Source: Roseimicrobium sp. ORNL1
GTDB taxonomy: Bacteria > Verrucomicrobiota > Verrucomicrobiia > Verrucomicrobiales > Verrucomicrobiaceae
Length of the DNA stretch: 64,000 nucleotides
Reading direction: 5' to 3'
Assembly (NCBI RefSeq): GCF_011044495.1
Contig: NZ_CP049143.1
Coordinates: 1,736,001-1,800,000, forward strand
Shown: one piece after another, positions 1-64,000 of the stretch
How the letters are laid out: the number at the start of each line of letters is the position of its first letter
Numbering within the stretch: the stretch's first letter is position 1
Notes under the pieces: model-generated
What the model was told of the DNA's origin: nothing
Databases searched by the model: none
What the model saw: only the letters and a program-made list of their open reading frames with translations
Program-made: the position numbers and the translations under genes

Positions 1-1431
1 CATGAGGAAGAGACCCGGGATGAAAGGACTGAAGTACCAGTCATAGGGACGGTTCTTGCTCAACATCATATGCAGCAGCATCAAGGCGGGAGCGCCCACG
101 GTGAAGAGGAAAAGGGAACGGTTAGCCGACTTGGCGAACAGTGAGATATAGCCCACACCGAGAAGAACGATGAAGAGGGCAGCCCCCACCCAGTGCAGCA
201 CGGGCAGCGTCTGTGCGGAGATCTGCCAGGCGTAGCGGTAGGGATTCTCCGGTTCATCCCAAGGCTGAAAGGGCTGGCCGAAGAGCCACGCAGATAGGCT
301 GTCCTGCCAGAAGCGCGCGTCGAGCGTGCCGTGAATCTCGCCCTTGGCCATGAACTCCTGGAGCTGTGGCAGGCAGGGAGCGAGCCAGCCCACCATGATG
401 ACGAGTGTCAGCATGTTTGCCACGAACCAGCGGCGTGCGAGCAGCCACATGGAGGGATTCTTCAGGCCCAGCTGAAGCAGGCAGAACATCGCTGTGAAGT
501 TCAACGCGACCACCGGGTACACGCCCTGGAGATTGCTCCAGATCATGAAGAAGTTCCCCAGGCCGAAGAGCACCCACCATGTCCACCTTCCCGTCTGCAA
601 CGCACGACCAAGGACGCCGAGCATCAAGGTGGCGCTGAGCATGATGAAGCCGTACCCGCGGCCATCCACCCCGAAGCGGGTGAACCAGGGATGCAGCAGC
701 AGCAGCGGCAATCCCCACCACCACGCCCGTATCCCCCAGACCCGCAGTGCCCAGATGAAGGCGGGAATCAACAGCAAGCCAGCTACGAAGACAGGTGCGC
801 GCAGCAGCGCCTCGCTGAACCACGCAGCACCCGGCTCGGTGCTCTTTTGAAAAAACGTGTCGTGCGAGAGGCGCGCAAAGACGGAGTAGCCCAGGTGGTT
901 CGTGGGTTTCCGCATGTTCCACAGCGTGGTGGTCCACTCACGGGGTGTTACCTTGAGGCTGCCGTCCGGCTGGCGGTCCACACGATCCAGGATGAAGCGG
1001 CTGGCGTTGAATTCTTCATCCCCCCACATGGAGTGGAAGAGGCGCGGTTGATTGTGCCAGGCTGCCAGCCCCATCAGCAGGATGCAGGCGATGATTTCCC
1101 CCTTGCCCAGAGACGGCTGCTCCGGAGACGGTGTGAACTTCATGTCTGGCGTCCGCCTCTTTCCCAGCCAGGGAGAGGCGAGCAAGAGAGCGCCCACGAT
1201 GACGAGGTTTACCTTGAGCCCCTTGTACAGCCACACCGGCACGTAGGCCTCCGGAGCCGCGCTGCCACCGTCCGCGCGGGCCTTTTCCTGCAATCGCTGA
1301 AGTCGCTTCTCCGCCTTGTCCTGGCTGCCCATTCCTTCTTTCAGGGCGAGCAGGCCCAGCAGCACCACCAGGCAGGTGATGATGAGAGGCAGGGATTCCC
1401 GAAAGGGAATGCGTGCGAACAGGGAGCGCAT
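1..1431 (-). CDS. GT-C type membrane glycosyltransferase, 3' end missing at window edge
   Basis: An open frame runs without a stop from an ATG at 1431 to the window edge (477 codons), so the C-terminus lies outside. It encodes a polytopic membrane protein: a first hydrophobic segment near residues 11-30 (ESLPLIITCLVVLLGLLA), a second near 75-90, then a long extracytoplasmic loop carrying MWGDEEFNASRF, followed by many further hydrophobic segments. The acidic Asp-Glu pair in the first large loop after a membrane segment is the usual signature of GT-C enzymes of the ArnT/PMT type, which move sugars from polyprenyl-phosphate donors outside the membrane. The substrate cannot be told. Its upstream side faces a 305-bp interspersed repeat. 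The fold call is fairly safe; the subfamily is not. Confidence 0.75.
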   Translation of the reverse strand, partial: MRSLFARIPFRESLPLIITCLVVLLGLLALKEGMGSQDKAEKRLQRLQEKARADGGSAAPEAYVPVWLYKGLKVNLVIVGALLLASPWLGKRRTPDMKFTPSPEQPSLGKGEIIACILLMGLAAWHNQPRLFHSMWGDEEFNASRFILDRVDRQPDGSLKVTPREWTTTLWNMRKPTNHLGYSVFARLSHDTFFQKSTEPGAAWFSEALLRAPVFVAGLLLIPAFIWALRVWGIRAWWWGLPLLLLHPWFTRFGVDGRGYGFIMLSATLMLGVLGRALQTGRWTWWVLFGLGNFFMIWSNLQGVYPVVALNFTAMFCLLQLGLKNPSMWLLARRWFVANMLTLVIMVGWLAPCLPQLQEFMAKGEIHGTLDARFWQDSLSAWLFGQPFQPWDEPENPYRYAWQISAQTLPVLHWVGAALFIVLLGVGYISLFAKSANRSLFLFTVGAPALMLLHMMLSKNRPYDWYFSPFIPGLFLM

Positions 1432-1589
1432 CACGCGATGATGGAGAGGCAGGCGCGACGCTCAAGCTCAAGGACGGCTTTCTGCATCTGCGCACCGGAT
1501 GCGTGAGGCTGCGCCAAGGCAGCCGGTCAAGAAACTGGCAGTCAACACATGCCTGCATTGACTTTTGCGACGCGGCAAGCTCCGTCTTT

Positions 1590-1894
1590 GCGTATGAACG
1601 TCGGGTTAAGATATGGAAGTGGTGCCGAAGGCCTTGGACTGCGCGCAGCCTTGCTGCCGCTTTCCTCAAGTGCAGCCTGCTGCACGCATCACCGCGACGA
1701 AGTCGCCAAGCTTTTCTGGATAGGTCACCCTGCGAGCGCATGCCACCATCGCCGCAGCAGGCTGCGGACTCCGGAAAGCGGCAGCAGGGCTGCACGCAGT
1801 CCAAGGACGCTGCGCGTCACAGCGTCCGGATCATTTGCGCAGATTTCCCTTCCCTGTGATGGCACGCAGTTTTCTTAGCCCGACGTTCATGCGC
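1590..1894. repeat. 305-bp MITE-like palindromic element, copy A
   Basis: This fills most of the gene-free stretch 1432-2020. The outer ends are inverted repeats (GCGTATGAACGTCGGGTTAA at 1590 and its near complement ending at 1894). Inside lies a second inverted pair, CCTTGGACTGCGCGCAGCC (about 1633-1651) against GGCTGCACGCAGTCCAAGG (about 1787-1805), with GCCGCTTTCC/GGAAAGCGGC further in, around a core of about 107 bp. A second copy of the same length lies at 18328-18632. There is no reading frame of its own, so a non-autonomous element or structured RNA is the best reading. Nothing else was seen in 1432-1589 or 1895-2020. Confidence 0.8.
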
Positions 1895-2020
1895 AGAGAG
1901 GGGCGCGACACGCGCTTCACAACGCAATGCGAAGCGTTCCGGCATCTGCAACCAGCACTTCATCGCGACTGCTGACGCCTTACCATCCGGAGAATGGCGG
2001 CTACGCAATAACTTGAATGC

Positions 2021-4315
2021 TTAGTTCGACTTCGGAGCCTCTGCGGGTGCATCCGTCGCAGAAGGTGCTGCTGGTGCTGCTGGTGCTGCTGGTGCTGCTG
2101 GTGCTGCTGGTGCTGCTGCAGCCTCTGCACCGGCACCTTGCGTCGGTGTCGAAGGATTCCCCTGGTCGGCTGGCGGATTTTCTTTTTCCTTTTGCAGGGC
2201 CAGCAGGCGCTGCGACTCGAGCAGCAGATACTCGGGGCGCACACAGGATTGGTGCGAGATATTACTCCAAAGAATGTTGCCCTCGCGATCGACCAGGAAG
2301 GCGCCGTGCACCGGCTTCTCCAGATAGTTGTCGTAGCAGCCCCATGACTTGAAGGCGAACTGCTGCCGGTCAGACAGCATGTTGAACGGCAGCTTCGGGG
2401 ATGGTGTGCCGGTAAGCCCGAGCGCTTCCAGCAGCATGGTCGCCTCCTCCGTGCTGACCACCACAATGGGAATGCCGAAGTGGGCAAAGGATGGCGCGTG
2501 TGTCCTCAGTTCTTTCAGCGGGGCCGCATCTTCCGCCCGCGCGCCGCCTGCCTGAAAGATAACCAGCACTGGCTGCCCCGCCCACTTTTCCATGCCCACG
2601 GTGCTCCCTGTTTCATCTGGCAGGGTGAAGCCGGGAGCGGACTGGGGATTGGCAAGGACGATGCTCGGCCCGGGATCACCGGCGGTTGATTCGGTGGGAG
2701 TGACGATCGGTTTTCCGTCCTTCGCCGCCTGAAGCATGGCGGTCAGAGGCTTGGAGGCGGGCTGGTTCAGGAGATCCTTCTCCAGCAGTTGCTGGGCTTG
2801 GGCGCGGTCTCCCGCCTTGGCAAGGAATGGCGCGAGGGCCACCGCCGGCACGTCGATGATATCCCCGACATAGGGAGAGACGTGCCCACTCGCGAGTTCG
2901 ATGAATGCCTCCGCGCCGCGTGTCATTCCCTGCGCGAGTGCCCGGTGACGGTCGAGAGCTGTGTCGCCTGAGATTTCCTCGGTGACCTGGCGCAATTCAT
3001 CGAGCTGATTGTTCGCGTTCTGGGCAAAGCCCAGGGCGGCATAGGCAATGGCACGCCAATAGTGGGTCTGCGCGCTGGCAAATTTGCAACCTGCTTCGTC
3101 CAGCGCCGTGAGAGCATCGGAGCGCGCGAGGTCCTCCCACTTGCCCGCAGCCATCATGAGCTGGGCACGTAGGCGGCGTGCTTCGATGAACAGGTCACCC
3201 TGATCCGCGTCAGGTTGTTGATCCGAAGTGAACCGCGGCAGGCGGGGCAGGCTCCGCAACTCGTCGGCCAGCTTCAGCGCTCCGCTGGTATTGCCCTGGT
3301 GGTAGAGAGCCCAGGCGAGAAGCCGGATATTCTCAAACTCCTCGGGATCGTCCACTGATCCGAAAGAGGCAGAGAGCAATGAGTTCGCAGCGGTCCACTC
3401 TCCCAGGGCTTCGCGTGGAGCAGCAGCGAGGCGGCGGGTGACGGGGGCCTCAGGAAAGAGCTGGTTCGCGTGCTCAAGAGCGCGGCGCGCGTCCGTTTTC
3501 AGCCACAGGAGCACACCATAGTGGGCCACTTGCTGGACTCCCACGTCGTTGGCCAGGGCATTGAGCAGAGCATCCGTGGCCGCCGCGTCTGGGAGGGTGG
3601 CGTCCGCCAGGTGATGCGCCAGAATCCGGTAGCGGATGGCGAAAAGTCGCGCCGCGGGATCCTGCTCCTGTGCGGAAGCAATGGAATCGAACGCACCAGC
3701 CAGAGCACTGAAGCGCCCGGCGAGCTCACCATTCTCCGCGGAGGAAAAGAAGGAACGATAAGCCGTGATCCAGGACAACTCGAGAGGGGACTTCCCGGTG
3801 GCGGCCTCTGCCCTATCCAGGAAGTAGTCGGCTCTTCCCGGTCGTGTCTCGCTGGCGATGGCGAGCCCGAGCCAGGCCCCTGCGCACTGGGCATCCTCGC
3901 TGACGGCGGTGCGGAAGCAGCGCTCGGCTCGCGGCAGGTCAAAGGTGTGCAGCGCATTCGTCCCCGCTCGCATCAGGATGGGGACTGATGGCACATTGGA
4001 GGTGAAGGGGAGGGCGCGTCCCACCGCTTCGGCGCCTCCTAGATTCTCCTTTTCAAAAGGACCGTGCAGAAAAGCTTCCTCATCGGTGGCGGGGCGGAGG
4101 AAACGGCTGCCCTCCTGCCATGCTGCCGGTGAGAGCCGTCGCATGCTGGTAGGCACGGGCCCGATGGTGTGCGCGGCAGCAGCCTTGCCGTGCTTTTTCT
4201 CAGTCATGGCCACCTCGACTCGGTCCAGCGCCCAGGACATCCAGTAGACCAGAGCTGCCAGGGCGAGGGCCAGGAAGATCATGATCCATCGTGCTGGGTT
4301 CTCAATGAAGGACAT
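2021..4315 (-). CDS. Membrane-anchored TPR protein with degenerate thioredoxin-like domain
   Basis: 764 aa. An N-terminal membrane anchor (residues about 9-30, WIMIFLALALAALVYWMSW) leads to a long helical region (about 90-530) with tetratricopeptide-like pairs such as AERCFRTAVSEDAQCAGAWL. Residues about 555-700 resemble a redoxin/TlpA-type domain: APGFTLPDETGS, then PVLVIFQAGGARAEDAAPL, IPIVVVSTEE and HGAFLVDREGNILWS. In active TlpA or peroxiredoxin relatives the IF-loop holds one or two cysteines; here it reads QAGGARAED, so the usual catalytic cysteines are absent. The C-terminus is an Ala/Pro tail with six AAP repeats. It is probably periplasmic, acting as a scaffold or binding protein rather than an oxidoreductase (inference). 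ATG at 4315 places the anchor correctly. Confidence 0.7.
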   Translation of the reverse strand: MSFIENPARWIMIFLALALAALVYWMSWALDRVEVAMTEKKHGKAAAAHTIGPVPTSMRRLSPAAWQEGSRFLRPATDEEAFLHGPFEKENLGGAEAVGRALPFTSNVPSVPILMRAGTNALHTFDLPRAERCFRTAVSEDAQCAGAWLGLAIASETRPGRADYFLDRAEAATGKSPLELSWITAYRSFFSSAENGELAGRFSALAGAFDSIASAQEQDPAARLFAIRYRILAHHLADATLPDAAATDALLNALANDVGVQQVAHYGVLLWLKTDARRALEHANQLFPEAPVTRRLAAAPREALGEWTAANSLLSASFGSVDDPEEFENIRLLAWALYHQGNTSGALKLADELRSLPRLPRFTSDQQPDADQGDLFIEARRLRAQLMMAAGKWEDLARSDALTALDEAGCKFASAQTHYWRAIAYAALGFAQNANNQLDELRQVTEEISGDTALDRHRALAQGMTRGAEAFIELASGHVSPYVGDIIDVPAVALAPFLAKAGDRAQAQQLLEKDLLNQPASKPLTAMLQAAKDGKPIVTPTESTAGDPGPSIVLANPQSAPGFTLPDETGSTVGMEKWAGQPVLVIFQAGGARAEDAAPLKELRTHAPSFAHFGIPIVVVSTEEATMLLEALGLTGTPSPKLPFNMLSDRQQFAFKSWGCYDNYLEKPVHGAFLVDREGNILWSNISHQSCVRPEYLLLESQRLLALQKEKENPPADQGNPSTPTQGAGAEAAAAPAAPAAPAAPAAPAAPSATDAPAEAPKSN
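2064..2117. repeat. 9-bp tandem repeat, six units, coding for (AAP)6
   Basis: The unit GGTGCTGCT is repeated six times, perfect or nearly so, inside the 3' end of the TPR/thioredoxin-like gene, where it encodes Ala-Ala-Pro units. Unit gain or loss would keep the frame and only change tail length. Confidence 0.9.
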
Positions 4316-4527
4316 AATGGATTGGGACGGTCGGAGTCGGGGTATCTGGGGTCAATCTTAATCGGTTACGCTTGAGAGAACAAGAGGGCTGGTCAGGATG
4401 TGCCGTGGGAACATTCTTCAGACGCGTTGCAAGTAGGGGCAATCAACTATTTTTGGCGGAAACATCCGCTGTATTGTCCAATAGAGCGCGATCTGTTAAA
4501 AGAATCTAACCCCTACCCCCTGCCGCC

Positions 4528-6084
4528 ATGAATCCTAATCGGTCTTTTTTACGCGGTGGTTTCTTCCGAGGGAGAGTCCCCGGAACTCTTGGTGTGTGGT
4601 GCCTGCTGTTGGTTGTGTTCGCAGGAGTTCTGCTGGTTTCACCCGCGCTGGCTGACCCGCCGATCGTCAACAAGCCGAGCGGCGCGAAGGTTAAGAACTA
4701 TAACAAGCCCTCGACGGACCCACAGGGTGGGCAACGTCCCCCGCGGATCGTGGTGATTCCCAAGCCGCCCATCACGCAACCTCCGGTGGTGAATAAGCCC
4801 CAGCTTTCCGGCGTCGCCACGCCGTTCCCGGATTCTTCCGTAAAATCGTATCCGACGAAGGTGGAGGTGCGTCCCGCCCAACCGGCGATGGGGCCGGGAT
4901 TTCCGCAGACACGTTTCCCTCAAGCAGGCGGGCCATCCACGAATCCCTTTGCTCCGCAGCCATTCAGCAGGCCGACGGTGAATCAGTTCCTTCATGGGAA
5001 GCCGCTTCCGGCCGGCCCCACGAACTCGCAGATGCCAGTTCCTTCCGCCATCTCTACCACCAAACAGATTTCAAGCTTCACCCCCCTGCCGAAATCGGTC
5101 GCACCCACGCATCCCTCAGCCGTGGTTGTGCGCTCGGGACACCTGCCGCGCCCGGACAGGTGGCAGAAGGTGCAGGACCAGTGCGACTCGCAGTGGGGTT
5201 CGTGGCACCAGCAGAACGAGTCGAACCTGTCGAACATCAAGGGCAAGCGGATGCAAGGCTGGGGTGAAGTGGCCTCGCGCTACCGTGAGCCCGGTTGGGC
5301 CAAGCACTACCACAGCAAGGAATACAAGAATTGGTGCAACAAGGTGTGGGACTATCGACGTGACCGCTGCGTGGAGGTATGGTCTAACCGCAAGCCTTTC
5401 TGGAATCACGTCTTCGATCAGGACTGGTGGAATTCCTGCTGGTGGCGCGGTAATCCGCCGAAGCACGTGAGAGGCGGGGATCAGACTCCCTGGTGGTGGT
5501 GGCGCACCTGTGAGCCGGAGCAGCGGCGCACCTTCTTTGGCGTGGCGCTCGCGGTGCCTGCGGTGATTTATGATCCCGGCACCACGGTGCTCTACGATGG
5601 CAGCAACTATTACGTGGATGGCGAATTCATGGACACCGCGGTCGACGCAAGGCAGGAGGCAATCGAGCTGGCGAATCCTGATCTCGGCGGTGTACCGCTG
5701 CCGGATCCTGCCCCTGAAGGCGAAGCGGAAACGTGGCTGCCGCTCGGTGTCTGGGCACTCGCGCAGCAGCAGCAGGGTGAGCCGACGATGTTCATGCAGC
5801 TAAGCGTGAACCGGGACGGCATTGTGGCGGGCGCCTACAAGAACATCCTGACAGGGGACGAGCAACCCATTGTGGGCAAGGTGGACTTGAACACCCAGCG
5901 CATGGCCTGGCATATCGGTGATGCCACGCAAACCGTGTATGAAACGGGGCTCTCCAGCCTGGATAAGGATGTGGCCAGTGTGTTCATTCACCTCGGCGAG
6001 CAGGGTACGCAAACATGGCTGCTGGTGAAGCTGCCTTCGCCGGAAATGCCGCTGGGACCAGAGCAGATGCCGACGGTCAATTGA
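4528..6084 (+). CDS. Secreted Pro-rich and Trp-rich protein of unknown function
   Basis: 518 aa. The N-terminus has an Arg-rich start and hydrophobic stretch (about 20-42) ending in ALADPP, a typical signal peptide. Residues 43-210 are Pro-rich and low in structure (IVVIPKPPITQPPVVNKP). Residues about 210-335 form a striking Trp/Cys/basic segment (DQDWWNSCWWRGNPP, QTPWWWWRTCEP). The C-terminal 170 residues look like a compact beta-rich domain, with ETWLPLGVWALAQ followed by paired strands. Planctomycete genomes hold proteins with a similar C-terminal segment annotated as mu-protocadherin-like, but I cannot confirm the link. ATG 4528 follows a 212-bp gap shared with the divergent TPR gene. It may bind the envelope or polysaccharide (inference only). 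Confidence 0.7.
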   Translation: MNPNRSFLRGGFFRGRVPGTLGVWCLLLVVFAGVLLVSPALADPPIVNKPSGAKVKNYNKPSTDPQGGQRPPRIVVIPKPPITQPPVVNKPQLSGVATPFPDSSVKSYPTKVEVRPAQPAMGPGFPQTRFPQAGGPSTNPFAPQPFSRPTVNQFLHGKPLPAGPTNSQMPVPSAISTTKQISSFTPLPKSVAPTHPSAVVVRSGHLPRPDRWQKVQDQCDSQWGSWHQQNESNLSNIKGKRMQGWGEVASRYREPGWAKHYHSKEYKNWCNKVWDYRRDRCVEVWSNRKPFWNHVFDQDWWNSCWWRGNPPKHVRGGDQTPWWWWRTCEPEQRRTFFGVALAVPAVIYDPGTTVLYDGSNYYVDGEFMDTAVDARQEAIELANPDLGGVPLPDPAPEGEAETWLPLGVWALAQQQQGEPTMFMQLSVNRDGIVAGAYKNILTGDEQPIVGKVDLNTQRMAWHIGDATQTVYETGLSSLDKDVASVFIHLGEQGTQTWLLVKLPSPEMPLGPEQMPTVN

Positions 6085-6209
6085 GTTGCTCCCAGTCCTT
6101 GGGCCTGTGCCATGCTCGTGTTCCTTGGATACCCTTGAGGCATGACTGCTCCAGGTAGGCCGATGCCTTTCAGACTTCAGACAAAGACCCAGTTTCAAGT
6201 TCTTTGGTA

Positions 6210-7109
6210 TTACTGCCCATGCACGCGACCGGGCGCTTTTGCCCGGTGCTCGCTGGGGCGCCATCCGATCCACTTCTTGAACGTGGTGGAGAAGACGAAA
6301 GGGTTCTGATGTCCCACCGCGCGCGCGATGGACTCGATTTTCTCATCGGTCGTGGCCAGCAGCTCCGCCGCGCGACGCATGCGCAGCCAGGTGACGTGGC
6401 GCATGGGCGAGCGACCCAACTGCGTGGTGGTGAGGCGGCGCAGGTGCTCCTCGCTCATGTTCGCGTCGCGCGCGAGCCGCGTGGCCGTCCAGGGCGCGCC
6501 GGGATTTTCCGCGACCTTTTCCCACAGGCGGGAAAGGCGTTCATCCATCTGCCAGGGTTGCGCGAACTGCAGCACGTATCCCTGGATGAGCTCCACCCAG
6601 TGATGAATGGCTGCAGGGGCGCTATGCGCTGATTCACACTCTGCTGCGAGGCCGAGCGCAGCCAGGCGCAGGGCGGAGCCATCAAACTTCGCCAGCACCG
6701 GTGAGCCCGCCATGACGATGGGGCGCTTCTCAGGCACGGATTGGTAGCGCACCCAGGCGAACTCCCACTTCTTCCCCGGCACAGCGTGAAAGGCATTGAG
6801 CAAGTGAGGCGGCAGCAGGCATGCCATGCCGGCGCGGCATACCTGCCATCGTCCATCCACCAGGATACGGCCTTCACCTCCAATGCACGCCATGAAGTAG
6901 GTGCCGCTCTGCCGCACGCGTACGATGCGGTACGGCGCATGCGCTTCACATACACCGAGGTGCGCAATGCGGTGCTGCGCGAGTGCCGGGCAGGCGGGTG
7001 TGTTTTGCAGCCATGTGCGCTCGTCCTTCTCGTCCACGCGCACGACGGTCTGCCGCGTACGCCTGCCCAGGATGTGGGTTTCAGATAGGTGGTCGTGGGA
7101 GCCCGGCAT
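6210..7109 (-). CDS. AraC-family transcriptional regulator
   Basis: 299 aa. The N-terminal half (about 40-130) is a cupin-like sensor domain with beta-strand patterns such as GGEGRILVDGRWQVCRAGMACLLPP. The C-terminal 100 residues hold the paired helix-turn-helix of the AraC/XylS family: ATRLARDANMSEEHLRRLT, then RMRRAAELLATTDEKIESIA and GHQNPFVFSTTFKKWIGWRP, the last being the characteristic second-helix signature. It is divergent from the TIM-barrel gene at 7209, with 99 bp between starts, so regulation of that gene or of sugar use is plausible but unproven. Confidence 0.9.
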   Translation of the reverse strand: MPGSHDHLSETHILGRRTRQTVVRVDEKDERTWLQNTPACPALAQHRIAHLGVCEAHAPYRIVRVRQSGTYFMACIGGEGRILVDGRWQVCRAGMACLLPPHLLNAFHAVPGKKWEFAWVRYQSVPEKRPIVMAGSPVLAKFDGSALRLAALGLAAECESAHSAPAAIHHWVELIQGYVLQFAQPWQMDERLSRLWEKVAENPGAPWTATRLARDANMSEEHLRRLTTTQLGRSPMRHVTWLRMRRAAELLATTDEKIESIARAVGHQNPFVFSTTFKKWIGWRPSEHRAKAPGRVHGQ

Positions 7110-7208
7110 GCGAGAATGTGGAGAATGGAGAACGGCGCTGCGTTGATAACCTTGTCCTCCACGCTGGTTCGATCAACCTTCAACAGAGAACTCTTAACTT
7201 TCCTCACT

Positions 7209-8072
7209 ATGCCCAATCCCTGGACCGGAATCGGAAATCCCTACACACGACTGGAAGTTGTCGACCGTCTCAATGCCACGCTGAAGAAGGGTGAGCCTAT
7301 CATCGCAGCGGGAGCGGGTACCGGCATCAGCGCCAAGTTCATTGAAAAAGGCGGCGCGGATCTCATCATCATCTACAACAGCGGACGTTTCCGCATGAGC
7401 GGTCATGGTTCTACCTGCGGTCTCATGGCTTATGGCGACGCCAATGCCGTGGCCATGGAGATTGGCGAGTATGAAGTGCTGCCCACGGTGAAGGAGATTC
7501 CCGTCGTCTGCGGCGTGCATGCCACCGACCCACGCCGCCGCATGTGGCACTGGCTGGGCAAGGTGAAGGACATGGGTTTCTCCGGCGTGAACAACTTCCC
7601 TACACACACGATTGTGGACGGCCATTTCCGCCAGGTGCTGGAGGAGACCGGCATGAGTGTGCAGAAGGAGTTTGAGATGGTGGGGCTCGCCCATCGCATG
7701 GACCTCTTCAGCATCGTCTATGTCGCCACGCCTGAAGAAGCGATTGAGATGACCAAGCAGGGCGCGGATGCCGTGATCGCCCACGTGGGCACCACGGTGG
7801 GTGGCAGCATCGGCGTGGTGAATGCCGTCGTTGACTGGGATTTCACGGTGAACCGCACCCAGGAAATTATCGATGCCGCACGGTCCGTGCGGAAGGATGT
7901 CTTCACGCTTACCCACGGCGGTCCCATCAATACGCCGAAGGATGTGGAGTACATCCTCAGCAAAACCACCGCGGATGGTTTCGTAGGCGCCAGCAGTCTC
8001 GAACGCATGGGGGTGGAAGAGAGTCTCACAAACCTCACCCGGGAGTTCAAGAGTGTGCCTCTTGCTAGATGA
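7209..8072 (+). CDS. TIM-barrel phosphoenolpyruvate hydrolase-like protein
   Basis: 287 aa from ATG 7209 (MPNPWTGIGNPYTR); the frame is open further upstream to 7089, but that extension runs into the divergent regulator and has no family-like residues. The protein matches the PEP-hydrolase-like / 'TIM-barrel signal transduction protein' family: PIIAAGAGTGISAKFIEKGG, then DLIIIYNSGRFRMSGHGS, GVNNFPTHTIVDG, and AHVGTTVGGSIGV for the phosphate-binding end. In other bacteria and fungi this family is often fused or adjacent to Tm-1-like (UPF0261) ATP-binding proteins; none is seen here. The biochemical role is not settled. A 116-bp inverted repeat follows the stop codon. Confidence 0.85.
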   Translation: MPNPWTGIGNPYTRLEVVDRLNATLKKGEPIIAAGAGTGISAKFIEKGGADLIIIYNSGRFRMSGHGSTCGLMAYGDANAVAMEIGEYEVLPTVKEIPVVCGVHATDPRRRMWHWLGKVKDMGFSGVNNFPTHTIVDGHFRQVLEETGMSVQKEFEMVGLAHRMDLFSIVYVATPEEAIEMTKQGADAVIAHVGTTVGGSIGVVNAVVDWDFTVNRTQEIIDAARSVRKDVFTLTHGGPINTPKDVEYILSKTTADGFVGASSLERMGVEESLTNLTREFKSVPLAR

Positions 8073-8085
8073 ACAACGAGTTTTC

Positions 8086-8201
8086 GGACCGCTAATGGAC
8101 GCTAACGGAACGCTAATATTTTCCCAGAGCTCTCCTGGGTCTGACTTCGAGACGTTTCGGTCTTGTTATTATTAGCGTTTGTTAGCGCTGATTAGCGGTC
8201 C
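8086..8201. repeat. Inverted repeat built from CGCTAAT/GCTAAC heptamers
   Basis: The left arm (8086-8117) carries GGACCGCTAATGGACGCTAA and then a third GCTAAT; the right arm (8171-8201) is its imperfect reverse complement. The arms are about 31 bp, with three spaced GCTAAT/C units each, separated by 53 bp. The element lies between two co-oriented genes and its right arm ends 31 bp before the next start, so it could act as a terminator-like hairpin or be a mobile palindrome. Confidence 0.75.
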
Positions 8202-8232
8202 CCTTCACTATTCTCTTTCACGTTCGCTCGCC

Positions 8233-11200
8233 ATGCTTCGTATCCTCCTCACCCTCGCGCTTCTCTGCAGCGTTGCTCAAGCTGCGGATCCCATCCGCGT
8301 CTTCATTCGCAGCGGTCCGAAATCTCACGGACCCGGCGCGCATGACTATCCCCGCTTTCTCAAGGAATGGGTGCCGCTCTTGAATGAGCGCGGCGCCAAG
8401 GCGGATGGCGGAGATGCGTTTCCCACGAAGGAGCAACTCGACAACACCGACGTGCTCATCCTCCACGCACAGGAGGCTGGGAACATTGCCCTCGGTGAAG
8501 AGCGCAAGAACCTGATGGAGTTCCTTAAACGCGGTGGTGGCATGGTGGTGATTCATGCCGGTGCTGTGTCGCGCGATCCGGAGTGGTACAAGAGCATCAT
8601 CGGTGGATCCTGGAATCACAAGACACCCACGAAGTGGCTCGAAGCTCCCATGTCCCTCTATTTTACGGACCGGGACAATCCCATCACGAAGGACATCTCG
8701 AATTTCGATATCGATGACGAGATCTACTATGACATGGACATCCTTCCAGAAGTGAAGGTGCTCGCCGCGGCCTATACACCAAAGGCGGCCGATACTCGTG
8801 GAAAAGGAAACAAGGAAGCCCAGCAACGTGCTGCCGAGGCCGTGGCCAAGGGCAAGGCGGTGAACATCTACGACATCCAGCCGCAGATGTGGACATATGA
8901 GCGCACGGCGGAAGGTGGCAGCACTCCTTATCGCGCCTTCGTTTGCATTCCCGGTCACTACCACGCCAACTTTTCTCATAACGGTCTTCGTGCCGCCATC
9001 CTTCGTGGCATCGCGTGGGCGGGAAAGCGTGACAATACGGATATGCTCTGCAAGCCGACTGAACTCGGCAGCGCCCTGCGCTACCTGCCCGGGGGCTGCC
9101 CGCCGCCGCAGGACATTCCCAAGGACCTGGAAGTGCATCCCGAGTTTAACATCTCGCTGGTCGCCTCCGAGCCGCTGATCAACAAGCCCATGAACATCGA
9201 CTGGGATGAGAAGGGCCGCCTGTGGGTGGTGGAGACGCCGGAGTATCCTAATGGACTTCGTCAGGCGAATGTCGAGGCCTGGAAAGACTCGGGCGCCGTG
9301 AAGCCGGGACAGCATGAGCGCGAGCCGCTCGACCGCGTGTCCATTCTCAGCGACAGCGACGGCGATGGCATCATGGACAAGAAGACGGTCTTTGCCGACA
9401 AGATTGAACTCGCGACCTCCAGTGTGTTTTACAAGAGCGGCGTCATCGTCTGCGCAGCGCCGGACATCTGGTACTTTGAAGACACCGACGGTGACGACAA
9501 AGCGGACAAGCGTACCAAGCTCTATACCAATCTAGGCAATCGCGACACGCATGCAGTGATCAATAACATGCGCTGGGGACAAGATGGATGGGTGTATGCC
9601 ACGCACGGCTACTCCAGCACGGAAGATGCAAAATCCGGTGATGGCACGAAGAGCTTTGGCGCCATCGGTGCAGGCGTCGTGCGCTTCAAGCCAGATGGCA
9701 GTGCGATTGAGCAATATGCCTCCCGCGGTGGCAATACGTGGGGACTGGATATCACCTGGGGCGGCGAGGTCTTCTACACGCAGCCCACGAGCGGCAATCA
9801 CTTCATTCACGTGGTGCTGCCTGAGTACGTCCTCGCGAAAGGGAAGCTGCCCGGCGTGATGGGCACGAATGGGTTGCTGCCCAAGGAACCCACCTATCCC
9901 GCCATGCACTGGGAACAACAGGCCTATGTGCAAATCGACCAGGTGGGCAGCTACACCGCTGCGGCTGGTTGCTCCATCTATGAAGGCGGCGCCTGGCCTG
10001 CAAAGTGGAACTACGGCTACTTCACCACCGAACCTACGCTGAACATCGTCAGCCACTTCATGGTCGAGCCCGATGGCGTCACCTTCAAGGCGCATCGTGA
10101 ACCTGGTCGTGAGCACACCGAGTTCATCCGCAGCAAGAACCTCTGGTTCCGCCCCATTGAAGTCCGTGTCGGTCCGGATGGCGCGCTCTATGTGGTGGAC
10201 TTCTGCAACCAGGCCGTGATTCACAATGACACGCGTGGTCCCGTGCATGGCCCTGCGAACGCGGCGGTGCGGCCTGACCGAGACCATTACTATGGCCGCA
10301 TCTGGAAGGTGCAGCACAAGGACGCGAAGAAGGTTGAGGTGGCGAAGCTGGATAAGAACGATCATGCCGGCCTGGTTCAATCGATGGAGGCCAGTCCCAA
10401 TGTTCATGTGAAGCAGCAGGCACTGAGGCTCATCCGCGAAAACCACCAAGAGGCCGACAAGGGGCGCTATACGAACGAATCCGTTTGGCAGAACAAGTTT
10501 GGAGCGCTTACCCGCCAGCTCTCAAGTCCGTGGAGTGGTCTCTCGCGTCAGTTTGAAGATATTGCCAGGAAGTATGCGGAAGCGCAGGATGATTGGACAC
10601 GGAGCGCCATCATTGCGGCTGTTTCTTACAGCCCGCCGATTCGGGAAGAGGAAGGTCAGGCGGCGAAGGCTCTGCAGGCGTGTTTTAAGAGCTCGCAACA
10701 CGACAGGTTGCGCCCGCTGATCTCAGCCATTGCTCAAAATGGAATCAATGGGGTCTCTGGTCCTGCGGTTGTGCTGGAAGCCTGTGCGGAAGCGCCGCCT
10801 CACGCGGATGAGCTTAGACTGGAAGTTCTTCAGGTGCTCGCCAGGAAGGACGGTATCACCCTTGAAACAACACCTGCGCTGAAGGCTCCGCTTCAGAAGC
10901 TGCTTTCCAATGCGTCCACAAGTGGGCTCGCCCTCCCCCTCGTTGTGAAGTGGGATACCAAAGGCGAGCTGGCCGATGCGGTAAAAGCCCAAATCGCCAG
11001 CTTTACTGCTAAGCTGTCGGACAAATTCGCCTCCGTCGCAGATCGCATCCATGCCGCAAAGGCACTCATCAGCGTCGGAGGTGAAGCGCGACGCAATGTA
11101 GCTCCGGTTTTCGCCGCGCCGGATGCGCCTGACGCATTGCAGTCCGCCATCATTGAATCTCTCAGCGAAAGCGATAGTGTCTCTGAACTTGTGCCCGCTT

Positions 11201-13248
11201 ATGTTGGGTTGAAGCCGGAACTGCAGAACCGCGCCTTCGACGCGATCCTCAAACGTCCGAACGCCACGCTTGCGCTATTGGATCTTGTTGAAGAAGGCAA
11301 GGTCACTCCCAAGTCCCTTGGGCCCTCCAACATTGCCCGTCTACGCACGCATCCGAACAAGCAGGTTGCTACTCGCGCGAACAAGATGCTGGAGAAGCTG
11401 AGCCCCACCACGGCGGAGAAGAACAAGCTCATTGCCCAGCTCGCACCGGAAGTGGAGAAGCCTGGTGATGCCGCAAAGGGCAAGGTGGTGTATGCGCTGT
11501 GCGCCACCTGCCACAAACTCGGCGATGTCGGTGTTGCCGTGGGCCCGCCGCTGGACGGCATGGGCGCGCATGGTCCGGCGGAACTGCTGGTGCACATCAT
11601 CGATCCGAATCGTGAAGTTGACCCCAGTTTCTGGGCGCACAACATCACGACCAAGAAAGGTGACGCCATGGTGGGTGTCATCACTTCGGAAAATGCCTCC
11701 ACCCTCACACTCGCCACTCAGGCAGGGGTGAAGGAGATTCCGAAGAGCGAGATTGCCACGCGTGAAAATACGCGCCGCAGTCTGATGCCGGAAGGACTGG
11801 AAGCGATGGGCACCGAGGGATTGCGTGATCTGCTGGCCTACATCTGCGGCGATGCGCTCAAGCATTTCCGCATCGTCGATCTTCGTCCGGCCTACACGGC
11901 GGACAGTCGCGAAGGTGTCTTCGCGGGACCCAAGCCCAATCAGGGTCAGGTGCGTCTGGCGAAGTATGGCAATGTGAAGGTGGAGGGAATTCCCTTCTTT
12001 GTCCAAGATGCGGCGAAGAGCGACACGGGCACGAACATCATCGTGCTCAAGGGCGGTCCGGAAAAGAGCCAGAGCTGGACCTATCCGCAGCGCGTGGAGG
12101 TTGCGGTGAATGCACAGGCGAAGAAGCTGCACCTGCTCAGCGGTATCGCCGGCTGGGGCTTCCCTGCGGTGAGAGACCGTGTGCCCGCATTGAAGGCCAC
12201 AGTCACTTATGACAGTGGCGAGACGGAGGAGTTCACGCTGAACAATGGCGAGGCGTTTGCTGACTACATCCGTGAGGTTGAAGTGCCGGGCAGCCAGTTG
12301 GTGAAGGAGCCGATTAGCGATGACCAGCAGGTGCGTCTCCTCAGCCTCACCCTGACAAAATCGGGAGTCATCAAGAAGCTGGCTCTTGAGAGCTTCGCTA
12401 ATGGTGTGGCGCCGGTAGTGGTCGCCGTGACCGCAGATGTCGAGGGTCGGATGGGCGCAAAGCCGGGTGCAGCAGCGGCAGCTTCTCCTTCTCCCGCTCC
12501 CGCGGCTGAATCGACCGAACCAGGGCCCAAGGAGGGCGGCAAGGGTGATGGCAAGCTGGTGCCTGCGACACCCGTGTCCTGGGAAGCAGGCAAGGCGAAG
12601 GTGTTGATCGTTGGTGGCGGCAGTTCGCATAACTTCGCCAAGTTCTTCGGTGAAGTGGACACCGCTACGCTGAAAGATGCAGGATACACCGTGCACTACA
12701 CCGAGGACCGCGACCAGGCGGCGGCTGAGCTGGCCAATGCTGATGTCGCTGTCATCAGCGTGAACCGCCAGTTCTTCGACAGCCCGGCGTATCGCAAGGC
12801 GTTGTTTGATCGTGTGGCTGCCGGGAAGGGCGTGGTGATGATGCACCCTGGCACGTGGTATGCCTATCCTCGCTGGCCGGAACTCAATGCGCAGATCGTG
12901 GGTGGTGGCTCCAAGGGCCACGACAAGCTTGGCCCCTTCGCGGTGAATGTGGTCAAGGCGGACCACCCCATCATGAAGGGTGTGCCTGCGAAGTTTGACG
13001 TCACGGATGAGCTCTACTATGTGAATGCCAAGCCAGAGGAAATCCCAACGGGCACTGCGGGGATTGAAGTGCTCGCGGAAACGTCACCGAGCCAGAAGTT
13101 TGGCAAGCCGCACCCCAGTGTGTGGATCACCAAGAATGACAAGGCTCGCATCGCGTGCATCGCACTCGGGCATGATGAACGCACGCATGAGGACGCTGCC
13201 TTCAAGAGCATCCTGTTGAATGCGGTGAAGTGGTGCGCTGGCAAATAG
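8233..13248 (+). CDS. Giant secreted ThuA / PVC beta-propeller / cytochrome c / ThuA protein
   Basis: 1671 aa from ATG 8233, the Met that begins the signal peptide MLRILLTLALLCSVAQA. Residues 20-280 are a ThuA-like glutamine-amidotransferase-fold domain (VFIRSGPKSHGPGAHDYP; MVVIHAGAVSRDPEWY). Residues about 300-690 are a PVC-type membrane-bound dehydrogenase propeller (LEVHPEFNISLVASEPLINK; DALYVVDFCNQ region). A HEAT-like helical part follows (about 700-1070), then a haem-binding cytochrome c domain with CATCH at 1090-1094 and the DPNREVDPSF motif. Next is a galactose-binding-like beta segment (about 1210-1410), a Pro/Ala linker, and a second ThuA domain (about 1455-1671, KVLIVGGGSSHNF). It is probably a periplasmic sugar oxidoreductase. 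Two ThuA domains at opposite ends are unusual. Confidence 0.88.
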   Translation: MLRILLTLALLCSVAQAADPIRVFIRSGPKSHGPGAHDYPRFLKEWVPLLNERGAKADGGDAFPTKEQLDNTDVLILHAQEAGNIALGEERKNLMEFLKRGGGMVVIHAGAVSRDPEWYKSIIGGSWNHKTPTKWLEAPMSLYFTDRDNPITKDISNFDIDDEIYYDMDILPEVKVLAAAYTPKAADTRGKGNKEAQQRAAEAVAKGKAVNIYDIQPQMWTYERTAEGGSTPYRAFVCIPGHYHANFSHNGLRAAILRGIAWAGKRDNTDMLCKPTELGSALRYLPGGCPPPQDIPKDLEVHPEFNISLVASEPLINKPMNIDWDEKGRLWVVETPEYPNGLRQANVEAWKDSGAVKPGQHEREPLDRVSILSDSDGDGIMDKKTVFADKIELATSSVFYKSGVIVCAAPDIWYFEDTDGDDKADKRTKLYTNLGNRDTHAVINNMRWGQDGWVYATHGYSSTEDAKSGDGTKSFGAIGAGVVRFKPDGSAIEQYASRGGNTWGLDITWGGEVFYTQPTSGNHFIHVVLPEYVLAKGKLPGVMGTNGLLPKEPTYPAMHWEQQAYVQIDQVGSYTAAAGCSIYEGGAWPAKWNYGYFTTEPTLNIVSHFMVEPDGVTFKAHREPGREHTEFIRSKNLWFRPIEVRVGPDGALYVVDFCNQAVIHNDTRGPVHGPANAAVRPDRDHYYGRIWKVQHKDAKKVEVAKLDKNDHAGLVQSMEASPNVHVKQQALRLIRENHQEADKGRYTNESVWQNKFGALTRQLSSPWSGLSRQFEDIARKYAEAQDDWTRSAIIAAVSYSPPIREEEGQAAKALQACFKSSQHDRLRPLISAIAQNGINGVSGPAVVLEACAEAPPHADELRLEVLQVLARKDGITLETTPALKAPLQKLLSNASTSGLALPLVVKWDTKGELADAVKAQIASFTAKLSDKFASVADRIHAAKALISVGGEARRNVAPVFAAPDAPDALQSAIIESLSESDSVSELVPAYVGLKPELQNRAFDAILKRPNATLALLDLVEEGKVTPKSLGPSNIARLRTHPNKQVATRANKMLEKLSPTTAEKNKLIAQLAPEVEKPGDAAKGKVVYALCATCHKLGDVGVAVGPPLDGMGAHGPAELLVHIIDPNREVDPSFWAHNITTKKGDAMVGVITSENASTLTLATQAGVKEIPKSEIATRENTRRSLMPEGLEAMGTEGLRDLLAYICGDALKHFRIVDLRPAYTADSREGVFAGPKPNQGQVRLAKYGNVKVEGIPFFVQDAAKSDTGTNIIVLKGGPEKSQSWTYPQRVEVAVNAQAKKLHLLSGIAGWGFPAVRDRVPALKATVTYDSGETEEFTLNNGEAFADYIREVEVPGSQLVKEPISDDQQVRLLSLTLTKSGVIKKLALESFANGVAPVVVAVTADVEGRMGAKPGAAAAASPSPAPAAESTEPGPKEGGKGDGKLVPATPVSWEAGKAKVLIVGGGSSHNFAKFFGEVDTATLKDAGYTVHYTEDRDQAAAELANADVAVISVNRQFFDSPAYRKALFDRVAAGKGVVMMHPGTWYAYPRWPELNAQIVGGGSKGHDKLGPFAVNVVKADHPIMKGVPAKFDVTDELYYVNAKPEEIPTGTAGIEVLAETSPSQKFGKPHPSVWITKNDKARIACIALGHDERTHEDAAFKSILLNAVKWCAGK

Positions 13249-13283
13249 CACGCTGTCCAAGGTTCAATCACAAAGACAACGCG

Positions 13284-13320
13284 AGGAGCAGTGTGAGCTC
13301 AGGCTCCGCTGCTCCTTTTG
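13284..13320. terminator. Bidirectional hairpin terminator
   Basis: AGGAGCAG (13284-13291) pairs with CTGCTCCT (13309-13316), followed by TTTTG. It sits between the convergent ThuA-propeller gene and the protease gene, so it may serve both strands. Confidence 0.6.
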
Positions 13321-14313
13321 TTATTCGGAGCGGGTCTTGCTCTTGATGAGCTTCAGTACATTGCTGGCGGCGATGGCGTCATGGAGCACCATGAGGGTGC
13401 CGGGTGTCTGGGTGCCGGGCTTGGAGGGATCCTGATACACCGTCTGGATCTGGGAAACGTGACCGATGGCATTGCCGTGGGCATCCAGCACGGCAGAGCC
13501 GCTTGAGCCAGGAGCCCATGAGGTGCTCACCTGAATCCAAACCGGATCATTCTCGGGATTGGCACTGACAGGTTCGGGAGGCGGTGGTGGCGTGCCCTTG
13601 GTGGGGGCCGGCTTTTGTGTTGGTGCAGGTGTGTCCGGTGCTGCGACGCGCATGTTGCTGCGGAAGGGATGCCTGGTGAATCGATTAACGATGCCCTCAC
13701 TGAAGTAGCCGCGTCTCCCTTTGGGTTCGCTGAAACAGTAGACCCTGTCACCCGGCATCACATCGGAGGTGAAGGAAAGGGGACTGAGCGTGGCGCCTTT
13801 GACTCGGATGATGGCCGTGTCCGTGGCCCGGTTAGCCGCCAGCACTTCCACCACCGGGATCACCTGGTCGTCTTCATCTGCGACGATGAGGTAACCCTCC
13901 CGGATATTTTCATTCTCCAGTACGTGACCGCAGGTCACCACGGCATCGTTGGTGATGGCGTAGCCGCCCGCGAGATTGAGATGCCAGTTGTTGCACTTCT
14001 TGCAGAGGTAGTGCCAGCCCACGCGGAGGTGGGCACGTCGCGCGGCATTCCACAATTCACGGCCCTCCAGCTTCTGGGTGCGTGGCTTGGGCAGATCGAG
14101 CTCGCAGGTGGTGCGGCTCATCTGTTCCACGATTTTCTCCATGGGGACGAGTTCGCCGCGCACCTTGAGGCGATTTGCCTCATCGGTGATCACCATCTGG
14201 GACTTGGGATTGCGTGTTTCCGGATAGATGGGCACCTCGGGAGCCTGACTGTGCAGGGAACTGCACATCAGCAATGTGCCCAGGACAGAGGCAAGAGGAG
14301 GAAGAGCGTTCAT
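13321..14313 (-). CDS. Secreted trypsin-like serine protease with Cys-pair insert
   Basis: 330 aa with an N-terminal signal peptide (about 1-22). The trypsin-fold catalytic triad is visible: His130 in VTCGHV, Asp165 in ATDTAII, and Ser271 in APGSSGSAVLD. Before the His there is a C-KK-C pair (104-107) followed by NNWHLN, which could bind zinc or form a disulfide. A Pro-rich stretch (about 224-250) interrupts the second barrel. There is no PDZ domain, unlike DegP. It lies just downstream of the VHL-metalloprotease gene on the same strand, 57 bp apart, so a two-gene secreted protease operon is likely. Confidence 0.8.
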   Translation of the reverse strand: MNALPPLASVLGTLLMCSSLHSQAPEVPIYPETRNPKSQMVITDEANRLKVRGELVPMEKIVEQMSRTTCELDLPKPRTQKLEGRELWNAARRAHLRVGWHYLCKKCNNWHLNLAGGYAITNDAVVTCGHVLENENIREGYLIVADEDDQVIPVVEVLAANRATDTAIIRVKGATLSPLSFTSDVMPGDRVYCFSEPKGRRGYFSEGIVNRFTRHPFRSNMRVAAPDTPAPTQKPAPTKGTPPPPPEPVSANPENDPVWIQVSTSWAPGSSGSAVLDAHGNAIGHVSQIQTVYQDPSKPGTQTPGTLMVLHDAIAASNVLKLIKSKTRSE

Positions 14314-14370
14314 GGCTTGCCGCTCAGTACGGCCGCTTTGGCGGCATATTGCGAACGGCTGCCTGTCTAT

Positions 14371-15567
14371 TTATTCAATGATCACCTTGCCGCTCTTCTG
14401 CAGGGCGACGCAGTGGCCTACGGGATTGCCTGTCTCATCGGTGACCAGCCAGCAGTGGCCGGCATAGGTCTGTTGCATGGAATCTCCGCTGGGAGCCACA
14501 CTGCCGTAGGGTTTGCGTGTTCCTTTCGTGTCCACCCACCAGAGTTTCACCGCGGAGCGGCGGGTGTTGAAGAAATGCAACATCGTCTTCTCACTCCCAT
14601 TCAGGGAGGCAGGCGCTTGCGCGGCCTTCATGGGGACCAGCCGCACCGCAGCGTATTCACGAGAGCTCATCAGTGGCTGGCGATTCTTCTCCTGCCATTC
14701 CACCAGCGCTTTGGGCCACTCGAACTTCGGTGCAGTGGCAACGTCCCAGCCTCGCAGGTGGGCGCGATCTTCCGGCAGGCGGTCTGCGATGCGCTGGTAG
14801 CGCCAGGGCTTGTCGCCAAAAACTTCCTTCAGCAATGCTGCGAGACCGGAGTCATAGGTTTTGAGTTGATCCCGGGTGTTGATGTGATTGTGCTGGTTGT
14901 CGTTCTCGCGGTTCGTGTCGAACCAATCCTGGACGCCTTCGGCCCAGTACTCGTTCTTGTTGCTCGCAGCGTAGGTATCCTTCCAGAGGCCGGCGTTCAT
15001 CGCGGATTCGTAAGTGGCAGCGAGGCGTGTATCGAAGGTGGGATCCACAGTGTTGAGTCCCATTTGATGAATGGCATGGCCGAACTCATGCACACAGATG
15101 TTTTCCCGCTGATAGGGATCGCCGGGGTAGCAGAGCAGATTCTCCGCACCGCAGCTCACTGCCGGCCGCAGTGGTGTGGCGCCCAGACCACGGGCCCTCT
15201 TGTCCCAGTAGGGCGCCGGTTTCATGTCGCTGTGCTCCGGCATCGTGGTGGTGAATTCATCATGCGCCATGATGGCGAAGCGGGCTTTGTTCTCCGCGAG
15301 GGCCTTCAGGATGTCAGGCCGATGCCCCACCATGCGGTTCACGAGCCAGGCAGCTTCGTAGAGTGCGGCATCGGGCACCTTCTCAGAGGAGACGATGGAG
15401 AAGCCTTCTACGTCCACATGCTTCTTGTAGAAGGGAGAAAGCTTCAGCTTCTCGACCACCGCAGCTGGTGGCGTTGTGATGTCAGCAGGCTGGGCTGTCA
15501 CCAAGGCGCCGCCCAAGACGCCAGCTAGCAGTGACAGGCACAAGGATTGAACCCAGAGGTGCTTCAT
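14371..15567 (-). CDS. Secreted zinc metalloprotease-like protein with C-terminal VHL-like beta domain
   Basis: 398 aa with a signal peptide (1-25, ending ALVTAQP). The zincin core is HEFGHAIHQ (His160, Glu161, His164); a likely third ligand is Glu206 or Glu210 in NEYWAEGVQDWF. Four cysteines near 139-158 may form disulfides. Residues about 325-390 match the beta domain of the von Hippel-Lindau protein in strand order and key positions: MLHFFNTRRSAVKLWWVD, then KPYGSVAPSGDSMQQTYAGH and CWLVTDETGNPVG (human pVHL has the pattern N-R, V-W, Y-x-x-L-x-P-G, S-Y-x-GH-x-WLF). VHL-like domains are known in secreted bacterial proteins, where they probably bind protein or sugar. Substrate unknown. Confidence 0.75.
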   Translation of the reverse strand: MKHLWVQSLCLSLLAGVLGGALVTAQPADITTPPAAVVEKLKLSPFYKKHVDVEGFSIVSSEKVPDAALYEAAWLVNRMVGHRPDILKALAENKARFAIMAHDEFTTTMPEHSDMKPAPYWDKRARGLGATPLRPAVSCGAENLLCYPGDPYQRENICVHEFGHAIHQMGLNTVDPTFDTRLAATYESAMNAGLWKDTYAASNKNEYWAEGVQDWFDTNRENDNQHNHINTRDQLKTYDSGLAALLKEVFGDKPWRYQRIADRLPEDRAHLRGWDVATAPKFEWPKALVEWQEKNRQPLMSSREYAAVRLVPMKAAQAPASLNGSEKTMLHFFNTRRSAVKLWWVDTKGTRKPYGSVAPSGDSMQQTYAGHCWLVTDETGNPVGHCVALQKSGKVIIE

Positions 15568-15641
15568 GATGGAAGGATGATAGCGAACCTGTCGCCAGAT
15601 GTCTCGGATGCAAACGCTGCCACCGCTGACAATCTATGTGC

Positions 15642-16331
15642 TCACGGGCTTTGGCGCACCCGCTCCCATGAGGCAGCACCCACGCGGCGGTAGAGCATGC
15701 GGTCATGGAGACGGCTGGGGCGGCCCTGCCAGAATTCGACCTCATGAGGCGCTACGACGAAGCCTCCCCAGTGGGGCGGGATGGGCACTTTGCCTTCGGC
15801 GTATTGTGCCTTCAGCTCCTGGTCGCGGACTTCCAGCCATTCACGATTGGGAATGACCTCGCTCTGTTCGCTGACCCAGGCGCCAATCTGACTGCCATAG
15901 GGGCGGCTCTGAAAATAGGCATCGCTTTCCTCCCGGCTGAGCTTGGTGACGGCCCCGCGGATGCACACCTGCCGCTCGCGCTCCTTCCAGAAGATGGTGA
16001 GGGCGGCCTTGGGATTGCCTTCCAACTCGCGGCCTTTCCGGCTGTGGTAGTTGGTGAAGAAGGAGAAGCCGCGCTCGTCGTAGCCCTTCAGCAGGACGGT
16101 GCGGGAAGAGGGCTGGCCATCCGCCGATACGGTAGCAAGCGTCATCGCATTGGCCTCCAGCACCTGGGCAGCCAGGGCATCGTCCATCCAGAGACGGAAG
16201 AGCTCCATGGGGTCGCCGGGGAGCGTGGCCTCGTCGAGGGCGCCTTTCTCGTAGCTCAGCCGCAGGTCGGCGAGATTCGGTTTGCCAGCGGGCGAGGACG
16301 AGGGATAGAGAACAGACATGGCGTATGCCAA
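15642..16331 (-). CDS. pdxH: Pyridoxamine 5'-phosphate oxidase
   Basis: 229 aa, the usual length. PdxH is an FMN enzyme that oxidises pyridoxamine or pyridoxine 5'-phosphate to pyridoxal 5'-phosphate in the cytoplasm. Diagnostic stretches are ANAMTLATVSADGQPSSRTV and LLKGYDERGFSFFTNYHSRK (FMN and substrate contacts), FWKERERQVCIRG, and the C-terminal signature WGGFVVAPHEVEFWQGRPSR followed by LHDR. The start may be ATG 16331 or the Met four codons later (16319); either leaves almost no 5' leader because hpt starts divergently at 16341. Confidence 0.95.
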   Translation of the reverse strand: MAYAMSVLYPSSSPAGKPNLADLRLSYEKGALDEATLPGDPMELFRLWMDDALAAQVLEANAMTLATVSADGQPSSRTVLLKGYDERGFSFFTNYHSRKGRELEGNPKAALTIFWKERERQVCIRGAVTKLSREESDAYFQSRPYGSQIGAWVSEQSEVIPNREWLEVRDQELKAQYAEGKVPIPPHWGGFVVAPHEVEFWQGRPSRLHDRMLYRRVGAASWERVRQSP

Positions 16332-16340
16332 TAGTTACGC

Positions 16341-16907
16341 ATGAGCGCAAATGTTGCAGGTGTTCTTTCCAGCGTGGAGCGCATTCTCCTGGACGAGGTG
16401 GTCATCCGGCAGCGGGTGAGCGAGCTGGCTGGGCGCATCCGGAATGACTTTGCGGGCCGTGAGCTGACCGTGGTCGCGCTCATGGACGGCGCGATTTTCT
16501 TCGTGGCGGATTTGCTGCGGGATGTGACGCTGCCAGTGCGGCTGCACACGCTCTCGGTGAGCAGCTATCATGGCGGCACAAGTTCCAGCGGTCGCCTGGA
16601 AGTGGCGCGCACGTTGCCCTTTGACCTGCGGGGGAGGGATGTCCTGCTCATCGATGACATTCTCGACACCGGCCTCACGCTGGGCACGGTGCAGGAGCGC
16701 ATTCTTACGGAGTGCCAGCCTCTGAGCCTGCGCACGGCGGTGCTCATCAGCAAGGACCGACCCCGCGTGCGCGAGGTGGTGGCGGACTACATCGGTTTTG
16801 AAATCGAGGATGAGTTTGTGGTGGGGTATGGCATGGACTACCAGGGCCACTACCGGAATCTGCCCTGCATCGGCATCCTGAATCCGGCGAATCTTCCTGT
16901 GTCATGA
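16341..16907 (+). CDS. hpt: Hypoxanthine phosphoribosyltransferase
   Basis: 188 aa. It transfers ribose-5-phosphate from PRPP to hypoxanthine or guanine in purine salvage. The PRPP-binding loop is clear (DVLLIDDILDTGLTLGTV), as are LMDGAIFFVADLLR (pyrophosphate loop side) and FVVGYGMDYQGHYRNLPCIG near the C-terminus, all typical of bacterial Hpt. The only ATG in range is 16341, nine bases from the divergent pdxH start, so the transcript may be leaderless. Its last four bases overlap the moaD start (ATGA), which suggests translational coupling. Confidence 0.95.
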   Translation: MSANVAGVLSSVERILLDEVVIRQRVSELAGRIRNDFAGRELTVVALMDGAIFFVADLLRDVTLPVRLHTLSVSSYHGGTSSSGRLEVARTLPFDLRGRDVLLIDDILDTGLTLGTVQERILTECQPLSLRTAVLISKDRPRVREVVADYIGFEIEDEFVVGYGMDYQGHYRNLPCIGILNPANLPVS

Positions 16908-17149
16908 CGGTACGAGTTCTTTTCTTCTCTGTGTTGCGGGATGTGGCGGGCGCCGATGAGGTGCCGGTGAAACTCCAGTCCGGCGCGACCGTGGCGGACC
17001 TGCTGGGGGAACTCTTCACCCGCTGGCCGAAGCTTCAGGAGTGGGACAAGAGCCTCCTCATTGCCGTGGACCAGTACTATGCGAAACGCGACGGCGCCCT
17101 GCATGAGAATGCCGAAATCGCCATCATGCCGCCGGTGCAGGGAGGCTAG
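16904..17149 (+). CDS. moaD: MoaD/ThiS-family sulfur carrier protein
   Basis: 81 aa beta-grasp protein ending in QGG, the double-Gly tail that is adenylated and thiocarboxylated. MTVRVLFFSVLRDVAGADEV and the C-terminal AIMPPVQGG match MoaD, the small subunit of molybdopterin synthase. No MoaE or MoeB gene lies nearby, so pairing with molybdopterin synthesis is by family only; another sulfur-transfer role is possible. It is coupled to hpt by an ATGA overlap. Confidence 0.85.
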   Translation: MTVRVLFFSVLRDVAGADEVPVKLQSGATVADLLGELFTRWPKLQEWDKSLLIAVDQYYAKRDGALHENAEIAIMPPVQGG

Positions 17150-17175
17150 TCGAAGAGAAGTCATCCTGCAGAGAC

Positions 17176-18285
17176 ATGAGTGCCCCGGAGCCCTGCCCCT
17201 ACCTGCCCATGACCGGGCGGATGCTGACCTCGGATAGCATCCACGCCCTGGGTGCGGATCGCAGTGAAGCGTTTTACTACACGGCCATGGAGTATGCCCA
17301 GGTGCTGTGGCTGGCGGGGTTTCCTGCGAAGGCGATCCTGCTGGTGAACCGCGCGCTCTCCTGCTGGCTGCCCCATGTTTCGTATCAAGCGGCCGTGACG
17401 CACCAGCCGCCGTTCGATGGCGTGGGTCCGTGTCCGGCGGCGCCGTATCATGCGAAGGCGTGGTTCCTGCACCATCGACCTGAGGGCCTGTTCATCGGGA
17501 ATCCGCGCCGGCACTACCAGCACCTCGCCACGCGCATGGTGGAGCCGCACAAGGAATTGCGAAGCTGGCGTGCCTGGGCGTGTTGGTATCTGGCGAAGGA
17601 GTCGCTCTCCGAGCATGAATTCCCGGATGATGCCAAGCAGGTGCGGGAAGAGGGCATCATCAAGCCGACGCGTGGGCAGATTGTGGACCACCTTTCGCGG
17701 TTGAGTCCCACGGATGATCTCGATGCCTGGCGTGATGCGCTGACCTTGGTGCATCGCTGGGCGGGCAAGACGGTTGCGGCGCCGGCAGAGGTTCGCTTCG
17801 AGCCGGTGGGGGAGGAGGCACTGCCCACCATCCAGCGGCTCGCGCATGAAATCTGGCATCAGGTGTATCCCACCATCATTAGCATGGAGCAGATCACATA
17901 CATGCTGGACCTCATGTACAACCTGGAATCGTTGAAGCGCGAGGTGCGCGAGCGGCAGGTGCACTACGCCATGATGATTCATGATGGCGAGGCCGCGGGC
18001 TATCTCGCATGGGAGAACAAGCCCGGAGGTGACATCACGTACCTGCACAAGGTCTATCTGAAGCCCGCCCTGCACGGCCATGGCGTTGGTGCGAAGGCAC
18101 TCGCATGGGTCTCAGAGCGTGCGCGTGAGGTCGGCATGCGACGGCTCCGGCTCACGGTGAATAGGAACAACAGTGCTGCAATTCGCGCCTACCGCCGTGC
18201 GGGTTTTGAATTTGAGGGGGAGGTTTGCACGGATATCGGCGGCGGGTTTGTGATGGATGATTATGTGATGGTGAAGGTGATTTGA
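17176..18285 (+). CDS. Two-domain protein with C-terminal GNAT acetyltransferase
   Basis: 369 aa. The N-terminal 200 residues are helical and unrecognised (YYTAMEYAQVLWLAGFPAKA; RSWRAWACWYLAKESL). Residues about 210-369 are a GNAT acetyltransferase: TYLHKVYLKPALHGHGVGAK is the acetyl-CoA pyrophosphate loop region (Q/RxxGxG/A type), followed by RLRLTVNRNNSAAIRAYRR and GFEFEGEV. It starts 27 bases after moaD and probably ends the hpt operon. The acceptor is unknown. Confidence 0.75.
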   Translation: MSAPEPCPYLPMTGRMLTSDSIHALGADRSEAFYYTAMEYAQVLWLAGFPAKAILLVNRALSCWLPHVSYQAAVTHQPPFDGVGPCPAAPYHAKAWFLHHRPEGLFIGNPRRHYQHLATRMVEPHKELRSWRAWACWYLAKESLSEHEFPDDAKQVREEGIIKPTRGQIVDHLSRLSPTDDLDAWRDALTLVHRWAGKTVAAPAEVRFEPVGEEALPTIQRLAHEIWHQVYPTIISMEQITYMLDLMYNLESLKREVRERQVHYAMMIHDGEAAGYLAWENKPGGDITYLHKVYLKPALHGHGVGAKALAWVSERAREVGMRRLRLTVNRNNSAAIRAYRRAGFEFEGEVCTDIGGGFVMDDYVMVKVI

Positions 18286-18327
18286 GAGGGTGGGGGAACG
18301 GTGTGTTGTGGTTGGGGCTCGTTCATT

Positions 18328-18632
18328 GCGCGTGAACGTCAGGCGAAGGATATGGAAGCGGTGCCGAAGGCCTTGGACTGCGTGCAGCCTGCTGCCGCTT
18401 TCCAGAGTCCATAGCCTGCTGTGGCGATGATGACACTCGCTCGTAAGGTGATATGTCCAGGAAGCTTGGCGACTTCGTCGCAGTGTAGCGTGCAGCAGGC
18501 TGCACTTTAGGAAAGCGGCAGCAGGGCTGCGCGCAGTCCAAGGACGCTGTGCGACACAGCGTCCGAATCAGTCGCGAATGTTTACCTTCTCCTCTGGTAC
18601 CATACAGTTCGTTTAACCTGACGTCCCTGCGC
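18328..18632. repeat. 305-bp MITE-like palindromic element, copy B (core inverted)
   Basis: Outer ends GCGCGTGAACGTCAGGCGAA (18328) and the complement of its relative (ending 18632) match copy A in the same orientation, as do the arms TATGGAAGCGGTGCCGAAGG on the left and AGTCCAAGGACGCTG on the right. The core between the inner inverted repeats matches copy A only after reverse complementing (shared CGACGAAGTCGCCAAGCTT). It occupies nearly all of the gene-free stretch 18286-18656. Confidence 0.8.
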
Positions 18633-18656
18633 ACTGCTCTTCGTTAGTGGTTGGTT

Positions 18657-21600
18657 TTATTTCCTCCGTCTTCTCATCACCAGCATCATCATGCCGCCGA
18701 GCAGGAGCACGGCGCGTGACGGTTCGGGAACGACGTACACGATGCCCTTGGTGAGGAAGAGGTCGGTCTTCCACTCGTGGCCTTCGGCGAGGGTGGGGAG
18801 ATCGAAGATGGCATCCACTTCTGCTTGGGTGGTGATGCCGACGAGGGCAGTCCAATCAAACAGGTCGAAATACTGTCCATAGGTAAAGGTCATTCCCGTG
18901 GAGACCACGGAGATGGTCATGCCGGGATTGAGCGTCAGCGTGCCGTTCGCATCGATGGCATCATGCTCGGTGGTGGGGTCCAGGTCCGCCAGCCCATTAA
19001 TGTAGCTGCTGATGTTGGAGAGGGTGACGCTGCCGTCTTGCGGCACGGTGCCGGTGGGCGATGCCAGTTGCATCGTGATGGACGACCCGGCGTTGAAGGT
19101 GATGCCGGCATTAAAGGTCAGCTTGCCGGTTTGCGTACCGCGCCCGGAACCGGGAGTGACGGAGCCGTTGATGACGACAGCATCGCTGAAGGTGCCATTG
19201 CCACCCACCGTGCCCGTGGAGGTGACGGTGAAGCTCGAACCCGTGGCATTGAAGTTCTTCCCGCTGCTCACGTAGAATTTGCCGGCTACCGTAGTCAGCG
19301 AAGCAAGCTGGGTGAGCTCAGCGCCGGAGCCAATCAAATCCACCACGGCATTTTGACCAATGGTGGTGATGCCACTGCTCACGCCGAAGGGAGCCAGGTC
19401 GATCTTGGCGAATGTCGTGTTCGCATTCACGGTGCTGTTTGCCACCCAGGTGCCGCCGGTGAGTGTACCTGCGCCGTCGTTTTGGGTGAGGGCGACGTTG
19501 GCGAATTGAGTGGAGCCGTTGACGTTGGTGGTCACACGGAAGAGACCGCCATTCACCTCCACGGTGCCCTGGTTGTCGAAGATGGCTCCATTGCCATCCG
19601 CCAGGTTCGAGAAGAACTGGGCGGCATCAGTGCTGTTGCTCGTCGCGGTGACATTCACCGTGCCGAGATTCGTGAAGGTGTATCCGGAGATGATACGGTA
19701 ATCCGGGATGCCCACGAAGTTGAAGGTGCCGTTGTTCGTGAACTTGCCTCCCGCCGTGAGGGATTCCAGGTTGTCATTCGCACCCGAGGCGGCGAAGTTG
19801 AAGGTGCCATTGTTTTCGAACGTGCCAGCTCCGCTGAGCGAACGGTTGGCATTGCCGGTGAGATTCAAGACGCCGTCATTGCGGAAGGTTCCGCCGCTGG
19901 CGATGCTGAGAAAGCCGCTGGAGCCCCAGTTCACGGTGCCGTTATTGTCGAAGGTCGCGCTGGTGGCGATGTTGAAAACGCCGTTGGCGTTCCAATTTAC
20001 GGTCCCGTCATTGCTGAAGGTCACGCCGGCATTGATATTGAGGGCGCCGGCAGAGCTCCAGTTCACGGTTCCGGTGGCAGCGTTTTTGAGGGTGCCTGTT
20101 CCGTCACCCGCGAAGTTGTGGGCGCTGGTGGCATTGATAATCACGGTGCCCTGGTTCTCCCATGTAGCGCCGGTGTTGAGCGTGATGGTGCCCGAGATCC
20201 AGTCATAGGTGCCCTTGTTGAGCAGGTGTACATCGGCACCGGTGAAGGTGAGATTCCCGGTCACATGAGTGAGGGTCCCGCCGGTGTCATTGTTCAGGGT
20301 GCCAACGCCGGTGAATCCTCCGGTGCCAGTGCCTCCGAGTTCGATACTGATGGAGCCCTGATTGCGCAGGACACTGTTGTCCGCCAGGGTCACGGTGCCG
20401 CTGAGCAGTTTCAGTGTGCCGGTGTTGAACAGTTCGCCACCGCCGCGCAACGTTTTGACGTCACCGGCGAGTGTGTCGATGATGTTGAAGAGACCTGCAT
20501 TCGAGAGCGTATTCCCGCCGGTGAGGATGTCCTTCTTGTCCCAATACACGCCGCCGCCGGAGATGTTCAGAGTCAGTCCACCAGAGCCCACGGTCAGGTC
20601 GCTGGCCACGCTGGCGTTGCCGCTGTCGGTGATGCGCACGCGGGTGGTGCTGGCGGTGCCGGAACTGCCCGCAATGGTTCCCGTCCACGTGCCCGCGATG
20701 TCGAGGTTTCCGCCATTCGCTGTCCACAGGGCGGCGGCGTTGCTGGTGCCACCGGAAGCCATGCGAAGGGTGCCTGACCTGGAGAGGACCTGGCTGCCTG
20801 CATTCGCGACGAATCCGGCTTCTCCGTAGACAAAGCTCGGGTCGGCCCCGGCGATGGTTTTCTGAAGCAGGCCGTTGTTCACGAACTTGCCGCTGGCAAC
20901 GAATTGGAGGTCGCCACGGTCCCAGAATTCGAAGGTACCTTGATTCTGGAAGGTCATGGTGCCGCCGAGTACGAGGTTGTCGTTACTGCCGCCGTAGTTG
21001 TGGTTGAAGGTACCGTTGTTTAGGAAGGTGCCGGTGCCCTGGAGAGTCACGTTACCATCCTGCGCGATGAAGGCCGCCACGCCATTGTTCGTGAGTGTGG
21101 TGCCGGTGATGGTGACGGTGGTGCCTTTGAGATTCAGCGTGCCGGTGCCGGTGTTGGTGGCCGCAGCGGTGAGGTTCCAGGTGCCTGAGGTCTGGTTGAA
21201 TGTGCCGGAGTTCGTGAAGCTGCCGTTCGTGTTCAGCGTGGCGCCTGCGTTGGTCATGGTGCTGTCATTGCTGATAGCAAGGCTGGTGGTGAGTATGCCG
21301 GTATTCAGCGTGATGGTGCCTGTGGTGGCGTTTTCCAGCAGGCCAGTGCCGCTCAGGGTCACGACGGTGGCCGCAGTGGCGGCGCTGAGGGTCATGGCTC
21401 CCTCGTTCCGCAGGGTCACGGTGGTGACGGTGAGGTCGCCGGATTCCAAGCGGAAGGTCCCATACATGGAATTCAGGAATGAACCGGAGGTGCCGGAGAG
21501 AGTCGCACCGACGCCTTGCAGCCGGAGGAGGCCCTGGTTATTAATGACGTTGCCATTAGGCCTGAGCTTGCCGTCTCTCCAGATGAGGCCATCGCCCTGC

Positions 21601-22352
21601 ATATCCAGGATGGTGGTGGCGGCCATGGCCACGAAGAACGTGCCGGTGGTGGCGGCCGGGTCCTCATCGCTGAGTTCCACCGAGCCACCCGCGCTCATGT
21701 TAGAAGTGCCGCGCAGGAGTGACCAGCCGCCGGAGAAGGAGAGCACTCCCGTGCCGGAGGTGGTGAAGGTGCCGCCGGTGGAGCTGGCCGCTTTTCCAGC
21801 CGCTTGAGAGCCTGCGATATTCAAGTGGCCCGCCTGCACGGTGATGTTGCCGTTGTTGGTGAACTTCCCACCCACGGTCTGGCTTATCGGATAGATGTAG
21901 GCCGGGTCGTTGGAGGCTGCGTCTGTACCCTGTGATTTCAGGATAAGCCCGTTGTTGGTGAAGGAGGAGCCGTTGGTGGAGAGCTGGAGGTCTGTGCCGG
22001 CGTCGAACTGGACGGTGCCGTCATTCACCACGGAGAGGGTTCCGGTGACGACGAAGTTGTCCGTAGCGGTCTTGGTGTCGAACAGGAGCGTGCCGCCCTG
22101 GTTGATCTTCAAGGTGCCTGCGCCGCCGTGGTTCTGGTTGGCCGTGGCGTTGTATGTGACTGTGGCCAGGTCGGGAATGGTCACCGTCACACCGCTGTTG
22201 ATGGTCGTGCCAGTGGTCCAGGTGTCACCGTTCGCGAGTGTCGCGTTCGCGGAATAGGTCCCTCCGACTTCGGCAGCGAAGGCGGCATTCTGGATTCCGA
22301 TTCCAAGGGTGAGAAGAAGGGAGGCGAGGAAAAGAGAGCGGGGGCGGCTCAT
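18657..22352 (-). CDS. Large secreted beta-helix-like repeat protein with PEP-CTERM anchor
   Basis: 1231 aa from ATG 22352, which begins the signal peptide MSRPRSLFLASLLLTLGIGI (cleavage near AAFAAEVG); the frame is open 23 codons further upstream. The body is low-complexity Gly/Asn/Thr-rich sequence in irregular repeats of about 20-25 residues, such as FTNNGTFN and NNGTLN, as in parallel beta-helix and autotransporter-like passengers. The C-terminus is VVPEPSRAVLLLGG, a hydrophobic stretch, then RRRRK: a PEP-CTERM sorting signal recognised by exosortase. No beta-barrel domain is present and no exosortase is seen in the window. It is likely a surface or exopolysaccharide-associated protein. 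Confidence 0.85.
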   Translation of the reverse strand: MSRPRSLFLASLLLTLGIGIQNAAFAAEVGGTYSANATLANGDTWTTGTTINSGVTVTIPDLATVTYNATANQNHGGAGTLKINQGGTLLFDTKTATDNFVVTGTLSVVNDGTVQFDAGTDLQLSTNGSSFTNNGLILKSQGTDAASNDPAYIYPISQTVGGKFTNNGNITVQAGHLNIAGSQAAGKAASSTGGTFTTSGTGVLSFSGGWSLLRGTSNMSAGGSVELSDEDPAATTGTFFVAMAATTILDMQGDGLIWRDGKLRPNGNVINNQGLLRLQGVGATLSGTSGSFLNSMYGTFRLESGDLTVTTVTLRNEGAMTLSAATAATVVTLSGTGLLENATTGTITLNTGILTTSLAISNDSTMTNAGATLNTNGSFTNSGTFNQTSGTWNLTAAATNTGTGTLNLKGTTVTITGTTLTNNGVAAFIAQDGNVTLQGTGTFLNNGTFNHNYGGSNDNLVLGGTMTFQNQGTFEFWDRGDLQFVASGKFVNNGLLQKTIAGADPSFVYGEAGFVANAGSQVLSRSGTLRMASGGTSNAAALWTANGGNLDIAGTWTGTIAGSSGTASTTRVRITDSGNASVASDLTVGSGGLTLNISGGGVYWDKKDILTGGNTLSNAGLFNIIDTLAGDVKTLRGGGELFNTGTLKLLSGTVTLADNSVLRNQGSISIELGGTGTGGFTGVGTLNNDTGGTLTHVTGNLTFTGADVHLLNKGTYDWISGTITLNTGATWENQGTVIINATSAHNFAGDGTGTLKNAATGTVNWSSAGALNINAGVTFSNDGTVNWNANGVFNIATSATFDNNGTVNWGSSGFLSIASGGTFRNDGVLNLTGNANRSLSGAGTFENNGTFNFAASGANDNLESLTAGGKFTNNGTFNFVGIPDYRIISGYTFTNLGTVNVTATSNSTDAAQFFSNLADGNGAIFDNQGTVEVNGGLFRVTTNVNGSTQFANVALTQNDGAGTLTGGTWVANSTVNANTTFAKIDLAPFGVSSGITTIGQNAVVDLIGSGAELTQLASLTTVAGKFYVSSGKNFNATGSSFTVTSTGTVGGNGTFSDAVVINGSVTPGSGRGTQTGKLTFNAGITFNAGSSITMQLASPTGTVPQDGSVTLSNISSYINGLADLDPTTEHDAIDANGTLTLNPGMTISVVSTGMTFTYGQYFDLFDWTALVGITTQAEVDAIFDLPTLAEGHEWKTDLFLTKGIVYVVPEPSRAVLLLGGMMMLVMRRRRK

Positions 22353-22497
22353 TCGGGGCTTGAGGGGGCGTGGGGAATTTTTCGGCGAAGTACAAGCTCC
22401 CGGAAGTTGGAAATTGGACACGAATTTCCGGGAATTATTGGGAGGGGTGCGTGCGGAGGGTGCTGGGTGTTGCAGACTGCAAGGGATTCAACCATCT

Positions 22498-22663
22498 AAA
22501 GGAGCGTGGACACTCTTGTCCGCCGTTCTGTAACGAAGCGAGGTTTTGCGTATGGGAAGCTGCGAGCACCTTTACAGGAGCTGCTAGTGGAACGTGGCCC
22601 TGCCTGTCAGATGAAAGTGGGTGGTGCGTCAGGGGCAGCGGACAGGAATGTCCGCGCTCCTTT
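22498..22663. repeat. Short palindromic element with 26-bp terminal inverted repeats
   Basis: The left end (22498-22523) begins AAAGGAGCGTGGACACTC; the right end (22638-22663) is its reverse complement at 23 of 26 positions, with all three differences being transitions. The right end also folds on itself (GCGGACA-GGAA-TGTCCGC). Total length is 166 bp with no coding content. It fills part of the 327-bp gap between the PEP-CTERM gene and the next small gene; the rest (22353-22497) shows nothing recognisable. Confidence 0.75.
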
Positions 22664-22679
22664 GGCGCCTCCTCAATCA

Positions 22680-22988
22680 CTACGGCGCGGACAGCCTCAA
22701 GATGGGCGCACCCCGGATGCACACGCCCCATTTGATGCTGGTTCCGCAGGTGCAGAGGAAATTCTGGATGACGGAAAATCTCGTCTCGTTGTAGATGTGA
22801 CCAATCGTTTCCTCAAGAGAGCAATCACCATCAAGATGGCTGACTCTCTGCTCCCGAAGGTCGTGCAGCAACTGGTCGAAGATCCATTCCCAATTGGAGT
22901 CGGTCATCTTCTGGTCGTACTTCCTGCAAGTGTCACACGGCATGGGATTCGCAATCTTGTTTGGGCTTAACGCTCCAAGCTCAGTCAC
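22680..22988 (-). CDS. Small Cys-containing protein of unknown function
   Basis: 102 aa. It has two cysteine pairs, CDTCRKYDQKM near the N-terminus and FLCTCGTSIKWGVCIRGAP near the C-terminus, separated by an acidic helical segment (WEWIFDQLLHDLREQ). Two separated Cys-x-Cys or Cys-x-x-Cys clusters suggest a small zinc-binding fold. Amino-acid usage looks like a real protein, not a shadow. It lies downstream of another unknown gene on the same strand, 79 bp apart. A role as an immunity or accessory protein is possible, but I recognise no family. Confidence 0.5.
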   Translation of the reverse strand: MTELGALSPNKIANPMPCDTCRKYDQKMTDSNWEWIFDQLLHDLREQRVSHLDGDCSLEETIGHIYNETRFSVIQNFLCTCGTSIKWGVCIRGAPILRLSAP

Positions 22989-23067
22989 TTGGCTCGTGCG
23001 ACGCCACGATTGCCACCAGAGCGGGATGGCCCGGTTTGATGCAGCGCATGGTTGGCGAAGCTTTCAT

Positions 23068-23574
23068 TCAGTGCTCGCGAAATCGGCTGCGAACATACCT
23101 GAACGCGTCGTCAAAGTTTCGGTGGTATCCGCGAACCTGGATATCTTGAGCGAGGCACTCAAATGTCACTTCTTTCAGTGGCACAATGAAATGAAAGAGG
23201 GAACTCGGCTCATCGGAAACGCCTGCGCCGCGTGAACCCCCAATGCGGTCTCTCGACCGTCTCATCTGTGAATCAACTTCCGCGAGCCACGGAGAACTTG
23301 ATAGTCTATAAAAGCCTTCCCCGTCGGAAATACCCGCTGAGTAAAGCGGATGCTCTGGAAATCCCTCGTCATTCGGGTATCCCATCTTGGCTGATGAGCA
23401 CCCGATGCACTCTGCGACTGCAACGCCAAGATCATCCAGATACCCACTGCTCCCTATCTCTTCGGAAACGGCGAAGAATAGAAGAAAGGTAAGCCAACCA
23501 TCTTGCACCAGAGTTTCAGCTGGCACTGATGGTGACGGCATACATCCGAGTTTGATGTGTTTCGCGTGAGTCAT
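23068..23574 (-). CDS. Hypothetical cytoplasmic protein
   Basis: 168 aa from ATG 23574 (MTHAKHIKLGCMPSPSVPAE); the frame continues 20 codons upstream with an unlikely Arg-rich sequence. No signal peptide or membrane segment is visible, apart from a mildly hydrophobic WLTFLLFFAVSEE stretch. There are several aromatic and acidic patches (GYPNDEGFPEHPLY). Lower-GC codon use than its neighbours hints at accessory DNA. I do not recognise the family. It is probably co-transcribed with the small Cys-rich gene downstream. Confidence 0.5.
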   Translation of the reverse strand: MTHAKHIKLGCMPSPSVPAETLVQDGWLTFLLFFAVSEEIGSSGYLDDLGVAVAECIGCSSAKMGYPNDEGFPEHPLYSAGISDGEGFYRLSSSPWLAEVDSQMRRSRDRIGGSRGAGVSDEPSSLFHFIVPLKEVTFECLAQDIQVRGYHRNFDDAFRYVRSRFREH

Positions 23575-23659
23575 GGCACTTCGCCGAAAACGTTGGCCTC
23601 GAGCAAGGAGTGCGACTTGCCGAAGTCCCGGCACGCTTGAGGCACTCCACCTCCTCTCC

Positions 23660-24604
23660 CTACTTCATCTTCTCCATGATGAAGCGTAGCTTCTCAAACG
23701 TCATCTCGATGGTTTCCTGCGGAGGTGCTTCGTTCGTGTTCGCCCAGTGCTTTTGGAGCATTTGCAACACATTGCCGAGGAGCACTACGGAAGGGTCCTG
23801 ACGGGTGGTTTCCGTGAGTCGCTCGTAGCGGGCCATGAGTTCGTTCAAGAGATGCACGGAGCCCACGCAGAGGCTCTTGTTTTCCACCTCGGTATCGGCA
23901 ACCACGAGGGTGGAGGCCACTTCGAAGAGGCGCATCCACATGCCCAGATTCACCAGGATGGCGAGGTCTTCATCGCGCTGCTCGGCCAGGAGGGTTTCCG
24001 TGAGCTTGTGCGTGTCTCCGATTTTCGCACGGAGGGCGGCCCAGTCTTCGGTCTGTGCCATCTTCGCCTCCGTCATGAGGTCGGGGCTCATCTTTTCCGC
24101 GAGACCCAGCACGCGGCAGTGGGTGAGGACGTCCTGGTTGTTGTCGCGGAAGCGCTGGGAATCTCCCGCCTGCAGGGCGAGGTAGGCATCGCCCTGAAGG
24201 GAGCCGAGGGTGAAGGCCACACGCAGCCGCTGGGAGGAGGGCGTGGGTGCCTGCTCACGGTAGAGCTGGCGCCATCGGGCCTTCGTCTGCTGGCCCACGC
24301 AGGCGAGGAATTCCGAAGGCTTCATATCCTGCGGAGAAGGAGGACCGGCGGCAGGCGCATCCGGCAGCGCTCCCGTCGAGCCTGCCTTCATGGAGACTGG
24401 GTCCGCGGGGGACGGTATCGGCGGAGGCGAGGGAGCGATAGCCAGGGGTGCCGAGGGCGGCGCTGGAACGGGAACAGGAACGGGTGTTGTCTCCTCGGCA
24501 CGCATCATCCCGGTCGCAAGCATCAAAGGCAGACCACAGGACATCGCAAGCGCGCGAAAAAACGGCATGCGAATTCTGATGCGAAATTGTCCCAAATTGT
24601 TCAT
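23660..24604 (-). CDS. Secreted protein of unknown function coupled to glmS
   Basis: 314 aa from ATG 24604, chosen because this ATG overlaps the glmS stop codon as ATGA, a classic coupling arrangement; an upstream in-frame start would lie inside glmS. A signal peptide follows (RMPFFRALAMSCGLPLMLATGMMRAEE), then a Pro/Ala-rich linker (about 40-90) and a helical domain (about 100-314) with no known motif (KPSEFLACVGQQTKARWRQL; LETF-like helices). Coupling to the glucosamine-6-phosphate pathway suggests an envelope role, but this is inference. Confidence 0.65.
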   Translation of the reverse strand: MNNLGQFRIRIRMPFFRALAMSCGLPLMLATGMMRAEETTPVPVPVPAPPSAPLAIAPSPPPIPSPADPVSMKAGSTGALPDAPAAGPPSPQDMKPSEFLACVGQQTKARWRQLYREQAPTPSSQRLRVAFTLGSLQGDAYLALQAGDSQRFRDNNQDVLTHCRVLGLAEKMSPDLMTEAKMAQTEDWAALRAKIGDTHKLTETLLAEQRDEDLAILVNLGMWMRLFEVASTLVVADTEVENKSLCVGSVHLLNELMARYERLTETTRQDPSVVLLGNVLQMLQKHWANTNEAPPQETIEMTFEKLRFIMEKMK

Positions 24605-26451
24605 TCCACCGTCACGCTCTTCGCGAGATTGCGCGGCTTGTCCACGTCGCAACCTCTGGCGAGGGCCACGTAGTAGGACAGCAACTGGAGCGGGATTGCT
24701 GTCAGGAGGGGGCTGAGAATGGACGGGCAGCGCGGGATGTAGATCACGTCATCCGCCACCTTTTCGATGTTCGGGTGGCCTTCCGTGGCCACGGCAATGA
24801 CGGGACCCTTGCGTGCCTTCACCTCCTGGATGTTGCTGATGTTCTTCTCGAACACCGCATCGTGAGGTGCAATGAATACGCTCGGCAGCTCCGGCTTCAC
24901 CAGGGCGATGACGCCATGCTTCAGCTCGGCGCTGGGGTGACCGCTGGCGTAGATGTAGCTGATTTCCTTCATCTTCAGCGCGCCCTCGAGCGCGACTGGG
25001 TAGTTGATGAGGCGGCCCATGAAAAGCATGCCGTCCACATGCGCGTACTTCTCCGCGATGTCCTTGATGTGGGAGGCCTGCTTGAGGATTTCGGTAATCT
25101 TGTCCGGGATGGCTTCGAGCTCGTCGATCATCTCCAGGCCATCCGTGCTGCTCAGGTGGTGGATGCGGCCCAGCAGCAGGCTCAGCAGGGTGAGCACGGC
25201 CACCTGGGAGGTGAAGCTCTTCGTCGCGGCCACACCGATTTCCGGACCGGCGTGGATGTAGATGCCGCCATCCGATTCGCGGGCGATGGTGCTCGCCACG
25301 TTGTTCACGATGCCGAGGCACTTGATGCCCTTGCGCTTGGCTTCACGAAGGGCGGCGAGGGTATCAATCGTCTCACCGCTCTGGCTGATGACGAACTGCA
25401 GTGTGTCCTTCGTGGTGGGCACGTTGCGGTAGCGGAATTCACTCGCGATTTCCACCTCGGTGGGGATGCGCGCGAGGGATTCAATGAGGTACTCGCCGAC
25501 CATGCCTGCGTGGCAGGCGGTGCCGCACGCGCTCAGGATGATGCGGTCAATCTGGCGCAGCTGCTGCGGAGTCATCTGCAAACCACCCAGCACGGCCGTG
25601 GCCTCATCCCGTGAGAGACGGCCGCGAATGGCATTCCGGAGGGACTGCGGCTGCTCATAGATTTCCTTGAGCATGAAGTGCGGGAAGTCGCCCTTCTCCG
25701 CCTCGTCCTCGGTGAAGTCCACGGTGCTCACCTTCACCTTGGCCACGCCACCTTCCAGCGACTGCACATCGAAGCCATTGCGCGTGATGGTGACGACGTC
25801 GTAGTCGTTCAGATAGATGACTTCCTTTGTGTGGGCGATGATGGCGGAGACGTCGCTGGCGAGGAAGTGCTCCTCCTGGCCCAGGCCGACCACCAGCGGG
25901 CTGCCGAGTCGGGCTCCCACAATGTACTCCGGGCAATCGGTGTGAATCACCGCGATGCCGTACGTGCCTTTCACCTTGATGAGGGCTTGCTGGATGGCGC
26001 TCACCAGCTTCTTCACCGGAGCGTCGCCATTGCCCTTGTCGTAGTAGTAGCCAATCAGGTGGGCCAGCACCTCGGTGTCCGTTTCCGAGGCGAAGGTGTG
26101 GCCGTCATTCGTGAGGAAATCCTTGAGGGACTGGTAGTTCTCAATCACCCCATTGTGCACGATGGCAAGTTTCCCCGACTGGTCACAGTGCGGGTGCGCA
26201 TTGTCATCCGTGGGTGCGCCGTGGGTGGCCCAGCGGGTGTGGCTGATGCCGGCAAGGCTCGTGGGGCTCTTTTCCGCCACCAGCTGGCGCAGGTTCTCGA
26301 TGCGCCCCGCACGCCTCAGCACATCGAGGTGGCCGCCATTCTGAAGCGCCATGCCCGCCGAGTCATACCCGCGATACTCCAGACGCCGCAAACCATCCAG
26401 AAGGATGGGGCTGGCCTGCCGTTTTCCGATGTAGCCTACAATGCCGCACAT
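24601..26451 (-). CDS. glmS: Glutamine-fructose-6-phosphate aminotransferase (isomerizing)
   Basis: 616 aa from ATG 26451, so that the mature enzyme starts with Cys (MCGIVGYIGKRQAS), the nucleophile of the N-terminal glutaminase domain; the frame is open upstream but any longer form would block that Cys. The glutaminase domain (1-240) has RWATHGAPTDDNAHPH; two SIS domains follow (about 290-430 and 460-600) with SACGTACHAG, SQSGETIDTLAAL and the C-terminal PRNLAKSVTVE. It makes glucosamine-6-phosphate for peptidoglycan and LPS precursors. No glmS ribozyme-like leader is apparent upstream. Confidence 0.97.
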   Translation of the reverse strand: MCGIVGYIGKRQASPILLDGLRRLEYRGYDSAGMALQNGGHLDVLRRAGRIENLRQLVAEKSPTSLAGISHTRWATHGAPTDDNAHPHCDQSGKLAIVHNGVIENYQSLKDFLTNDGHTFASETDTEVLAHLIGYYYDKGNGDAPVKKLVSAIQQALIKVKGTYGIAVIHTDCPEYIVGARLGSPLVVGLGQEEHFLASDVSAIIAHTKEVIYLNDYDVVTITRNGFDVQSLEGGVAKVKVSTVDFTEDEAEKGDFPHFMLKEIYEQPQSLRNAIRGRLSRDEATAVLGGLQMTPQQLRQIDRIILSACGTACHAGMVGEYLIESLARIPTEVEIASEFRYRNVPTTKDTLQFVISQSGETIDTLAALREAKRKGIKCLGIVNNVASTIARESDGGIYIHAGPEIGVAATKSFTSQVAVLTLLSLLLGRIHHLSSTDGLEMIDELEAIPDKITEILKQASHIKDIAEKYAHVDGMLFMGRLINYPVALEGALKMKEISYIYASGHPSAELKHGVIALVKPELPSVFIAPHDAVFEKNISNIQEVKARKGPVIAVATEGHPNIEKVADDVIYIPRCPSILSPLLTAIPLQLLSYYVALARGCDVDKPRNLAKSVTVE

Positions 26452-26631
26452 GTGGGGGTTCCTGTAATCTTTAAATCTAGAAGGGGATGCTGCCCGGGTC
26501 AATCCGGGAGGGTGGATCCAGTGACATTCTTCAGAGGTGGAATATCGGGCATTTAGTCTGTTGTTGCTGTATTGATTGGGTCGATTGAGCGGCAGTTTTT
26601 TTCAATGGCACGAATAGGGGCCGGAGCTGCT

Positions 26632-27339
26632 ATGCCTTCAGCACGTATGATTGCCGCAGTAGAATCGTCCCTGTCGCGTCACCCGGTGCATCTGGGTGCC
26701 TATTTTGCCGGACTTTCCTCCGGCACCCTCACGCGGGAGCAATTCATTTGCTCCCAACGGCAGTTCTATTTTGCCGTCCGCTTCTTTTCACGCCCCATGG
26801 CGGCTCTCATGGCCCGCCTGCCGGACTCTGCCTCCCGGCAATCCCTGATGCACAATCTGGCGGAGGAGCACGGCTATGTGGAGACACGAGGGGACTTCCG
26901 GCCCTCCATGGCGCATGATCATACCTTCCTCGCCTTTCTGAAATCACTCGGGGAGGACGCTGGTGACATGCGGGGCGAGAGCGAAGGACCTGCCGTGATG
27001 GCCTTCAACTTCGCGCTCATGGGAGTCTGCAGTTCGGGAGAGGTGGAGACAGCCTTCGCCTGCCTGGGCATCATCGAGTACACCTTTGCCGATCTCTCGG
27101 CGATCATCGGCAGCTCGGTGGTGGAGTCTGGTTGGGTACCCCGGGACCGGCTCGTGCATTACGCACTGCATGCGGAGATCGACAAGGAACACGCCGCGGG
27201 CTTCTTTCGCATGGTGGAGCCTGCGTGGAACGCGGGCGGCATGGCACGCCGCCGGGTGGAGCAGGGACTGGTGCTGGGATTGCACATCTTCCACCAGCTG
27301 TATGAGGACCTGGCACTGCTGCATCGCGGGAAGGCATGA
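26632..27339 (+). CDS. Haem-oxygenase-like diiron oxidase (PqqC/CADD-like)
   Basis: 235 aa from ATG 26632, picked for the GGAG five bases upstream; earlier in-frame Met codons lack this. The all-helical haem-oxygenase-like fold is indicated by the NLAEEHGY helix (residues 75-82), Glu149 in IIEYTF, and the C-terminal HAEIDKEH where His180, Asp184 and His187 have the 4-and-3 spacing of metal ligands in HDO enzymes such as chlamydial CADD. Family members include PqqC, TenA-like proteins, UndA, BesC and the N-oxygenases of diazeniumdiolate pathways, so the reaction cannot be named. Its stop overlaps the desaturase start (ATGA). It leads a six-gene operon. Confidence 0.8.
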   Translation: MPSARMIAAVESSLSRHPVHLGAYFAGLSSGTLTREQFICSQRQFYFAVRFFSRPMAALMARLPDSASRQSLMHNLAEEHGYVETRGDFRPSMAHDHTFLAFLKSLGEDAGDMRGESEGPAVMAFNFALMGVCSSGEVETAFACLGIIEYTFADLSAIIGSSVVESGWVPRDRLVHYALHAEIDKEHAAGFFRMVEPAWNAGGMARRRVEQGLVLGLHIFHQLYEDLALLHRGKA

Positions 27340-28283
27340 CCATGAACCCTGCTGGCGCCAAACCCAAACTGGAACCCGGCCTGCTGCGCGCCCTGCACGT
27401 GGTCGAGTCCGGGGCGCACTGGTCCCGCATCGGGTCGTTTGTGTTGCTCTATCTCTTCGGAGCTGCCGCGGCGGTCTTCGTGGCGCAGGAGTGGCATTGG
27501 GCCGCAGCGCTGCCGTTCTGCCTGCTGGCGGGCGCGTCGCTGCATGGCATCAGCCTCTTCACGCATGAAGCAGTGCATGGCACGCTGAGCCGGTATCCGC
27601 TCTGGAATGGTGTACTGGGCGCGCTGTGTGCCATGCCCGTGCTGCAGAACTTTTCCGCGTATCGCGTGCTGCACCTGCGTCATCACAAGCATCTGGGAAA
27701 TGAAGGTGACCCGGACCACTATGAAAACTACACGCGCTGGACATGGCTGGTGTTTTCCATGAACTGGCTGCGCTTGCTCGTGGGCTACCCGGTGTACATC
27801 GCTGCCATTCCCATCCTGGGTCTCAAACAGGGGACCTGGAGGGATCGCGGATTGATTAGTTTGGAACTGGCGGCTCTGGGCGTGATGATCGTGCTGGTCT
27901 GGTCACTGCATCTTCCGGGTGCCTGGCTTTGGTACGGGTGGGTGGTGCCGATGCTCTTCATCAATACCATGGTCAATATCCGTGGCATGAGCCAGCACAC
28001 GCTTTTGGAGGAGGCGGATGATGAGGTCCGAGGCACACGCACGATTTTGACACAGCCGCTCGTGCGCTACTTCATGTGCAATGAGAACTACCACCTCGAG
28101 CATCATTTGTATCCCGGGGTGCCGTGGCATCACCTGCCGCGCGTGCATGCGGCGCTGGAGCCTGAGCTGCGCAGGCAGGGCGCTTCGTACATCCCGTCCT
28201 ATGCCTCGTTTGTGGGTGAGTTTGTGCAAGGCAGCTTGAAGAGGAGTCCGTGGGGATGGAAGCGTAGGCATCGAGAATCGTGA
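27336..28283 (+). CDS. Membrane fatty acid desaturase / hydroxylase family protein
   Basis: 315 aa with four or more membrane segments. The three His clusters of the membrane diiron desaturases are present: HEAVH (about 80-84), HLRHHKH (about 110-116) and NYHLEHHLYP (about 248-257). Such enzymes insert a double bond or hydroxyl into acyl chains, sphingoid bases or related lipids, using ferredoxin or cytochrome b5 electrons. It overlaps the genes on both sides by 4 bp, so it belongs to the operon. The substrate is unknown; a lipid acyl chain made or attached by the neighbouring genes is the obvious guess. Confidence 0.9.
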   Translation: MTMNPAGAKPKLEPGLLRALHVVESGAHWSRIGSFVLLYLFGAAAAVFVAQEWHWAAALPFCLLAGASLHGISLFTHEAVHGTLSRYPLWNGVLGALCAMPVLQNFSAYRVLHLRHHKHLGNEGDPDHYENYTRWTWLVFSMNWLRLLVGYPVYIAAIPILGLKQGTWRDRGLISLELAALGVMIVLVWSLHLPGAWLWYGWVVPMLFINTMVNIRGMSQHTLLEEADDEVRGTRTILTQPLVRYFMCNENYHLEHHLYPGVPWHHLPRVHAALEPELRRQGASYIPSYASFVGEFVQGSLKRSPWGWKRRHRES

Positions 28284-29149
28284 GCAGGGTTTTCTTCACA
28301 TCGCGAATCCAGGTGCATGAAGCGCTCTTCCTCGCGCTGGGCAGTGTGCTTGCCCTCGTGCTGATGGTGTGTCACGGCGTGGCGCGGGAAGCCACGCTGG
28401 GTGTCGCCGCCTCCACGGTGGGCTATGCCGGAGTGCTGTTCCTTTCCCGGAAGGGAAGCCGCGTGCGCCTGCTGGCCAGCGCTGCGGTCACCTGGCTGTT
28501 GTACGTGGGCAGTTCGAGCCTCATCGAAGCGCTGCAATTGCCACTGCACAGTGCGCAGATTCTGTCGTGGGACACGTGGCTGCTGGGTGCCACACCTGCG
28601 GTGGCGTGGGAGGGAACCTTGTTCCCGTGGATGGTGGAGGTGCTCAGCGTGGCTTACTTGAGTTACCAGGTGTATGTTCACTGGGCTTTCCTTTCCGCGT
28701 GGTGTCTCTCCACGGAGTTGCGTCGAGAGTTCATGCGGTGGGTGTTCACGACGTTCATCGTAGGGTTCACTGTCTATTTCCTCTTTCCCGCCGCAACACC
28801 GGCCGCGGCATTTCCAGAACTCTTTGCGGCTCCCGTGCAAGGAGGCGTCGTCACCAGCTTCAATGAAATGCTGAACGCTCGCATCGCCGCGCGGTATGAT
28901 GCGTTTCCCAGCATGCATGTGCTCGCGACCATGACTCTGCTGGCGTGGGATTTTCAGAATCATCGCGTGAGATTTTGGATCATGCTGTTGCCTGCCCTGC
29001 TCATGGCGGTGGGGACCTTGTATCTGCGACTGCATTACTTCACGGATCTCGTTGCGAGTGTCGCGCTCTTTGCCGTGCTGCAATCGTGCTTCCGCTTGCG
29101 AACCGCCCTTCAAACCACGCCCACCCATGCCGCCTCTTCCGCCACCTGA
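28280..29149 (+). CDS. PAP2-superfamily membrane phosphatase
   Basis: 289 aa, GTG start overlapping the desaturase stop (GTGA). Polytopic membrane protein with the PAP2 catalytic motifs: ARYDAFPSMHV (Ser-x-x-His) and LYLRLHYFTDLVAS (His nucleophile plus Asp). The pattern resembles inositol-phosphorylceramide-synthase-like and phosphatidate phosphatases. In this operon it could release diacylglycerol from phosphatidic acid for the downstream BtaA-like enzyme (inference). It overlaps that gene by 23 bp. Confidence 0.85.
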   Translation: MSRVFFTSRIQVHEALFLALGSVLALVLMVCHGVAREATLGVAASTVGYAGVLFLSRKGSRVRLLASAAVTWLLYVGSSSLIEALQLPLHSAQILSWDTWLLGATPAVAWEGTLFPWMVEVLSVAYLSYQVYVHWAFLSAWCLSTELRREFMRWVFTTFIVGFTVYFLFPAATPAAAFPELFAAPVQGGVVTSFNEMLNARIAARYDAFPSMHVLATMTLLAWDFQNHRVRFWIMLLPALLMAVGTLYLRLHYFTDLVASVALFAVLQSCFRLRTALQTTPTHAASSAT

Positions 29150-30230
29150 CGCCTGGGCTCGTGAAGCAGCGAAGCTGCCCCTGGCCTTTGCGCAGGTGCG
29201 TGAAGACCCGCGACTGGACCTTGAACTCGCCTCCGTGCTGCCCTATGAGGGCACGGTGGTGATGGTGGCCTCCGGAGGGGACACGGCTGTGTGCCTGAGC
29301 TGGGTGCCGCTGGAGCGTTTGCTGCTGGTGGATATGAATCCCGCGCAGCTGGAACTCGCACGGCTCAAATGGCATCTGGCCCAGACGCTCAAATCTTCTG
29401 AGGTGAAGCGTCTGCTGGGGCATCTCCCCATGCCTGGTGAGAAGCGGCGGCAGGTATTGCAGCTCTGCTTTGAGAAACTGCACGTGTCCCAGGATGCGCT
29501 CGGCCCGTTGGAGATGGTGGCTGCGCTGGGCCCGGACCACGCAGGCCGTTACGAGGTCACGTTTGCGCAACTGCGGCAGGCACTCGGAGGGAGAGGCGAG
29601 CATGTCATACGGGCGCTGCAGTCCGGAGATGCATCCCAGGCTGCGGCACTGCTGGCACCGGGAACTCCGGACGGCGATGCGCTGGACGAGGCGCTGGCCT
29701 CTGTGATGTCGCTCGCCAATCTCGTGTGTCTCTTTGGCGAGAGCGCCACGCAGAACCCGCGCCTCCCATTCCATCGTCACTTTGCGGAGCGGATTCGTGA
29801 TGCCGTGGTGCGACCCGAGGCTGGGGCCAATCCCTTCCTCTGGCAGATGCTGGCCGGCCGCTTTCCTGATGTGGTGTCCTATGACTGGATACAAAACTGT
29901 CATGGTCAACTCACCGCGCGGACCAAGCCGGAGTATGAGCACGGCCACATGAAGGAGGTGCTGGAATCGTTGGACGCGGGAAGTGTGGACCTCGTGCACC
30001 TCTCGAATATCCTCGACTGGCTTTCTGAAGAAGATGCAACGGCCACGCTGGAAGCTGCGCGTCGGGTCTTGAAGACGGGTGGCAGGGTGATTCTCCGCCA
30101 GCTCAATTCCACCTTGGACATACCTGCTCTCGACAGCGGACTGGCGTGGGACGCCGAACTCGGCAGGGCGCTGCGGGAGCGTGATCGCAGCTTCTTCTAT
30201 CCGCACATTCACGTGGGCACGCGCTTGTAG
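29127..30230 (+). CDS. BtaA-like (DUF3419) aminocarboxypropyl transferase
   Basis: 367 aa from ATG 29127, inside the end of the PAP2 gene; the frame is open 25 codons further upstream. It matches the BtaA family of SAM-dependent 3-amino-3-carboxypropyl transferases: LAFAQVREDPRLDLELA (BtaA: Y-P-Q-x-x-E-D-P-x-x-D), VVMVASGGDTA, LLLVDMNPAQLELARLK, and later NPFLWQMLAGRFP and HLSNILDWLSEE. BtaA moves the four-carbon amino acid part of SAM to diacylglycerol, the first step to betaine lipids. The Asn/Cys usually after SGG is Asp here. No BtaB methyltransferase is nearby, so the product may differ from a betaine lipid. Confidence 0.75.
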   Translation: MPPLPPPDAWAREAAKLPLAFAQVREDPRLDLELASVLPYEGTVVMVASGGDTAVCLSWVPLERLLLVDMNPAQLELARLKWHLAQTLKSSEVKRLLGHLPMPGEKRRQVLQLCFEKLHVSQDALGPLEMVAALGPDHAGRYEVTFAQLRQALGGRGEHVIRALQSGDASQAAALLAPGTPDGDALDEALASVMSLANLVCLFGESATQNPRLPFHRHFAERIRDAVVRPEAGANPFLWQMLAGRFPDVVSYDWIQNCHGQLTARTKPEYEHGHMKEVLESLDAGSVDLVHLSNILDWLSEEDATATLEAARRVLKTGGRVILRQLNSTLDIPALDSGLAWDAELGRALRERDRSFFYPHIHVGTRL

Positions 30231-30260
30231 ATCGCGGCCGCTTTATCATTCAACAAACAC

Positions 30261-31223
30261 ATGAATCTTCACCGGCTGGAAACATCGCCCCCTGAGTGGC
30301 TGGGCATTGCGCTGGAGGAATTTGAGCGGGAATTCCGCTATCCCTTGGGCGAGCGTGCATCCTTTCACGTCGTGCACGGCAGGCAGTATGTGGCCTTCTT
30401 CCAAGCGATGGGTGAGGCGATGGTCTTCGTCGTGGAGCGAGAGGGACGGGTGCTGGGCACGGTGGCGGTGATTCGGCGTCGACTGCGCAGCCCCAAGGGG
30501 AAAAAGACGCCGGTGTACTACGTCTGCGATCTCAAAGTCACGCGCGGCCGCGCGGGTGGGCCTGTATTGGCCAGGCTGATGCATGCCGTGCGCGACCACA
30601 TACTCCGCACCGGCCTGGCTCCGGTGTATGGTATTGTCATGGATGGCACGGCACGGCTCCCCACGCAGTACACCGGCCGTGTGGATATCCCGCCATTCGA
30701 GCCGATGGCACAACTTGCGGTGCTGAGAATTTCCACGGAGGTGAATGATTCCTGGGCAGAGGCTTGTGAAAGTGCCTCCCGCGACAGGGTGGATCATTTG
30801 CGTGAGTACTTGAACCTTGGAGCGTGGTCCTCCTCGGCTTGCTCAAGCGAGCTGCGCTCCGAAATGACCGCCCTCCCGCTGATGAGCCAGTGCGCCGATG
30901 GTTGCGGCGTATTGGAGGACACGCGGCTCGGCAAACGTCTCATGATGCATGACGGCACGGAGATGAAGGCCGCCCATCTCTCGTGGTTGGGCTGTGGCAA
31001 GCCCATTGCCGCCATGGCGGTCATCCAGTCCGCGCGTGCCATCGCGCGGCAGCAGGGATTTCCCTCGCTGTTTGTGTCCCTGCCCAACACAGAATCGTTT
31101 GCAGGGCTCATTCGCTCACTGGTGCGGAGGCACGGAGCGCTGCTCGCTCCCGCCACGGTGTACGGCACCGGCTTTCCCGTGAAGGATGGTGCGGAGTGGT
31201 GGGTGAATACCTCGGAGATTTGA
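30261..31223 (+). CDS. GNAT-like acyltransferase
   Basis: 320 aa. Residues 40-150 look like a GNAT domain: AMVFVVEREGRVLGTVAVIR (strand pair) and VYYVCDLKVTRGRAGGPVLA, whose R-G-R-A-G-G loop suits acetyl-CoA binding. The second half may be another, degenerate GNAT-like unit. It lies 30 bp after the BtaA-like gene and is likely co-transcribed. The acceptor could be the amino lipid headgroup, but nothing proves it. Confidence 0.65.
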   Translation: MNLHRLETSPPEWLGIALEEFEREFRYPLGERASFHVVHGRQYVAFFQAMGEAMVFVVEREGRVLGTVAVIRRRLRSPKGKKTPVYYVCDLKVTRGRAGGPVLARLMHAVRDHILRTGLAPVYGIVMDGTARLPTQYTGRVDIPPFEPMAQLAVLRISTEVNDSWAEACESASRDRVDHLREYLNLGAWSSSACSSELRSEMTALPLMSQCADGCGVLEDTRLGKRLMMHDGTEMKAAHLSWLGCGKPIAAMAVIQSARAIARQQGFPSLFVSLPNTESFAGLIRSLVRRHGALLAPATVYGTGFPVKDGAEWWVNTSEI

Positions 31224-31271
31224 TGCGTGAAGAAGGCGACATCTCCATCGGTCCATGAAGCGAATGAGTCA

Positions 31272-31505
31272 ATGAGGACAATGGCGACCATGAACACCAA
31301 CGAAGGGAATCCCAGCAACGCGAACACGAGCGCGGCCATCCACCTTTGCGATCTGTGCGGCAAGCCCGGCGCCACGCTGCTCGGGGGTCGGTTGATTTGC
31401 AGTGCCTGTTATGAAGTCAGCGGCTCCTGCTGCGCGGAGTTTCTGGAAGTGGATGAGGATGCTGAACGCATCAAGCGCATCGCGCGTGAGGTGGCGAAGG
31501 GCTGA
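31272..31505 (+). CDS. Small zinc-ribbon-like protein
   Basis: 77 aa from ATG 31272; GTG 31227 or later Met codons (31281, 31290) are also possible. Cys pairs CDLCGK and CSACYE, 20 residues apart, form a likely zinc ribbon, followed by an acidic/basic helix (DEDAERIKRIAREVAKG). It could be a regulator or adaptor. It is the last gene of the operon. The following 31506-31643 holds no gene. Confidence 0.55.
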   Translation: MRTMATMNTNEGNPSNANTSAAIHLCDLCGKPGATLLGGRLICSACYEVSGSCCAEFLEVDEDAERIKRIAREVAKG

Positions 31506-31643
31506 CGCTCGGGCTGAGTTGCGAGGCTGCTGCGTGCAAAGTAGCTTCGAATTCAGTCGAATGATTTGCTCTGCGCGCCTGTGCACCTCATATGCCCATA
31601 CGGCTGAAGCCGTAGCTAATTTGTTGGGGCTGCGCCGCGCGAC

Positions 31644-32330
31644 CTACGAAACCGTGGCAAGCTTGCTGCGCCTGCCTTCCTTCCAATGCGTGAAGGGCGG
31701 GAACAGCGCACAGATGTGTACCTCTTCATCCGCATCCACCACAGAGCCGGGTGAAAGCAGGGCATAGCCACCAATGCGACAGCGGTCTCCGATTTCAATG
31801 GGGCCGACGTGGAGCACGGACTGGCCTTCCGCATCCTTGCTCACCACGTGGGCGCACAGCCTCGCGCCGGCGCCGAGCACGACGTCATTTCCAATCCGCA
31901 GCAGCGAACGATCCAGGACCCGCACACCGGGTGCCCAGTAGGTGAGGCGGCCAACCTTGGAACCCCATAGCCGGAGCCAGAGGGAGTACAAGCCAGGCAC
32001 GAAGCGCAGAAGTTCCTCAAGAAATGGCAGCCGTGAAAAAATCACCTGCGGCTGGGAACTGGCCCACCAAATCAAGAAGGCGCGAGAGCCAGGCGGGTGC
32101 GTGCCGTGCACGAGTGGGAAGGCCAGCAGCAGCACGCGCAGCAGCAACGGGGGCACCAGATAAAGACAGGCCACCGCACCCCACCAGGCCACCGCACAGC
32201 CAATCCAAAGCGTCAATGCAGCATGTGCCAGCGGCACGAGGTTGAGCAGGAGCATCACCAGACGCGTACTCACGGGCCACGGCGATGATACGCTTACCTG
32301 AGAGGCGATGGAATGTTCAGACGGTTCCAC
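31644..32330 (-). CDS. Membrane-anchored left-handed beta-helix acyltransferase-like protein
   Basis: 228 aa. Two or three hydrophobic segments (about 22-80) precede a hexapeptide-repeat region (about 125-205) with stretches such as VRVLDRSLLRIGNDVVLGAG and IEIGDRCRIGGYALLSPGSV, the left-handed beta-helix of O- and N-acyltransferases. The catalytic His of this fold may be in ARLCAHVVSK. It starts three bases after the stop of the AurF-like gene and faces the six-gene operon tail to tail. Confidence 0.65.
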   Translation of the reverse strand: MEPSEHSIASQVSVSSPWPVSTRLVMLLLNLVPLAHAALTLWIGCAVAWWGAVACLYLVPPLLLRVLLLAFPLVHGTHPPGSRAFLIWWASSQPQVIFSRLPFLEELLRFVPGLYSLWLRLWGSKVGRLTYWAPGVRVLDRSLLRIGNDVVLGAGARLCAHVVSKDAEGQSVLHVGPIEIGDRCRIGGYALLSPGSVVDADEEVHICALFPPFTHWKEGRRSKLATVS

Positions 32331-32333
32331 GAG

Positions 32334-33236
32334 TCACTCGGTAAAGAAATCTTCCAGCCCTTCAAGTTCCGGCCAGCGCGCGGCAAGGTGGCGTGTCTTG
32401 GGGAAGCTCACCTTGGGGTAGAGCGTGTGCAGGTAGACCTTGTTGGATTCGAGCGCATGCATGGCGTTATGGATTTCCCCGCGGCGAGGCATCAACTCGG
32501 GGAACTCGTGCAGCCACGTGTCGATCACGCGAAGTCCGGAGCGTTTGGGGAGCAGGAAGAACTCGCGCAGCGACCAGAGCAGCGCGTGCGCATTCATCCG
32601 GCGAAGCCAGAGCGGCGTGGCGGGCCACAGCCATTCGAGGAAAAGTACATCACGCCGGATGTGTGCCGGTTCCTCCAGGAGATGCTCGCGATGCACCGCT
32701 TGAAAGCGCGGGTCCATGGCGCTGCCGCAGGAGACAAAGGCCCGGCCAAAGTACAGAGCGCGCTCTTCGAATATCAATTGCAGCCAGAGCATCGCCGGGA
32801 AGAACCGTACGCTGCTGCCCGCCATCCTCATGAGCCTGCGTGTGGTGTTGCCCATGTCGAGCAGGTGGAAGTCGCCATGCTGGTACTGCGCGGGCGCTTC
32901 CTCACGCAGCAGGCCGCGGAACCACGAGGAGTGCGCATCCTCTTCCGCGAGGAATTGTGCGGCCTCGTTTCGCAGTTCCGGCGTCGCGGCGCGGCGTACG
33001 AGCCACTCCAGCGTGGGGCGCGCCATGACTTGCTCGAAGAAGATGATCTGTTCGAGGAAGTAGAGACCGTGCACTCGGTTGTAACCCAGGCGCTGCTGGT
33101 TGGTGAGGGTGTGATACACTGGTGTGAACGCGAGCGGGGTCAGGGACTCGGGAGAGAAGAGCGTGCCCTCGTGCGGGAAGCCGCGGTTTCCTTCCCCGGT
33201 ATGCGGTGAGGGCTTGAGACGTCGGGCATCAGACAT
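32334..33236 (-). CDS. AurF-like diiron oxygenase
   Basis: 300 aa from ATG 33236 (MSDARRLKPS), as the upstream frame is Arg/Pro-rich and unlike the family. All likely iron ligands of the AurF class can be placed: Glu62 (EQII) for helix 1, Glu99 and His102 in EEDAH, Glu157 in IFEERALYF, and His185, Glu189, His192 in HLLEEPAH, with the same 4-and-3 spacing as AurF's last three ligands. AurF turns p-aminobenzoate into p-nitrobenzoate; relatives (MgoC, PvfB) N-oxygenate amino groups on carrier proteins. The substrate is unknown, but the neighbours suggest an amine in a lipid or carrier-bound intermediate. Confidence 0.8.
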   Translation of the reverse strand: MSDARRLKPSPHTGEGNRGFPHEGTLFSPESLTPLAFTPVYHTLTNQQRLGYNRVHGLYFLEQIIFFEQVMARPTLEWLVRRAATPELRNEAAQFLAEEDAHSSWFRGLLREEAPAQYQHGDFHLLDMGNTTRRLMRMAGSSVRFFPAMLWLQLIFEERALYFGRAFVSCGSAMDPRFQAVHREHLLEEPAHIRRDVLFLEWLWPATPLWLRRMNAHALLWSLREFFLLPKRSGLRVIDTWLHEFPELMPRRGEIHNAMHALESNKVYLHTLYPKVSFPKTRHLAARWPELEGLEDFFTE

Positions 33237-33438
33237 GGGTCGAGGCGAGGCGGTAAGGTGGTGTGATGGTTGCGAGCGAGGCCGGAGCCTGTCTGTCCAT
33301 GGGTGGCACATTCTCCACGATGCAGGATATTGAAAAAGAAGGTGGCGCTATTGAGCAACTCAATATCGACAGGGGGTGCAAAATAATGGCAGGATGGCGG
33401 CGCTTGCTCCCGTCGTCGAGAGCGAAGGAAACGCCCGT

Positions 33439-34115
33439 GGCCCGAAGGGTCACACGAGTACAGCCCAGGGATGAGGGAGCCTCGGCGACCGATTCCCTGG
33501 GTTTGTCGCAAAAATGAATTGCGCCCTGAAGGGGCGCTCGAACATTCAACTATGCCCCAGTCTCTTGCCCAACTCTATGTGCACCTCATCTTCTCCACGA
33601 AGAACCGCGAACGCTGGCTCGTCCCAGATCTCCATCCAGAAATGCATGCCTACATGGGAGGCATTCTCAATCGTCACGATTGCATGCCGGTGGAAATCAA
33701 TTCCGAGCCCGACCACGTGCATGTCTTGTTCCGACTGGGCAGGACCGCCGCCGTGAGCGATGTCGTGGCCCATGTGAAAAAAGGCACCAGCGACTGGCTG
33801 CGTGCGCGCAGCCGGGAGTTTGCGGGATTTTATTGGCAAGGAGGCTATGGAGCCTTCTCAGTGTCGCAGTCGGGCGTGGATGAAGTGCGCACCTACATCC
33901 GCGAGCAGCAAGAGCATCATCGACGCCGAACCTTTCAGGAGGAGTTTCTGGAATTCCTTCGCCGCTATGAAGTGGACTATGATGAGCGCTACCTTTGGGA
34001 TTGATTCCGCTGCTCGTGCGACCTTTCAGGTCGCGATCTTCCGAGGGTATATACCCAGGGAATCGGTCGCCGGAGCTCCCTCATCCCTGGGCTGGAGTCG
34101 TGCGACCCTTCGGGC
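33439..34115. mobile_element. RAYT transposase element flanked by REP-type inverted repeats
   Basis: A transposase gene (33552-34004) lies between a 63-bp left repeat (33439-33501, starting GGCCCGAAGGGTCACACG) and a 62-bp inverted right repeat (34054-34115, ending GACCCTTCGGGCC). Each arm itself folds (CCCAGGGAT ... ATTCCCTGGG), the usual REP hairpin. Smaller hairpins, GCGCCC-TGAAG-GGGCGC (33521-33537) and GCGACCT-TTC-AGGTCGC (34018-34034), sit just inside. REP-associated tyrosine transposases are normally single-copy chromosomal genes of this form. It covers most of the gap between the AurF-like gene and the P450 gene; 33237-33438 shows nothing else. Confidence 0.85.
33552..34004 (+). CDS. 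REP-associated tyrosine transposase (Y1/IS200-like)
   Basis: 150 aa from ATG 33552 (MPQSLAQLYVHLIFSTKNRE). The HUH metal motif is DHVHVLF; the catalytic Tyr lies in VRTYIREQQEHHRRRTFQEE, as in Y1 transposases. The strand order and length fit IS200/RAYT proteins that nick single-stranded DNA at REP hairpins. Nearby inverted REP arms support the RAYT reading over a mobile IS200. Confidence 0.9.
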   Translation: MPQSLAQLYVHLIFSTKNRERWLVPDLHPEMHAYMGGILNRHDCMPVEINSEPDHVHVLFRLGRTAAVSDVVAHVKKGTSDWLRARSREFAGFYWQGGYGAFSVSQSGVDEVRTYIREQQEHHRRRTFQEEFLEFLRRYEVDYDERYLWD

Positions 34116-34135
34116 CGCGATGTGGCGAAGGCTGC

Positions 34136-34327
34136 GATGACGGTCGCATCCTCATCCTCTCGGATGGTGTCTGGAAGTACTGCGGCTTCGAGGCCATCAA
34201 GGCCGCGTTTGAGATGTCTTCTTTCGTGGACGCAGCATCGTTCTTGAGGGCCGCTACACAAAAGCGTGCGGGCTCGGGCCTGCCGGATGATTTCAGTGTG
34301 ATCGCGGTGGAGTTGGCAGGCATCTAG
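34136..34327 (+). pseudogene. C-terminal fragment of a PP2C-type protein phosphatase
   Basis: A 63-codon open stretch ending in TAG at 34327 reads like the last part of a PP2C phosphatase: DDGRILILSDGVWKYCGFEA holds the SDG-x-W-K-Y motif around a metal Asp, and GLPDDFSVIAVEL holds the DD-x-S end. The N-terminal two-thirds are absent: the sequence switches to the RAYT right repeat 20 bases before the fragment. No matching N-terminal part is seen left of the element. The following 34328-34538 is empty of genes. Confidence 0.65.
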
Positions 34328-34538
34328 CTCCTCGCCCTTTTGGACTAACCGTTTAGCGGGATGTTCTTCCCGCTCGCGCCAAAGCCCGGGTTGCGCCAGG
34401 AATTCCTGTATCGATGATCGGTGGTACTCTGGATGCAATTTGCACGGTTGTTTTAGAGGTGATTGTTCGAAATTCACGTTGAAACGCCGCACTGCCCATT
34501 CTACATGCCCATGCCCCCCGGCATTCCGAAATCGCTAT

Positions 34539-35930
34539 ATGTCGCTGAAGAGCGAAGTGTTATCTAATCATCTTGAGAATACGACGGCCGTGGGCACCTC
34601 TGGGGGGAGCGTTCACGGTGGGTCTCCTTATGATTTCCTTCTGGAGATGATGCGTGATCGGGCGGGCTGGGTGAAGTATGACAGCTCTTATGGGGAGGTG
34701 TATTTCTTTGGGCATCCCGATTATGTGCAGTCCGTCGTGCATAATGCTGGCTTCGTGAGAACGTCGCTGGGCAAACTGCTTCTGGGAAACAGCCTTCTCA
34801 CCAGCGATGGCCATGAGTGGAGGGCGAAGCGGCAACTCCTGCAGCCGCATTTCCACGAGCGATGCATGGCCGCGCATGATGCGCTGATCACGGGCCGCAC
34901 CATGGACATGCTCCGCCGGTGGGAACCGATAGCGGATGGACACACCCTGGTGGATCTCAGTGCCGAGACCGAGTGTGTCACGCTGGAGATTCTGATGAAG
35001 GCACTCTTCGGAGGAATTCCCGCCGGGGATGCTGCGAAGCTGGCCGCAGCCGTGCGGATGCTGATGCAGGAACTCGGGGACCTTTCGGACGCGCTTTTCA
35101 TGACCAGGCCCGTGGTGGACTCCGCGCGAAACGCACGTTTCCGCAAGGCCCTGCAACTGGTGGATGGCATGGTGGCAGATATCATCGCGCGCTGGGAAAA
35201 CATGGAGCACCGCGAGTGCGGCATGATGGCGTCCCTGCTGGCGGTGCGTGATGACGAGGGAAACCAAGTCGCCGCAAAGCAGGTGCGCGATGAGGTCGTC
35301 ACCATGATCATGGCCGGGCAGGAATCCGCCGTGTCCCTCTTATGGACGACGCATCTGGTAGCCAAGCATCCCGAAGTGGAGCAGCGTCTGCTGGAGGAAA
35401 TGGATGCGGTGCTGGGTGAGCGCATCCCCACCGTCGCGGATTTCCCCAAGCTGGAGTACACGCGCATGGTGGTGGATGAAGCGCTGCGCCTCTACCCGCC
35501 TGTGAGCGTGGTGGTGAGGCAGGCGGCCACGGACCTGATGGTGCATGATGTGCACGTGCCGGCGAAGAGCCTGGTGGTGGTGAGTCCCTATGCCACCCAC
35601 CGTCATCCGGACTTCTGGGAAGAACCGGAGCGGTTCCATCCCGAGCGTTTCCAGGCGGGGCGCATGGAGGGCTTGCATCGTTATGCCTATTTCCCCTTCT
35701 TTGGTGGGCGTCATCGCTGCATCGGCCAGCCGCTCGCCTTGATAGAAGGGCCCCTGATGCGGGTGCTGATGACACGGCACTACCGCATTTGTCCCTTGCC
35801 CGACCACGATTACCAGCCCCTGCCCGGCATGGTCATGCGCTTGCGCGGGGGCTATCCCGCACACCTGGAGCTGCGACGCTCCGTACCGCGCGCGGAGCCA
35901 GCATCCTGTCCATTTGAGAAGCGAGCATGA
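34539..35930 (+). CDS. Cytochrome P450
   Basis: 463 aa from ATG 34539 (MSLKSEVLSN). Family hallmarks: the I-helix oxygen motif MAGQESAVSLLW, the K-helix E-x-x-R in VDEALRLYPP, the PERF segment RFHPERF, and the haem-binding FFGGRHRCIGQPLA with the Cys ligand. There is no membrane anchor or fused reductase. The sequence type is near bacterial fatty-acid or long-chain P450s (CYP102/CYP110-like), by pattern only. It overlaps the acyl-AMP ligase start (ATGA), so the acyl chain activated there is a likely substrate. Confidence 0.92.
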   Translation: MSLKSEVLSNHLENTTAVGTSGGSVHGGSPYDFLLEMMRDRAGWVKYDSSYGEVYFFGHPDYVQSVVHNAGFVRTSLGKLLLGNSLLTSDGHEWRAKRQLLQPHFHERCMAAHDALITGRTMDMLRRWEPIADGHTLVDLSAETECVTLEILMKALFGGIPAGDAAKLAAAVRMLMQELGDLSDALFMTRPVVDSARNARFRKALQLVDGMVADIIARWENMEHRECGMMASLLAVRDDEGNQVAAKQVRDEVVTMIMAGQESAVSLLWTTHLVAKHPEVEQRLLEEMDAVLGERIPTVADFPKLEYTRMVVDEALRLYPPVSVVVRQAATDLMVHDVHVPAKSLVVVSPYATHRHPDFWEEPERFHPERFQAGRMEGLHRYAYFPFFGGRHRCIGQPLALIEGPLMRVLMTRHYRICPLPDHDYQPLPGMVMRLRGGYPAHLELRRSVPRAEPASCPFEKRA

Positions 35931-37735
35931 CGGAGACTTCCATGATGACGCACACACCGGCATCGCCGCTGAAGGACATGTCCATTGGCGATGCCACAAC
36001 GTTGGTGGATCTCCTGCGTCATCGAGCTGCGCAGCATGGTGACAAGCGGGCGCTGACATTCCTGCCCGATGGGGAGAAGGTCGGCGAAAGCCTGACTTAT
36101 GCGGAACTGGATGCGCGTGCCCGTGCCATCGCTGCCTCCCTTCAGGCGCAGGGGATGCACGGAGGGCGGGTGCTGTTGATCTTCCATTCCGGACTCGAGT
36201 TTGCTTGTGCCCTGCTCGGTTGCATGTATGCGGGTGCGATCGCGGTTCCCATCTATCCGCCAAAGGCAAATCGCAATGTGCTGCGTCTACGCAGTGTGTA
36301 TCAGGATGCGACACCCGCACTGGCCCTCACTACGGCCGCCATCCAGCAGCGCACGCGACCGCTTCTTGAGGAGTGCGGGTTGGATTCCCTGCGCATGGAA
36401 GCGGTGGAGGGATGGTGGCAAAGCCATGCAGATGCCTGGTTCCGTCCGGATATCGATGGCGAGACGCTGGCCTTCCTGCAATACACCTCCGGCTCCACTT
36501 CGAATCCGAAGGGCGTGATGCTGAGCCACGCGAACCTGCTGGCCAACCATCGCATGATGCAGGAGGCATTTGGCCATACCCACGAGTGCCGCATCCTCAC
36601 CTGGCTGCCACTGTTTCATGACATGGGGTTGATTGGGAATATGCTCCAGTCCCTGTATCTCGGTGGGGAGTGCATCATCATGCCGCCCGAGGCGTTTTTC
36701 ATGAAGCCACTGCGCTGGCTTGCGGCGATTTCCGCGCATCGCGCCACTCGCAGTGGCGCGCCGAATTTCGCCTACGATCTCTGTGTGCGGAAGATAAAGC
36801 CGGAGCAGTGTCGCGCCCTGGACTTGAGCTGCTGGGTGACGGCGGATGTGGCCGCGGAGCCGGTGCGGCACGGCACGCTGGAGCGTTTCGCAGAAACGTT
36901 TGCGGGTGTTGGGTTCAGCGACACGGCGTTCAATCCGGCCTATGGGCTCGCGGAGGCATCGGTCTTTGTCTCCGCACGTGACAAGGGTCGCGGCTTTCGT
37001 GGCACGGCATTCAAGACCGCAGCACTCGCGTGCGGTCGTGTGGAACCTGCCGAGACCGGCGCAGACAGTGATGCGCGCATCTATGTGGGATGCGGGCACA
37101 CGTGGCAGGCGCAGGAGATGGCCATCGTGCATCCTCAATCTGGCGTGCGATGTGCGGAGGGTGAAGTGGGGGAGGTGTGGCTCTCGGGTCCGCATGTGGC
37201 GCGTGGCTATTGGAACCGCGTGGAGGAATCCGAGCGCACCTTTGGCGCGCGCATCGCAGGTGAGGAATCATCCATCGCCACACGTTATCTGCGCACCGGA
37301 GACCTCGGCTTCTTTTATCAAGGCGACCTCCACCTCGCCGGACGCATCAAGGACATCATCATCGTGGCCGGAAGGAATCACGACCCCGCAGACATCGAGC
37401 TGACTGTCGGTGGTTGTCATCCCGCGATTCGCATGGGTGGTTGCGCCGCCTTTCAGGTGGAGACGGAGGAGGAGAGCCGGGTGGTCATCGCCGTCGAGCT
37501 GGAGCGCACCTCAGGCATCCTCGGCGATGCCGCGCCTGAGGATGAGAACTCCACCTCCGCCGTGATGCTCGCGATTCGCAAGTGCGTGGCGGACCACCAT
37601 GACCTCGCGCCCCACGACGTGACCCTTCTCAAACCCGCCGCCCTGCCGAAGACCTCGAGCGGTAAGATTCAACGCCACGCCTGCAGAGCGGCCTGGCAGT
37701 CAGGAAGCATGAACGCATGGCAGTGGACGAGGTAA
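35927..37735 (+). CDS. Fatty-acyl-AMP ligase (FAAL-type adenylating enzyme)
   Basis: 602 aa. ANL-superfamily motifs: YTSGSTSNPKGVMLSH (P-loop), FHDMGLIGNML, PAYGLAEASVF, LRTGDLGFFYQGDLHLAGRI, and the C-terminal lysine in LPKTSSGKIQRHACR. The segment after the FHDMGL motif and the general length fit FAALs, which make acyl-adenylates and load them onto acyl carrier proteins rather than CoA. The next gene overlaps by 19 bp and starts with such a carrier. One oddity: the usual NGAEP motif reads ADVAAEP here. Confidence 0.9.
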   Translation: MTETSMMTHTPASPLKDMSIGDATTLVDLLRHRAAQHGDKRALTFLPDGEKVGESLTYAELDARARAIAASLQAQGMHGGRVLLIFHSGLEFACALLGCMYAGAIAVPIYPPKANRNVLRLRSVYQDATPALALTTAAIQQRTRPLLEECGLDSLRMEAVEGWWQSHADAWFRPDIDGETLAFLQYTSGSTSNPKGVMLSHANLLANHRMMQEAFGHTHECRILTWLPLFHDMGLIGNMLQSLYLGGECIIMPPEAFFMKPLRWLAAISAHRATRSGAPNFAYDLCVRKIKPEQCRALDLSCWVTADVAAEPVRHGTLERFAETFAGVGFSDTAFNPAYGLAEASVFVSARDKGRGFRGTAFKTAALACGRVEPAETGADSDARIYVGCGHTWQAQEMAIVHPQSGVRCAEGEVGEVWLSGPHVARGYWNRVEESERTFGARIAGEESSIATRYLRTGDLGFFYQGDLHLAGRIKDIIIVAGRNHDPADIELTVGGCHPAIRMGGCAAFQVETEEESRVVIAVELERTSGILGDAAPEDENSTSAVMLAIRKCVADHHDLAPHDVTLLKPAALPKTSSGKIQRHACRAAWQSGSMNAWQWTR

Positions 37736-39336
37736 GCGCAGGAGTGATCCGGGATTGGCTGGTGAGATATGCCGCCAAGGAAATGAGCCTTCCGCCGGAG
37801 AGGATTGATCCGCATGCTCCCATCACAAGCCTGGGGCTGGACTCGCTGACATTGATCATGCTCACCGGAGATCTCGCGGAGTGGATGAATCAGGACCTTC
37901 CTGCCTCCCTCCTGCATGACCACTCCACCATGGATTCACTGGCGAGGAGTCTGGCGGAGGAGGAGCCGGATAATTTCACGGACAAGCTGCCCGAGCTATC
38001 ACGCAGCGAGCCGCTGCCGGTGAGCTTCTCCCAGGAGCGCCTGCTCAGGTTCGCCGAGCTGGGTGATGCGGGAGATGGCAATCTCGTGGTTGAGCGGTTC
38101 GCCATTCGTGGTGCAGTGGATGTGGAGGCATTGCAGGGCGCGTTCAGCGACGTGATCCAGCGCCACGAGATATTGCGCACGACTTTCCAGAAGCACGGCG
38201 ATGGATTCACCCAACGGGTGCACGACCAGGCGCATCCGGGAGTGTTTGAGATACTCGACTACACCGGGGATGAGGATGGCGCGTTTGCCAGGACCACTCA
38301 GGAGAGTTCGCGCCCCATGCCGTTGCAGACCGGTCCGTTGATGCGTGTGGTTCTCTTCAAGCTCGCGGAGCAGCACCACGGCATCAACTTGATTTTCCAT
38401 CACCTGCTCATGGATGCCGGTGCGCTGAATGTGCTGCACGCCGAGTTGAAGCACTTCTATGAGCAGCGTCGCACGGGAGCTCTGTCACCGCTGCCGGCGT
38501 TGAAGCTGCAGGTCGCGGACTTCGCTGCCTGGGAGCGCCAGTGGCTGTCCAAAGAAGGCGCCCCTCACCAGACGCGGCTGGCATGGTGGCGGGACTATTG
38601 GAAAGGGGAGATTCCTTTGCCAGCGGATGTACCGATGCGGCATCATGAAGCGCCGGAGGTCACGCCGCCCGCGGCGTCCTGCCATGGCTGGCGGACTATT
38701 TCCCCGGACCTCGTGGAGGGTGTGCGCACCCTGGCCAGAGAGGAGAAGGCCACGCCCTTCATCGTATACTTTGCTGTCTTCACGATACTGCTCCATGCAC
38801 AAACTTATCAAGAGGAGTTCGTGCTCGGCTCCTACGTGTCCGACCGCAAGCGGGTGGCGGCGCAGAATCTCATTGGCATGTTCACCAGCATGGTGATGAC
38901 CAAGGTGCACTTGGTGGGAGCGCCAAGCTTCCGCGAATGGATCGCGCATGTGCGGCAGCAGCACGAGGAAGTCACGCGGCACCAGGAGTTACCGATTGAA
39001 GACCTGCACGACAGCCTGCGCGCGGAGGGCCTGCCGGTGCCCGGGGTGAATATCATCTTCCAGTACTTCGTGGACCCGGTCTCCACCTTCCTTCTGCCGG
39101 GAGTGGAGACCTCGCGGTGGCGCGAGATTTCGGAAAGCACCATGCCGTGGGGATTCCAGTTCCGGGTGATGGAGTGTTTCGGCGACCTGCTCGCGGCGGT
39201 GAGATTTGATGGCAATCTCTACCGCGAATCCGAGGTTCCTGCGTTCATGGAGACCTTTGAAAAACTGCTTCGCATATGCCTGGCTAATCCCGAGCGTTCC
39301 GTGCGTGATCTGGCGGGGGAGTTGGGGTGGTGGTAG
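37717..39336 (+). CDS. Acyl carrier protein fused to NRPS condensation domain
   Basis: 539 aa. Residues 1-90 are an acyl carrier domain with the phosphopantetheine site SLGLDSLTLIML (Ser at 48). Residues about 105-530 are a condensation domain with the catalytic HHLLMDA motif (His-His-x-x-x-Asp, final Ala where Gly is usual) and latching stretches such as LGSYVSDRKR. No adenylation or thioesterase domain follows. The simplest model is that the upstream FAAL loads a fatty acid on the carrier and the C domain passes it to a free amine or alcohol. The ATG at 37717 lies within the FAAL gene. Confidence 0.9.
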   Translation: MAVDEVSAGVIRDWLVRYAAKEMSLPPERIDPHAPITSLGLDSLTLIMLTGDLAEWMNQDLPASLLHDHSTMDSLARSLAEEEPDNFTDKLPELSRSEPLPVSFSQERLLRFAELGDAGDGNLVVERFAIRGAVDVEALQGAFSDVIQRHEILRTTFQKHGDGFTQRVHDQAHPGVFEILDYTGDEDGAFARTTQESSRPMPLQTGPLMRVVLFKLAEQHHGINLIFHHLLMDAGALNVLHAELKHFYEQRRTGALSPLPALKLQVADFAAWERQWLSKEGAPHQTRLAWWRDYWKGEIPLPADVPMRHHEAPEVTPPAASCHGWRTISPDLVEGVRTLAREEKATPFIVYFAVFTILLHAQTYQEEFVLGSYVSDRKRVAAQNLIGMFTSMVMTKVHLVGAPSFREWIAHVRQQHEEVTRHQELPIEDLHDSLRAEGLPVPGVNIIFQYFVDPVSTFLLPGVETSRWREISESTMPWGFQFRVMECFGDLLAAVRFDGNLYRESEVPAFMETFEKLLRICLANPERSVRDLAGELGWW

Positions 39337-39361
39337 GTGGAGAGCTCGGTGCAGTCAGAGT

Positions 39362-40048
39362 TCATTTGCCCGCCCATCGCCGGGCTTTCTGTCGCAGTCT
39401 CTGCAAGTGCACCGCGGGCTCTGCTGCGTCTCCATGATTCGGCAGGACTCCGTCGAGCTCAAGAGACAGCGCCTTCTGGACACTTGCTGGTATCAGCTCT
39501 GGACAAGAGTTGAGGATACGTGGCGGGAGGTGGGTGATGCCACGATAGCTGGCAAAGAGGTCGGCGGTGAAGAGAGCTCTGAGTTTTTCGCAATACCAGC
39601 CGGTGTGGCCATGGGTGTGCCCGGGCAGATGTATGGCGCGAAGTCCCTGCCAGATATCGAGGGTATCACCATCATCGATCCACCTGTCGGGAGTGAAAGG
39701 CTGGAAATGGAGCAGGGGACGTCCGATGGCTTCCAGAATGCCTGCTCCATGAGACCATTCCGTATACTTGGGTCTTCCCGCATAGTGGTCGGCATCCAGT
39801 CGAGGCGCTGCCACCCACGCGCTGGTTTCCTTCACCAGAGGAGCCACGTTGAGAATGTGGTCGAGGTGACCGTGCGTGAGGATGATGCCCTTGATGGGTT
39901 CCTTTTCCCAGCCATGCGAGCGCAGCGTGCGTTTCAGCAAAGTGATGCCGCCGATGAAGCCAGCATCCACGAGATAGAGTCCGGCCGCGTCGCGGAGGAC
40001 GTGGAAGTTGACTGCTGGCGCGCGGACGGTGAGGATCGATTCGTGCAA
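39362..40048 (-). CDS. Metallo-beta-lactamase-fold hydrolase
   Basis: 228 aa. The metal-binding motif is LTHGHLDHI, with further ligands in HLPGHTHGHTG, FTADLFAS and NHGD. This is the class B-type MBL fold used by glyoxalase II, lactonases and other hydrolases. It ends tail to tail with the carrier-condensation gene, only 25 bp apart. It might cleave a thioester or lactone of the neighbouring pathway, but that is a guess. Confidence 0.85.
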   Translation of the reverse strand: MHESILTVRAPAVNFHVLRDAAGLYLVDAGFIGGITLLKRTLRSHGWEKEPIKGIILTHGHLDHILNVAPLVKETSAWVAAPRLDADHYAGRPKYTEWSHGAGILEAIGRPLLHFQPFTPDRWIDDGDTLDIWQGLRAIHLPGHTHGHTGWYCEKLRALFTADLFASYRGITHLPPRILNSCPELIPASVQKALSLELDGVLPNHGDAAEPAVHLQRLRQKARRWAGK

Positions 40049-40069
40049 GGGAAGAGAGATGAACGAACC

Positions 40070-40696
40070 TTACGCCTTCTGGAAGGGGTCATATCCCAGC
40101 TTCTCATTCAGTTCTGAGCGTTCCACCTCGAACCTCTTCGCGCCGAAGTCCTGCTCCAGGAATATTTCCAGGGCATGACATCCACTGCCATCTCCATCGG
40201 CATCCTTGAGAATGGTTTTGCCATGAGGTGTTAGTGCCCATATCACCAGACCTTCGAAATCAAATCCACTCACCTGGAATCCCTGTTGCAGGGCCTTGCG
40301 CTGCTCTTCGGGAGTGAGGGCCTGTAGATGCTCCATGTCCGTGACGCTTTTGTGGGCGGCTGCTGCTGCCTTGAAGAGGTGCGTTTCAAGACTCTTGAGC
40401 AGCCGGTCATCCACTGGCTTGGAACTGCCGGGATTTTCATGCGCACTCCGGAAGGTGATAGGCTTTCCCGGCGCTGCACGGTTCAGAACCACTCCTGTCA
40501 TGTATGCATCGCCTGTGTCGGTGATCAGGGCTCTCGCGATGTGGAGTTCTGTCCAATCACCCTTGAAAAGTTCAGCCACCTTGGCGTCGAAGGTTGCTGG
40601 CTTCGCCTCCTCAGCAGCCTTCGTCCCGAGGGGAAAGCTGGCGAGTGCGAAGACTCCCGCAGTCAGGAGGAAGTGCAGAAATCGTGCGACATGCAT
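40070..40696 (-). CDS. Secreted protein of unknown function
   Basis: 208 aa from ATG 40696, where a signal peptide begins (MHVARFLHFLLTAGVFALAS); the frame is open far upstream, but that part is Arg/Ser-rich and unlikely. The mature part is acidic with FDAKVAELFKGDWTELHIAR and DADGDGSGCHALEIF. I recognise no family. It ends 21 bp before the MBL start, so the two could be one transcript. Confidence 0.6.
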   Translation of the reverse strand: MHVARFLHFLLTAGVFALASFPLGTKAAEEAKPATFDAKVAELFKGDWTELHIARALITDTGDAYMTGVVLNRAAPGKPITFRSAHENPGSSKPVDDRLLKSLETHLFKAAAAAHKSVTDMEHLQALTPEEQRKALQQGFQVSGFDFEGLVIWALTPHGKTILKDADGDGSGCHALEIFLEQDFGAKRFEVERSELNEKLGYDPFQKA

Positions 40697-40870
40697 GGGG
40701 CGCGGGACGTGGGATGAGGGGGATCGTTTCAGGCGAGGATAGGAAAAAGTGCGGGCGGTGTCACGGCGGGAGTTGGAGGAGTGGTCGAGTCGGGTATGGC
40801 TCCTTTGGGAGCGCCTGCTGCTTCGCCCTCGCCATGGACAGCCTTCCCACGCGTCTGTTAATCTTGCTGG

Positions 40871-41425
40871 ATGTCCACCCGCCGCCTTTTTGCCTTCATC
40901 ATGCTGCTGCTGTTGCTCGGGTCCCTGAGCCCGGGACTGCACGCCGCCCTGCCTTCAGAGGAGGCAATCCTCCGCCAGGGAGGAGAAGATGCGAAGAAGA
41001 TCATCGAGAAAGCCTATTCCATCATCCGGCATGCGAGGGTTTTCACGTCGAAAGGAGCAGGGGAGGGTGGTACGCCCACGGAAGGGGCGTGGGCCCTGAC
41101 GGTCATCACCCGCTACGACCCCAAGGCTGTGGAAGAACTCAAGCCACTTGCCGAGCAGTCGAAAAATCTTGAGGTGAAGCTCTATGCGATTGCAGGGCTC
41201 ATCACTCTGGAACCGAAAGATGCAGCCAAGTACCGCTTGGAGACTTTCCCAGAATCCGTGCTCAAGGCAGAGGCTCATTCTCTTTGTGGATGCATCTACG
41301 AGAAGCAATTTTACATGATCATCTACTGGCTGGTTGACCAGGGAGGGTGGCAGCGCTGCACCTTTGAAAAGCTGCCGCCGTTCTTCGAGACGCATGACGT
41401 CCCAAGAAGCGGCGAAGGGGAATGA
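40871..41425 (+). CDS. Small secreted HEAT-like or unknown protein
   Basis: 184 aa with a clear signal peptide (MSTRRLFAFIMLLLLLGSLS, cleavage near LHAALP). The mature part is helical with EELKPLAEQSKNLEVKLYAI followed by AGLITLEPKDAAKY, which looks like one or two HEAT-like repeats, and a late Cys pair (LCGC). It is divergent from the secreted gene at 40696. The 228 bp to the next gene hold nothing recognisable. Confidence 0.6.
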   Translation: MSTRRLFAFIMLLLLLGSLSPGLHAALPSEEAILRQGGEDAKKIIEKAYSIIRHARVFTSKGAGEGGTPTEGAWALTVITRYDPKAVEELKPLAEQSKNLEVKLYAIAGLITLEPKDAAKYRLETFPESVLKAEAHSLCGCIYEKQFYMIIYWLVDQGGWQRCTFEKLPPFFETHDVPRSGEGE

Positions 41426-41653
41426 ACGTCCCACACTCCTGGATGACGAAAAGGTGATGCCCGCTGCCAACACCCATCCGGCTGACTTTTGGACAAATCT
41501 TTTCGAAATTATTAATTCCCCCGGAAAGAACCGGCAACGGGGGGCGTAGGTTTGTTGGTAGGGTTTGTGCCCTGCAGCTTCAGAAAAAGACATCCCCTCA
41601 GCCTGCTCCCAGCAACCTCGTCCTCTCCCGGACCCCTCAGCCCTAATACTGCC

Positions 41654-43000
41654 ATGAAAATGCACCCCATCTGCCAAGGCAATCACCTCGACCTGCGCTC
41701 CGGCGTCAGCCGCCGTGACTTCATGTATGTCGGCATGGCAGGCGGTCTGGGCCTGACGCTGCCGAACCTGCTCAAGCTGCAGGCGGCGAACTCGGTTTCC
41801 TCGGCGATGCCTGAGGTTGAGGCGTTCAAGCCGATTGCGGATTCCATCATTCACATCTACCTCCCTGGCGGCATGGCGCACCAGGAGTCCTGGGACCCGA
41901 AGCCCTTCGCCGCGCCCGATTATCGCGGACCCTACACCCCCATCAAGACCAGCATCGCTGGTGAGTATGTGGGCGAGAAGTTCGTGAACATCGCCAAAAT
42001 CATGGACAAGCTCACCGTCATCCGCTCGATGACCCACGGTGAGGCGGCCCATGAGCGCGGCACGCACAACATGTTCACGGGTTACAAGCCCAGTCCGGCC
42101 ATCAAGTTCCCCAGCTTCGGCAGCGTGATTTCCCACGAACAGGGTTCCCGCAACAACCTGCCTCCCTACGTGGTGGTGCCGAGCGTCATCGCTCCTGAGC
42201 AGGGTACCGGCTACATGAGCAGCGCCTTCGGTCCCTTCGCCCTCGGCAGCGACCCGGCGGACAAGAACTTCACCGTGCGTGACCTCCTCACCCCGAAAGG
42301 CATGGAAGGCAATCGCTTCGACCGCCGCCGCTCCCTGCTGGGCACGGTGGACGAGCACTTCAAGACCATCGAGAAGTCGGACTCCATCAACGCGATGGAC
42401 AGCTTCTACGACGCCGCCTACGGCCTCATCAGCAGCCAGAAAGCTCGTGAAGCCTTCGACCTGAACAAGGAAACCGACAAGCTGCGTGACGAGTACGGCC
42501 GCAACACCGCTGGTCAGCGCTTCCTGCTGGCCCGCCGCCTGGTGGAAGCCGGCGTGCGCATGGTGTCCGTGAACTACGGTGGCTGGGATCACCACTCCAA
42601 CATCAAGAACGCTTTCGATGGCCAGGCTCCGAGCTTCGATCAGGCCTTTGCCCGTCTCATCACGGACCTCGAAGAGCGCGGCATGCTCGAGCGCACCATC
42701 GTGATGGTGAGTTCCGAGTTCGGCCGTACCCCGAAGATCAACGGCACCAATGGACGCGACCACTGGCCGCGCGTGTTCTCCGTCGCCCTTGCCGGCGGTG
42801 GCTTCAAGAAGGGCTACATCCACGGCGCGTCCGACGCGCTGGGTGGCGAGCCCGACCGCGATGCCGTCAGCCCGCAGGATCTCGCCAAGACGATGTACCG
42901 CCAGCTCGGCATCAATGGTGAGAAGCGCATCATGGCGGACGGTGTCCGCCCGATCGACATCGTGAATGGTGGCCGCATCATGAACGAGTTGCTCGTGTAA
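41654..43000 (+). CDS. DUF1501 secreted protein with Tat-type leader
   Basis: 448 aa from ATG 41654 (MKMHPICQGNHLDLRSGVSR). A twin-Arg-like leader (SRRDFMYVGMAGGLGLTLP) suggests Tat export. The body is the DUF1501 fold, related to alkaline phosphatase/sulfatase-like enzymes: HIYLPGGMAHQESWDPK, MTHGEAAHERGTHNMFTGYK and VMVSSEFGRTPKINGTNGRD followed by HW. In planctomycetes and verrucomicrobia these genes regularly occur with DUF1549/DUF1553 proteins, as here. The reaction is unknown. The next gene starts 201 bp later. Confidence 0.9.
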   Translation: MKMHPICQGNHLDLRSGVSRRDFMYVGMAGGLGLTLPNLLKLQAANSVSSAMPEVEAFKPIADSIIHIYLPGGMAHQESWDPKPFAAPDYRGPYTPIKTSIAGEYVGEKFVNIAKIMDKLTVIRSMTHGEAAHERGTHNMFTGYKPSPAIKFPSFGSVISHEQGSRNNLPPYVVVPSVIAPEQGTGYMSSAFGPFALGSDPADKNFTVRDLLTPKGMEGNRFDRRRSLLGTVDEHFKTIEKSDSINAMDSFYDAAYGLISSQKAREAFDLNKETDKLRDEYGRNTAGQRFLLARRLVEAGVRMVSVNYGGWDHHSNIKNAFDGQAPSFDQAFARLITDLEERGMLERTIVMVSSEFGRTPKINGTNGRDHWPRVFSVALAGGGFKKGYIHGASDALGGEPDRDAVSPQDLAKTMYRQLGINGEKRIMADGVRPIDIVNGGRIMNELLV

Positions 43001-43201
43001 GGCTTCGATCTTTCGCAATGCTTGAACTGATTTCCTGGAAAGGCGGTCTGGCCCGTGCCGGCACCGCCTTTCTGGCAAGTGGCGCCCCTCCATCTGCAGC
43101 CGTTCCCGTGCTTGGGGAGCAGCAGGCAGGTGCAGCGCTTTCAGAAGTTGGTTGAGTAGATTTGCACCGGTTTCCGTCTCATTTCGCCCCCCTTTGTTTC
43201 C

Positions 43202-45655
43202 ATGAAAGTCTCGCGATTCTCCACCGCCGCAGCCGCCGTCTCTGCGTGCGCCCTCGCCCTGGCCGGCAGCGCCATGGCCGCCTATCCCGGCTTCAGCACG
43301 CTGAAGCCGAATGGCGCCCAGCGCGGCACCGATGCCAAGGTCACCATCACCGGTGAGCGCCTGGATGACTTCGAAGGCATGATCTTCATGTCCCCCGGAT
43401 TCACCATGAAGTCCGTGGACAAGGTGGAGAAGAGCAAGGTCGAGCTTACCCTCGGCGTGGGTGCGGACATCCCGCCGGGCTATTACATGATGCGCGTGCG
43501 CACCAAGACGGGCATCTCCCACATGCGTCCCTTCTTCGTGGGCCAGTTCCCCAATGCGGAGGAAAAGGAACCCAACAACGACTTCGACGCTCCGCAAGCC
43601 GCCACCATGAACACCACGGTGGAAGGCCTGGTGACGAATGAAGACGTGGACTACTACAAGGTCACTCTGAAGAAGGGCGAGCGCCTGAGCCTGGAAGTCG
43701 ATGGCCTGCGCCTCGGTTACGTGGTCTTTGACCCGTACATCGCCGTGCTGAACAAGGACCGCTTCGAAATCGCGAACTCGGATGACACCATCCTGCATCG
43801 CCAGGACGGTTTCCTCACCATGACGGCTCCGGAAGATGGCGACTACACCATCATGATCCGCGAGTCCTCCTACCGCGGCGCGGGGAACAACTACTACCGC
43901 CTGCACATCGGCAACTTCCGCCGTCCGGAAGCCGTGTATCCCTCCGGTGGGAAGATTGGCAGCACCACGAAGGTGCGCTTCATCGACAGCACGGGTGAAA
44001 GCTTCGAGGAAGAGGTGAAGCTTCCCGCGGATACCGATGAGCGCTACATGCTCCTTCCCAAGTCACAGGGTGCTCCGCCTTCGGGCAATCCCTTCCGTGT
44101 GTCCGCCTTCGACAACACGCTGGAAGCCGAGCCGAATAATGACATCGCCACCGCGACCACTTCCGCCGGCGACCCCATCGCCCTGAACGGCATCATTGGT
44201 GAGGCCAAGGACGTGGACGTTTTCAAGATGCCGCTCAAGAAGGGCATGAAGCTGGACCTGCGCTGCTACGCGCAGACCCTCGGCTCTCCGCTTGATCCGG
44301 TCATCGGCGTGATGAATGAAAAGGGAAACAGCCTCGGCAACAACGATGACGGCGGTGGCCTGCGTCGCCTCGACAGCAAGCTCACGGTGAACATCCCTGC
44401 GGATGGCAACTACTTCATCCGTGTGACGGACCACCTTGAGCGCGGCGGCCCCACGTTTGTGTACCGCCTTGAAGTGATGGCCTCCGAGCCGGAGCTCGCC
44501 TTTTCCTCACCTGAGTACAGCGTGAATGACACGCACCTGCGCCAGTTTGTGGCGGTGCCCCGTGGTGGCCGTTATGCCACGCTGGTGAACGTCTCGCGCA
44601 ACAACGTTTCCGGCGACTACAAGTGGGTGGCTCCGAACCTGCCTCCCGGAGTGAAGCTGCTCAATGACGTGATGCCCGGCAGCCTGCCGAACACACCGCT
44701 CGTGTTTGAAGCTACGGCGGATGCACCCCTGGCTGGTGCTGCGGTGCCCATCAAGCTCACGTCCGTGGATCCTGCGGTGAAGACCGTCGGCAAGCTCCGT
44801 CAGGAGTTCGACATGGTGCGTTCCGGCAACGTGCGCTACTACTCGGAAATCGATGACAACCTCCCGGTCGCGGTCGTGGAGGAAGCGCCGTACTCGCTGG
44901 AAATCGTGAAGCCCACCGTGCCGCTCGTGGCGCAGGGTCTCATGGATCTCAAGGTCGTGGCGAAGCGCAAGGAAGGCTTCAAGGCACCCATCCGTGTGTT
45001 CATGATGTGGAAGCCGCCGGGCATCAGTTCCCTGGGTGAAGCCACCATTGCCGAGGGCCAGAATGAGTGCACCTTCGTGCTGGATGCCAATGCCAACGTG
45101 GCTGCCGGCAAGTGGAACTTCGTCGTCATGGGTGAAGTGGAAGGTGGCAATGGCCGCGTGTACAACGCGTCCCCCTTCTGTGAAGTCACCACGGCACCCG
45201 CTTACATGACCGCGCCTGCCATGGCCCTGGCCGCGGTGGAGCAGGGGAAGGAAACCGAACTGACCTGCAAGCTCGATGGAACCCTGCCTTTCAACGGCGA
45301 TGCCGAAGCCTCCGTCATCGGCGTGCCTGACACCATCTCGATCGAGCCTGCCAAGATCAACAAGGACACCAAGGAAGTGAGCTTCAAGGTGAAGACCAAT
45401 GAGAAGTCACCGATTGGCAAGCAGGGCAACCTGTTCGTGATGGTGAAGGTGCCCGTGGAAGGCGGCATCACCACGCATCGCATCGGCGTGGGTTCCACCC
45501 TTCGTATCGACAAGCCGCGCGCCGCACCCGCTGCTGCGCCTGCCCAGGTTGCCGCAAACACCAAGCCCGGCGAAGCGCCCAAGCCTGCCGCCGCTCCGGC
45601 CAAGCCGCTCTCGCGCCTGGAACAGCTCCGTGCCGAAGCGCAGGCGAAGAAGTAG
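43202..45655 (+). CDS. Secreted multi-domain protein with PPC domains
   Basis: 817 aa with a signal peptide (AAAVSACALALAGSAMAAYP). An IPT/TIG-like N-terminal part (LKPNGAQRGTDAKVTITGER) is followed by two bacterial pre-peptidase C-terminal (PPC) beta domains: EEKEPNNDFDAPQAATM ... DVDYYKVTLKKGERLSLEVD and EAEPNNDIATATTSAGDPIA ... DVDVFKMPLKKGMKLDLR. Later beta domains and an Ala/Pro tail follow. PPC domains are secretion-linked and often bind carbohydrate or protein. It lies between DUF1501 and DUF1549/1553 genes, the usual order of a conserved trio. Confidence 0.85.
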   Translation: MKVSRFSTAAAAVSACALALAGSAMAAYPGFSTLKPNGAQRGTDAKVTITGERLDDFEGMIFMSPGFTMKSVDKVEKSKVELTLGVGADIPPGYYMMRVRTKTGISHMRPFFVGQFPNAEEKEPNNDFDAPQAATMNTTVEGLVTNEDVDYYKVTLKKGERLSLEVDGLRLGYVVFDPYIAVLNKDRFEIANSDDTILHRQDGFLTMTAPEDGDYTIMIRESSYRGAGNNYYRLHIGNFRRPEAVYPSGGKIGSTTKVRFIDSTGESFEEEVKLPADTDERYMLLPKSQGAPPSGNPFRVSAFDNTLEAEPNNDIATATTSAGDPIALNGIIGEAKDVDVFKMPLKKGMKLDLRCYAQTLGSPLDPVIGVMNEKGNSLGNNDDGGGLRRLDSKLTVNIPADGNYFIRVTDHLERGGPTFVYRLEVMASEPELAFSSPEYSVNDTHLRQFVAVPRGGRYATLVNVSRNNVSGDYKWVAPNLPPGVKLLNDVMPGSLPNTPLVFEATADAPLAGAAVPIKLTSVDPAVKTVGKLRQEFDMVRSGNVRYYSEIDDNLPVAVVEEAPYSLEIVKPTVPLVAQGLMDLKVVAKRKEGFKAPIRVFMMWKPPGISSLGEATIAEGQNECTFVLDANANVAAGKWNFVVMGEVEGGNGRVYNASPFCEVTTAPAYMTAPAMALAAVEQGKETELTCKLDGTLPFNGDAEASVIGVPDTISIEPAKINKDTKEVSFKVKTNEKSPIGKQGNLFVMVKVPVEGGITTHRIGVGSTLRIDKPRAAPAAAPAQVAANTKPGEAPKPAAAPAKPLSRLEQLRAEAQAKK

Positions 45656-45745
45656 GAAGTTAGTAGCTGGTAGTTCCTGATACACCAACGAAACAGAATC
45701 CCGCCCGCCGCAATTCCGGATCTACTACTTACTACTCGCTGATTA
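45655..45745. repeat. Imperfect inverted repeat between co-oriented genes
   Basis: TAGGAAGTTAGTAGCTGGTA on the left and the complement-like TCCGGATCTACTACTTACTA on the right form an imperfect stem-loop. It may be a terminator or a degenerate short repeat. Confidence 0.4.
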
Positions 45746-45815
45746 CCCGCTCCTCCCACGCTCGTATTCCTCTCACCCGCCTGCCAGCAACCCGCCCCGC
45801 CCCCCACAAGTCGCC

Positions 45816-48650
45816 ATGAAACACCTCACCCTGCGCCATACCTTTGGAGCCGGTCTCGTTGCGAGTTTCTCGCTCGCCGGTTCTGTCTTTGCGCAACCGC
45901 CAGCTCCCTCCGGACCGGTGGATTTCACCCGGGACGTGCAGACGCTTCTGGAGACGAAGTGCCTCGAGTGCCACAACCCTGCCAAGGTGAAGGGCAAGCT
46001 ACTCATGGATACCCAGGCGAACCTGCTCAAGGGCGGTGAAGCCGGTCCCGGGTATGTGGTTGGAAAGCCTGACGAGAGCGAGCTCATCAAGCGCATTGTG
46101 TTGCCGGCGGATCATGACGACATCATGCCTCCCAAGGGTGGCCCGCTGACGGCGCAGGAGATTGATGTGCTGAAGCGCTGGGTCGCCGAGGGCGCGAACT
46201 GGCCGCAGGGACTGGCGCTCCGCCATCGCAGCGCGGAAGAGCTGAAGGCGCTCGCTGATTTTCAGCGGAAGCTTCCCACCGTGACGGAGGTGAAGATTCT
46301 CCCCGACAACTACACCCTTGAAACCAAGCGCGACTTCAATCGCGTGGTGGTGCAGGCGAAGTTCGCGGATGCGACCACGCAGGACGTGACGCAGTTCGCC
46401 AACCTCAAGCTGGTGGATGACAAGATTGCCAAACTCGATGGCGACAAACTCAAGCCCGGCGCCGATGGCAAGACCGAACTGGTGGCCACGATTGGCAGCA
46501 CGGTCGTGAAGGCTCCCGTGGAAGTAAAGAGCGCCCAAGCGGATCGTGAGGTTTCCTTCCGCCTGGATGTGATGCCCGTGTTCCTCCGCAGCGGTTGTAA
46601 CCAGGGTGGCTGCCACGGCGCTGCCCGCGGCAAGGATGGCTTCATGCTTTCCCTCTTCGGCTATGACCCAGCTGGCGACTACAACCGCATCACCCGTGAG
46701 ATGGTGGGCCGTCGTGTGAACCTGGCCGTCCCCGAGGAAAGCACGCTTCTTGAGAAGTCCATCGGCGCCGTGCCGCACACGGGCAACGACAGCTTCAACA
46801 AGGAGTCGGACTACTACAAGGTCCTCATCGAATGGATTCAAAAGGGTGCCCTGGATGACAAGCCCGATGTGGCCAAGGTCACGGGTGTGGAAATCTTCCC
46901 CACTCAGACCGTGCTTGAAGGCAAGGGCTCCAAGCAGCAGATCACCGTGCGGGCGAAGTACTCCGACGGCACGGACCGCGACGTGACGGACCTGGTCATC
47001 TTCAGCTCGAACAACGACCCGACCGCCGCGGTGACCAAGGGTGGCCTCGTGACCTCCGGCGACCGTGGTGAGGCTTTCGTCCTCGCCCGCTTCGATGTGT
47101 TCTCCATCGTTTCCCAGGTGATCGTCATTCCTGACGCCTTGAAGTATGAGCGTCCCAAGCTGGCAGAAGCCAACTACATCGACTCGCTGGTCAACAACAA
47201 GCTCGACAAGCTGCGCATCCTTCCCTCCGCCATCGCCGGTGATGAGGAGTATGTGCGCCGCGTGTACATCGACCTCGTGGGCATGTATCCCTCGCCGGAT
47301 GAAGTGAAGACTTTCGTGGCGGACGCCAATCCTGAGAAGCGCACCGCACTGGTGGACAATCTCCTGCAGCGCAAGGAGTTCACTGAAATGTGGGTGATGA
47401 AGTGGGCCGAACTGCTCCAGATCCGCTCCGGCCTGAACAACAACCGCCCGCCCTTCTACAAGAACGCGCTGCTGTATTACAACTGGCTCGCCGAACGCAT
47501 CGGCAAGAACATGCCGCTCAACGAGATCGTGATCGAACTCCTGAGCAGCACGGGCGGAACCGTTTCCAGTCCGGCGGTGAACTTCTACCAGATGGAGATC
47601 GACCCGCTGAAGCTCACGGAGAACGTGGCGCAGGTCTTCATGGGCATGCGCATCCAGTGCGCCCAGTGCCACAACCATCCCTTCGACCGCTGGACCATGG
47701 ATGACTACTATGGCTTCCAGGCCTTCTTCATGCAGATCGGCCGCAAGCAGACGGACGATCCGCAGGAAGTGGTGGTGTACAACAGCAAGGGTGGGGAAGC
47801 GCGCCAGTTCCTGACGAAGGCGGTGATGAAGCCCAAGTTCCTGGGCGGCGCCACTCCTGAGATCAAGGCTGGTGAAGACCGCCGCGCCATCATGGCCAAG
47901 TGGATGGCTTCTCCTGAGAACCCCTACTTCGCCCGCAACATCTCCAACATCGTGTGGGCTCACTTCTTCGGCGTGGGCATCGTGGAGCCGGTGGATGATG
48001 TGCGCATCTCCAACCCGCCCTCCAACCCTGAGTTGATGGACGAGCTGGCCAACCGCCTGACTGGCTACAACTACGACTTCCGCAAGCTCATCCGCGACGT
48101 CGTGCTCTCCCACACCTACCAGCGCACGTCGCAGGTGAATGACAGCAACGAGTCGGACAAACGGAACTTCTCGCACTCCATGGTGCGCCGCGTGCGTGCT
48201 GAGGTACTGCTGGATGCCATCTCCCAGGTGACCGAGACGAAGAACAAGTTCCAGGGCCTGCCCCTCGGCGCCCGCGCGGTGCAGATTGCAGACGGTGCCG
48301 TGTCGAACTACTTCCTCACCACCTTCGGCCGCGCCAAGCGTGAGTCCGTGTGCTCTTGCGAGGTGAAGATGGAGCCCACGCTCTCCCAGGCGCTGCACCT
48401 GATGAACGGTGACGCGGTGAATGATCGCATCCGCCAGGGCGGCATCATTCCGAAGATGCTCAAGGACGGCAAGTCCGAGACGGATATCGTGAACGAGGTC
48501 TACCTTCGTGCCTTCGGCCGCAAGCCGAACGAGAAGGAACTCGCTGCCATCAACAAGGCCCTCGCCGAAACCACCGACACCAAGCAGGCCGTGCTCGAAG
48601 ACCTCTTCTGGGCGCTGCTGAATGCGAAGGAGTTTTACTTCACGCACTAA
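45816..48650 (+). CDS. DUF1549/DUF1553 protein with PSCyt1 haem-like domain
   Basis: 944 aa with a signal peptide (about 1-25). Residues about 30-130 form a planctomycete-type cytochrome c domain (LLETKCLECHNPAKVKGKLL, Cys-x-x-Cys-His). A second CNQGGCHG haem-like site lies near 260. A BIG2-like beta domain follows (about 355-440), then DUF1549 (YVRRVYIDLVGMYPSPDEV; MRIQCAQCHNHPFDRW with a third Cys-x-x-Cys-His) and DUF1553 to the C-terminus (NPYFARNISNIVWAHFFGVG; SHTYQRTSQVNDSNESDKRN). Family role is unproven but probably periplasmic redox-linked polysaccharide breakdown with DUF1501 partners. Confidence 0.9.
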   Translation: MKHLTLRHTFGAGLVASFSLAGSVFAQPPAPSGPVDFTRDVQTLLETKCLECHNPAKVKGKLLMDTQANLLKGGEAGPGYVVGKPDESELIKRIVLPADHDDIMPPKGGPLTAQEIDVLKRWVAEGANWPQGLALRHRSAEELKALADFQRKLPTVTEVKILPDNYTLETKRDFNRVVVQAKFADATTQDVTQFANLKLVDDKIAKLDGDKLKPGADGKTELVATIGSTVVKAPVEVKSAQADREVSFRLDVMPVFLRSGCNQGGCHGAARGKDGFMLSLFGYDPAGDYNRITREMVGRRVNLAVPEESTLLEKSIGAVPHTGNDSFNKESDYYKVLIEWIQKGALDDKPDVAKVTGVEIFPTQTVLEGKGSKQQITVRAKYSDGTDRDVTDLVIFSSNNDPTAAVTKGGLVTSGDRGEAFVLARFDVFSIVSQVIVIPDALKYERPKLAEANYIDSLVNNKLDKLRILPSAIAGDEEYVRRVYIDLVGMYPSPDEVKTFVADANPEKRTALVDNLLQRKEFTEMWVMKWAELLQIRSGLNNNRPPFYKNALLYYNWLAERIGKNMPLNEIVIELLSSTGGTVSSPAVNFYQMEIDPLKLTENVAQVFMGMRIQCAQCHNHPFDRWTMDDYYGFQAFFMQIGRKQTDDPQEVVVYNSKGGEARQFLTKAVMKPKFLGGATPEIKAGEDRRAIMAKWMASPENPYFARNISNIVWAHFFGVGIVEPVDDVRISNPPSNPELMDELANRLTGYNYDFRKLIRDVVLSHTYQRTSQVNDSNESDKRNFSHSMVRRVRAEVLLDAISQVTETKNKFQGLPLGARAVQIADGAVSNYFLTTFGRAKRESVCSCEVKMEPTLSQALHLMNGDAVNDRIRQGGIIPKMLKDGKSETDIVNEVYLRAFGRKPNEKELAAINKALAETTDTKQAVLEDLFWALLNAKEFYFTH

Positions 48651-48682
48651 GTCAGGGGAAACAGGCAATTACTTGAATTCGA

Positions 48683-48714
48683 AAACGCCGGGTGGTGACG
48701 CCCGGCGTTTTTTT
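48683..48714 (+). terminator. Rho-independent terminator
   Basis: AAACGCCGGG (48683-48692) pairs with CCCGGCGTTT (48701-48710) over an 8-base loop, followed by a run of seven T. It closes the DUF1549/1553 gene. Confidence 0.9.
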
Positions 48715-48921
48715 GTTTCGCAAGGTTCGCGGCCGGGAAGGCGGTGCAGCGCGAGGCAGCTTCTCGCAGGGAGAGGGACACGCCGAAGTCCCTCACACCA
48801 CGCCGTGTCTTGTGCTTCCCGATTCCGCACACAGTGACTCCATCCCCATGCTGCTGGAGAAATGAATCTGAATGGGAATTGCATTCCCTCCCGAGAGGCT
48901 TCCGGTTACTCTTGCGATCTT

Positions 48922-49485
48922 GTGAGCGATGTGACCTGCCTGCTCGATGCCATTCGGAAGGGCGACCCGGATGCAGAGGAAAAGTTGCTTCACGAAGTCT
49001 ATGCCGAACTTCGCCGGCTGGCCCGCGCACGCATGGCCCGCGAGCAATCCGGCCAGACTCTGCAACCCACGGCGTTGGTTCATGAAGCCTGGTTGCGGTT
49101 GGGAAATGGAGTGCGGTTTGAGAATCGGGCGCACTTTTTTGGGGCTGCAGCAGAAGCCATGCGCCGCATCCTGGTGGAATCAGCACGGCGCAAGATGCGG
49201 CGGAAACATGGAGGTGAACTGGAGCGTGTGGATTTCGTGGAGGTGGAGATTGCCCAGCCCATGCCGGATGACGATTTGCTCGTGCTCGACGAGGCTCTGG
49301 ACCGGCTGGCTGGAGTGGATGCACGTGCAGCGGAAGTCGTGAAGCTCTGCTACCTCGTGGGACACACCCGGCAGGAGGCGGCAGACGTTCTTGGCATCTC
49401 GCTCAGCACCGTGGAGCGGCTCTGGAGTTTCGCCCGCGCCTGGCTCTTCAGGGAAATGGAAGGGATGCGCAATCCTCCAGCATAG
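48922..49485 (+). CDS. ECF-family RNA polymerase sigma factor (PVC type)
   Basis: 187 aa from GTG 48922, chosen because relatives begin MSDVTxLL and this start reads VSDVTCLLDAIRKGD; ATG 48862 would add 20 unlike residues. Region 2 is seen as LLHEVYAELRRLARARMARE and TLQPTALVHEAWLRL, with region 4 HTH at HTRQEAADVLGISLSTVERL. This is the 'Sig-70_X6'-like group that is abundant in Planctomycetes and Verrucomicrobia, typically next to Ser/Thr kinases, as here (69 bp upstream of one). No anti-sigma factor is adjacent; regulation by the kinase is the established model for such pairs. Confidence 0.92.
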   Translation: MSDVTCLLDAIRKGDPDAEEKLLHEVYAELRRLARARMAREQSGQTLQPTALVHEAWLRLGNGVRFENRAHFFGAAAEAMRRILVESARRKMRRKHGGELERVDFVEVEIAQPMPDDDLLVLDEALDRLAGVDARAAEVVKLCYLVGHTRQEAADVLGISLSTVERLWSFARAWLFREMEGMRNPPA

Positions 49486-49554
49486 TTCCGTGAAGGGATT
49501 CGGCCCGGTTCGTCGCATGAAGTGTTAGGCAAGTTGCTTCTGTCACTCACAGCC

Positions 49555-52500
49555 ATGGCCAGCGCGGATCGACTCATCGAGGTGTTCAACGAGGCGAAAG
49601 CCCGGGCCGCCGGTCCTGCGCGCGACCAGTTTCTGGCCGATGCCTGCGGGGACGACCTGCAGATGAGGGAGCAGGTGCTTTCGCTCCTGCGAGCAGACGA
49701 CGGAGCCGGTGCGTTTCTTGAGAAAACTATCCCGCTGCCTCGCGAGATCGAGACGGAAATGGCGCGCTTCAAGCCGGAGCAGGCTGGCGATCACATCGGA
49801 CCCTATACGCTGCGAGAGCAGCTCGGGGAGGGCGGCTTCGGAGTGGTATGGGTGGCCGAGCAGGTGAAGCCTGTGCGACGTACCGTCGCCCTGAAGATCA
49901 TCAAACTCGGGATGGACACGCGCGATGTGGTGGCGCGCTTCGAGCAGGAACGGCAGGCGCTGGCGATGATGGACCACCCGAATATCGCGAGGGTGTTCGA
50001 CGCCGGTGTCACCGACCATGGCCGGCCGTTCTTTGTCATGGAGCTGGTGCACGGGGTCAGAATCACCGAATACTGCGACAAGGCGAATCTGCCGACCGTC
50101 GAGCGCTTGAAGCTGTTCATCAGCGTCTGCCATGCAGTGCAGCATGCGCACCAGAAGGGAATCATCCATCGCGATCTCAAGCCCTCGAACATTCTTGTGA
50201 CGCTGCACGATGGTGTGCCTGTACCCAAGGTCATCGACTTCGGCGTGGCCAAGGCGACGCAGGGGCGCGTGGTGGAGCAGACAATCCACACGCAGTTCCA
50301 TCAAATGATTGGCACGCCGCTGTACATGTCACCTGAGCAGGTGGAGTTGGGCGGGCTGGATGTGGACACGCGCGCTGATATCTATGTGCTGGGCGTGCTG
50401 CTCTATGAACTGCTCACCGGCCGCACGCCTTTCGATGCGAAGGTCCTGCTGAAGGCTGGCTATGACGAGATGCGTCGTGTGTTGCGCGAGCAGGAGCCCC
50501 AGAGGCCGAGCACGGCCCTCACCGGCATGACGCAGGAGAAGCTGAGCTCGGTGGCGCAAAAGCGTGGCAGCGAGCCACCGAAGCTCATCCACGCGATACG
50601 CGGTGATCTCGACTGGATCGTGATGAAGTGCCTGGAGAAGGATCGCGCGCGCCGTTATGAAACGGCCAACGGCCTTGCCGCAGACATTCAGAGGCATCTG
50701 GACAATGACCCGGTATCGGCGTGTCCCCCGTCTGCCATGTATCGCTTTCGCAAGCTGGCTCGCCGCCATCGGGGCGCGCTCGCGATCGCTTGTGTTGCCA
50801 CCATGGCCATGCTGTTGGGGCTGGCTGGGCTGATCGTCAGTAATGTGCTCATCACACAACAGAAGGACGAGAAGGTCGCGGCCCTTGAGCAGTCGAAGAT
50901 CAACGAACAGGCCGCGAATCGCAACGCCGTCAAAGCCCGAGAGCAGGAGCAGATTGCCGAGGCGAACGAGTTGCTGGCCCGCCGTCGCTATTATGCGGCC
51001 CAGATGAACTTGGCGATGCAGGCGTGGCATGCCGGTGAGATGCCGCGCGTGCTGGAATTGCTCGAGAGTCAGCGGCCCAGTCCGGGCGAGGAAGACTTCC
51101 GTGGTTTTGAGTGGTACTACCTCTGGCGGCTCTGCCAGGGTGGAGATCGCGTGCCCATCCGCGGACACGACCAGACCGTTCTGGGACTGGCATTCTCGCC
51201 CAACGGGAAAACGCTGGCGTCGGCGAGTTGGGACCGGACGGTGAGACTCTGGGACACGGCCACGGGGACGGAGCAGAAGGTCTTGCGCTGCAACCACGGG
51301 CCTTGGGAAGTCGCGTTCTCTCCTGACGGAAAGATGCTGGCAAGCAGCGGCCAGGAAGCCAAAACGATGATTCTCTGGGATGTCGAATCCGGAAAGGCAT
51401 TGCAAACCATCGATGGAGCGGTCGTGGGAGCGCGGTTCACTCCAGACGGTAAATCGATTGTCGGAGGCCAGCACATTGCCTCGGGGAATTACATCAAGGA
51501 ATGGGACGCGGCCAGCGGACAGGAGCGATCCTCGTTTGCCGACTCCAGTTTCGTGATCGGTCTGTCCGTGGAACGGGGGACGGTGATCACGAGCACAGGC
51601 ATAGACAATGGCGATGAGATACGCGTCTGGGACTGGCCGAGCGGCAAACGGCGACTGACGATTCCTGTGCGCATCACGACGGCAACCTCGTCCCCCGACT
51701 GCTCTCGAGTCGCCGTGTCGAGCTGGGGAAAAATCTTGCTGTGGGACACCACGAACGGAATCTGTAAGGCCACCTATTCTCTCGACAGCTTTGCTCGGGG
51801 ACTTGCCTTCTCGCCGGACGGCAAACGGCTCGCCGCTGGCCTGGAAAACCGGCGCGTCGTGGTCTATGACATCGAGAGCGGCAAGCAGATTGCCGAGGAC
51901 GTGCATCTCGATCCGATATGGGGCCTGGCGTTTTCACCCAATGGCAAGTCCCTCGCTTCCTCAACGCTCGCCGGGGCAATCAAGCTCTGGGACATGATGC
52001 CGGCGGAGGAAGCGACGACCTTTAGCGGAATTGAGCCCAATCCCGGACTGCCGGAGGGGTCCAGGAGGTGCCTCCGGTTCACGCCCGATAGCAAGTCGCT
52101 TCTTGTAGGAAGCAAGGGTCTGACCAGGGTGATCGACGTGAAGGCAGGCAAGGAGGTCGCTGTGTTGCCGGCCAGCGGCGTCGGGGCCATCTCTGCCGAT
52201 GGCAATGTGCTTGTGGGAAGCACCGCCGACGGTGGGTTTGAACTTTGGGACGTGCGAGCCGGAAGCAAAGTGCCCGCCATTTCAGTTTCCGAGGGTTCGA
52301 AGATGCCGAAGGTCATCGTGTCCCCCGATGGCGGTACTCTCGCGAGCTACTACCCGTGGAGTTCGAACAGCACGGTGACGTTGCATGATGTGACCAAGGC
52401 CATGACTCCGAGAGTCCTGCCGTCCCAATCGAACACACTCTCTGTCATCAGCGCTGCATTCTCGTCGGATGGAAAGCTGCTGGCGTCAGGATACCATTTC

Positions 52501-54087
52501 CAATGGGTCGTCGTTTGGGACCTGGCTACGGGGGAGGCGAAATGGAGGATCTACCAAGAGCCGGGAATGATGGTTGTCGTCTCGGTGGCGTTTTCGCCCG
52601 ATGGCAAGTCGCTCGCGATCGGGACCGATGGTGGAGCCGTGACGCTTTGGGATATGGACACGGGCAAGCAACGGGTCGCGTTCCGGGGGCATACCTCCTT
52701 TGTCAACGCGCTGGCCTTCTCGCCCGACAGTCGCGTCCTGGCCACCGCCGGAAATGACAAGACGGTCCGATTGTGGGACGTCGTTACCGGACAGGAACGC
52801 GGCACGCTCACCGGACACACGGGTGCAGTCATGAACGTCGCGTTTTCGCCAGATGGATTCACGCTCGCGACGGCGAGTGGGGACGGAACCGTGAAACTCT
52901 GGCGTGGCGCGACGGATGCCCTTGCCCTGGCCCCGCGCAAGGATGTTCCCTGGATTCCGAGCGGACCATTCATTCTCCCGACAGGGGCGATTGCATTGAC
53001 CGAGGAAGCGCTCCGCGAAGCTGCGCTCCGCTGGCCGAATGAACCGGAATTCCTCAAGAGACTGGCGGAACTGCTCCCGTCAGGCGGCCGGATGAAGGAG
53101 GCCTCGATGAGTCTTGCAGACGTCCTACTGCCCGGCAGCTACGAATTGTATCGTGATCGATCCGCAGTCCTGCGCGAGATGGGCAAGCTGCCGGAGGCGG
53201 AGGCTGCGCTCCGGGAAGCCATCCGACTGAAGCCAGACGCAGGCTCGCTGCACCTCAAGCTTGGTGAGATTCTTGAGCAACAGAATAAGCTTCCGGAGGC
53301 GATGGCCGCGTATCAAGAGGCGGTCCGATTGGACTCGTCTGACCATGACTCACGAGCGAAGGTCGGGTGGACCCAGTTCAACATGGCCAAATTCGCCGAG
53401 GCTGAGAGCGAGTTCCGGGAGTTGATCCGCCTGAGGCCTGACTACTTTGATGGCTACTTCGGTCTGGGAAGGGCATTGGCCAGCCAGTCGAAGCATGCCG
53501 AGGCGGCTGTCCCCCTGCGCGTGGCCATTCGTCTCAATCCCAACCATGCTGGACCCCACGGCTCCCTTGCGTGGGTGCTGATGAAGCTGGGGCAGTTTCC
53601 TGAAGCTGAAATGGAATTCCGGGCACAGCATCGCTTGGCGCGTCCGAATTCATCGTTTGGTCTTCATGGTCTGGGCAGCGCCTTGATGAAGCAGCGCAAA
53701 TACACCGAGGCGATGGTCCCACTCCGCGACCTCGCCCGGCTGGAGCCGGAGAATTATTTGCCGCACGAGACCCTGGGCTGGGCGTTCCTGCTTACCGGCG
53801 AACCAGCGAAGGCGGAAGCCGAGTTTCGCGAGGTGATTCGCCTCAAACCCACGTTGGTGACGGGACACTGGGGACTGGGCCGGGTCCTGGTGGAACAACG
53901 GAAATACGCGGATGCCGAAGCCGCGCTCCGAGAAGCCATTCGACTGGAGCCGACCCACGCCGAAGCACCCCATTGGTTGCGCCAAGCCCTCACCGGGCAG
54001 GGGAAACCTATCGACGCAGAAATCGAATCGCTGAAAAAACTAAGAAAAGGCCAGGGCGAACAGGACAAGAACGAGAATACGGAGTGA
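49555..54087 (+). CDS. Receptor-type Ser/Thr protein kinase with WD40 and TPR domains
   Basis: 1510 aa from ATG 49555 (MASADRLIEVFNEAKARAAG). The kinase domain spans about 80-370: LGEGGFGVVWVAEQ (91-104), Lys in ALKIIKLG, HRDLKPSNILV (about 204-214), VIDFGVAKAT, and GTPLYMSPEQVE. A membrane helix follows (about 408-433, ALAIACVATMAMLLGLAGLI). Residues about 535-1120 hold WD40 repeats (LGLAFSPNGKTLASASWDRT, VRLWD); residues about 1150-1500 are TPR repeats. The beta-propeller and TPR would be outside the cytoplasm, so this may sense envelope signals and act on the upstream sigma factor. Confidence 0.93.
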   Translation: MASADRLIEVFNEAKARAAGPARDQFLADACGDDLQMREQVLSLLRADDGAGAFLEKTIPLPREIETEMARFKPEQAGDHIGPYTLREQLGEGGFGVVWVAEQVKPVRRTVALKIIKLGMDTRDVVARFEQERQALAMMDHPNIARVFDAGVTDHGRPFFVMELVHGVRITEYCDKANLPTVERLKLFISVCHAVQHAHQKGIIHRDLKPSNILVTLHDGVPVPKVIDFGVAKATQGRVVEQTIHTQFHQMIGTPLYMSPEQVELGGLDVDTRADIYVLGVLLYELLTGRTPFDAKVLLKAGYDEMRRVLREQEPQRPSTALTGMTQEKLSSVAQKRGSEPPKLIHAIRGDLDWIVMKCLEKDRARRYETANGLAADIQRHLDNDPVSACPPSAMYRFRKLARRHRGALAIACVATMAMLLGLAGLIVSNVLITQQKDEKVAALEQSKINEQAANRNAVKAREQEQIAEANELLARRRYYAAQMNLAMQAWHAGEMPRVLELLESQRPSPGEEDFRGFEWYYLWRLCQGGDRVPIRGHDQTVLGLAFSPNGKTLASASWDRTVRLWDTATGTEQKVLRCNHGPWEVAFSPDGKMLASSGQEAKTMILWDVESGKALQTIDGAVVGARFTPDGKSIVGGQHIASGNYIKEWDAASGQERSSFADSSFVIGLSVERGTVITSTGIDNGDEIRVWDWPSGKRRLTIPVRITTATSSPDCSRVAVSSWGKILLWDTTNGICKATYSLDSFARGLAFSPDGKRLAAGLENRRVVVYDIESGKQIAEDVHLDPIWGLAFSPNGKSLASSTLAGAIKLWDMMPAEEATTFSGIEPNPGLPEGSRRCLRFTPDSKSLLVGSKGLTRVIDVKAGKEVAVLPASGVGAISADGNVLVGSTADGGFELWDVRAGSKVPAISVSEGSKMPKVIVSPDGGTLASYYPWSSNSTVTLHDVTKAMTPRVLPSQSNTLSVISAAFSSDGKLLASGYHFQWVVVWDLATGEAKWRIYQEPGMMVVVSVAFSPDGKSLAIGTDGGAVTLWDMDTGKQRVAFRGHTSFVNALAFSPDSRVLATAGNDKTVRLWDVVTGQERGTLTGHTGAVMNVAFSPDGFTLATASGDGTVKLWRGATDALALAPRKDVPWIPSGPFILPTGAIALTEEALREAALRWPNEPEFLKRLAELLPSGGRMKEASMSLADVLLPGSYELYRDRSAVLREMGKLPEAEAALREAIRLKPDAGSLHLKLGEILEQQNKLPEAMAAYQEAVRLDSSDHDSRAKVGWTQFNMAKFAEAESEFRELIRLRPDYFDGYFGLGRALASQSKHAEAAVPLRVAIRLNPNHAGPHGSLAWVLMKLGQFPEAEMEFRAQHRLARPNSSFGLHGLGSALMKQRKYTEAMVPLRDLARLEPENYLPHETLGWAFLLTGEPAKAEAEFREVIRLKPTLVTGHWGLGRVLVEQRKYADAEAALREAIRLEPTHAEAPHWLRQALTGQGKPIDAEIESLKKLRKGQGEQDKNENTE

Positions 54088-54331
54088 TCGCGCTTACTGG
54101 CCGCGATCGCAGGCTCGTGGAAAGGTTAAGCGGCCGGTGAGCTGAGTTACCAAACCCACATCCCGACGGCCAAAGGAATCTCTCGGGTGCCCCGGTCCGC
54201 CTCAGGATGCACTCTAATGACACTCCTGGTGACTCCGCATTGATGCATGTCGGCGGCAGGCTGCTTTTGTTGCTTGATGATAGGTAATCAATTGCGGGAT
54301 CAAGGAACAGCCATCAATGACATGGATGTTC

Positions 54332-55510
54332 TCAGCGGTGGTACCCACGCCGTTCGCGCGCCTTTTCCCCCGCTTGATCAAGTTTGACAATCTCGTCAGG
54401 TTTGAGTTCTGAGTTGGGAAACATTCTTCGCGCGCGGGCAAGGCTACCCCTGGCCAGGATCTCGGATCCAACCGATCCGGGCCGGAATCCAGGATTGTTG
54501 TCATCTTCGACCCTAACGTTCGTCCCGGATGAATGACCTTCCAACTGCCCGACATTCTCCTGTTGTAGAGTAAGTTTATCCTTCAGCAAGTTGCCGAGGT
54601 GCGAGTTGATATTGTTGCTCGGTACGATGGGAATGCTGTGTTCTTCAACGTTGGTGATGGTCTTCTCCGCCAATTTCGTCAAGTATCCCTTCGGGTGGAT
54701 ATCCACCCTTGAGTAAAGCTCATCCATCTGAGCGATGGAAAAGGCGCTCGATTTCATCGTCTGTTCTACCTGACTTGGGTTGAGTCCTTCCTGCTGGGAA
54801 GAGATGGCTTTCACGCTTACATTGGTGTCTTGGAGGGTCTGAGAACGCGCGACTTTTTCATCCAAGGCTGTCTTGAGTGAGGCCACGTGACCCGCTCCCA
54901 AGTCGGGTGTGAGGATGACACCACCGGTGCCCTTTTCCGACATCCTTTCCATGAGGCCAACCAGGTTATTCGACATGGTTTCAATGCGAAAAGGTTCGAG
55001 GGTGGTGAGATAATCGTAGCGTCCCATATTCAGCCCCGTTTTCTCCAGGTTCTGGACCTCTTCCTGAGTGCGGTCAATCCCTTCCAGGGGGATGCCTTTC
55101 TCTTTGGCGAACTTGTAGAGATCACACTGCGCTTTGTAGGTCGGAACGCGAGCAATGAAATCATCCAGACCGTGATCGGTGTCAAAAGTGGATTGGTTGT
55201 AGTCCACCACATGAGGGAAGTAAGGCTTCGGATCTTTCAGTTCCACACCCATTTCTTTGGCCTTTTCGATGACACGTTCCCCCACCGTCTTGCCCTCTAT
55301 CGGTCCTTCGGCAATGACCTGCAATTCAGCAGCCTGTTGCGCTGTAAAGCGGATCATCCGGTCCACGTCCACTCCCTTGGAGTTTTCCACTGCAAGGACA
55401 ACAGGCACTCCCTTTTCATGAAGGTCTATCATCGTCTGGTGGAGCTGCTGTACCAGTGTGGTATCGGTATGGTTGCCGCCTACAAGGAGAAGAGAGACGT
55501 CATCTGGCAT
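54332..55510 (-). CDS. TraB/ChaN/EreA-like fold protein, copy 1
   Basis: 392 aa, no signal peptide. The pattern fits the TraB/TIKI/ChaN/EreA superfamily: N-terminal LLLVGGNHTDTTLVQQLHQT, VVLAVENSKG (acidic strand end), LYKFAKEKGIPLEGIDRT, then RIETMSNNLVGLMERM with a conserved Arg and GGVILTPDLGAGHVASLKTA with GH. Family members include haem-binding proteins, erythromycin esterases and peptidases, so the activity is open. The last 70 residues, rich in charged and Gly residues, are specific to this pair. Copy 2 lies about 0.6 kb upstream on the same strand. Confidence 0.55.
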   Translation of the reverse strand: MPDDVSLLLVGGNHTDTTLVQQLHQTMIDLHEKGVPVVLAVENSKGVDVDRMIRFTAQQAAELQVIAEGPIEGKTVGERVIEKAKEMGVELKDPKPYFPHVVDYNQSTFDTDHGLDDFIARVPTYKAQCDLYKFAKEKGIPLEGIDRTQEEVQNLEKTGLNMGRYDYLTTLEPFRIETMSNNLVGLMERMSEKGTGGVILTPDLGAGHVASLKTALDEKVARSQTLQDTNVSVKAISSQQEGLNPSQVEQTMKSSAFSIAQMDELYSRVDIHPKGYLTKLAEKTITNVEEHSIPIVPSNNINSHLGNLLKDKLTLQQENVGQLEGHSSGTNVRVEDDNNPGFRPGSVGSEILARGSLARARRMFPNSELKPDEIVKLDQAGEKARERRGYHR

Positions 55511-55752
55511 GGTAGTAGAAAGGCTGAAACGCTTTTAATTCGTCAGGGTTTCACTGTTTGTATAACGAAACCACATGGTCCTTGAAGTAGAAAGTCCAAG
55601 GTTCGTCGTTTTGCTCCATTTTGATGCATCGTCCATAAAATAAATATATGTTTGGAAGTGACGTGAAGGGAGATGCCTGCTGACTTTGGAAGCGTTACGT
55701 GTGAGCAAGTCTGGCCGCTTGAGTTTGGGAGCCATCTTGCGTCGTCATACAC

Positions 55753-55836
55753 GTGGAGGTGTCCTTGGCGCGGCGTGCCCGCATGATTCTGTTGAACGCA
55801 GAGGGGTTGCCCGGTCGTCAGATTGCCAGGAGGGAC
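55753..55836 (+). pseudogene. Transposase N-terminal remnant (IS630-like), copy 1
   Basis: A short frame reads LARRARMILLNAEGLPGRQI then ARRD, which fits the first helix-turn-helix of IS630-type transposases (typical pattern RARxxLLxAEGxxxxxIA). The frame then loses similarity. The homologous scrap in the duplicated unit lies at 57421-57474. Confidence 0.45.
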
Positions 55837-56122
55837 GGATGTGTGGTGTATTGCGACTCCGCGGTGTTTTACGAGCCCGCTGTGATCGGCGATGGCGGTC
55901 ATCTCGTTCCATCCACGCACGGCTTATCAATGAGGTTCATCTCACCAATGAAGCTTGCACCACGGGACTTCAGCGGGTCCAAATCCTTGATCGGGGGCAT
56001 TTTTTCCTGTGGGTGTATTCCGACTTTGCAGTGATGCATGTCGGAGGCAGGCTGCTTTTATTGCTTGATAGGCAACCAAATGCGGGATCAAGGAACGGCC
56101 ATCAATGGCATGGATGTTCTCA

Positions 56123-57241
56123 CTAGTAGTACCCATGCCCTTGGCGCTCCTTTTCCCCAGTTTGAGTGCGGACAACGCCACCCTTCGCCATGATCTCGGA
56201 TCCAACCGATCCGGGCCGAAATCCATGATTGCTGTCATCTTTGACTTCAACTTTCGTCCCGGATTGATGATCATCCACCTGCCTGACATTCTCTTGTTGT
56301 AGAGTAAGCTTATCCTTCAGCAAGGTGCCGAGGTGGGAGTGGATATCGTTGCTCGGTATGATGGGGATCTTGTGTCCTTCAATGTTGATGATGGTCTGCT
56401 TCGACAAATTCTTCAAGTATTCCTCTGTCATCAAGCATCCCTTTGAATTAATTTCCAACCCTTCGTAAGTACCAGCCATATCACGGATGGAGCGGGCGCT
56501 CGATTTCATCGCCCATTCTATCGATTGTGTGCCGAGTCCTTCCTGCTGGGAAGAGATGGCTTGCACGCTTACCTTGGGGTTTTGGACCTTTTCATCCAAG
56601 GCTGTCTTAAGCGAGGCTACGTGGCCCGCTCCCAAGTCCGGTGTGAGGATGACACCACCGTTGCCGTTCGACATCCTCTCCGTGAGGTCAACCAGGTTGT
56701 TTGACATGGTTTCAATACGAAAAGGTTCGAGGTTTTCGAGGGCATCGTAGCCGTCCAGGTTGAGCCCCTTTTCCCTCAGTTCCTTGATGTGTTCCGGTGT
56801 GCGGTCAATCCCTTCCAGGGTGATACCTTGCTCTTTGGCGAACTTGTAGAGTTCACACTGCGCTTGGTAAGTCGGAGCGCGATCAATGATCTCTTTCGGA
56901 AAGATTCTAGGGTCAAAATTGGATTCGTTGAAGTCCAACACCCGAGGGAAGTAAGGCTTCGGGTCTTTCAGTTCCACACCCATTTCTTTGGCCTTTTCGA
57001 TGACACGTTCCCCCACCGTCTTGCCCTCAATTGGTCCTTCGGCAATGACCTGTAATTCAGCAGCATGTTGCGCCGCAAAGCGGATCATCCGGTCCACGTC
57101 CACTCCCTTGGAATTTTCCACTGCAAGAACAACAGGCACTCCTTTTTCATGAAGGTCTATCATCGTCTGGTGGAGATGCTGTACCAGTGTCGTATCGGTA
57201 TGGTTGCCGCCTACAAGGAGAAGAGAAACATTTTCTGGCAT
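56123..57241 (-). CDS. TraB/ChaN/EreA-like fold protein, copy 2
   Basis: 372 aa paralogue of the gene at 54332, nearly identical over the first 120 residues (LLLVGGNHTDTTLVQHLHQT) and diverging in the middle and C-terminus (ends RQGHGYY versus RRGYHR). Key motifs GNHTD, AVEN, LEGIDRT, RIETMSNN and GAGHVASLK are kept, so both copies are probably functional. Spacer DNA of about 0.6 kb between the copies holds transposase debris. Upstream is the duplicated flank region, not a promoter I can define. Confidence 0.55.
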   Translation of the reverse strand: MPENVSLLLVGGNHTDTTLVQHLHQTMIDLHEKGVPVVLAVENSKGVDVDRMIRFAAQHAAELQVIAEGPIEGKTVGERVIEKAKEMGVELKDPKPYFPRVLDFNESNFDPRIFPKEIIDRAPTYQAQCELYKFAKEQGITLEGIDRTPEHIKELREKGLNLDGYDALENLEPFRIETMSNNLVDLTERMSNGNGGVILTPDLGAGHVASLKTALDEKVQNPKVSVQAISSQQEGLGTQSIEWAMKSSARSIRDMAGTYEGLEINSKGCLMTEEYLKNLSKQTIINIEGHKIPIIPSNDIHSHLGTLLKDKLTLQQENVRQVDDHQSGTKVEVKDDSNHGFRPGSVGSEIMAKGGVVRTQTGEKERQGHGYY

Positions 57242-57420
57242 GGTAGTAGGAAGGTTGAAGGCCTTTAATTCGTCAATGCTTCACTATTTGCATAGCAAAA
57301 CCGCGGGTTCCTTGAAGTGTAAAGTCAAGGTTCGTCGTTTTGAACCGTTCTAGTACACCGTCCATAAAATAAATATTTGCTTGGAAGTGGTATGAAGGGG
57401 ATGCCTGCTGCCATGGAAAC

Positions 57421-57474
57421 ATTGCTCTGTTGAGCGCAGAAGGGATGCCCGGTCGTCAGATTGCCAGGAGAGGG
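57421..57474 (+). pseudogene. Transposase N-terminal remnant (IS630-like), copy 2
   Basis: The frame reads IALLSAEGMPGRQIARRG, parallel to the remnant at 55753-55836. It is too short to act. Confidence 0.4.
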
Positions 57475-57549
57475 ACTCGTCGAAACCGCCGACACCAGAC
57501 AGGCTGTGCCCGACGTCAGCTCCAGATGAAGGAAACGTGAGAGGCGTAG

Positions 57550-57690
57550 AAAGTGGAAGGCTTCTCCAGAAGCCTTTGAACGTCTCCGCCCTGCCGCCAC
57601 ACCCAGCGCCAAACTCCTTTGTGTTCCTTGCGTTCTTTTGCGGCTATTCCCTCCGCTCAGAAAGGCTTCTGGAGAAACCTTCTACTTTGT
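57550..57690. repeat. Inverted pair of AGAAGGCTTCTCC palindromes around a 'CTTTGTGTTCCTTGCG' motif
   Basis: GAAGGCTTCTCCAGAAGCCT (57556-57575, itself a palindrome) and an inverted partner (AAGGCTTCTGGAGAAACC, 57662-57679) bracket a stretch with CTTTGTGTTCCTTGCGTTCT, an intergenic motif I recall as common in bacterial genomes. A third copy of the palindrome is at 62706-62733. This lies in the gene-free stretch just downstream of the ABC ATPase gene (57692-58768, minus strand). Confidence 0.6.
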
Positions 57691-57691
57691 C

Positions 57692-58768
57692 TCACCGCCT
57701 GAGTAGCAGCACATCCTCCGTGCTCGCCATGATCTGAATCTCCTCCGCACCGGGCTCAAGGATGGAGTCGGGATTCATCTCAGCCACACGGAGCGGGGTG
57801 CCGTCGCGCAGGGCGAACTCGTACTGCACTTGATCGCCGAGGTAGGTGGTCTCGATGATGTTTCCGTAGAATTTGTTCGGTGTGTCGCGCAGGGATTGCA
57901 GCGTGAGTGCCTCTGGGCGGATGCTGAGCATCACGGGCTGGCCGGCCACGGGTGTCCATTCCGAGCCGGACCTGCCACGGAGAAGACCGCAGGAAGTCTG
58001 CACGTCCCAGAGACCGTCGCGGTAGCTGGCCTGCTTCACCACGCCTTCGATGAGGTTTGTCTCGCCAATGAAGCTCGCGACCATGGGGCTCACCGGATGG
58101 CGGTACACGGTCATGGGCGTGCCCACTTGAGCGACCTTGCCTGCATCCAGGATGGCGATGCGGTCAGCCATGCTCAGCGCTTCCTTTTGATCGTGAGTCA
58201 CGTAGATGGCGGTGAGGCCAAATTCCTTGCAGATGCGGCGGATCTCCGAGCGCATTTCGATACGCAGCTTCGCATCGAGGTTGGAGAGGGGTTCATCGAG
58301 CATCAGCACACTGGGGCGTACCACGAGCGCGCGCGCCAGGGCTACGCGCTGCTGCTGGCCGCCGCTGAGTTGCTGGATGCGGCGCTGCTCCAGGCCATCC
58401 ATCTTCACGAGCTCCAGGGCCTCCTCCACGCGGTCGTCGATTTCCTCCTTGGGACGCTTCCGTTCCTCCAGGCCGAAGGCGACATTCTCCGCCACGGTCA
58501 TGTGCGGCCAGAGGGCATAGCTCTGGAACATCATGGCGGCGCCGCGTTTGTGCGGTGGCACGTGGCTTACGTCCTCGCCATCGAAGAGGACCTGCCCCTT
58601 GTCCGGCGTGTGGAAGCCGGCGATGTGGCGCAGCAGGGTGGTCTTCCCGCAACCGCTGGGTCCCAGCAGGAAGAAGAGTTCGCCGCGGGGGATGTCGAGC
58701 GACACGTCATTCAGCGCCAAGGTGGAGCCGAACTTCTTCGTCAGGTGCCGGATGCTGATGCTGACCAT
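57692..58768 (-). CDS. ABC transporter ATP-binding protein (PotA/FbpC-type, TOBE domain)
   Basis: 358 aa from ATG 58768 (MVSISIRHLTKKFGSTLALN); the frame is open upstream without family-like sequence. Walker A is GPSGCGKTTLLR, the Q-loop FQSYALWPHM, the signature LSGGQQQRVALARAL, Walker B VLMLDEPLSNLDA, and the H-loop YVTHDQKEA. The last 120 residues form a TOBE domain. This type energises importers of polyamines, iron(III), sulfate or sugars. No permease or binding-protein gene is adjacent, so the partner is unknown. Confidence 0.9.
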   Translation of the reverse strand: MVSISIRHLTKKFGSTLALNDVSLDIPRGELFFLLGPSGCGKTTLLRHIAGFHTPDKGQVLFDGEDVSHVPPHKRGAAMMFQSYALWPHMTVAENVAFGLEERKRPKEEIDDRVEEALELVKMDGLEQRRIQQLSGGQQQRVALARALVVRPSVLMLDEPLSNLDAKLRIEMRSEIRRICKEFGLTAIYVTHDQKEALSMADRIAILDAGKVAQVGTPMTVYRHPVSPMVASFIGETNLIEGVVKQASYRDGLWDVQTSCGLLRGRSGSEWTPVAGQPVMLSIRPEALTLQSLRDTPNKFYGNIIETTYLGDQVQYEFALRDGTPLRVAEMNPDSILEPGAEEIQIMASTEDVLLLRR

Positions 58769-58987
58769 GCACGGCTGTTGTAGCGGGTGGAGTGCGGCGT
58801 GGCAAGCAGCGCCTTGGTTTTCAGCCCCTTTCGTATGGGTTCGGGGCTTGGCTGACTGCATGGGGCTTCAGTCCCCGATTGGGAGGCTGCCGTGGCGCCC
58901 TGCGGGATGATTGGTGAAAATTGGGCGGCTTCCCGCTCGTTCCCACGCGCGCACGTTCTCGTCTCAGTTCGCCCCATTCCTCACGCC

Positions 58988-60610
58988 ATGATCACGCGCC
59001 TTGTTCTCACGTTGTTAGCGGCCTTCAGCATGACTTTTCATGCGCAGGCGGCTGCCAGACCCAATGTAGTCTTCATCCTTTGCGATGACCTCGGCACCGG
59101 CGATGTGAAGTGCTACAACCGCGAGGGGAAGATTGCCACGCCGCACATGGACGCCATCGCGGAGCGCGGGATGAAGTTCACCGATGCGCACTCCAGTTCT
59201 GCGGTCTGTTCCCCCACGCGTTATGGGGTGATGACTGGTCGGTACAACTGGCGATCCAAGCTGCAGAACGGGGTGCTGGGTGGACTGAGTCCGCGACTCA
59301 TCGAGCAGGACCGCATGACCGTGGCTTCGTTCCTGCGCGATCAGGGGTACCAGACGGCGTGCATCGGCAAGTGGCACCTCGGGATGGATTGGGTGGTCTT
59401 GCCGGGGAAGGATGTCAGCGAACTCAAGATCGAGTCGGTGGAGCAGGTGAACAGTGTAGACTACGCCCAACCCATCAAGAACGGGCCGACCAGTGTGGGC
59501 TTCGACTACTACTATGGCATCAGCGCCTCGCTGGACATGGTGCCATACTGCTTCATCGAGAATGATCGCGTGACTGCCGTGCCCACGGAAATGATGAAGC
59601 TCGCGATGAACAAGGGCGGTGCGGAGCAGACCTACACGCGCGAGGGACCCGGCGCTCCCGGTTTCAAAGGCGAGGACGTGCTCCCGACGATCACCAGGAA
59701 GGCGGTGCAGTTCATCGAGAAATCGGCTGCTGCTGCCGAAGCTGACAAGGAGAGCAAGCCCTTCTTCCTCTACCTGCCGCTGAATTCACCCCACACCCCC
59801 ATCCTTCCCTCCAAGGAGTGGCAGGGGAAGAGCGGACTGAATCTGTATGCGGATTTCGTGATGGAAACGGATGACGCCATCGGCCAGGTGGTGAATGCGC
59901 TGAAGCAACAGGGTGTGATGGAAAATACCATGGTGATTGTCACCAGTGACAACGGCTGCTCCCCCAGCGCAGACTATCCCACGCTGCTGGCCAAGGGGCA
60001 CAACCCGAGCGCCACTTATCGCGGTACGAAGGCGGATATCTACGATGGCGGGCACCGCGTCCCCTTCCTGGTTCAGTGGCCTGCCGTGGTGAAGGGCGGC
60101 GGTGTGTATGACCAGCCGGTATGCCTGCTCGATTTCATGGCCACCTGTGCGGACGCGTTGGGCGTGAAACTGCCGGACAATGCCGCGGAGGACAGCGTGA
60201 GCCTGATGCCTGCACTGAAGGGTGGCAAGGAACCGGTGCGTGACACCATCGTACACCACTCCATTCACGGATCGTTTTCCATCCGGCAGGGGAACTTGAA
60301 GCTTTGTCTCGCACCTGGATCCGCGGGTTGGAGTGAGCCGCGCCCCGGCAAGGAGCCGAAGGACGCGCCGCGCATCCAGCTCTTCGACGTGAGCACGGAT
60401 GTGGGCGAGAAGAACAACGTGGAGGCGCAGCATCCCGACATCGTCGCGAAGCTGACGAAGCTCTTGGAAAAGCAGGTGGCGGATGGCCGCAGCACGCCTG
60501 GCGCCCCGCAGAAGAACACGGTGGACCCGGACATCCAATCGGGAACCAAGCCCTTCACTCCACCTGCCAAGGCCAACAAACAGAAAACCCCCGCAAAGAA
60601 ATCAGTGTAA
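58988..60610 (+). CDS. Secreted arylsulfatase-type sulfatase (Cys-type)
   Basis: 540 aa from ATG 58988 (MITRLVLTLLAAFSMTFHAQ), which begins a signal peptide; an upstream in-frame Met adds an unlikely leader. Asp33-Asp34 (LCDDLGTGD) bind calcium. CSPTR (Cys74-Arg78) is the formylglycine-forming C-x-P-x-R motif, and YQTACIGKWHLGM is the second sulfatase signature. MVIVTSDNGCSP supplies further metal ligands. It is a periplasmic or secreted sulfate-ester hydrolase, probably of sulfated polysaccharides. It needs a formylglycine-generating enzyme, not seen here. The C-terminus is Lys-rich. Confidence 0.95.
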   Translation: MITRLVLTLLAAFSMTFHAQAAARPNVVFILCDDLGTGDVKCYNREGKIATPHMDAIAERGMKFTDAHSSSAVCSPTRYGVMTGRYNWRSKLQNGVLGGLSPRLIEQDRMTVASFLRDQGYQTACIGKWHLGMDWVVLPGKDVSELKIESVEQVNSVDYAQPIKNGPTSVGFDYYYGISASLDMVPYCFIENDRVTAVPTEMMKLAMNKGGAEQTYTREGPGAPGFKGEDVLPTITRKAVQFIEKSAAAAEADKESKPFFLYLPLNSPHTPILPSKEWQGKSGLNLYADFVMETDDAIGQVVNALKQQGVMENTMVIVTSDNGCSPSADYPTLLAKGHNPSATYRGTKADIYDGGHRVPFLVQWPAVVKGGGVYDQPVCLLDFMATCADALGVKLPDNAAEDSVSLMPALKGGKEPVRDTIVHHSIHGSFSIRQGNLKLCLAPGSAGWSEPRPGKEPKDAPRIQLFDVSTDVGEKNNVEAQHPDIVAKLTKLLEKQVADGRSTPGAPQKNTVDPDIQSGTKPFTPPAKANKQKTPAKKSV

Positions 60611-60707
60611 ATCGGCCTGTTTCGGCCCTCCAGCGGGGAATTGTGACGAGGTTGTCACCTGATTTGCTCCATGGACCCATTGCCAGGGTGGGGTTTCGGG
60701 CGATACT

Positions 60708-62222
60708 GTGCCCTCGTTGAATAACGAAGTAGAAACAAAGAAGGGCAGCGGCAGGGCGCCGGCTGCGGAAGCAGAACTCTGGCAGAAGTTGGAAACCTTC
60801 CCGCTAAACCGGCGGGACGCCGTGCAGGATTTCTCCGCACGGTTGGCCAGGGAAAACGGTTGGAGCCGGGTGTACGCGCAGCGCGTGTGCTCGGAGTATC
60901 TCCGGTTCCTCTTCCTCGCCATGAAGGCGGGGCATCCGGTCACTCCTTCAGAGGAAGTCGACCAGGCATGGCACCTGCACCTGGTGTACACCCGCTCCTA
61001 CTGGGAGGAGCTGTGTGGCAAGGTGCTGGGCCGACCGCTGCACCACGAGCCCACCGCTGGCGGGCTCGATGAAGGCGCGAAGTTCCGCGACCAGTACGAT
61101 CGTACGCTGCAAAGCTACGGGCGCTGGTTCGGCCACGCTCCACCGGAGGACATCTGGCCCCCGGTGGAAAAGCGCTTCGGGCCACATGACGGACGCTGGG
61201 TGGACATGACGCGCCACTGGCTGCTGCCGAAGCCGCGCTTCGTGGCGAGGCTGCGACCCATGCGCGCGGCTGCGATGCTGGGCGTGGTGTTGATGACCAT
61301 CCTGGTGGCGAGCTGCACGGAGTCGATGAATGTCTTCGACTGGCGTGGGAAGGCGTTTCTCGGGTTTTACTGGACGGCGTTCATCGCTGCCTTTGTCACC
61401 TCGCTACTGCTGGTGAAGATGGCACGCGGCAGGGCTCGGCCTTCCGATGAGATGCTCACGGACCCGTATGAGATTGCCTACCTTGGTGGAGGCGGCGTAC
61501 GGGTAGTAGATGCCGCGCTGGCCTCGCTTCATGGGCGCGGTCTGGTAAAGGTCTCCAACGAGAAGAAAGGAGAGTCCGGGCTGCAACGCCTGGAGGATCC
61601 CTCCCAGCCCATCACGAGTGATGTGGAGTTCGCGGTGTATTGCGCCATGCCAGGCTCAGGTGAGGCTAATGTGAAGGATGTGCGCAAGGTGCTGCGGCCT
61701 TCCATGGAACAACTCCGTGATCGGCTTGTGGAGAAGGGGCTGGTGGTCTCCAATGGGCAGTATGCAGGGCTCGTGCTGCTCGCCGCGCTGCCGTTCGTGG
61801 CCTTGGGGGTGACGGGTGTCATCAAGCTCTTCGTGGGCTTGGGGCGTGGCGCTCCGGTGGACTTCCTCATCATGTCGCTCGCGGTGACCCTGATGGTCAC
61901 CATTGTCCGCCTGACCACCGTGCGACGTCGCACGGCTGATGGCGAAGCGATGTGGCAGCGCTTCAAGCCGCTGGAGAGGGCCATGAAGGAAAAGCTGAAG
62001 CATCCCTACGAGCCACAACCGGATCCTCTCGCCGTGCCACTTGCTGTGGCCTTGGTGGGTGTACCGGGGATGAATTGGCCCGGCTACTACGAGCTCCACA
62101 CGGCGTTGCAGCGAAACAACAACACCTCCTCAGGTGGTTGCGGTTCCGGCTGTGGCAGCAGTGGGTGTGGTGGTGGTGGCTGCGGCGGAGGCGGATGCGG
62201 TGGGTGTGGCGGTGGGGATTAA
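60708..62222 (+). CDS. Membrane protein with glycine-rich-domain-like N-terminus and Gly/Cys tail (TIGR04222-like)
   Basis: 504 aa, GTG start. Residues 80-170 hold the WHLHLVYTRSYWEEL motif of the glycine-rich-domain-protein-like (DUF1399-type) family. Two or three hydrophobic segments follow (about 188-205, 218-235, 350-375, 385-400). DPYEIAYLGGGGVRVVDAAL then ASLHGRGLV is the TIGR04222-like winged segment. The C-terminus is a low-complexity tail of Gly with eight Cys residues, mostly in GGCG or GGGC units. TIGR04222 proteins characteristically end in such tails. Function unknown; metal or redox binding by the tail is possible. Confidence 0.75.
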   Translation: MPSLNNEVETKKGSGRAPAAEAELWQKLETFPLNRRDAVQDFSARLARENGWSRVYAQRVCSEYLRFLFLAMKAGHPVTPSEEVDQAWHLHLVYTRSYWEELCGKVLGRPLHHEPTAGGLDEGAKFRDQYDRTLQSYGRWFGHAPPEDIWPPVEKRFGPHDGRWVDMTRHWLLPKPRFVARLRPMRAAAMLGVVLMTILVASCTESMNVFDWRGKAFLGFYWTAFIAAFVTSLLLVKMARGRARPSDEMLTDPYEIAYLGGGGVRVVDAALASLHGRGLVKVSNEKKGESGLQRLEDPSQPITSDVEFAVYCAMPGSGEANVKDVRKVLRPSMEQLRDRLVEKGLVVSNGQYAGLVLLAALPFVALGVTGVIKLFVGLGRGAPVDFLIMSLAVTLMVTIVRLTTVRRRTADGEAMWQRFKPLERAMKEKLKHPYEPQPDPLAVPLAVALVGVPGMNWPGYYELHTALQRNNNTSSGGCGSGCGSSGCGGGGCGGGGCGGCGGGD

Positions 62223-62668
62223 GCCACCACATCAGGGACGAAGTCAGATGCCTTGCCTCGCACACGCGATAGCTGGATTCTTGAACGAAGGTAGGGAAAG
62301 CCCTGCGGACGGAGGCTCAGGAGCCATCGGTGCTTTGGACCAAAGTCCAGGAGCAGACGCTCTTGGTCCAGGCACTCCATTCGATCAAGAGAGTACGAAT
62401 TGAAGAGCCCTACAAACGAGCGGCGAGAAAGGAGGTGAAAGTCGTGAGAGCACAGAGTGATGTGGGTAATCTCCTCAAAAGGACAGTCGTAGTCGGTAAT
62501 GAAGAGGTACCCCTGCGTGGTATGAAACTGATGCCGGAGCACACTTCCCTCAAGATGAAAGGGGATGGGTTTGCCGTCCCTGAATAGTTGAGAGTTGTTG
62601 CCGAACCACTTCTGCACAGCGCTCGACGAAGGGCCAAGTGAGAACTCCGAAAGCTCGGTCATGACCAC
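62219..62668 (-). CDS. Hypothetical cytoplasmic protein
   Basis: 149 aa, ending tail to tail with the Gly/Cys-tail gene by a 4-bp overlap. Mixed alpha/beta pattern with aromatic and His residues (HTTQGYLFITDYDCPFEEIT; LCSHDFHLLSRRSF). No signal peptide or motif. Start could be ATG 62668 or the Met two codons later (62662). I do not recognise the family. Confidence 0.55.
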   Translation of the reverse strand: MVMTELSEFSLGPSSSAVQKWFGNNSQLFRDGKPIPFHLEGSVLRHQFHTTQGYLFITDYDCPFEEITHITLCSHDFHLLSRRSFVGLFNSYSLDRMECLDQERLLLDFGPKHRWLLSLRPQGFPYLRSRIQLSRVRGKASDFVPDVVA

Positions 62669-62705
62669 GTACCATCGGGGAAGGATGGAGTGGGCTCAAG
62701 TGAAT

Positions 62706-62733
62706 GTAGAAGGCTTCTCCAGAAGCCTCCTAC
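62706..62733. repeat. Palindromic repeat, third copy of the AGAAGGCTTCT family
   Basis: GTAGAAGGCTTCTCCAGAAG then CCTCCTAC forms a nearly perfect hairpin (57556 and 57662 hold relatives). It lies between a small gene start (62668) and the end of the ABC permease gene at 62740 on the minus strand, so it may end that transcript. Confidence 0.6.
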
Positions 62734-62739
62734 ATCAAT

Positions 62740-63591
62740 TCAATTCACCACCTGCCGGTGCTTCGCAAACAGTCCATATTTCGGGCTGAACACATACGCC
62801 ACACCAAACATGACGCCGAGCACCAGCACAATGGTGGAGCCGCTGTTCCAGCCGAGCAGGTAGGTGAGGAAGAACGCACCCGTAGCACCCAGGGCTCCGA
62901 GAATGCCGCCGCCCAGGAAGATGGTGCGGGCGTTGTCCGAGCAGAGATACATGGTGGCACCCGGGGTGACCATGAGGCCCAGGCTCAGGATGCAACCCAC
63001 CGCCTGCAGGGAAGACAGCAGCATGAGGATCATGATGCCGAAGAGGGTGTAGTTCAGTGCGCGCACGGGCACGCCGAGACTGGCGGCGACATTGGGCTCG
63101 AAGAGGTAGATGAGCAGCGGGCGCTGCAGCACGGTGAGTGTGATTACCGACGTTGCAGCAATGCCGAAGGCGATCCACAGGTCCGCGTCCGTCATGCCCG
63201 TGATGCTGCCGAAAAGCCACTCACTGAGCTTCTGGGTCATGCCGAGACTCTGCAGGAGAATGTATCCACCTGCGAAGGCCGAGGTGTACAGGATGGCCAT
63301 GGAGGTATCCTGATCGAGCCGTGAGGTGCGCGACATGAAGAGCGAACCCATTCCAATGAACAGCGCGGCGATGATGGCGCCGGCAAGGGCGGTCCATTGG
63401 GTGAGACCCATGAAGAGCACCGCGAGTGCGATGCCCGGCAGCAGGCCATGGGACAGCGTGCCCATCTTCAAGGCGGACTTCCGCATCACCACGAATCCAC
63501 TCATGAATCCGTTGGCAAAACCAAAGAGTACACATGCCATCAGCGCGCGGCGCACTCCAACGCCGCTCATATAGTCCCAGAAATCAGTCAT
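62740..63591 (-). CDS. Metal ABC transporter permease (ABC-3/ZnuB-MntB type)
   Basis: 283 aa with about eight membrane segments. The ABC-3 family pattern is seen in FGFANGFMSGFVVMRKSALK then MGTLSHGLLPGIALAV, and in LEPNVAASLGVPVRALNYTL-like FEPNVAASLGVPVRALNYTL before the late segment VGCILSLGLMVTPGATMYL. These permeases import zinc or manganese (or export-like homologues). It overlaps the ATPase gene by 4 bp (ATGA), so they form one operon, with the substrate-binding gene probably beyond the window. Confidence 0.9.
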   Translation of the reverse strand: MTDFWDYMSGVGVRRALMACVLFGFANGFMSGFVVMRKSALKMGTLSHGLLPGIALAVLFMGLTQWTALAGAIIAALFIGMGSLFMSRTSRLDQDTSMAILYTSAFAGGYILLQSLGMTQKLSEWLFGSITGMTDADLWIAFGIAATSVITLTVLQRPLLIYLFEPNVAASLGVPVRALNYTLFGIMILMLLSSLQAVGCILSLGLMVTPGATMYLCSDNARTIFLGGGILGALGATGAFFLTYLLGWNSGSTIVLVLGVMFGVAYVFSPKYGLFAKHRQVVN

Positions 63592-64000
63592 GATGCGTAA
63601 GCGGATTTGATGGATTCTTCCGTGAAGACTTCCTTCACCGGACCAAAGGCGACCTGCTGGCGTTTCAGCAACAGCACGTCATCGAAGATGGAAGAGACAG
63701 TTTGCAGATCGTGATGGCTCGCAATGAGCAGGCGGCCTTCCTTGGTGAGTTCGCGGAAAAGTTGTGAAAGGGCTTCCTGTGCCGGCTTGTCGAGTCCGGT
63801 GAAAGGTTCGTCGAGCAGGAGCACGTGCGCTTCTTGTGCCAGCGCACGGGCGATGAAGGTGCGCTGCTGCTGACCGCCGCTCAGCGCGTTGATTTGCCGC
63901 TTCTGCAGGTCAAGCAGGTTCATGGCGGTGAGGGCGCGCTCCACGATTTCTTCATCGTGCTTCGAGTAGCGCTTCCAGAGGCCGAGGTTCGGATAGCGGC
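63588..64000 (-). CDS. Metal ABC transporter ATP-binding protein, 5' end missing at window edge
   Basis: The frame runs to the window edge with no start required inside: upstream codons read RYPNLGLWKRYSKHDEE, as in ZnuC/MntB-type ATPases. ABC motifs present: signature LSGGQQQRTFIARAL, Walker B VLLLDEPFTGLD, H-loop SHHDLQTV. Walker A lies outside. It pairs with the permease at 62740 for zinc or manganese transport. Confidence 0.9.
   Translation of the reverse strand, partial: RYPNLGLWKRYSKHDEEIVERALTAMNLLDLQKRQINALSGGQQQRTFIARALAQEAHVLLLDEPFTGLDKPAQEALSQLFRELTKEGRLLIASHHDLQTVSSIFDDVLLLKRQQVAFGPVKEVFTEESIKSAYAS

Follow-up and report, generated by a model that had tools for sequence, protein, structure and literature searches.

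Genes and features of the 13-kb region

The region between positions 26632 and 39336 of the window, by which we mean the whole 64,000-nucleotide stretch of the Roseimicrobium sp. ORNL1 genome that was analysed, carries the genes and features listed below. All genes named in a preliminary description of this DNA, which had read them as one lipid or secondary-metabolite cluster, are present within the limits given there. Two features absent from that description, a transposase gene (J) and the remnant of a PP2C-like phosphatase gene, sit where the two halves of the supposed cluster join. The 13 kb consist of three separately conserved modules and not of one cluster.

B, 26632..27339, + strand: haem-oxygenase-like dimetal oxidase (HDO), module 1 core (Pfam Haem_oxygenas_2, 1.7e-15, 57.7 bits)
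C, 27336..28283, + strand: FA_desaturase-family enzyme, module 1 optional (Pfam, 4.2e-46, 158 bits)
D, 28280..29149, + strand: PAP2_3 lipid phosphatase/phosphotransferase-like protein, module 1 optional (Pfam PAP2_3, 4.1e-18, 66 bits)
E, 29127..30230, + strand: DUF3419/BtaA-like protein, module 1 core (Pfam DUF3419, 93 bits)
F, 30261..31223, + strand: GNAT-like acyltransferase, module 1 core (weak GNAT match, 20.6 bits, below the cut-off of 25)
G, 31275..31505, + strand: small zinc-ribbon-like protein of 76 aa, accessory of this genus (two CxxC pairs in the translation; 18.7 bits against FtrD-like, below cut-off)
H, 31644..32330, - strand: hexapeptide (left-handed beta-helix) acyltransferase-like protein, module 2 (Hexapep, 1.5e-5, 24.9 bits, below cut-off)
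I, 32334..33236, - strand: AurF-like diiron oxygenase, module 2 (Pfam AurF, 1.1e-10, 42 bits)
J, 33471..34004, + strand: IS200-like Y1 transposase, junction element (Pfam Y1_Tnp, 2.2e-24)
PP2C-like phosphatase gene, 34138..34327, + strand: 3' remnant, from alignment with the congener G001, where the gene is longer
K, 34539..35930, + strand: cytochrome P450, module 3 (Pfam p450, 9.1e-61, 207 bits)
L, 35927..37735, + strand: fatty-acyl-AMP ligase (FAAL)-like protein, module 3 (Pfam AMP-binding, 3.8e-66, 224 bits)
M, 37717..39336, + strand: ACP-condensation didomain protein, module 3 (Pfam PP-binding, 43 bits; Condensation, 198 bits)

The matches to Haem_oxygenas_2, FA_desaturase, PAP2_3, DUF3419, AurF, p450, AMP-binding, PP-binding and Condensation all lie above the Pfam cut-offs. 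L is called a FAAL because it matches NCBIfam FAAL models (down to 3e-126), though below their curated cut-offs (422 vs 775 bits), and H also resembles Pls/PosA synthetases at their C-terminal end (1.8e-10, well under the cut-off for these). Genes overlap at B/C and C/D (4 nt each), D/E (about 23 nt), K/L (4 nt) and L/M (19 nt), and I and H are separated by 3 nt. Catalytic motifs are intact in K (P450 FFGGRHRCIG), M (C-domain HHLLMD and ACP GLDS), C (three desaturase His boxes, HEAVH, HLRHH and HLEHH), B (HDO HxxxDxxH) and I (two AurF ExxH). J is flanked by a 67-nt inverted repeat (arms 33436-33502 and 34053-34119, 91% complementary), and the PP2C-like protein of the congener (222 aa) matches PP2C_2 at 5.3e-5 and 23.3 bits, just under the cut-off of 24. 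G is 80% identical over 69 aa to a protein of the same congener and is unmatched in the loci compared from the other relatives and in the 42 E loci described below. Phylum and congener assignments are based on kinship labels and named near relatives.

Conservation and distribution of module 1

Of the operon B-C-D-E-F (26632-31223), genes B, E and F were followed through 337 Verrucomicrobiota genomes, with the best 5-8 candidates per genome scored. F and B, each at an E-value limit of 1e-20, match the identical five genomes (G000, G002, G159, G288 and G469), and E, at a limit of 1e-30, has seven matches, the five strongest being in these same genomes, in each of which the B, E and F genes lie no more than 5 kb apart. 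The two weaker DUF3419 matches (G239, 1e-36; G408, 7e-31) come without a match to B or F and do not enter the five-genome count. Assuming independent genomes, the probability of chance co-occurrence for one gene pair is 2.8e-11. Module 1 is also present in 8 of 57 relatives.

Using E alone, 42 loci were collected from Verrucomicrobiota, Planctomycetota and two other phyla by a scan with two peptide patterns, which therefore misses divergent members such as the mycobacterial E. F directly follows E in 39 of the 40 assessable loci (excluding L080 and L088), and B is present in 34 of 37, with L068, L071, L072, L082 and L088 set aside for a contig end on the possible B side; the loci that have room for B and lack it are L079, L086 and L087, the first of which lacks F as well. 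C occurs in 28 of the 42 loci, including fragments in L061 and L067 and a gene cut by a contig end in L082; D occurs in 15, and as remnants in L061, and never without C. Counting contig ends, C is absent from 14 loci and D from 26; these two partners, which speak most for a lipid, are thus absent from many loci. B, E and F are the core of module 1, and C and D are optional. The E frame of L083 is broken, and in L069 (8071-10005) C and D are fused into one protein.

Lineages differ in their gene order (B-C-(D)-E-F, (C)-(D)-E-F-B, E-F-B-C-D, B-E-F and E-B-F), and on a plasmid of Mycobacterium riyadhense E-B-F is directly followed by an MmpL-family RND transporter. Crude ORF clustering of the neighbours of module 1 yielded no further widely shared partner, and no recurring GH3- or PlsC-type partner was seen among the shared neighbours. 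A search for the same gene set in Verrucomicrobiota showed that the B-E-F core recurs as a linked group. Rows left out of the alignments were 6 of 45 loci for E (L077, L080, L081, L082, L083 and L088; truncated, split or over-long frames), 7 of 42 for F (cut by contig ends) and 2 of 37 for B (L053, partial; L074, unknown residues). Open-access literature searches brought up no account of the E-F-B trio, and those for the M. riyadhense plasmid and for aminolipids and polar lipids in named producers listed no relevant paper.

Protein families and a possible product of module 1

E is probably a SAM-dependent 3-amino-3-carboxypropyl transferase, judging from its DUF3419 domain, which was found by Pfam in 40 of 40 E proteins, and from the conserved motifs ASGG and DxNPAQ (the E alignments begin at 29124, a codon ahead of the ATG). 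The gene settings of other DUF3419 proteins are diverse and quite different, so membership of this family alone is no proof of a lipid product. In a tree of 41 E proteins and ten other DUF3419 proteins, 38 E rows group together (95/98), and those of the most distant loci (L085, L086 and L087) fall among the other proteins; the tree program warns of long branches, and a single origin of all cassette-linked E proteins hence does not follow. A PDB sequence search with E alone gave no match at 0.01, and the E profile matched only methyltransferases, at 0.006 or weaker.

B is predicted to have the haem-oxygenase-like fold and the 3H/3C ligand set that define an HDO, on the basis of its match to PF14518 (1.7e-15) and an alignment with 1rcw, whose metal-ligand residues we assumed in placing the ligand columns. 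Among 36 B sequences, H95, E149, H180 and D184 are invariant (36/36 each), E78 is replaced once by D and H187 once by R (35/36 each). The nearest solved relatives of the B profile in the PDB are CADD/pABA synthase (2.5e-12) and BesC, the 4-chloro-allylglycine synthase (9e-4). At the 1rcw-aligned positions of CADD that we take to be the sacrificed tyrosine (Y27) and its partner lysine (K152), B differs from CADD, having F (29), L (5), V (1) or A (1) at the former and I (32) or L (4) at the latter; since neither residue is kept and B reaches 29.7 bits against TIGR04305, with a cut-off of 200, a self-sacrificing pABA synthase of the CADD type was rejected. HDOs 43-44% identical to B are carried by six Streptomyces plasmids; searches of the same plasmid collection with E and F found none of the six, and the two plasmid regions inspected around the HDO hold no E- or F-like genes. 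The substrates of UndA, another member, are free fatty acids. B shares its family and 3H/3C ligand set with UndA, BesC, SznF and CADD, and only about a dozen HDOs have been functionally validated, according to a review whose main text never uses the word "lipid" (PMC13108848).

Within the 36-member F family, Acetyltransf_1 and Acetyltransf_9 are each matched by 13 proteins and PF13444 by none (E up to 0.01). The last is the domain named for the known aminolipid N-acyltransferases in PMC11631085; its absence suggests that F may use a short acyl-CoA substrate, and on this ground an N-acyltransferase of the OlsB type was rejected. PDB sequence searches gave no match for F at 1 or for C at 0.01.

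There seems to us to be an even chance that B-C-D-E-F is a self-contained, patchily distributed module for a non-phosphorus, amino-headed lipid. BtaA transfers a SAM-derived homoserine group to diacylglycerol, and in the pathway proposed here D, where the module carries its own phosphatase, would free the lipid alcohol (diacylglycerol), to which E would move the 3-amino-3-carboxypropyl group of SAM in the manner of BtaA, giving a homoserine-ether lipid with diacylglycerol as the presumed acceptor. F would then acylate the amine of the homoserine head, and B, in an order that we infer, would oxidise the amino-acid head, held via its carboxylate as known HDOs hold amino or fatty acids, perhaps by decarboxylation, C-C cleavage or desaturation. 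Where C is present, it would desaturate or hydroxylate the lipid. The link to lipids is drawn from DUF3419 in E, the recurrent PAP2 and desaturase genes, the C-D fusion and the MmpL gene behind E-B-F in M. riyadhense. The earlier idea of an oxidised lipid with an amino head and perhaps an additional acyl chain thus survives as the best reading of B-C-D-E-F and is given up for the whole gene set.

The product of module 1 might instead be a small secondary metabolite, either soluble or akin to a signal, with E using the aminobutyryl group of SAM to alkylate a non-lipid acceptor, B rearranging the product in the way of known HDO natural-product pathways, F acetylating it, and C and D being loosely attached lipid-modifying genes. 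The lack of PF13444 in F and the diverse clusters of other DUF3419 proteins are consistent with this, as is the fact that none of the core proteins B, E and F matches a membrane-protein family; in addition, the HDO review places these enzymes in natural product biosynthesis and has several of them act on amino acids (PMC13108848). Recurrence of PAP2 and desaturase genes in Verrucomicrobiota and Planctomycetota, their fusion in one locus and the transporter in M. riyadhense argue against a soluble product, which we regard as conceivable and rather unlikely.

Neighbouring modules and known pathways

The AurF/hexapeptide pair (I-H) is a module separate from module 1. I is found in 4 of the 337 phylum genomes at 1e-15, among which only this genome has module 1. 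The I-H pair and module 1 are linked in 2 of the 57 relatives, a linkage confined to this genus; three other phylum genomes have the pair without module 1, and elsewhere it stands with another desaturase. H has partial matches of 49-52% identity adjoining AurF homologues in L106, L107 and L108.

Likewise, the P450-FAAL-ACP/C operon (K-L-M) is a separate module. Four more copies exist elsewhere: G001, G002 and G018 have one apiece, and this genome has a second. They lie in two settings (G000 and G001 alike, G002 and G018 alike), without module 1 genes. At the syntenic site of the congener K-L-M is absent, with 35 bp between the aligned ends vs about 5.1 kb here. The operon shares its domains and their order in L and M with the FAAL-ACP-C loading end at the start of lipopeptide NRPSs (NCBIfam PRK05691, below cut-off), and differs in being a free-standing three-gene operon with a P450, outside module 1.

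That the whole of 26632-39336 is one cluster, in which an amino lipid would receive a further, oxidised acyl chain from FAAL-ACP-C and P450, is improbable. The genes are adjacent here, and the relatives with K-L-M (4 of 57) all belong to the eight that carry module 1; these four represent only two genera of one family, however, so shared ancestry may explain the overlap, and module 1 occurs without K-L-M in G012, G027, G033 and G038, where G033 shows no more than a condensation-domain match of 24% in a different cluster. The congener site and the four other K-L-M copies count against it too, as does the comparison of the 42 E loci with genes G-P at 1e-3, where the only match is one 25% FAAL-like protein in L049. 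The single 13-kb cluster was therefore rejected: the preliminary description had held that unlinked genes in relatives would tell against it, and K-L-M is unlinked there, with H-I linked to B-F only within the genus.

E shares DUF3419 and the ASGG and DxNPA motifs with a protein of Shinella (L100) whose gene is followed by a methyltransferase gene, a pair that we take to be the btaA-btaB of Rhizobiaceae, and the PAP2 protein of module 1 could supply the diacylglycerol acceptor. Unlike BtaA/BtaB, however, module 1 has GNAT and HDO proteins as near-constant partners in place of a nearby BtaB, and both the sequence comparison and the tree set E well apart from its Shinella counterpart. With the Shinella methyltransferase as tblastn query, no match was found at 1e-4 in the window or in 50 cassette loci (four genomes enter twice; L048, L057, L066 and L073 duplicate contigs of G002, G027, G038 and G018), and matches elsewhere in the genome were weak, short or partial (5e-6, 1e-5). 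As a BtaB-like gene is missing near module 1, the product is probably not DGTS, and synthesis of DGTS by BtaA/BtaB was rejected. An ordinary DGTS-type betaine lipid made by E and a distant methyltransferase, with F and B as unrelated hitch-hikers, has the DUF3419 kinship of E and BtaA in its favour, but is most improbable given these searches and the persistence of F and B beside E across several phyla and gene orders.

The amino-headed lipid proposed for module 1 would resemble the products of OlsBA, OlsF, GlsB and the GH3-type OlsH/OlsI, which are amino-acid-headed, non-phosphorus lipids involving amino acid N-acylation (PMC11631085, PMC12493201). It would differ in that its head group would come from SAM on a lipid alcohol, and F lacks PF13444. 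Tentatively, and with somewhat less than even confidence, we suggest that E-F-B makes a new class of membrane lipid, a homoserine ether derived from SAM with a head that an HDO then remodels; this would be the first HDO to act on a membrane lipid. The module is scattered through Verrucomicrobiota and Planctomycetota and is also present in two MAGs, one gammaproteobacterial and one myxobacterial, and on at least one mycobacterial plasmid, from which MmpL would export the lipid. The three-gene core offers a clean target, being compact and present in several phyla with its genes in different orders. If the suggestion is true, BtaA-like chemistry would have a second branch that leads not to DGTS but to a head group both oxidised and N-acylated, and Planctomycetota, Verrucomicrobiota and a mycobacterial plasmid would gain a common lipid marker gene set, whose lipid could be looked for in existing lipidomes.

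Distribution and gene order of module 1

The gene calls of the preliminary description proved correct, some being supported by matches below curated cut-offs, and catalytic motifs are intact in the inspected translations of the window's enzymes. The genes discussed here, from a genome of 7.96 Mb in one contig, are:

B: HDO (module 1, B-C-D-E-F, 26632-31223)
C: desaturase (module 1)
D: PAP2_3 (module 1)
E: DUF3419, BtaA-like (module 1)
F: GNAT (module 1)
G: zinc ribbon
H: hexapeptide protein
I: AurF
J: Y1 transposase
K: P450
L: FAAL
M: ACP-C
N: metallo-beta-lactamase fold, outside the claimed cluster

Clear orthologues of E occur in eight of 57 relatives (the genome of the window, G000; its congener, G001; G002, G012, G018, G027, G033 and G038), with only weak DUF3419 matches in seven further genomes. 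B, C, E and F are found together in all eight, and D is present in four of them (G000, G001, G027, G033) and absent from the other four. Among 337 genomes drawn evenly across the phylum, with the best 5-8 candidates per genome scored, F was detected in five (limit 1e-20), B in five (1e-20) and E in seven (1e-30). The five strongest E genomes (G000, G002, G159, G288 and G469, from three families) are exactly the F and B genomes, and each encodes B, E and F within 5 kb of one another; the probability of two genes picking the same five by chance is 2.8e-11 if genomes are independent, which they are not fully. Neither F nor B was matched in the other two E genomes, G239 (E at 1e-36) and G408 (7e-31).

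When the species-genome collection was scanned using only an E alignment, 42 loci were retrieved. Isolates among them are Roseiconus nitratireducens JC645, Haloferula sp. BvORR071 and two strains of Verrucomicrobium, the remainder being mostly MAGs, whose labels can be wrong. Based on profile searches of six-frame translations, F lies directly 3' of E in 39 of the 40 loci where the contig permits a verdict, B is present in 34 of 37 assessable loci, C in 28 of 42 (two as fragments, one cut by a contig end), and D, always accompanied by C, in 15 of 42, with a remnant in one further locus. Crude ORF clustering of the loci, in which a rough ORF choice missed some B, revealed no other widely common neighbour, the next family occurring in seven loci. 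Module 1 is thus a genuine unit with a broad distribution.

Gene order varies with lineage. The arrangement B-C-(D)-E-F is seen in the majority of Verrucomicrobiota loci and in two labelled as planctomycete (L053, L062), and the orders (C)-(D)-E-F-B or E-F-B-C-D belong mostly to planctomycetes. A Sandaracinaceae MAG (L085) has B-E-F, a gammaproteobacterial MAG (L083) has E-F-B, its E frame being broken, and a plasmid of Mycobacterium riyadhense has E-B-F followed by a transporter of the MmpL family (RND). C and D are fused into a 645-aa protein, a natural desaturase-PAP2 fusion, in a Planctomycetota MAG (L069, 8071-10005). B is absent from L079, L086 and L087, the first of which also lacks F.

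Relationship of module 1 to its neighbours

The genes of 26632-39336 had been described as one possible lipid or secondary-metabolite cluster. This grouping does not hold, as K-L-M is missing at the congener's syntenic site and its other copies lie apart from module 1. The order in G001 is glmS-B-C-D-E-F-G-H-I-N, without J, K, L or M, and DNA alignment places a PP2C-like gene (222 aa, PP2C_2 just below cut-off) between I and N. In the window this gene is mostly missing, a transposase and inverted repeat occupying its former place; the end of the remnant lies ~5.1 kb from N (34316 to 39393) versus 35 bp in G001 (14309 to 14344), and the extra ~5.1 kb is the P450-FAAL-ACP/C operon. This difference may reflect insertion in the window's genome or loss in G001. 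At 33436-34119, the two arms of a 67-nt inverted repeat flank the Y1 transposase; this element adjoins the truncated PP2C-like gene, which is longer in the congener.

K-L-M occurs at four further places: a second copy in the window's genome (L090) and one in G001 (L091), which share one setting, and copies in G002 (L092) and G018 (L093), which share another. No module 1 gene was found at any of these four. At 1e-60, M is restricted to G000 and G002 among 188 genomes of the class. The operon is present in four of the 57 relatives, of only two genera, and all four also have module 1, so the two could cooperate; four other relatives have module 1 without it.

Linkage of the AurF/hexapeptide pair (I, H) to module 1 does not extend beyond the genus, homologues of the pair being found in three phylum genomes (G241, G446, G460) that are not E-positive in the search of 337. 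I is present in two of 57 relatives (G000, G001) and, at 1e-15, in four of 337 phylum genomes. In the three genomes, the AurF homologue is accompanied by a desaturase distinct from C (24-26% identity) and by a hexapeptide protein that shares 49-52% identity with H across 153-178 aa, with GH3-family genes within some 9 kb:

L110 9857-12460: AurF homologue, distinct FA_desaturase, hexapeptide acyltransferase-like, near GH3-family genes
L111 8092-11259: the same, plus PAP2_3
L112 8165-15279: as L110

Since N-acyl ornithine is the product of a planctomycete's GH3-like OlsH (PMC12493201), these sets may represent another amino-lipid pathway.

Three relatives have a conserved cluster of polyketide synthase, free-standing condensation-domain protein, desaturase and MacB-type ABC transporter, whose similarity to the genes discussed here does not go beyond shared protein families:

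L113 3155-11999: polyketide synthase/condensation cluster
L114 5563-18442: polyketide synthase/condensation cluster
L115 1133-14008: polyketide synthase/condensation cluster

Predicted chemistry of module 1

All 40 of 40 E proteins match DUF3419, and the ASGG and DxNPA motifs of E are also found in a Shinella DUF3419 protein whose gene precedes a methyltransferase gene, which we take to be the DGTS pair btaA-btaB of Rhizobiaceae. These shared features suggest that E likely transfers the 3-amino-3-carboxypropyl group of SAM. By analogy with BtaA, and given the PAP2 partner, the acceptor would be diacylglycerol. Trimethylation to DGTS is unlikely, because no homologue of the Shinella methyltransferase was matched near any cassette and only weak matches occur in the window's genome.

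In a phylogenetic tree, E of three distant loci falls among other DUF3419 proteins. A second, very divergent DUF3419 gene of G000 lies with DoxX- and DUF2071-family genes (L098 6851-9837; on contig C1 at ~934 kb), a trio that recurs on a Streptomyces plasmid (L103 9111-11172); this neighbourhood is another, uncharacterised DUF3419 setting. A further DUF3419 group is represented by a Roseinatronobacter gene that lies with UbiA, PEP/pyruvate-binding and AMP-binding genes (L104 523-8507), and two DUF3419 proteins of relatives (L026, L027), with a stretch 27% identical to FAAL some 3 kb from the gene, group with it.

The best solved relatives of the B profile are CADD (1rcw, 8va9; about 3e-12) and BesC (9e-4). 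In the 1rcw alignment, the CADD metal ligands E81, H88, E142, H174, D178 and H181 correspond to E78, H95, E149, H180, D184 and H187 of B, and are kept in 36 sequences apart from a single D at E78 and a single R at H187. B is not a CADD-type self-sacrificing pABA synthase, because CADD Y27 and K152 are replaced by F25 and I159. Six Streptomyces plasmids carry homologues of B (43-44% identical) and gave no match to E or F, and neither gene was seen in the two regions inspected; in L101 (11911-12621) and L102 (11911-12609), the HDO homologue (~44% identical) lies 3' of an EF-hand protein gene. The match of F to GNAT is weak but recurrent across family members. Aminolipid N-acyltransferases have PF13444 in common (PMC11631085), whereas no PF13444 match was found in F.

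Among the matches listed by searches of open-access full text, none described a DUF3419-HDO-GNAT set; as far as such searches go, the enzymes are of known families and their steady combination is undescribed. Five 3H/3C HDOs solved with substrate bind it directly on iron (PMC13108848), a mode that a homoserine head with a free carboxylate would suit. Counted against oxidation of a lipid head group by module 1 are the optional nature of C and D, the strongest pointers to a lipid, together with B homologues apart from E and F, the three E proteins that fall among other DUF3419 proteins, and the three loci without B. Our preferred reading is nevertheless such head-group oxidation: we consider the chances roughly even that the product is a lipid, and any single HDO reaction proposed for B is, taken alone, unlikely.
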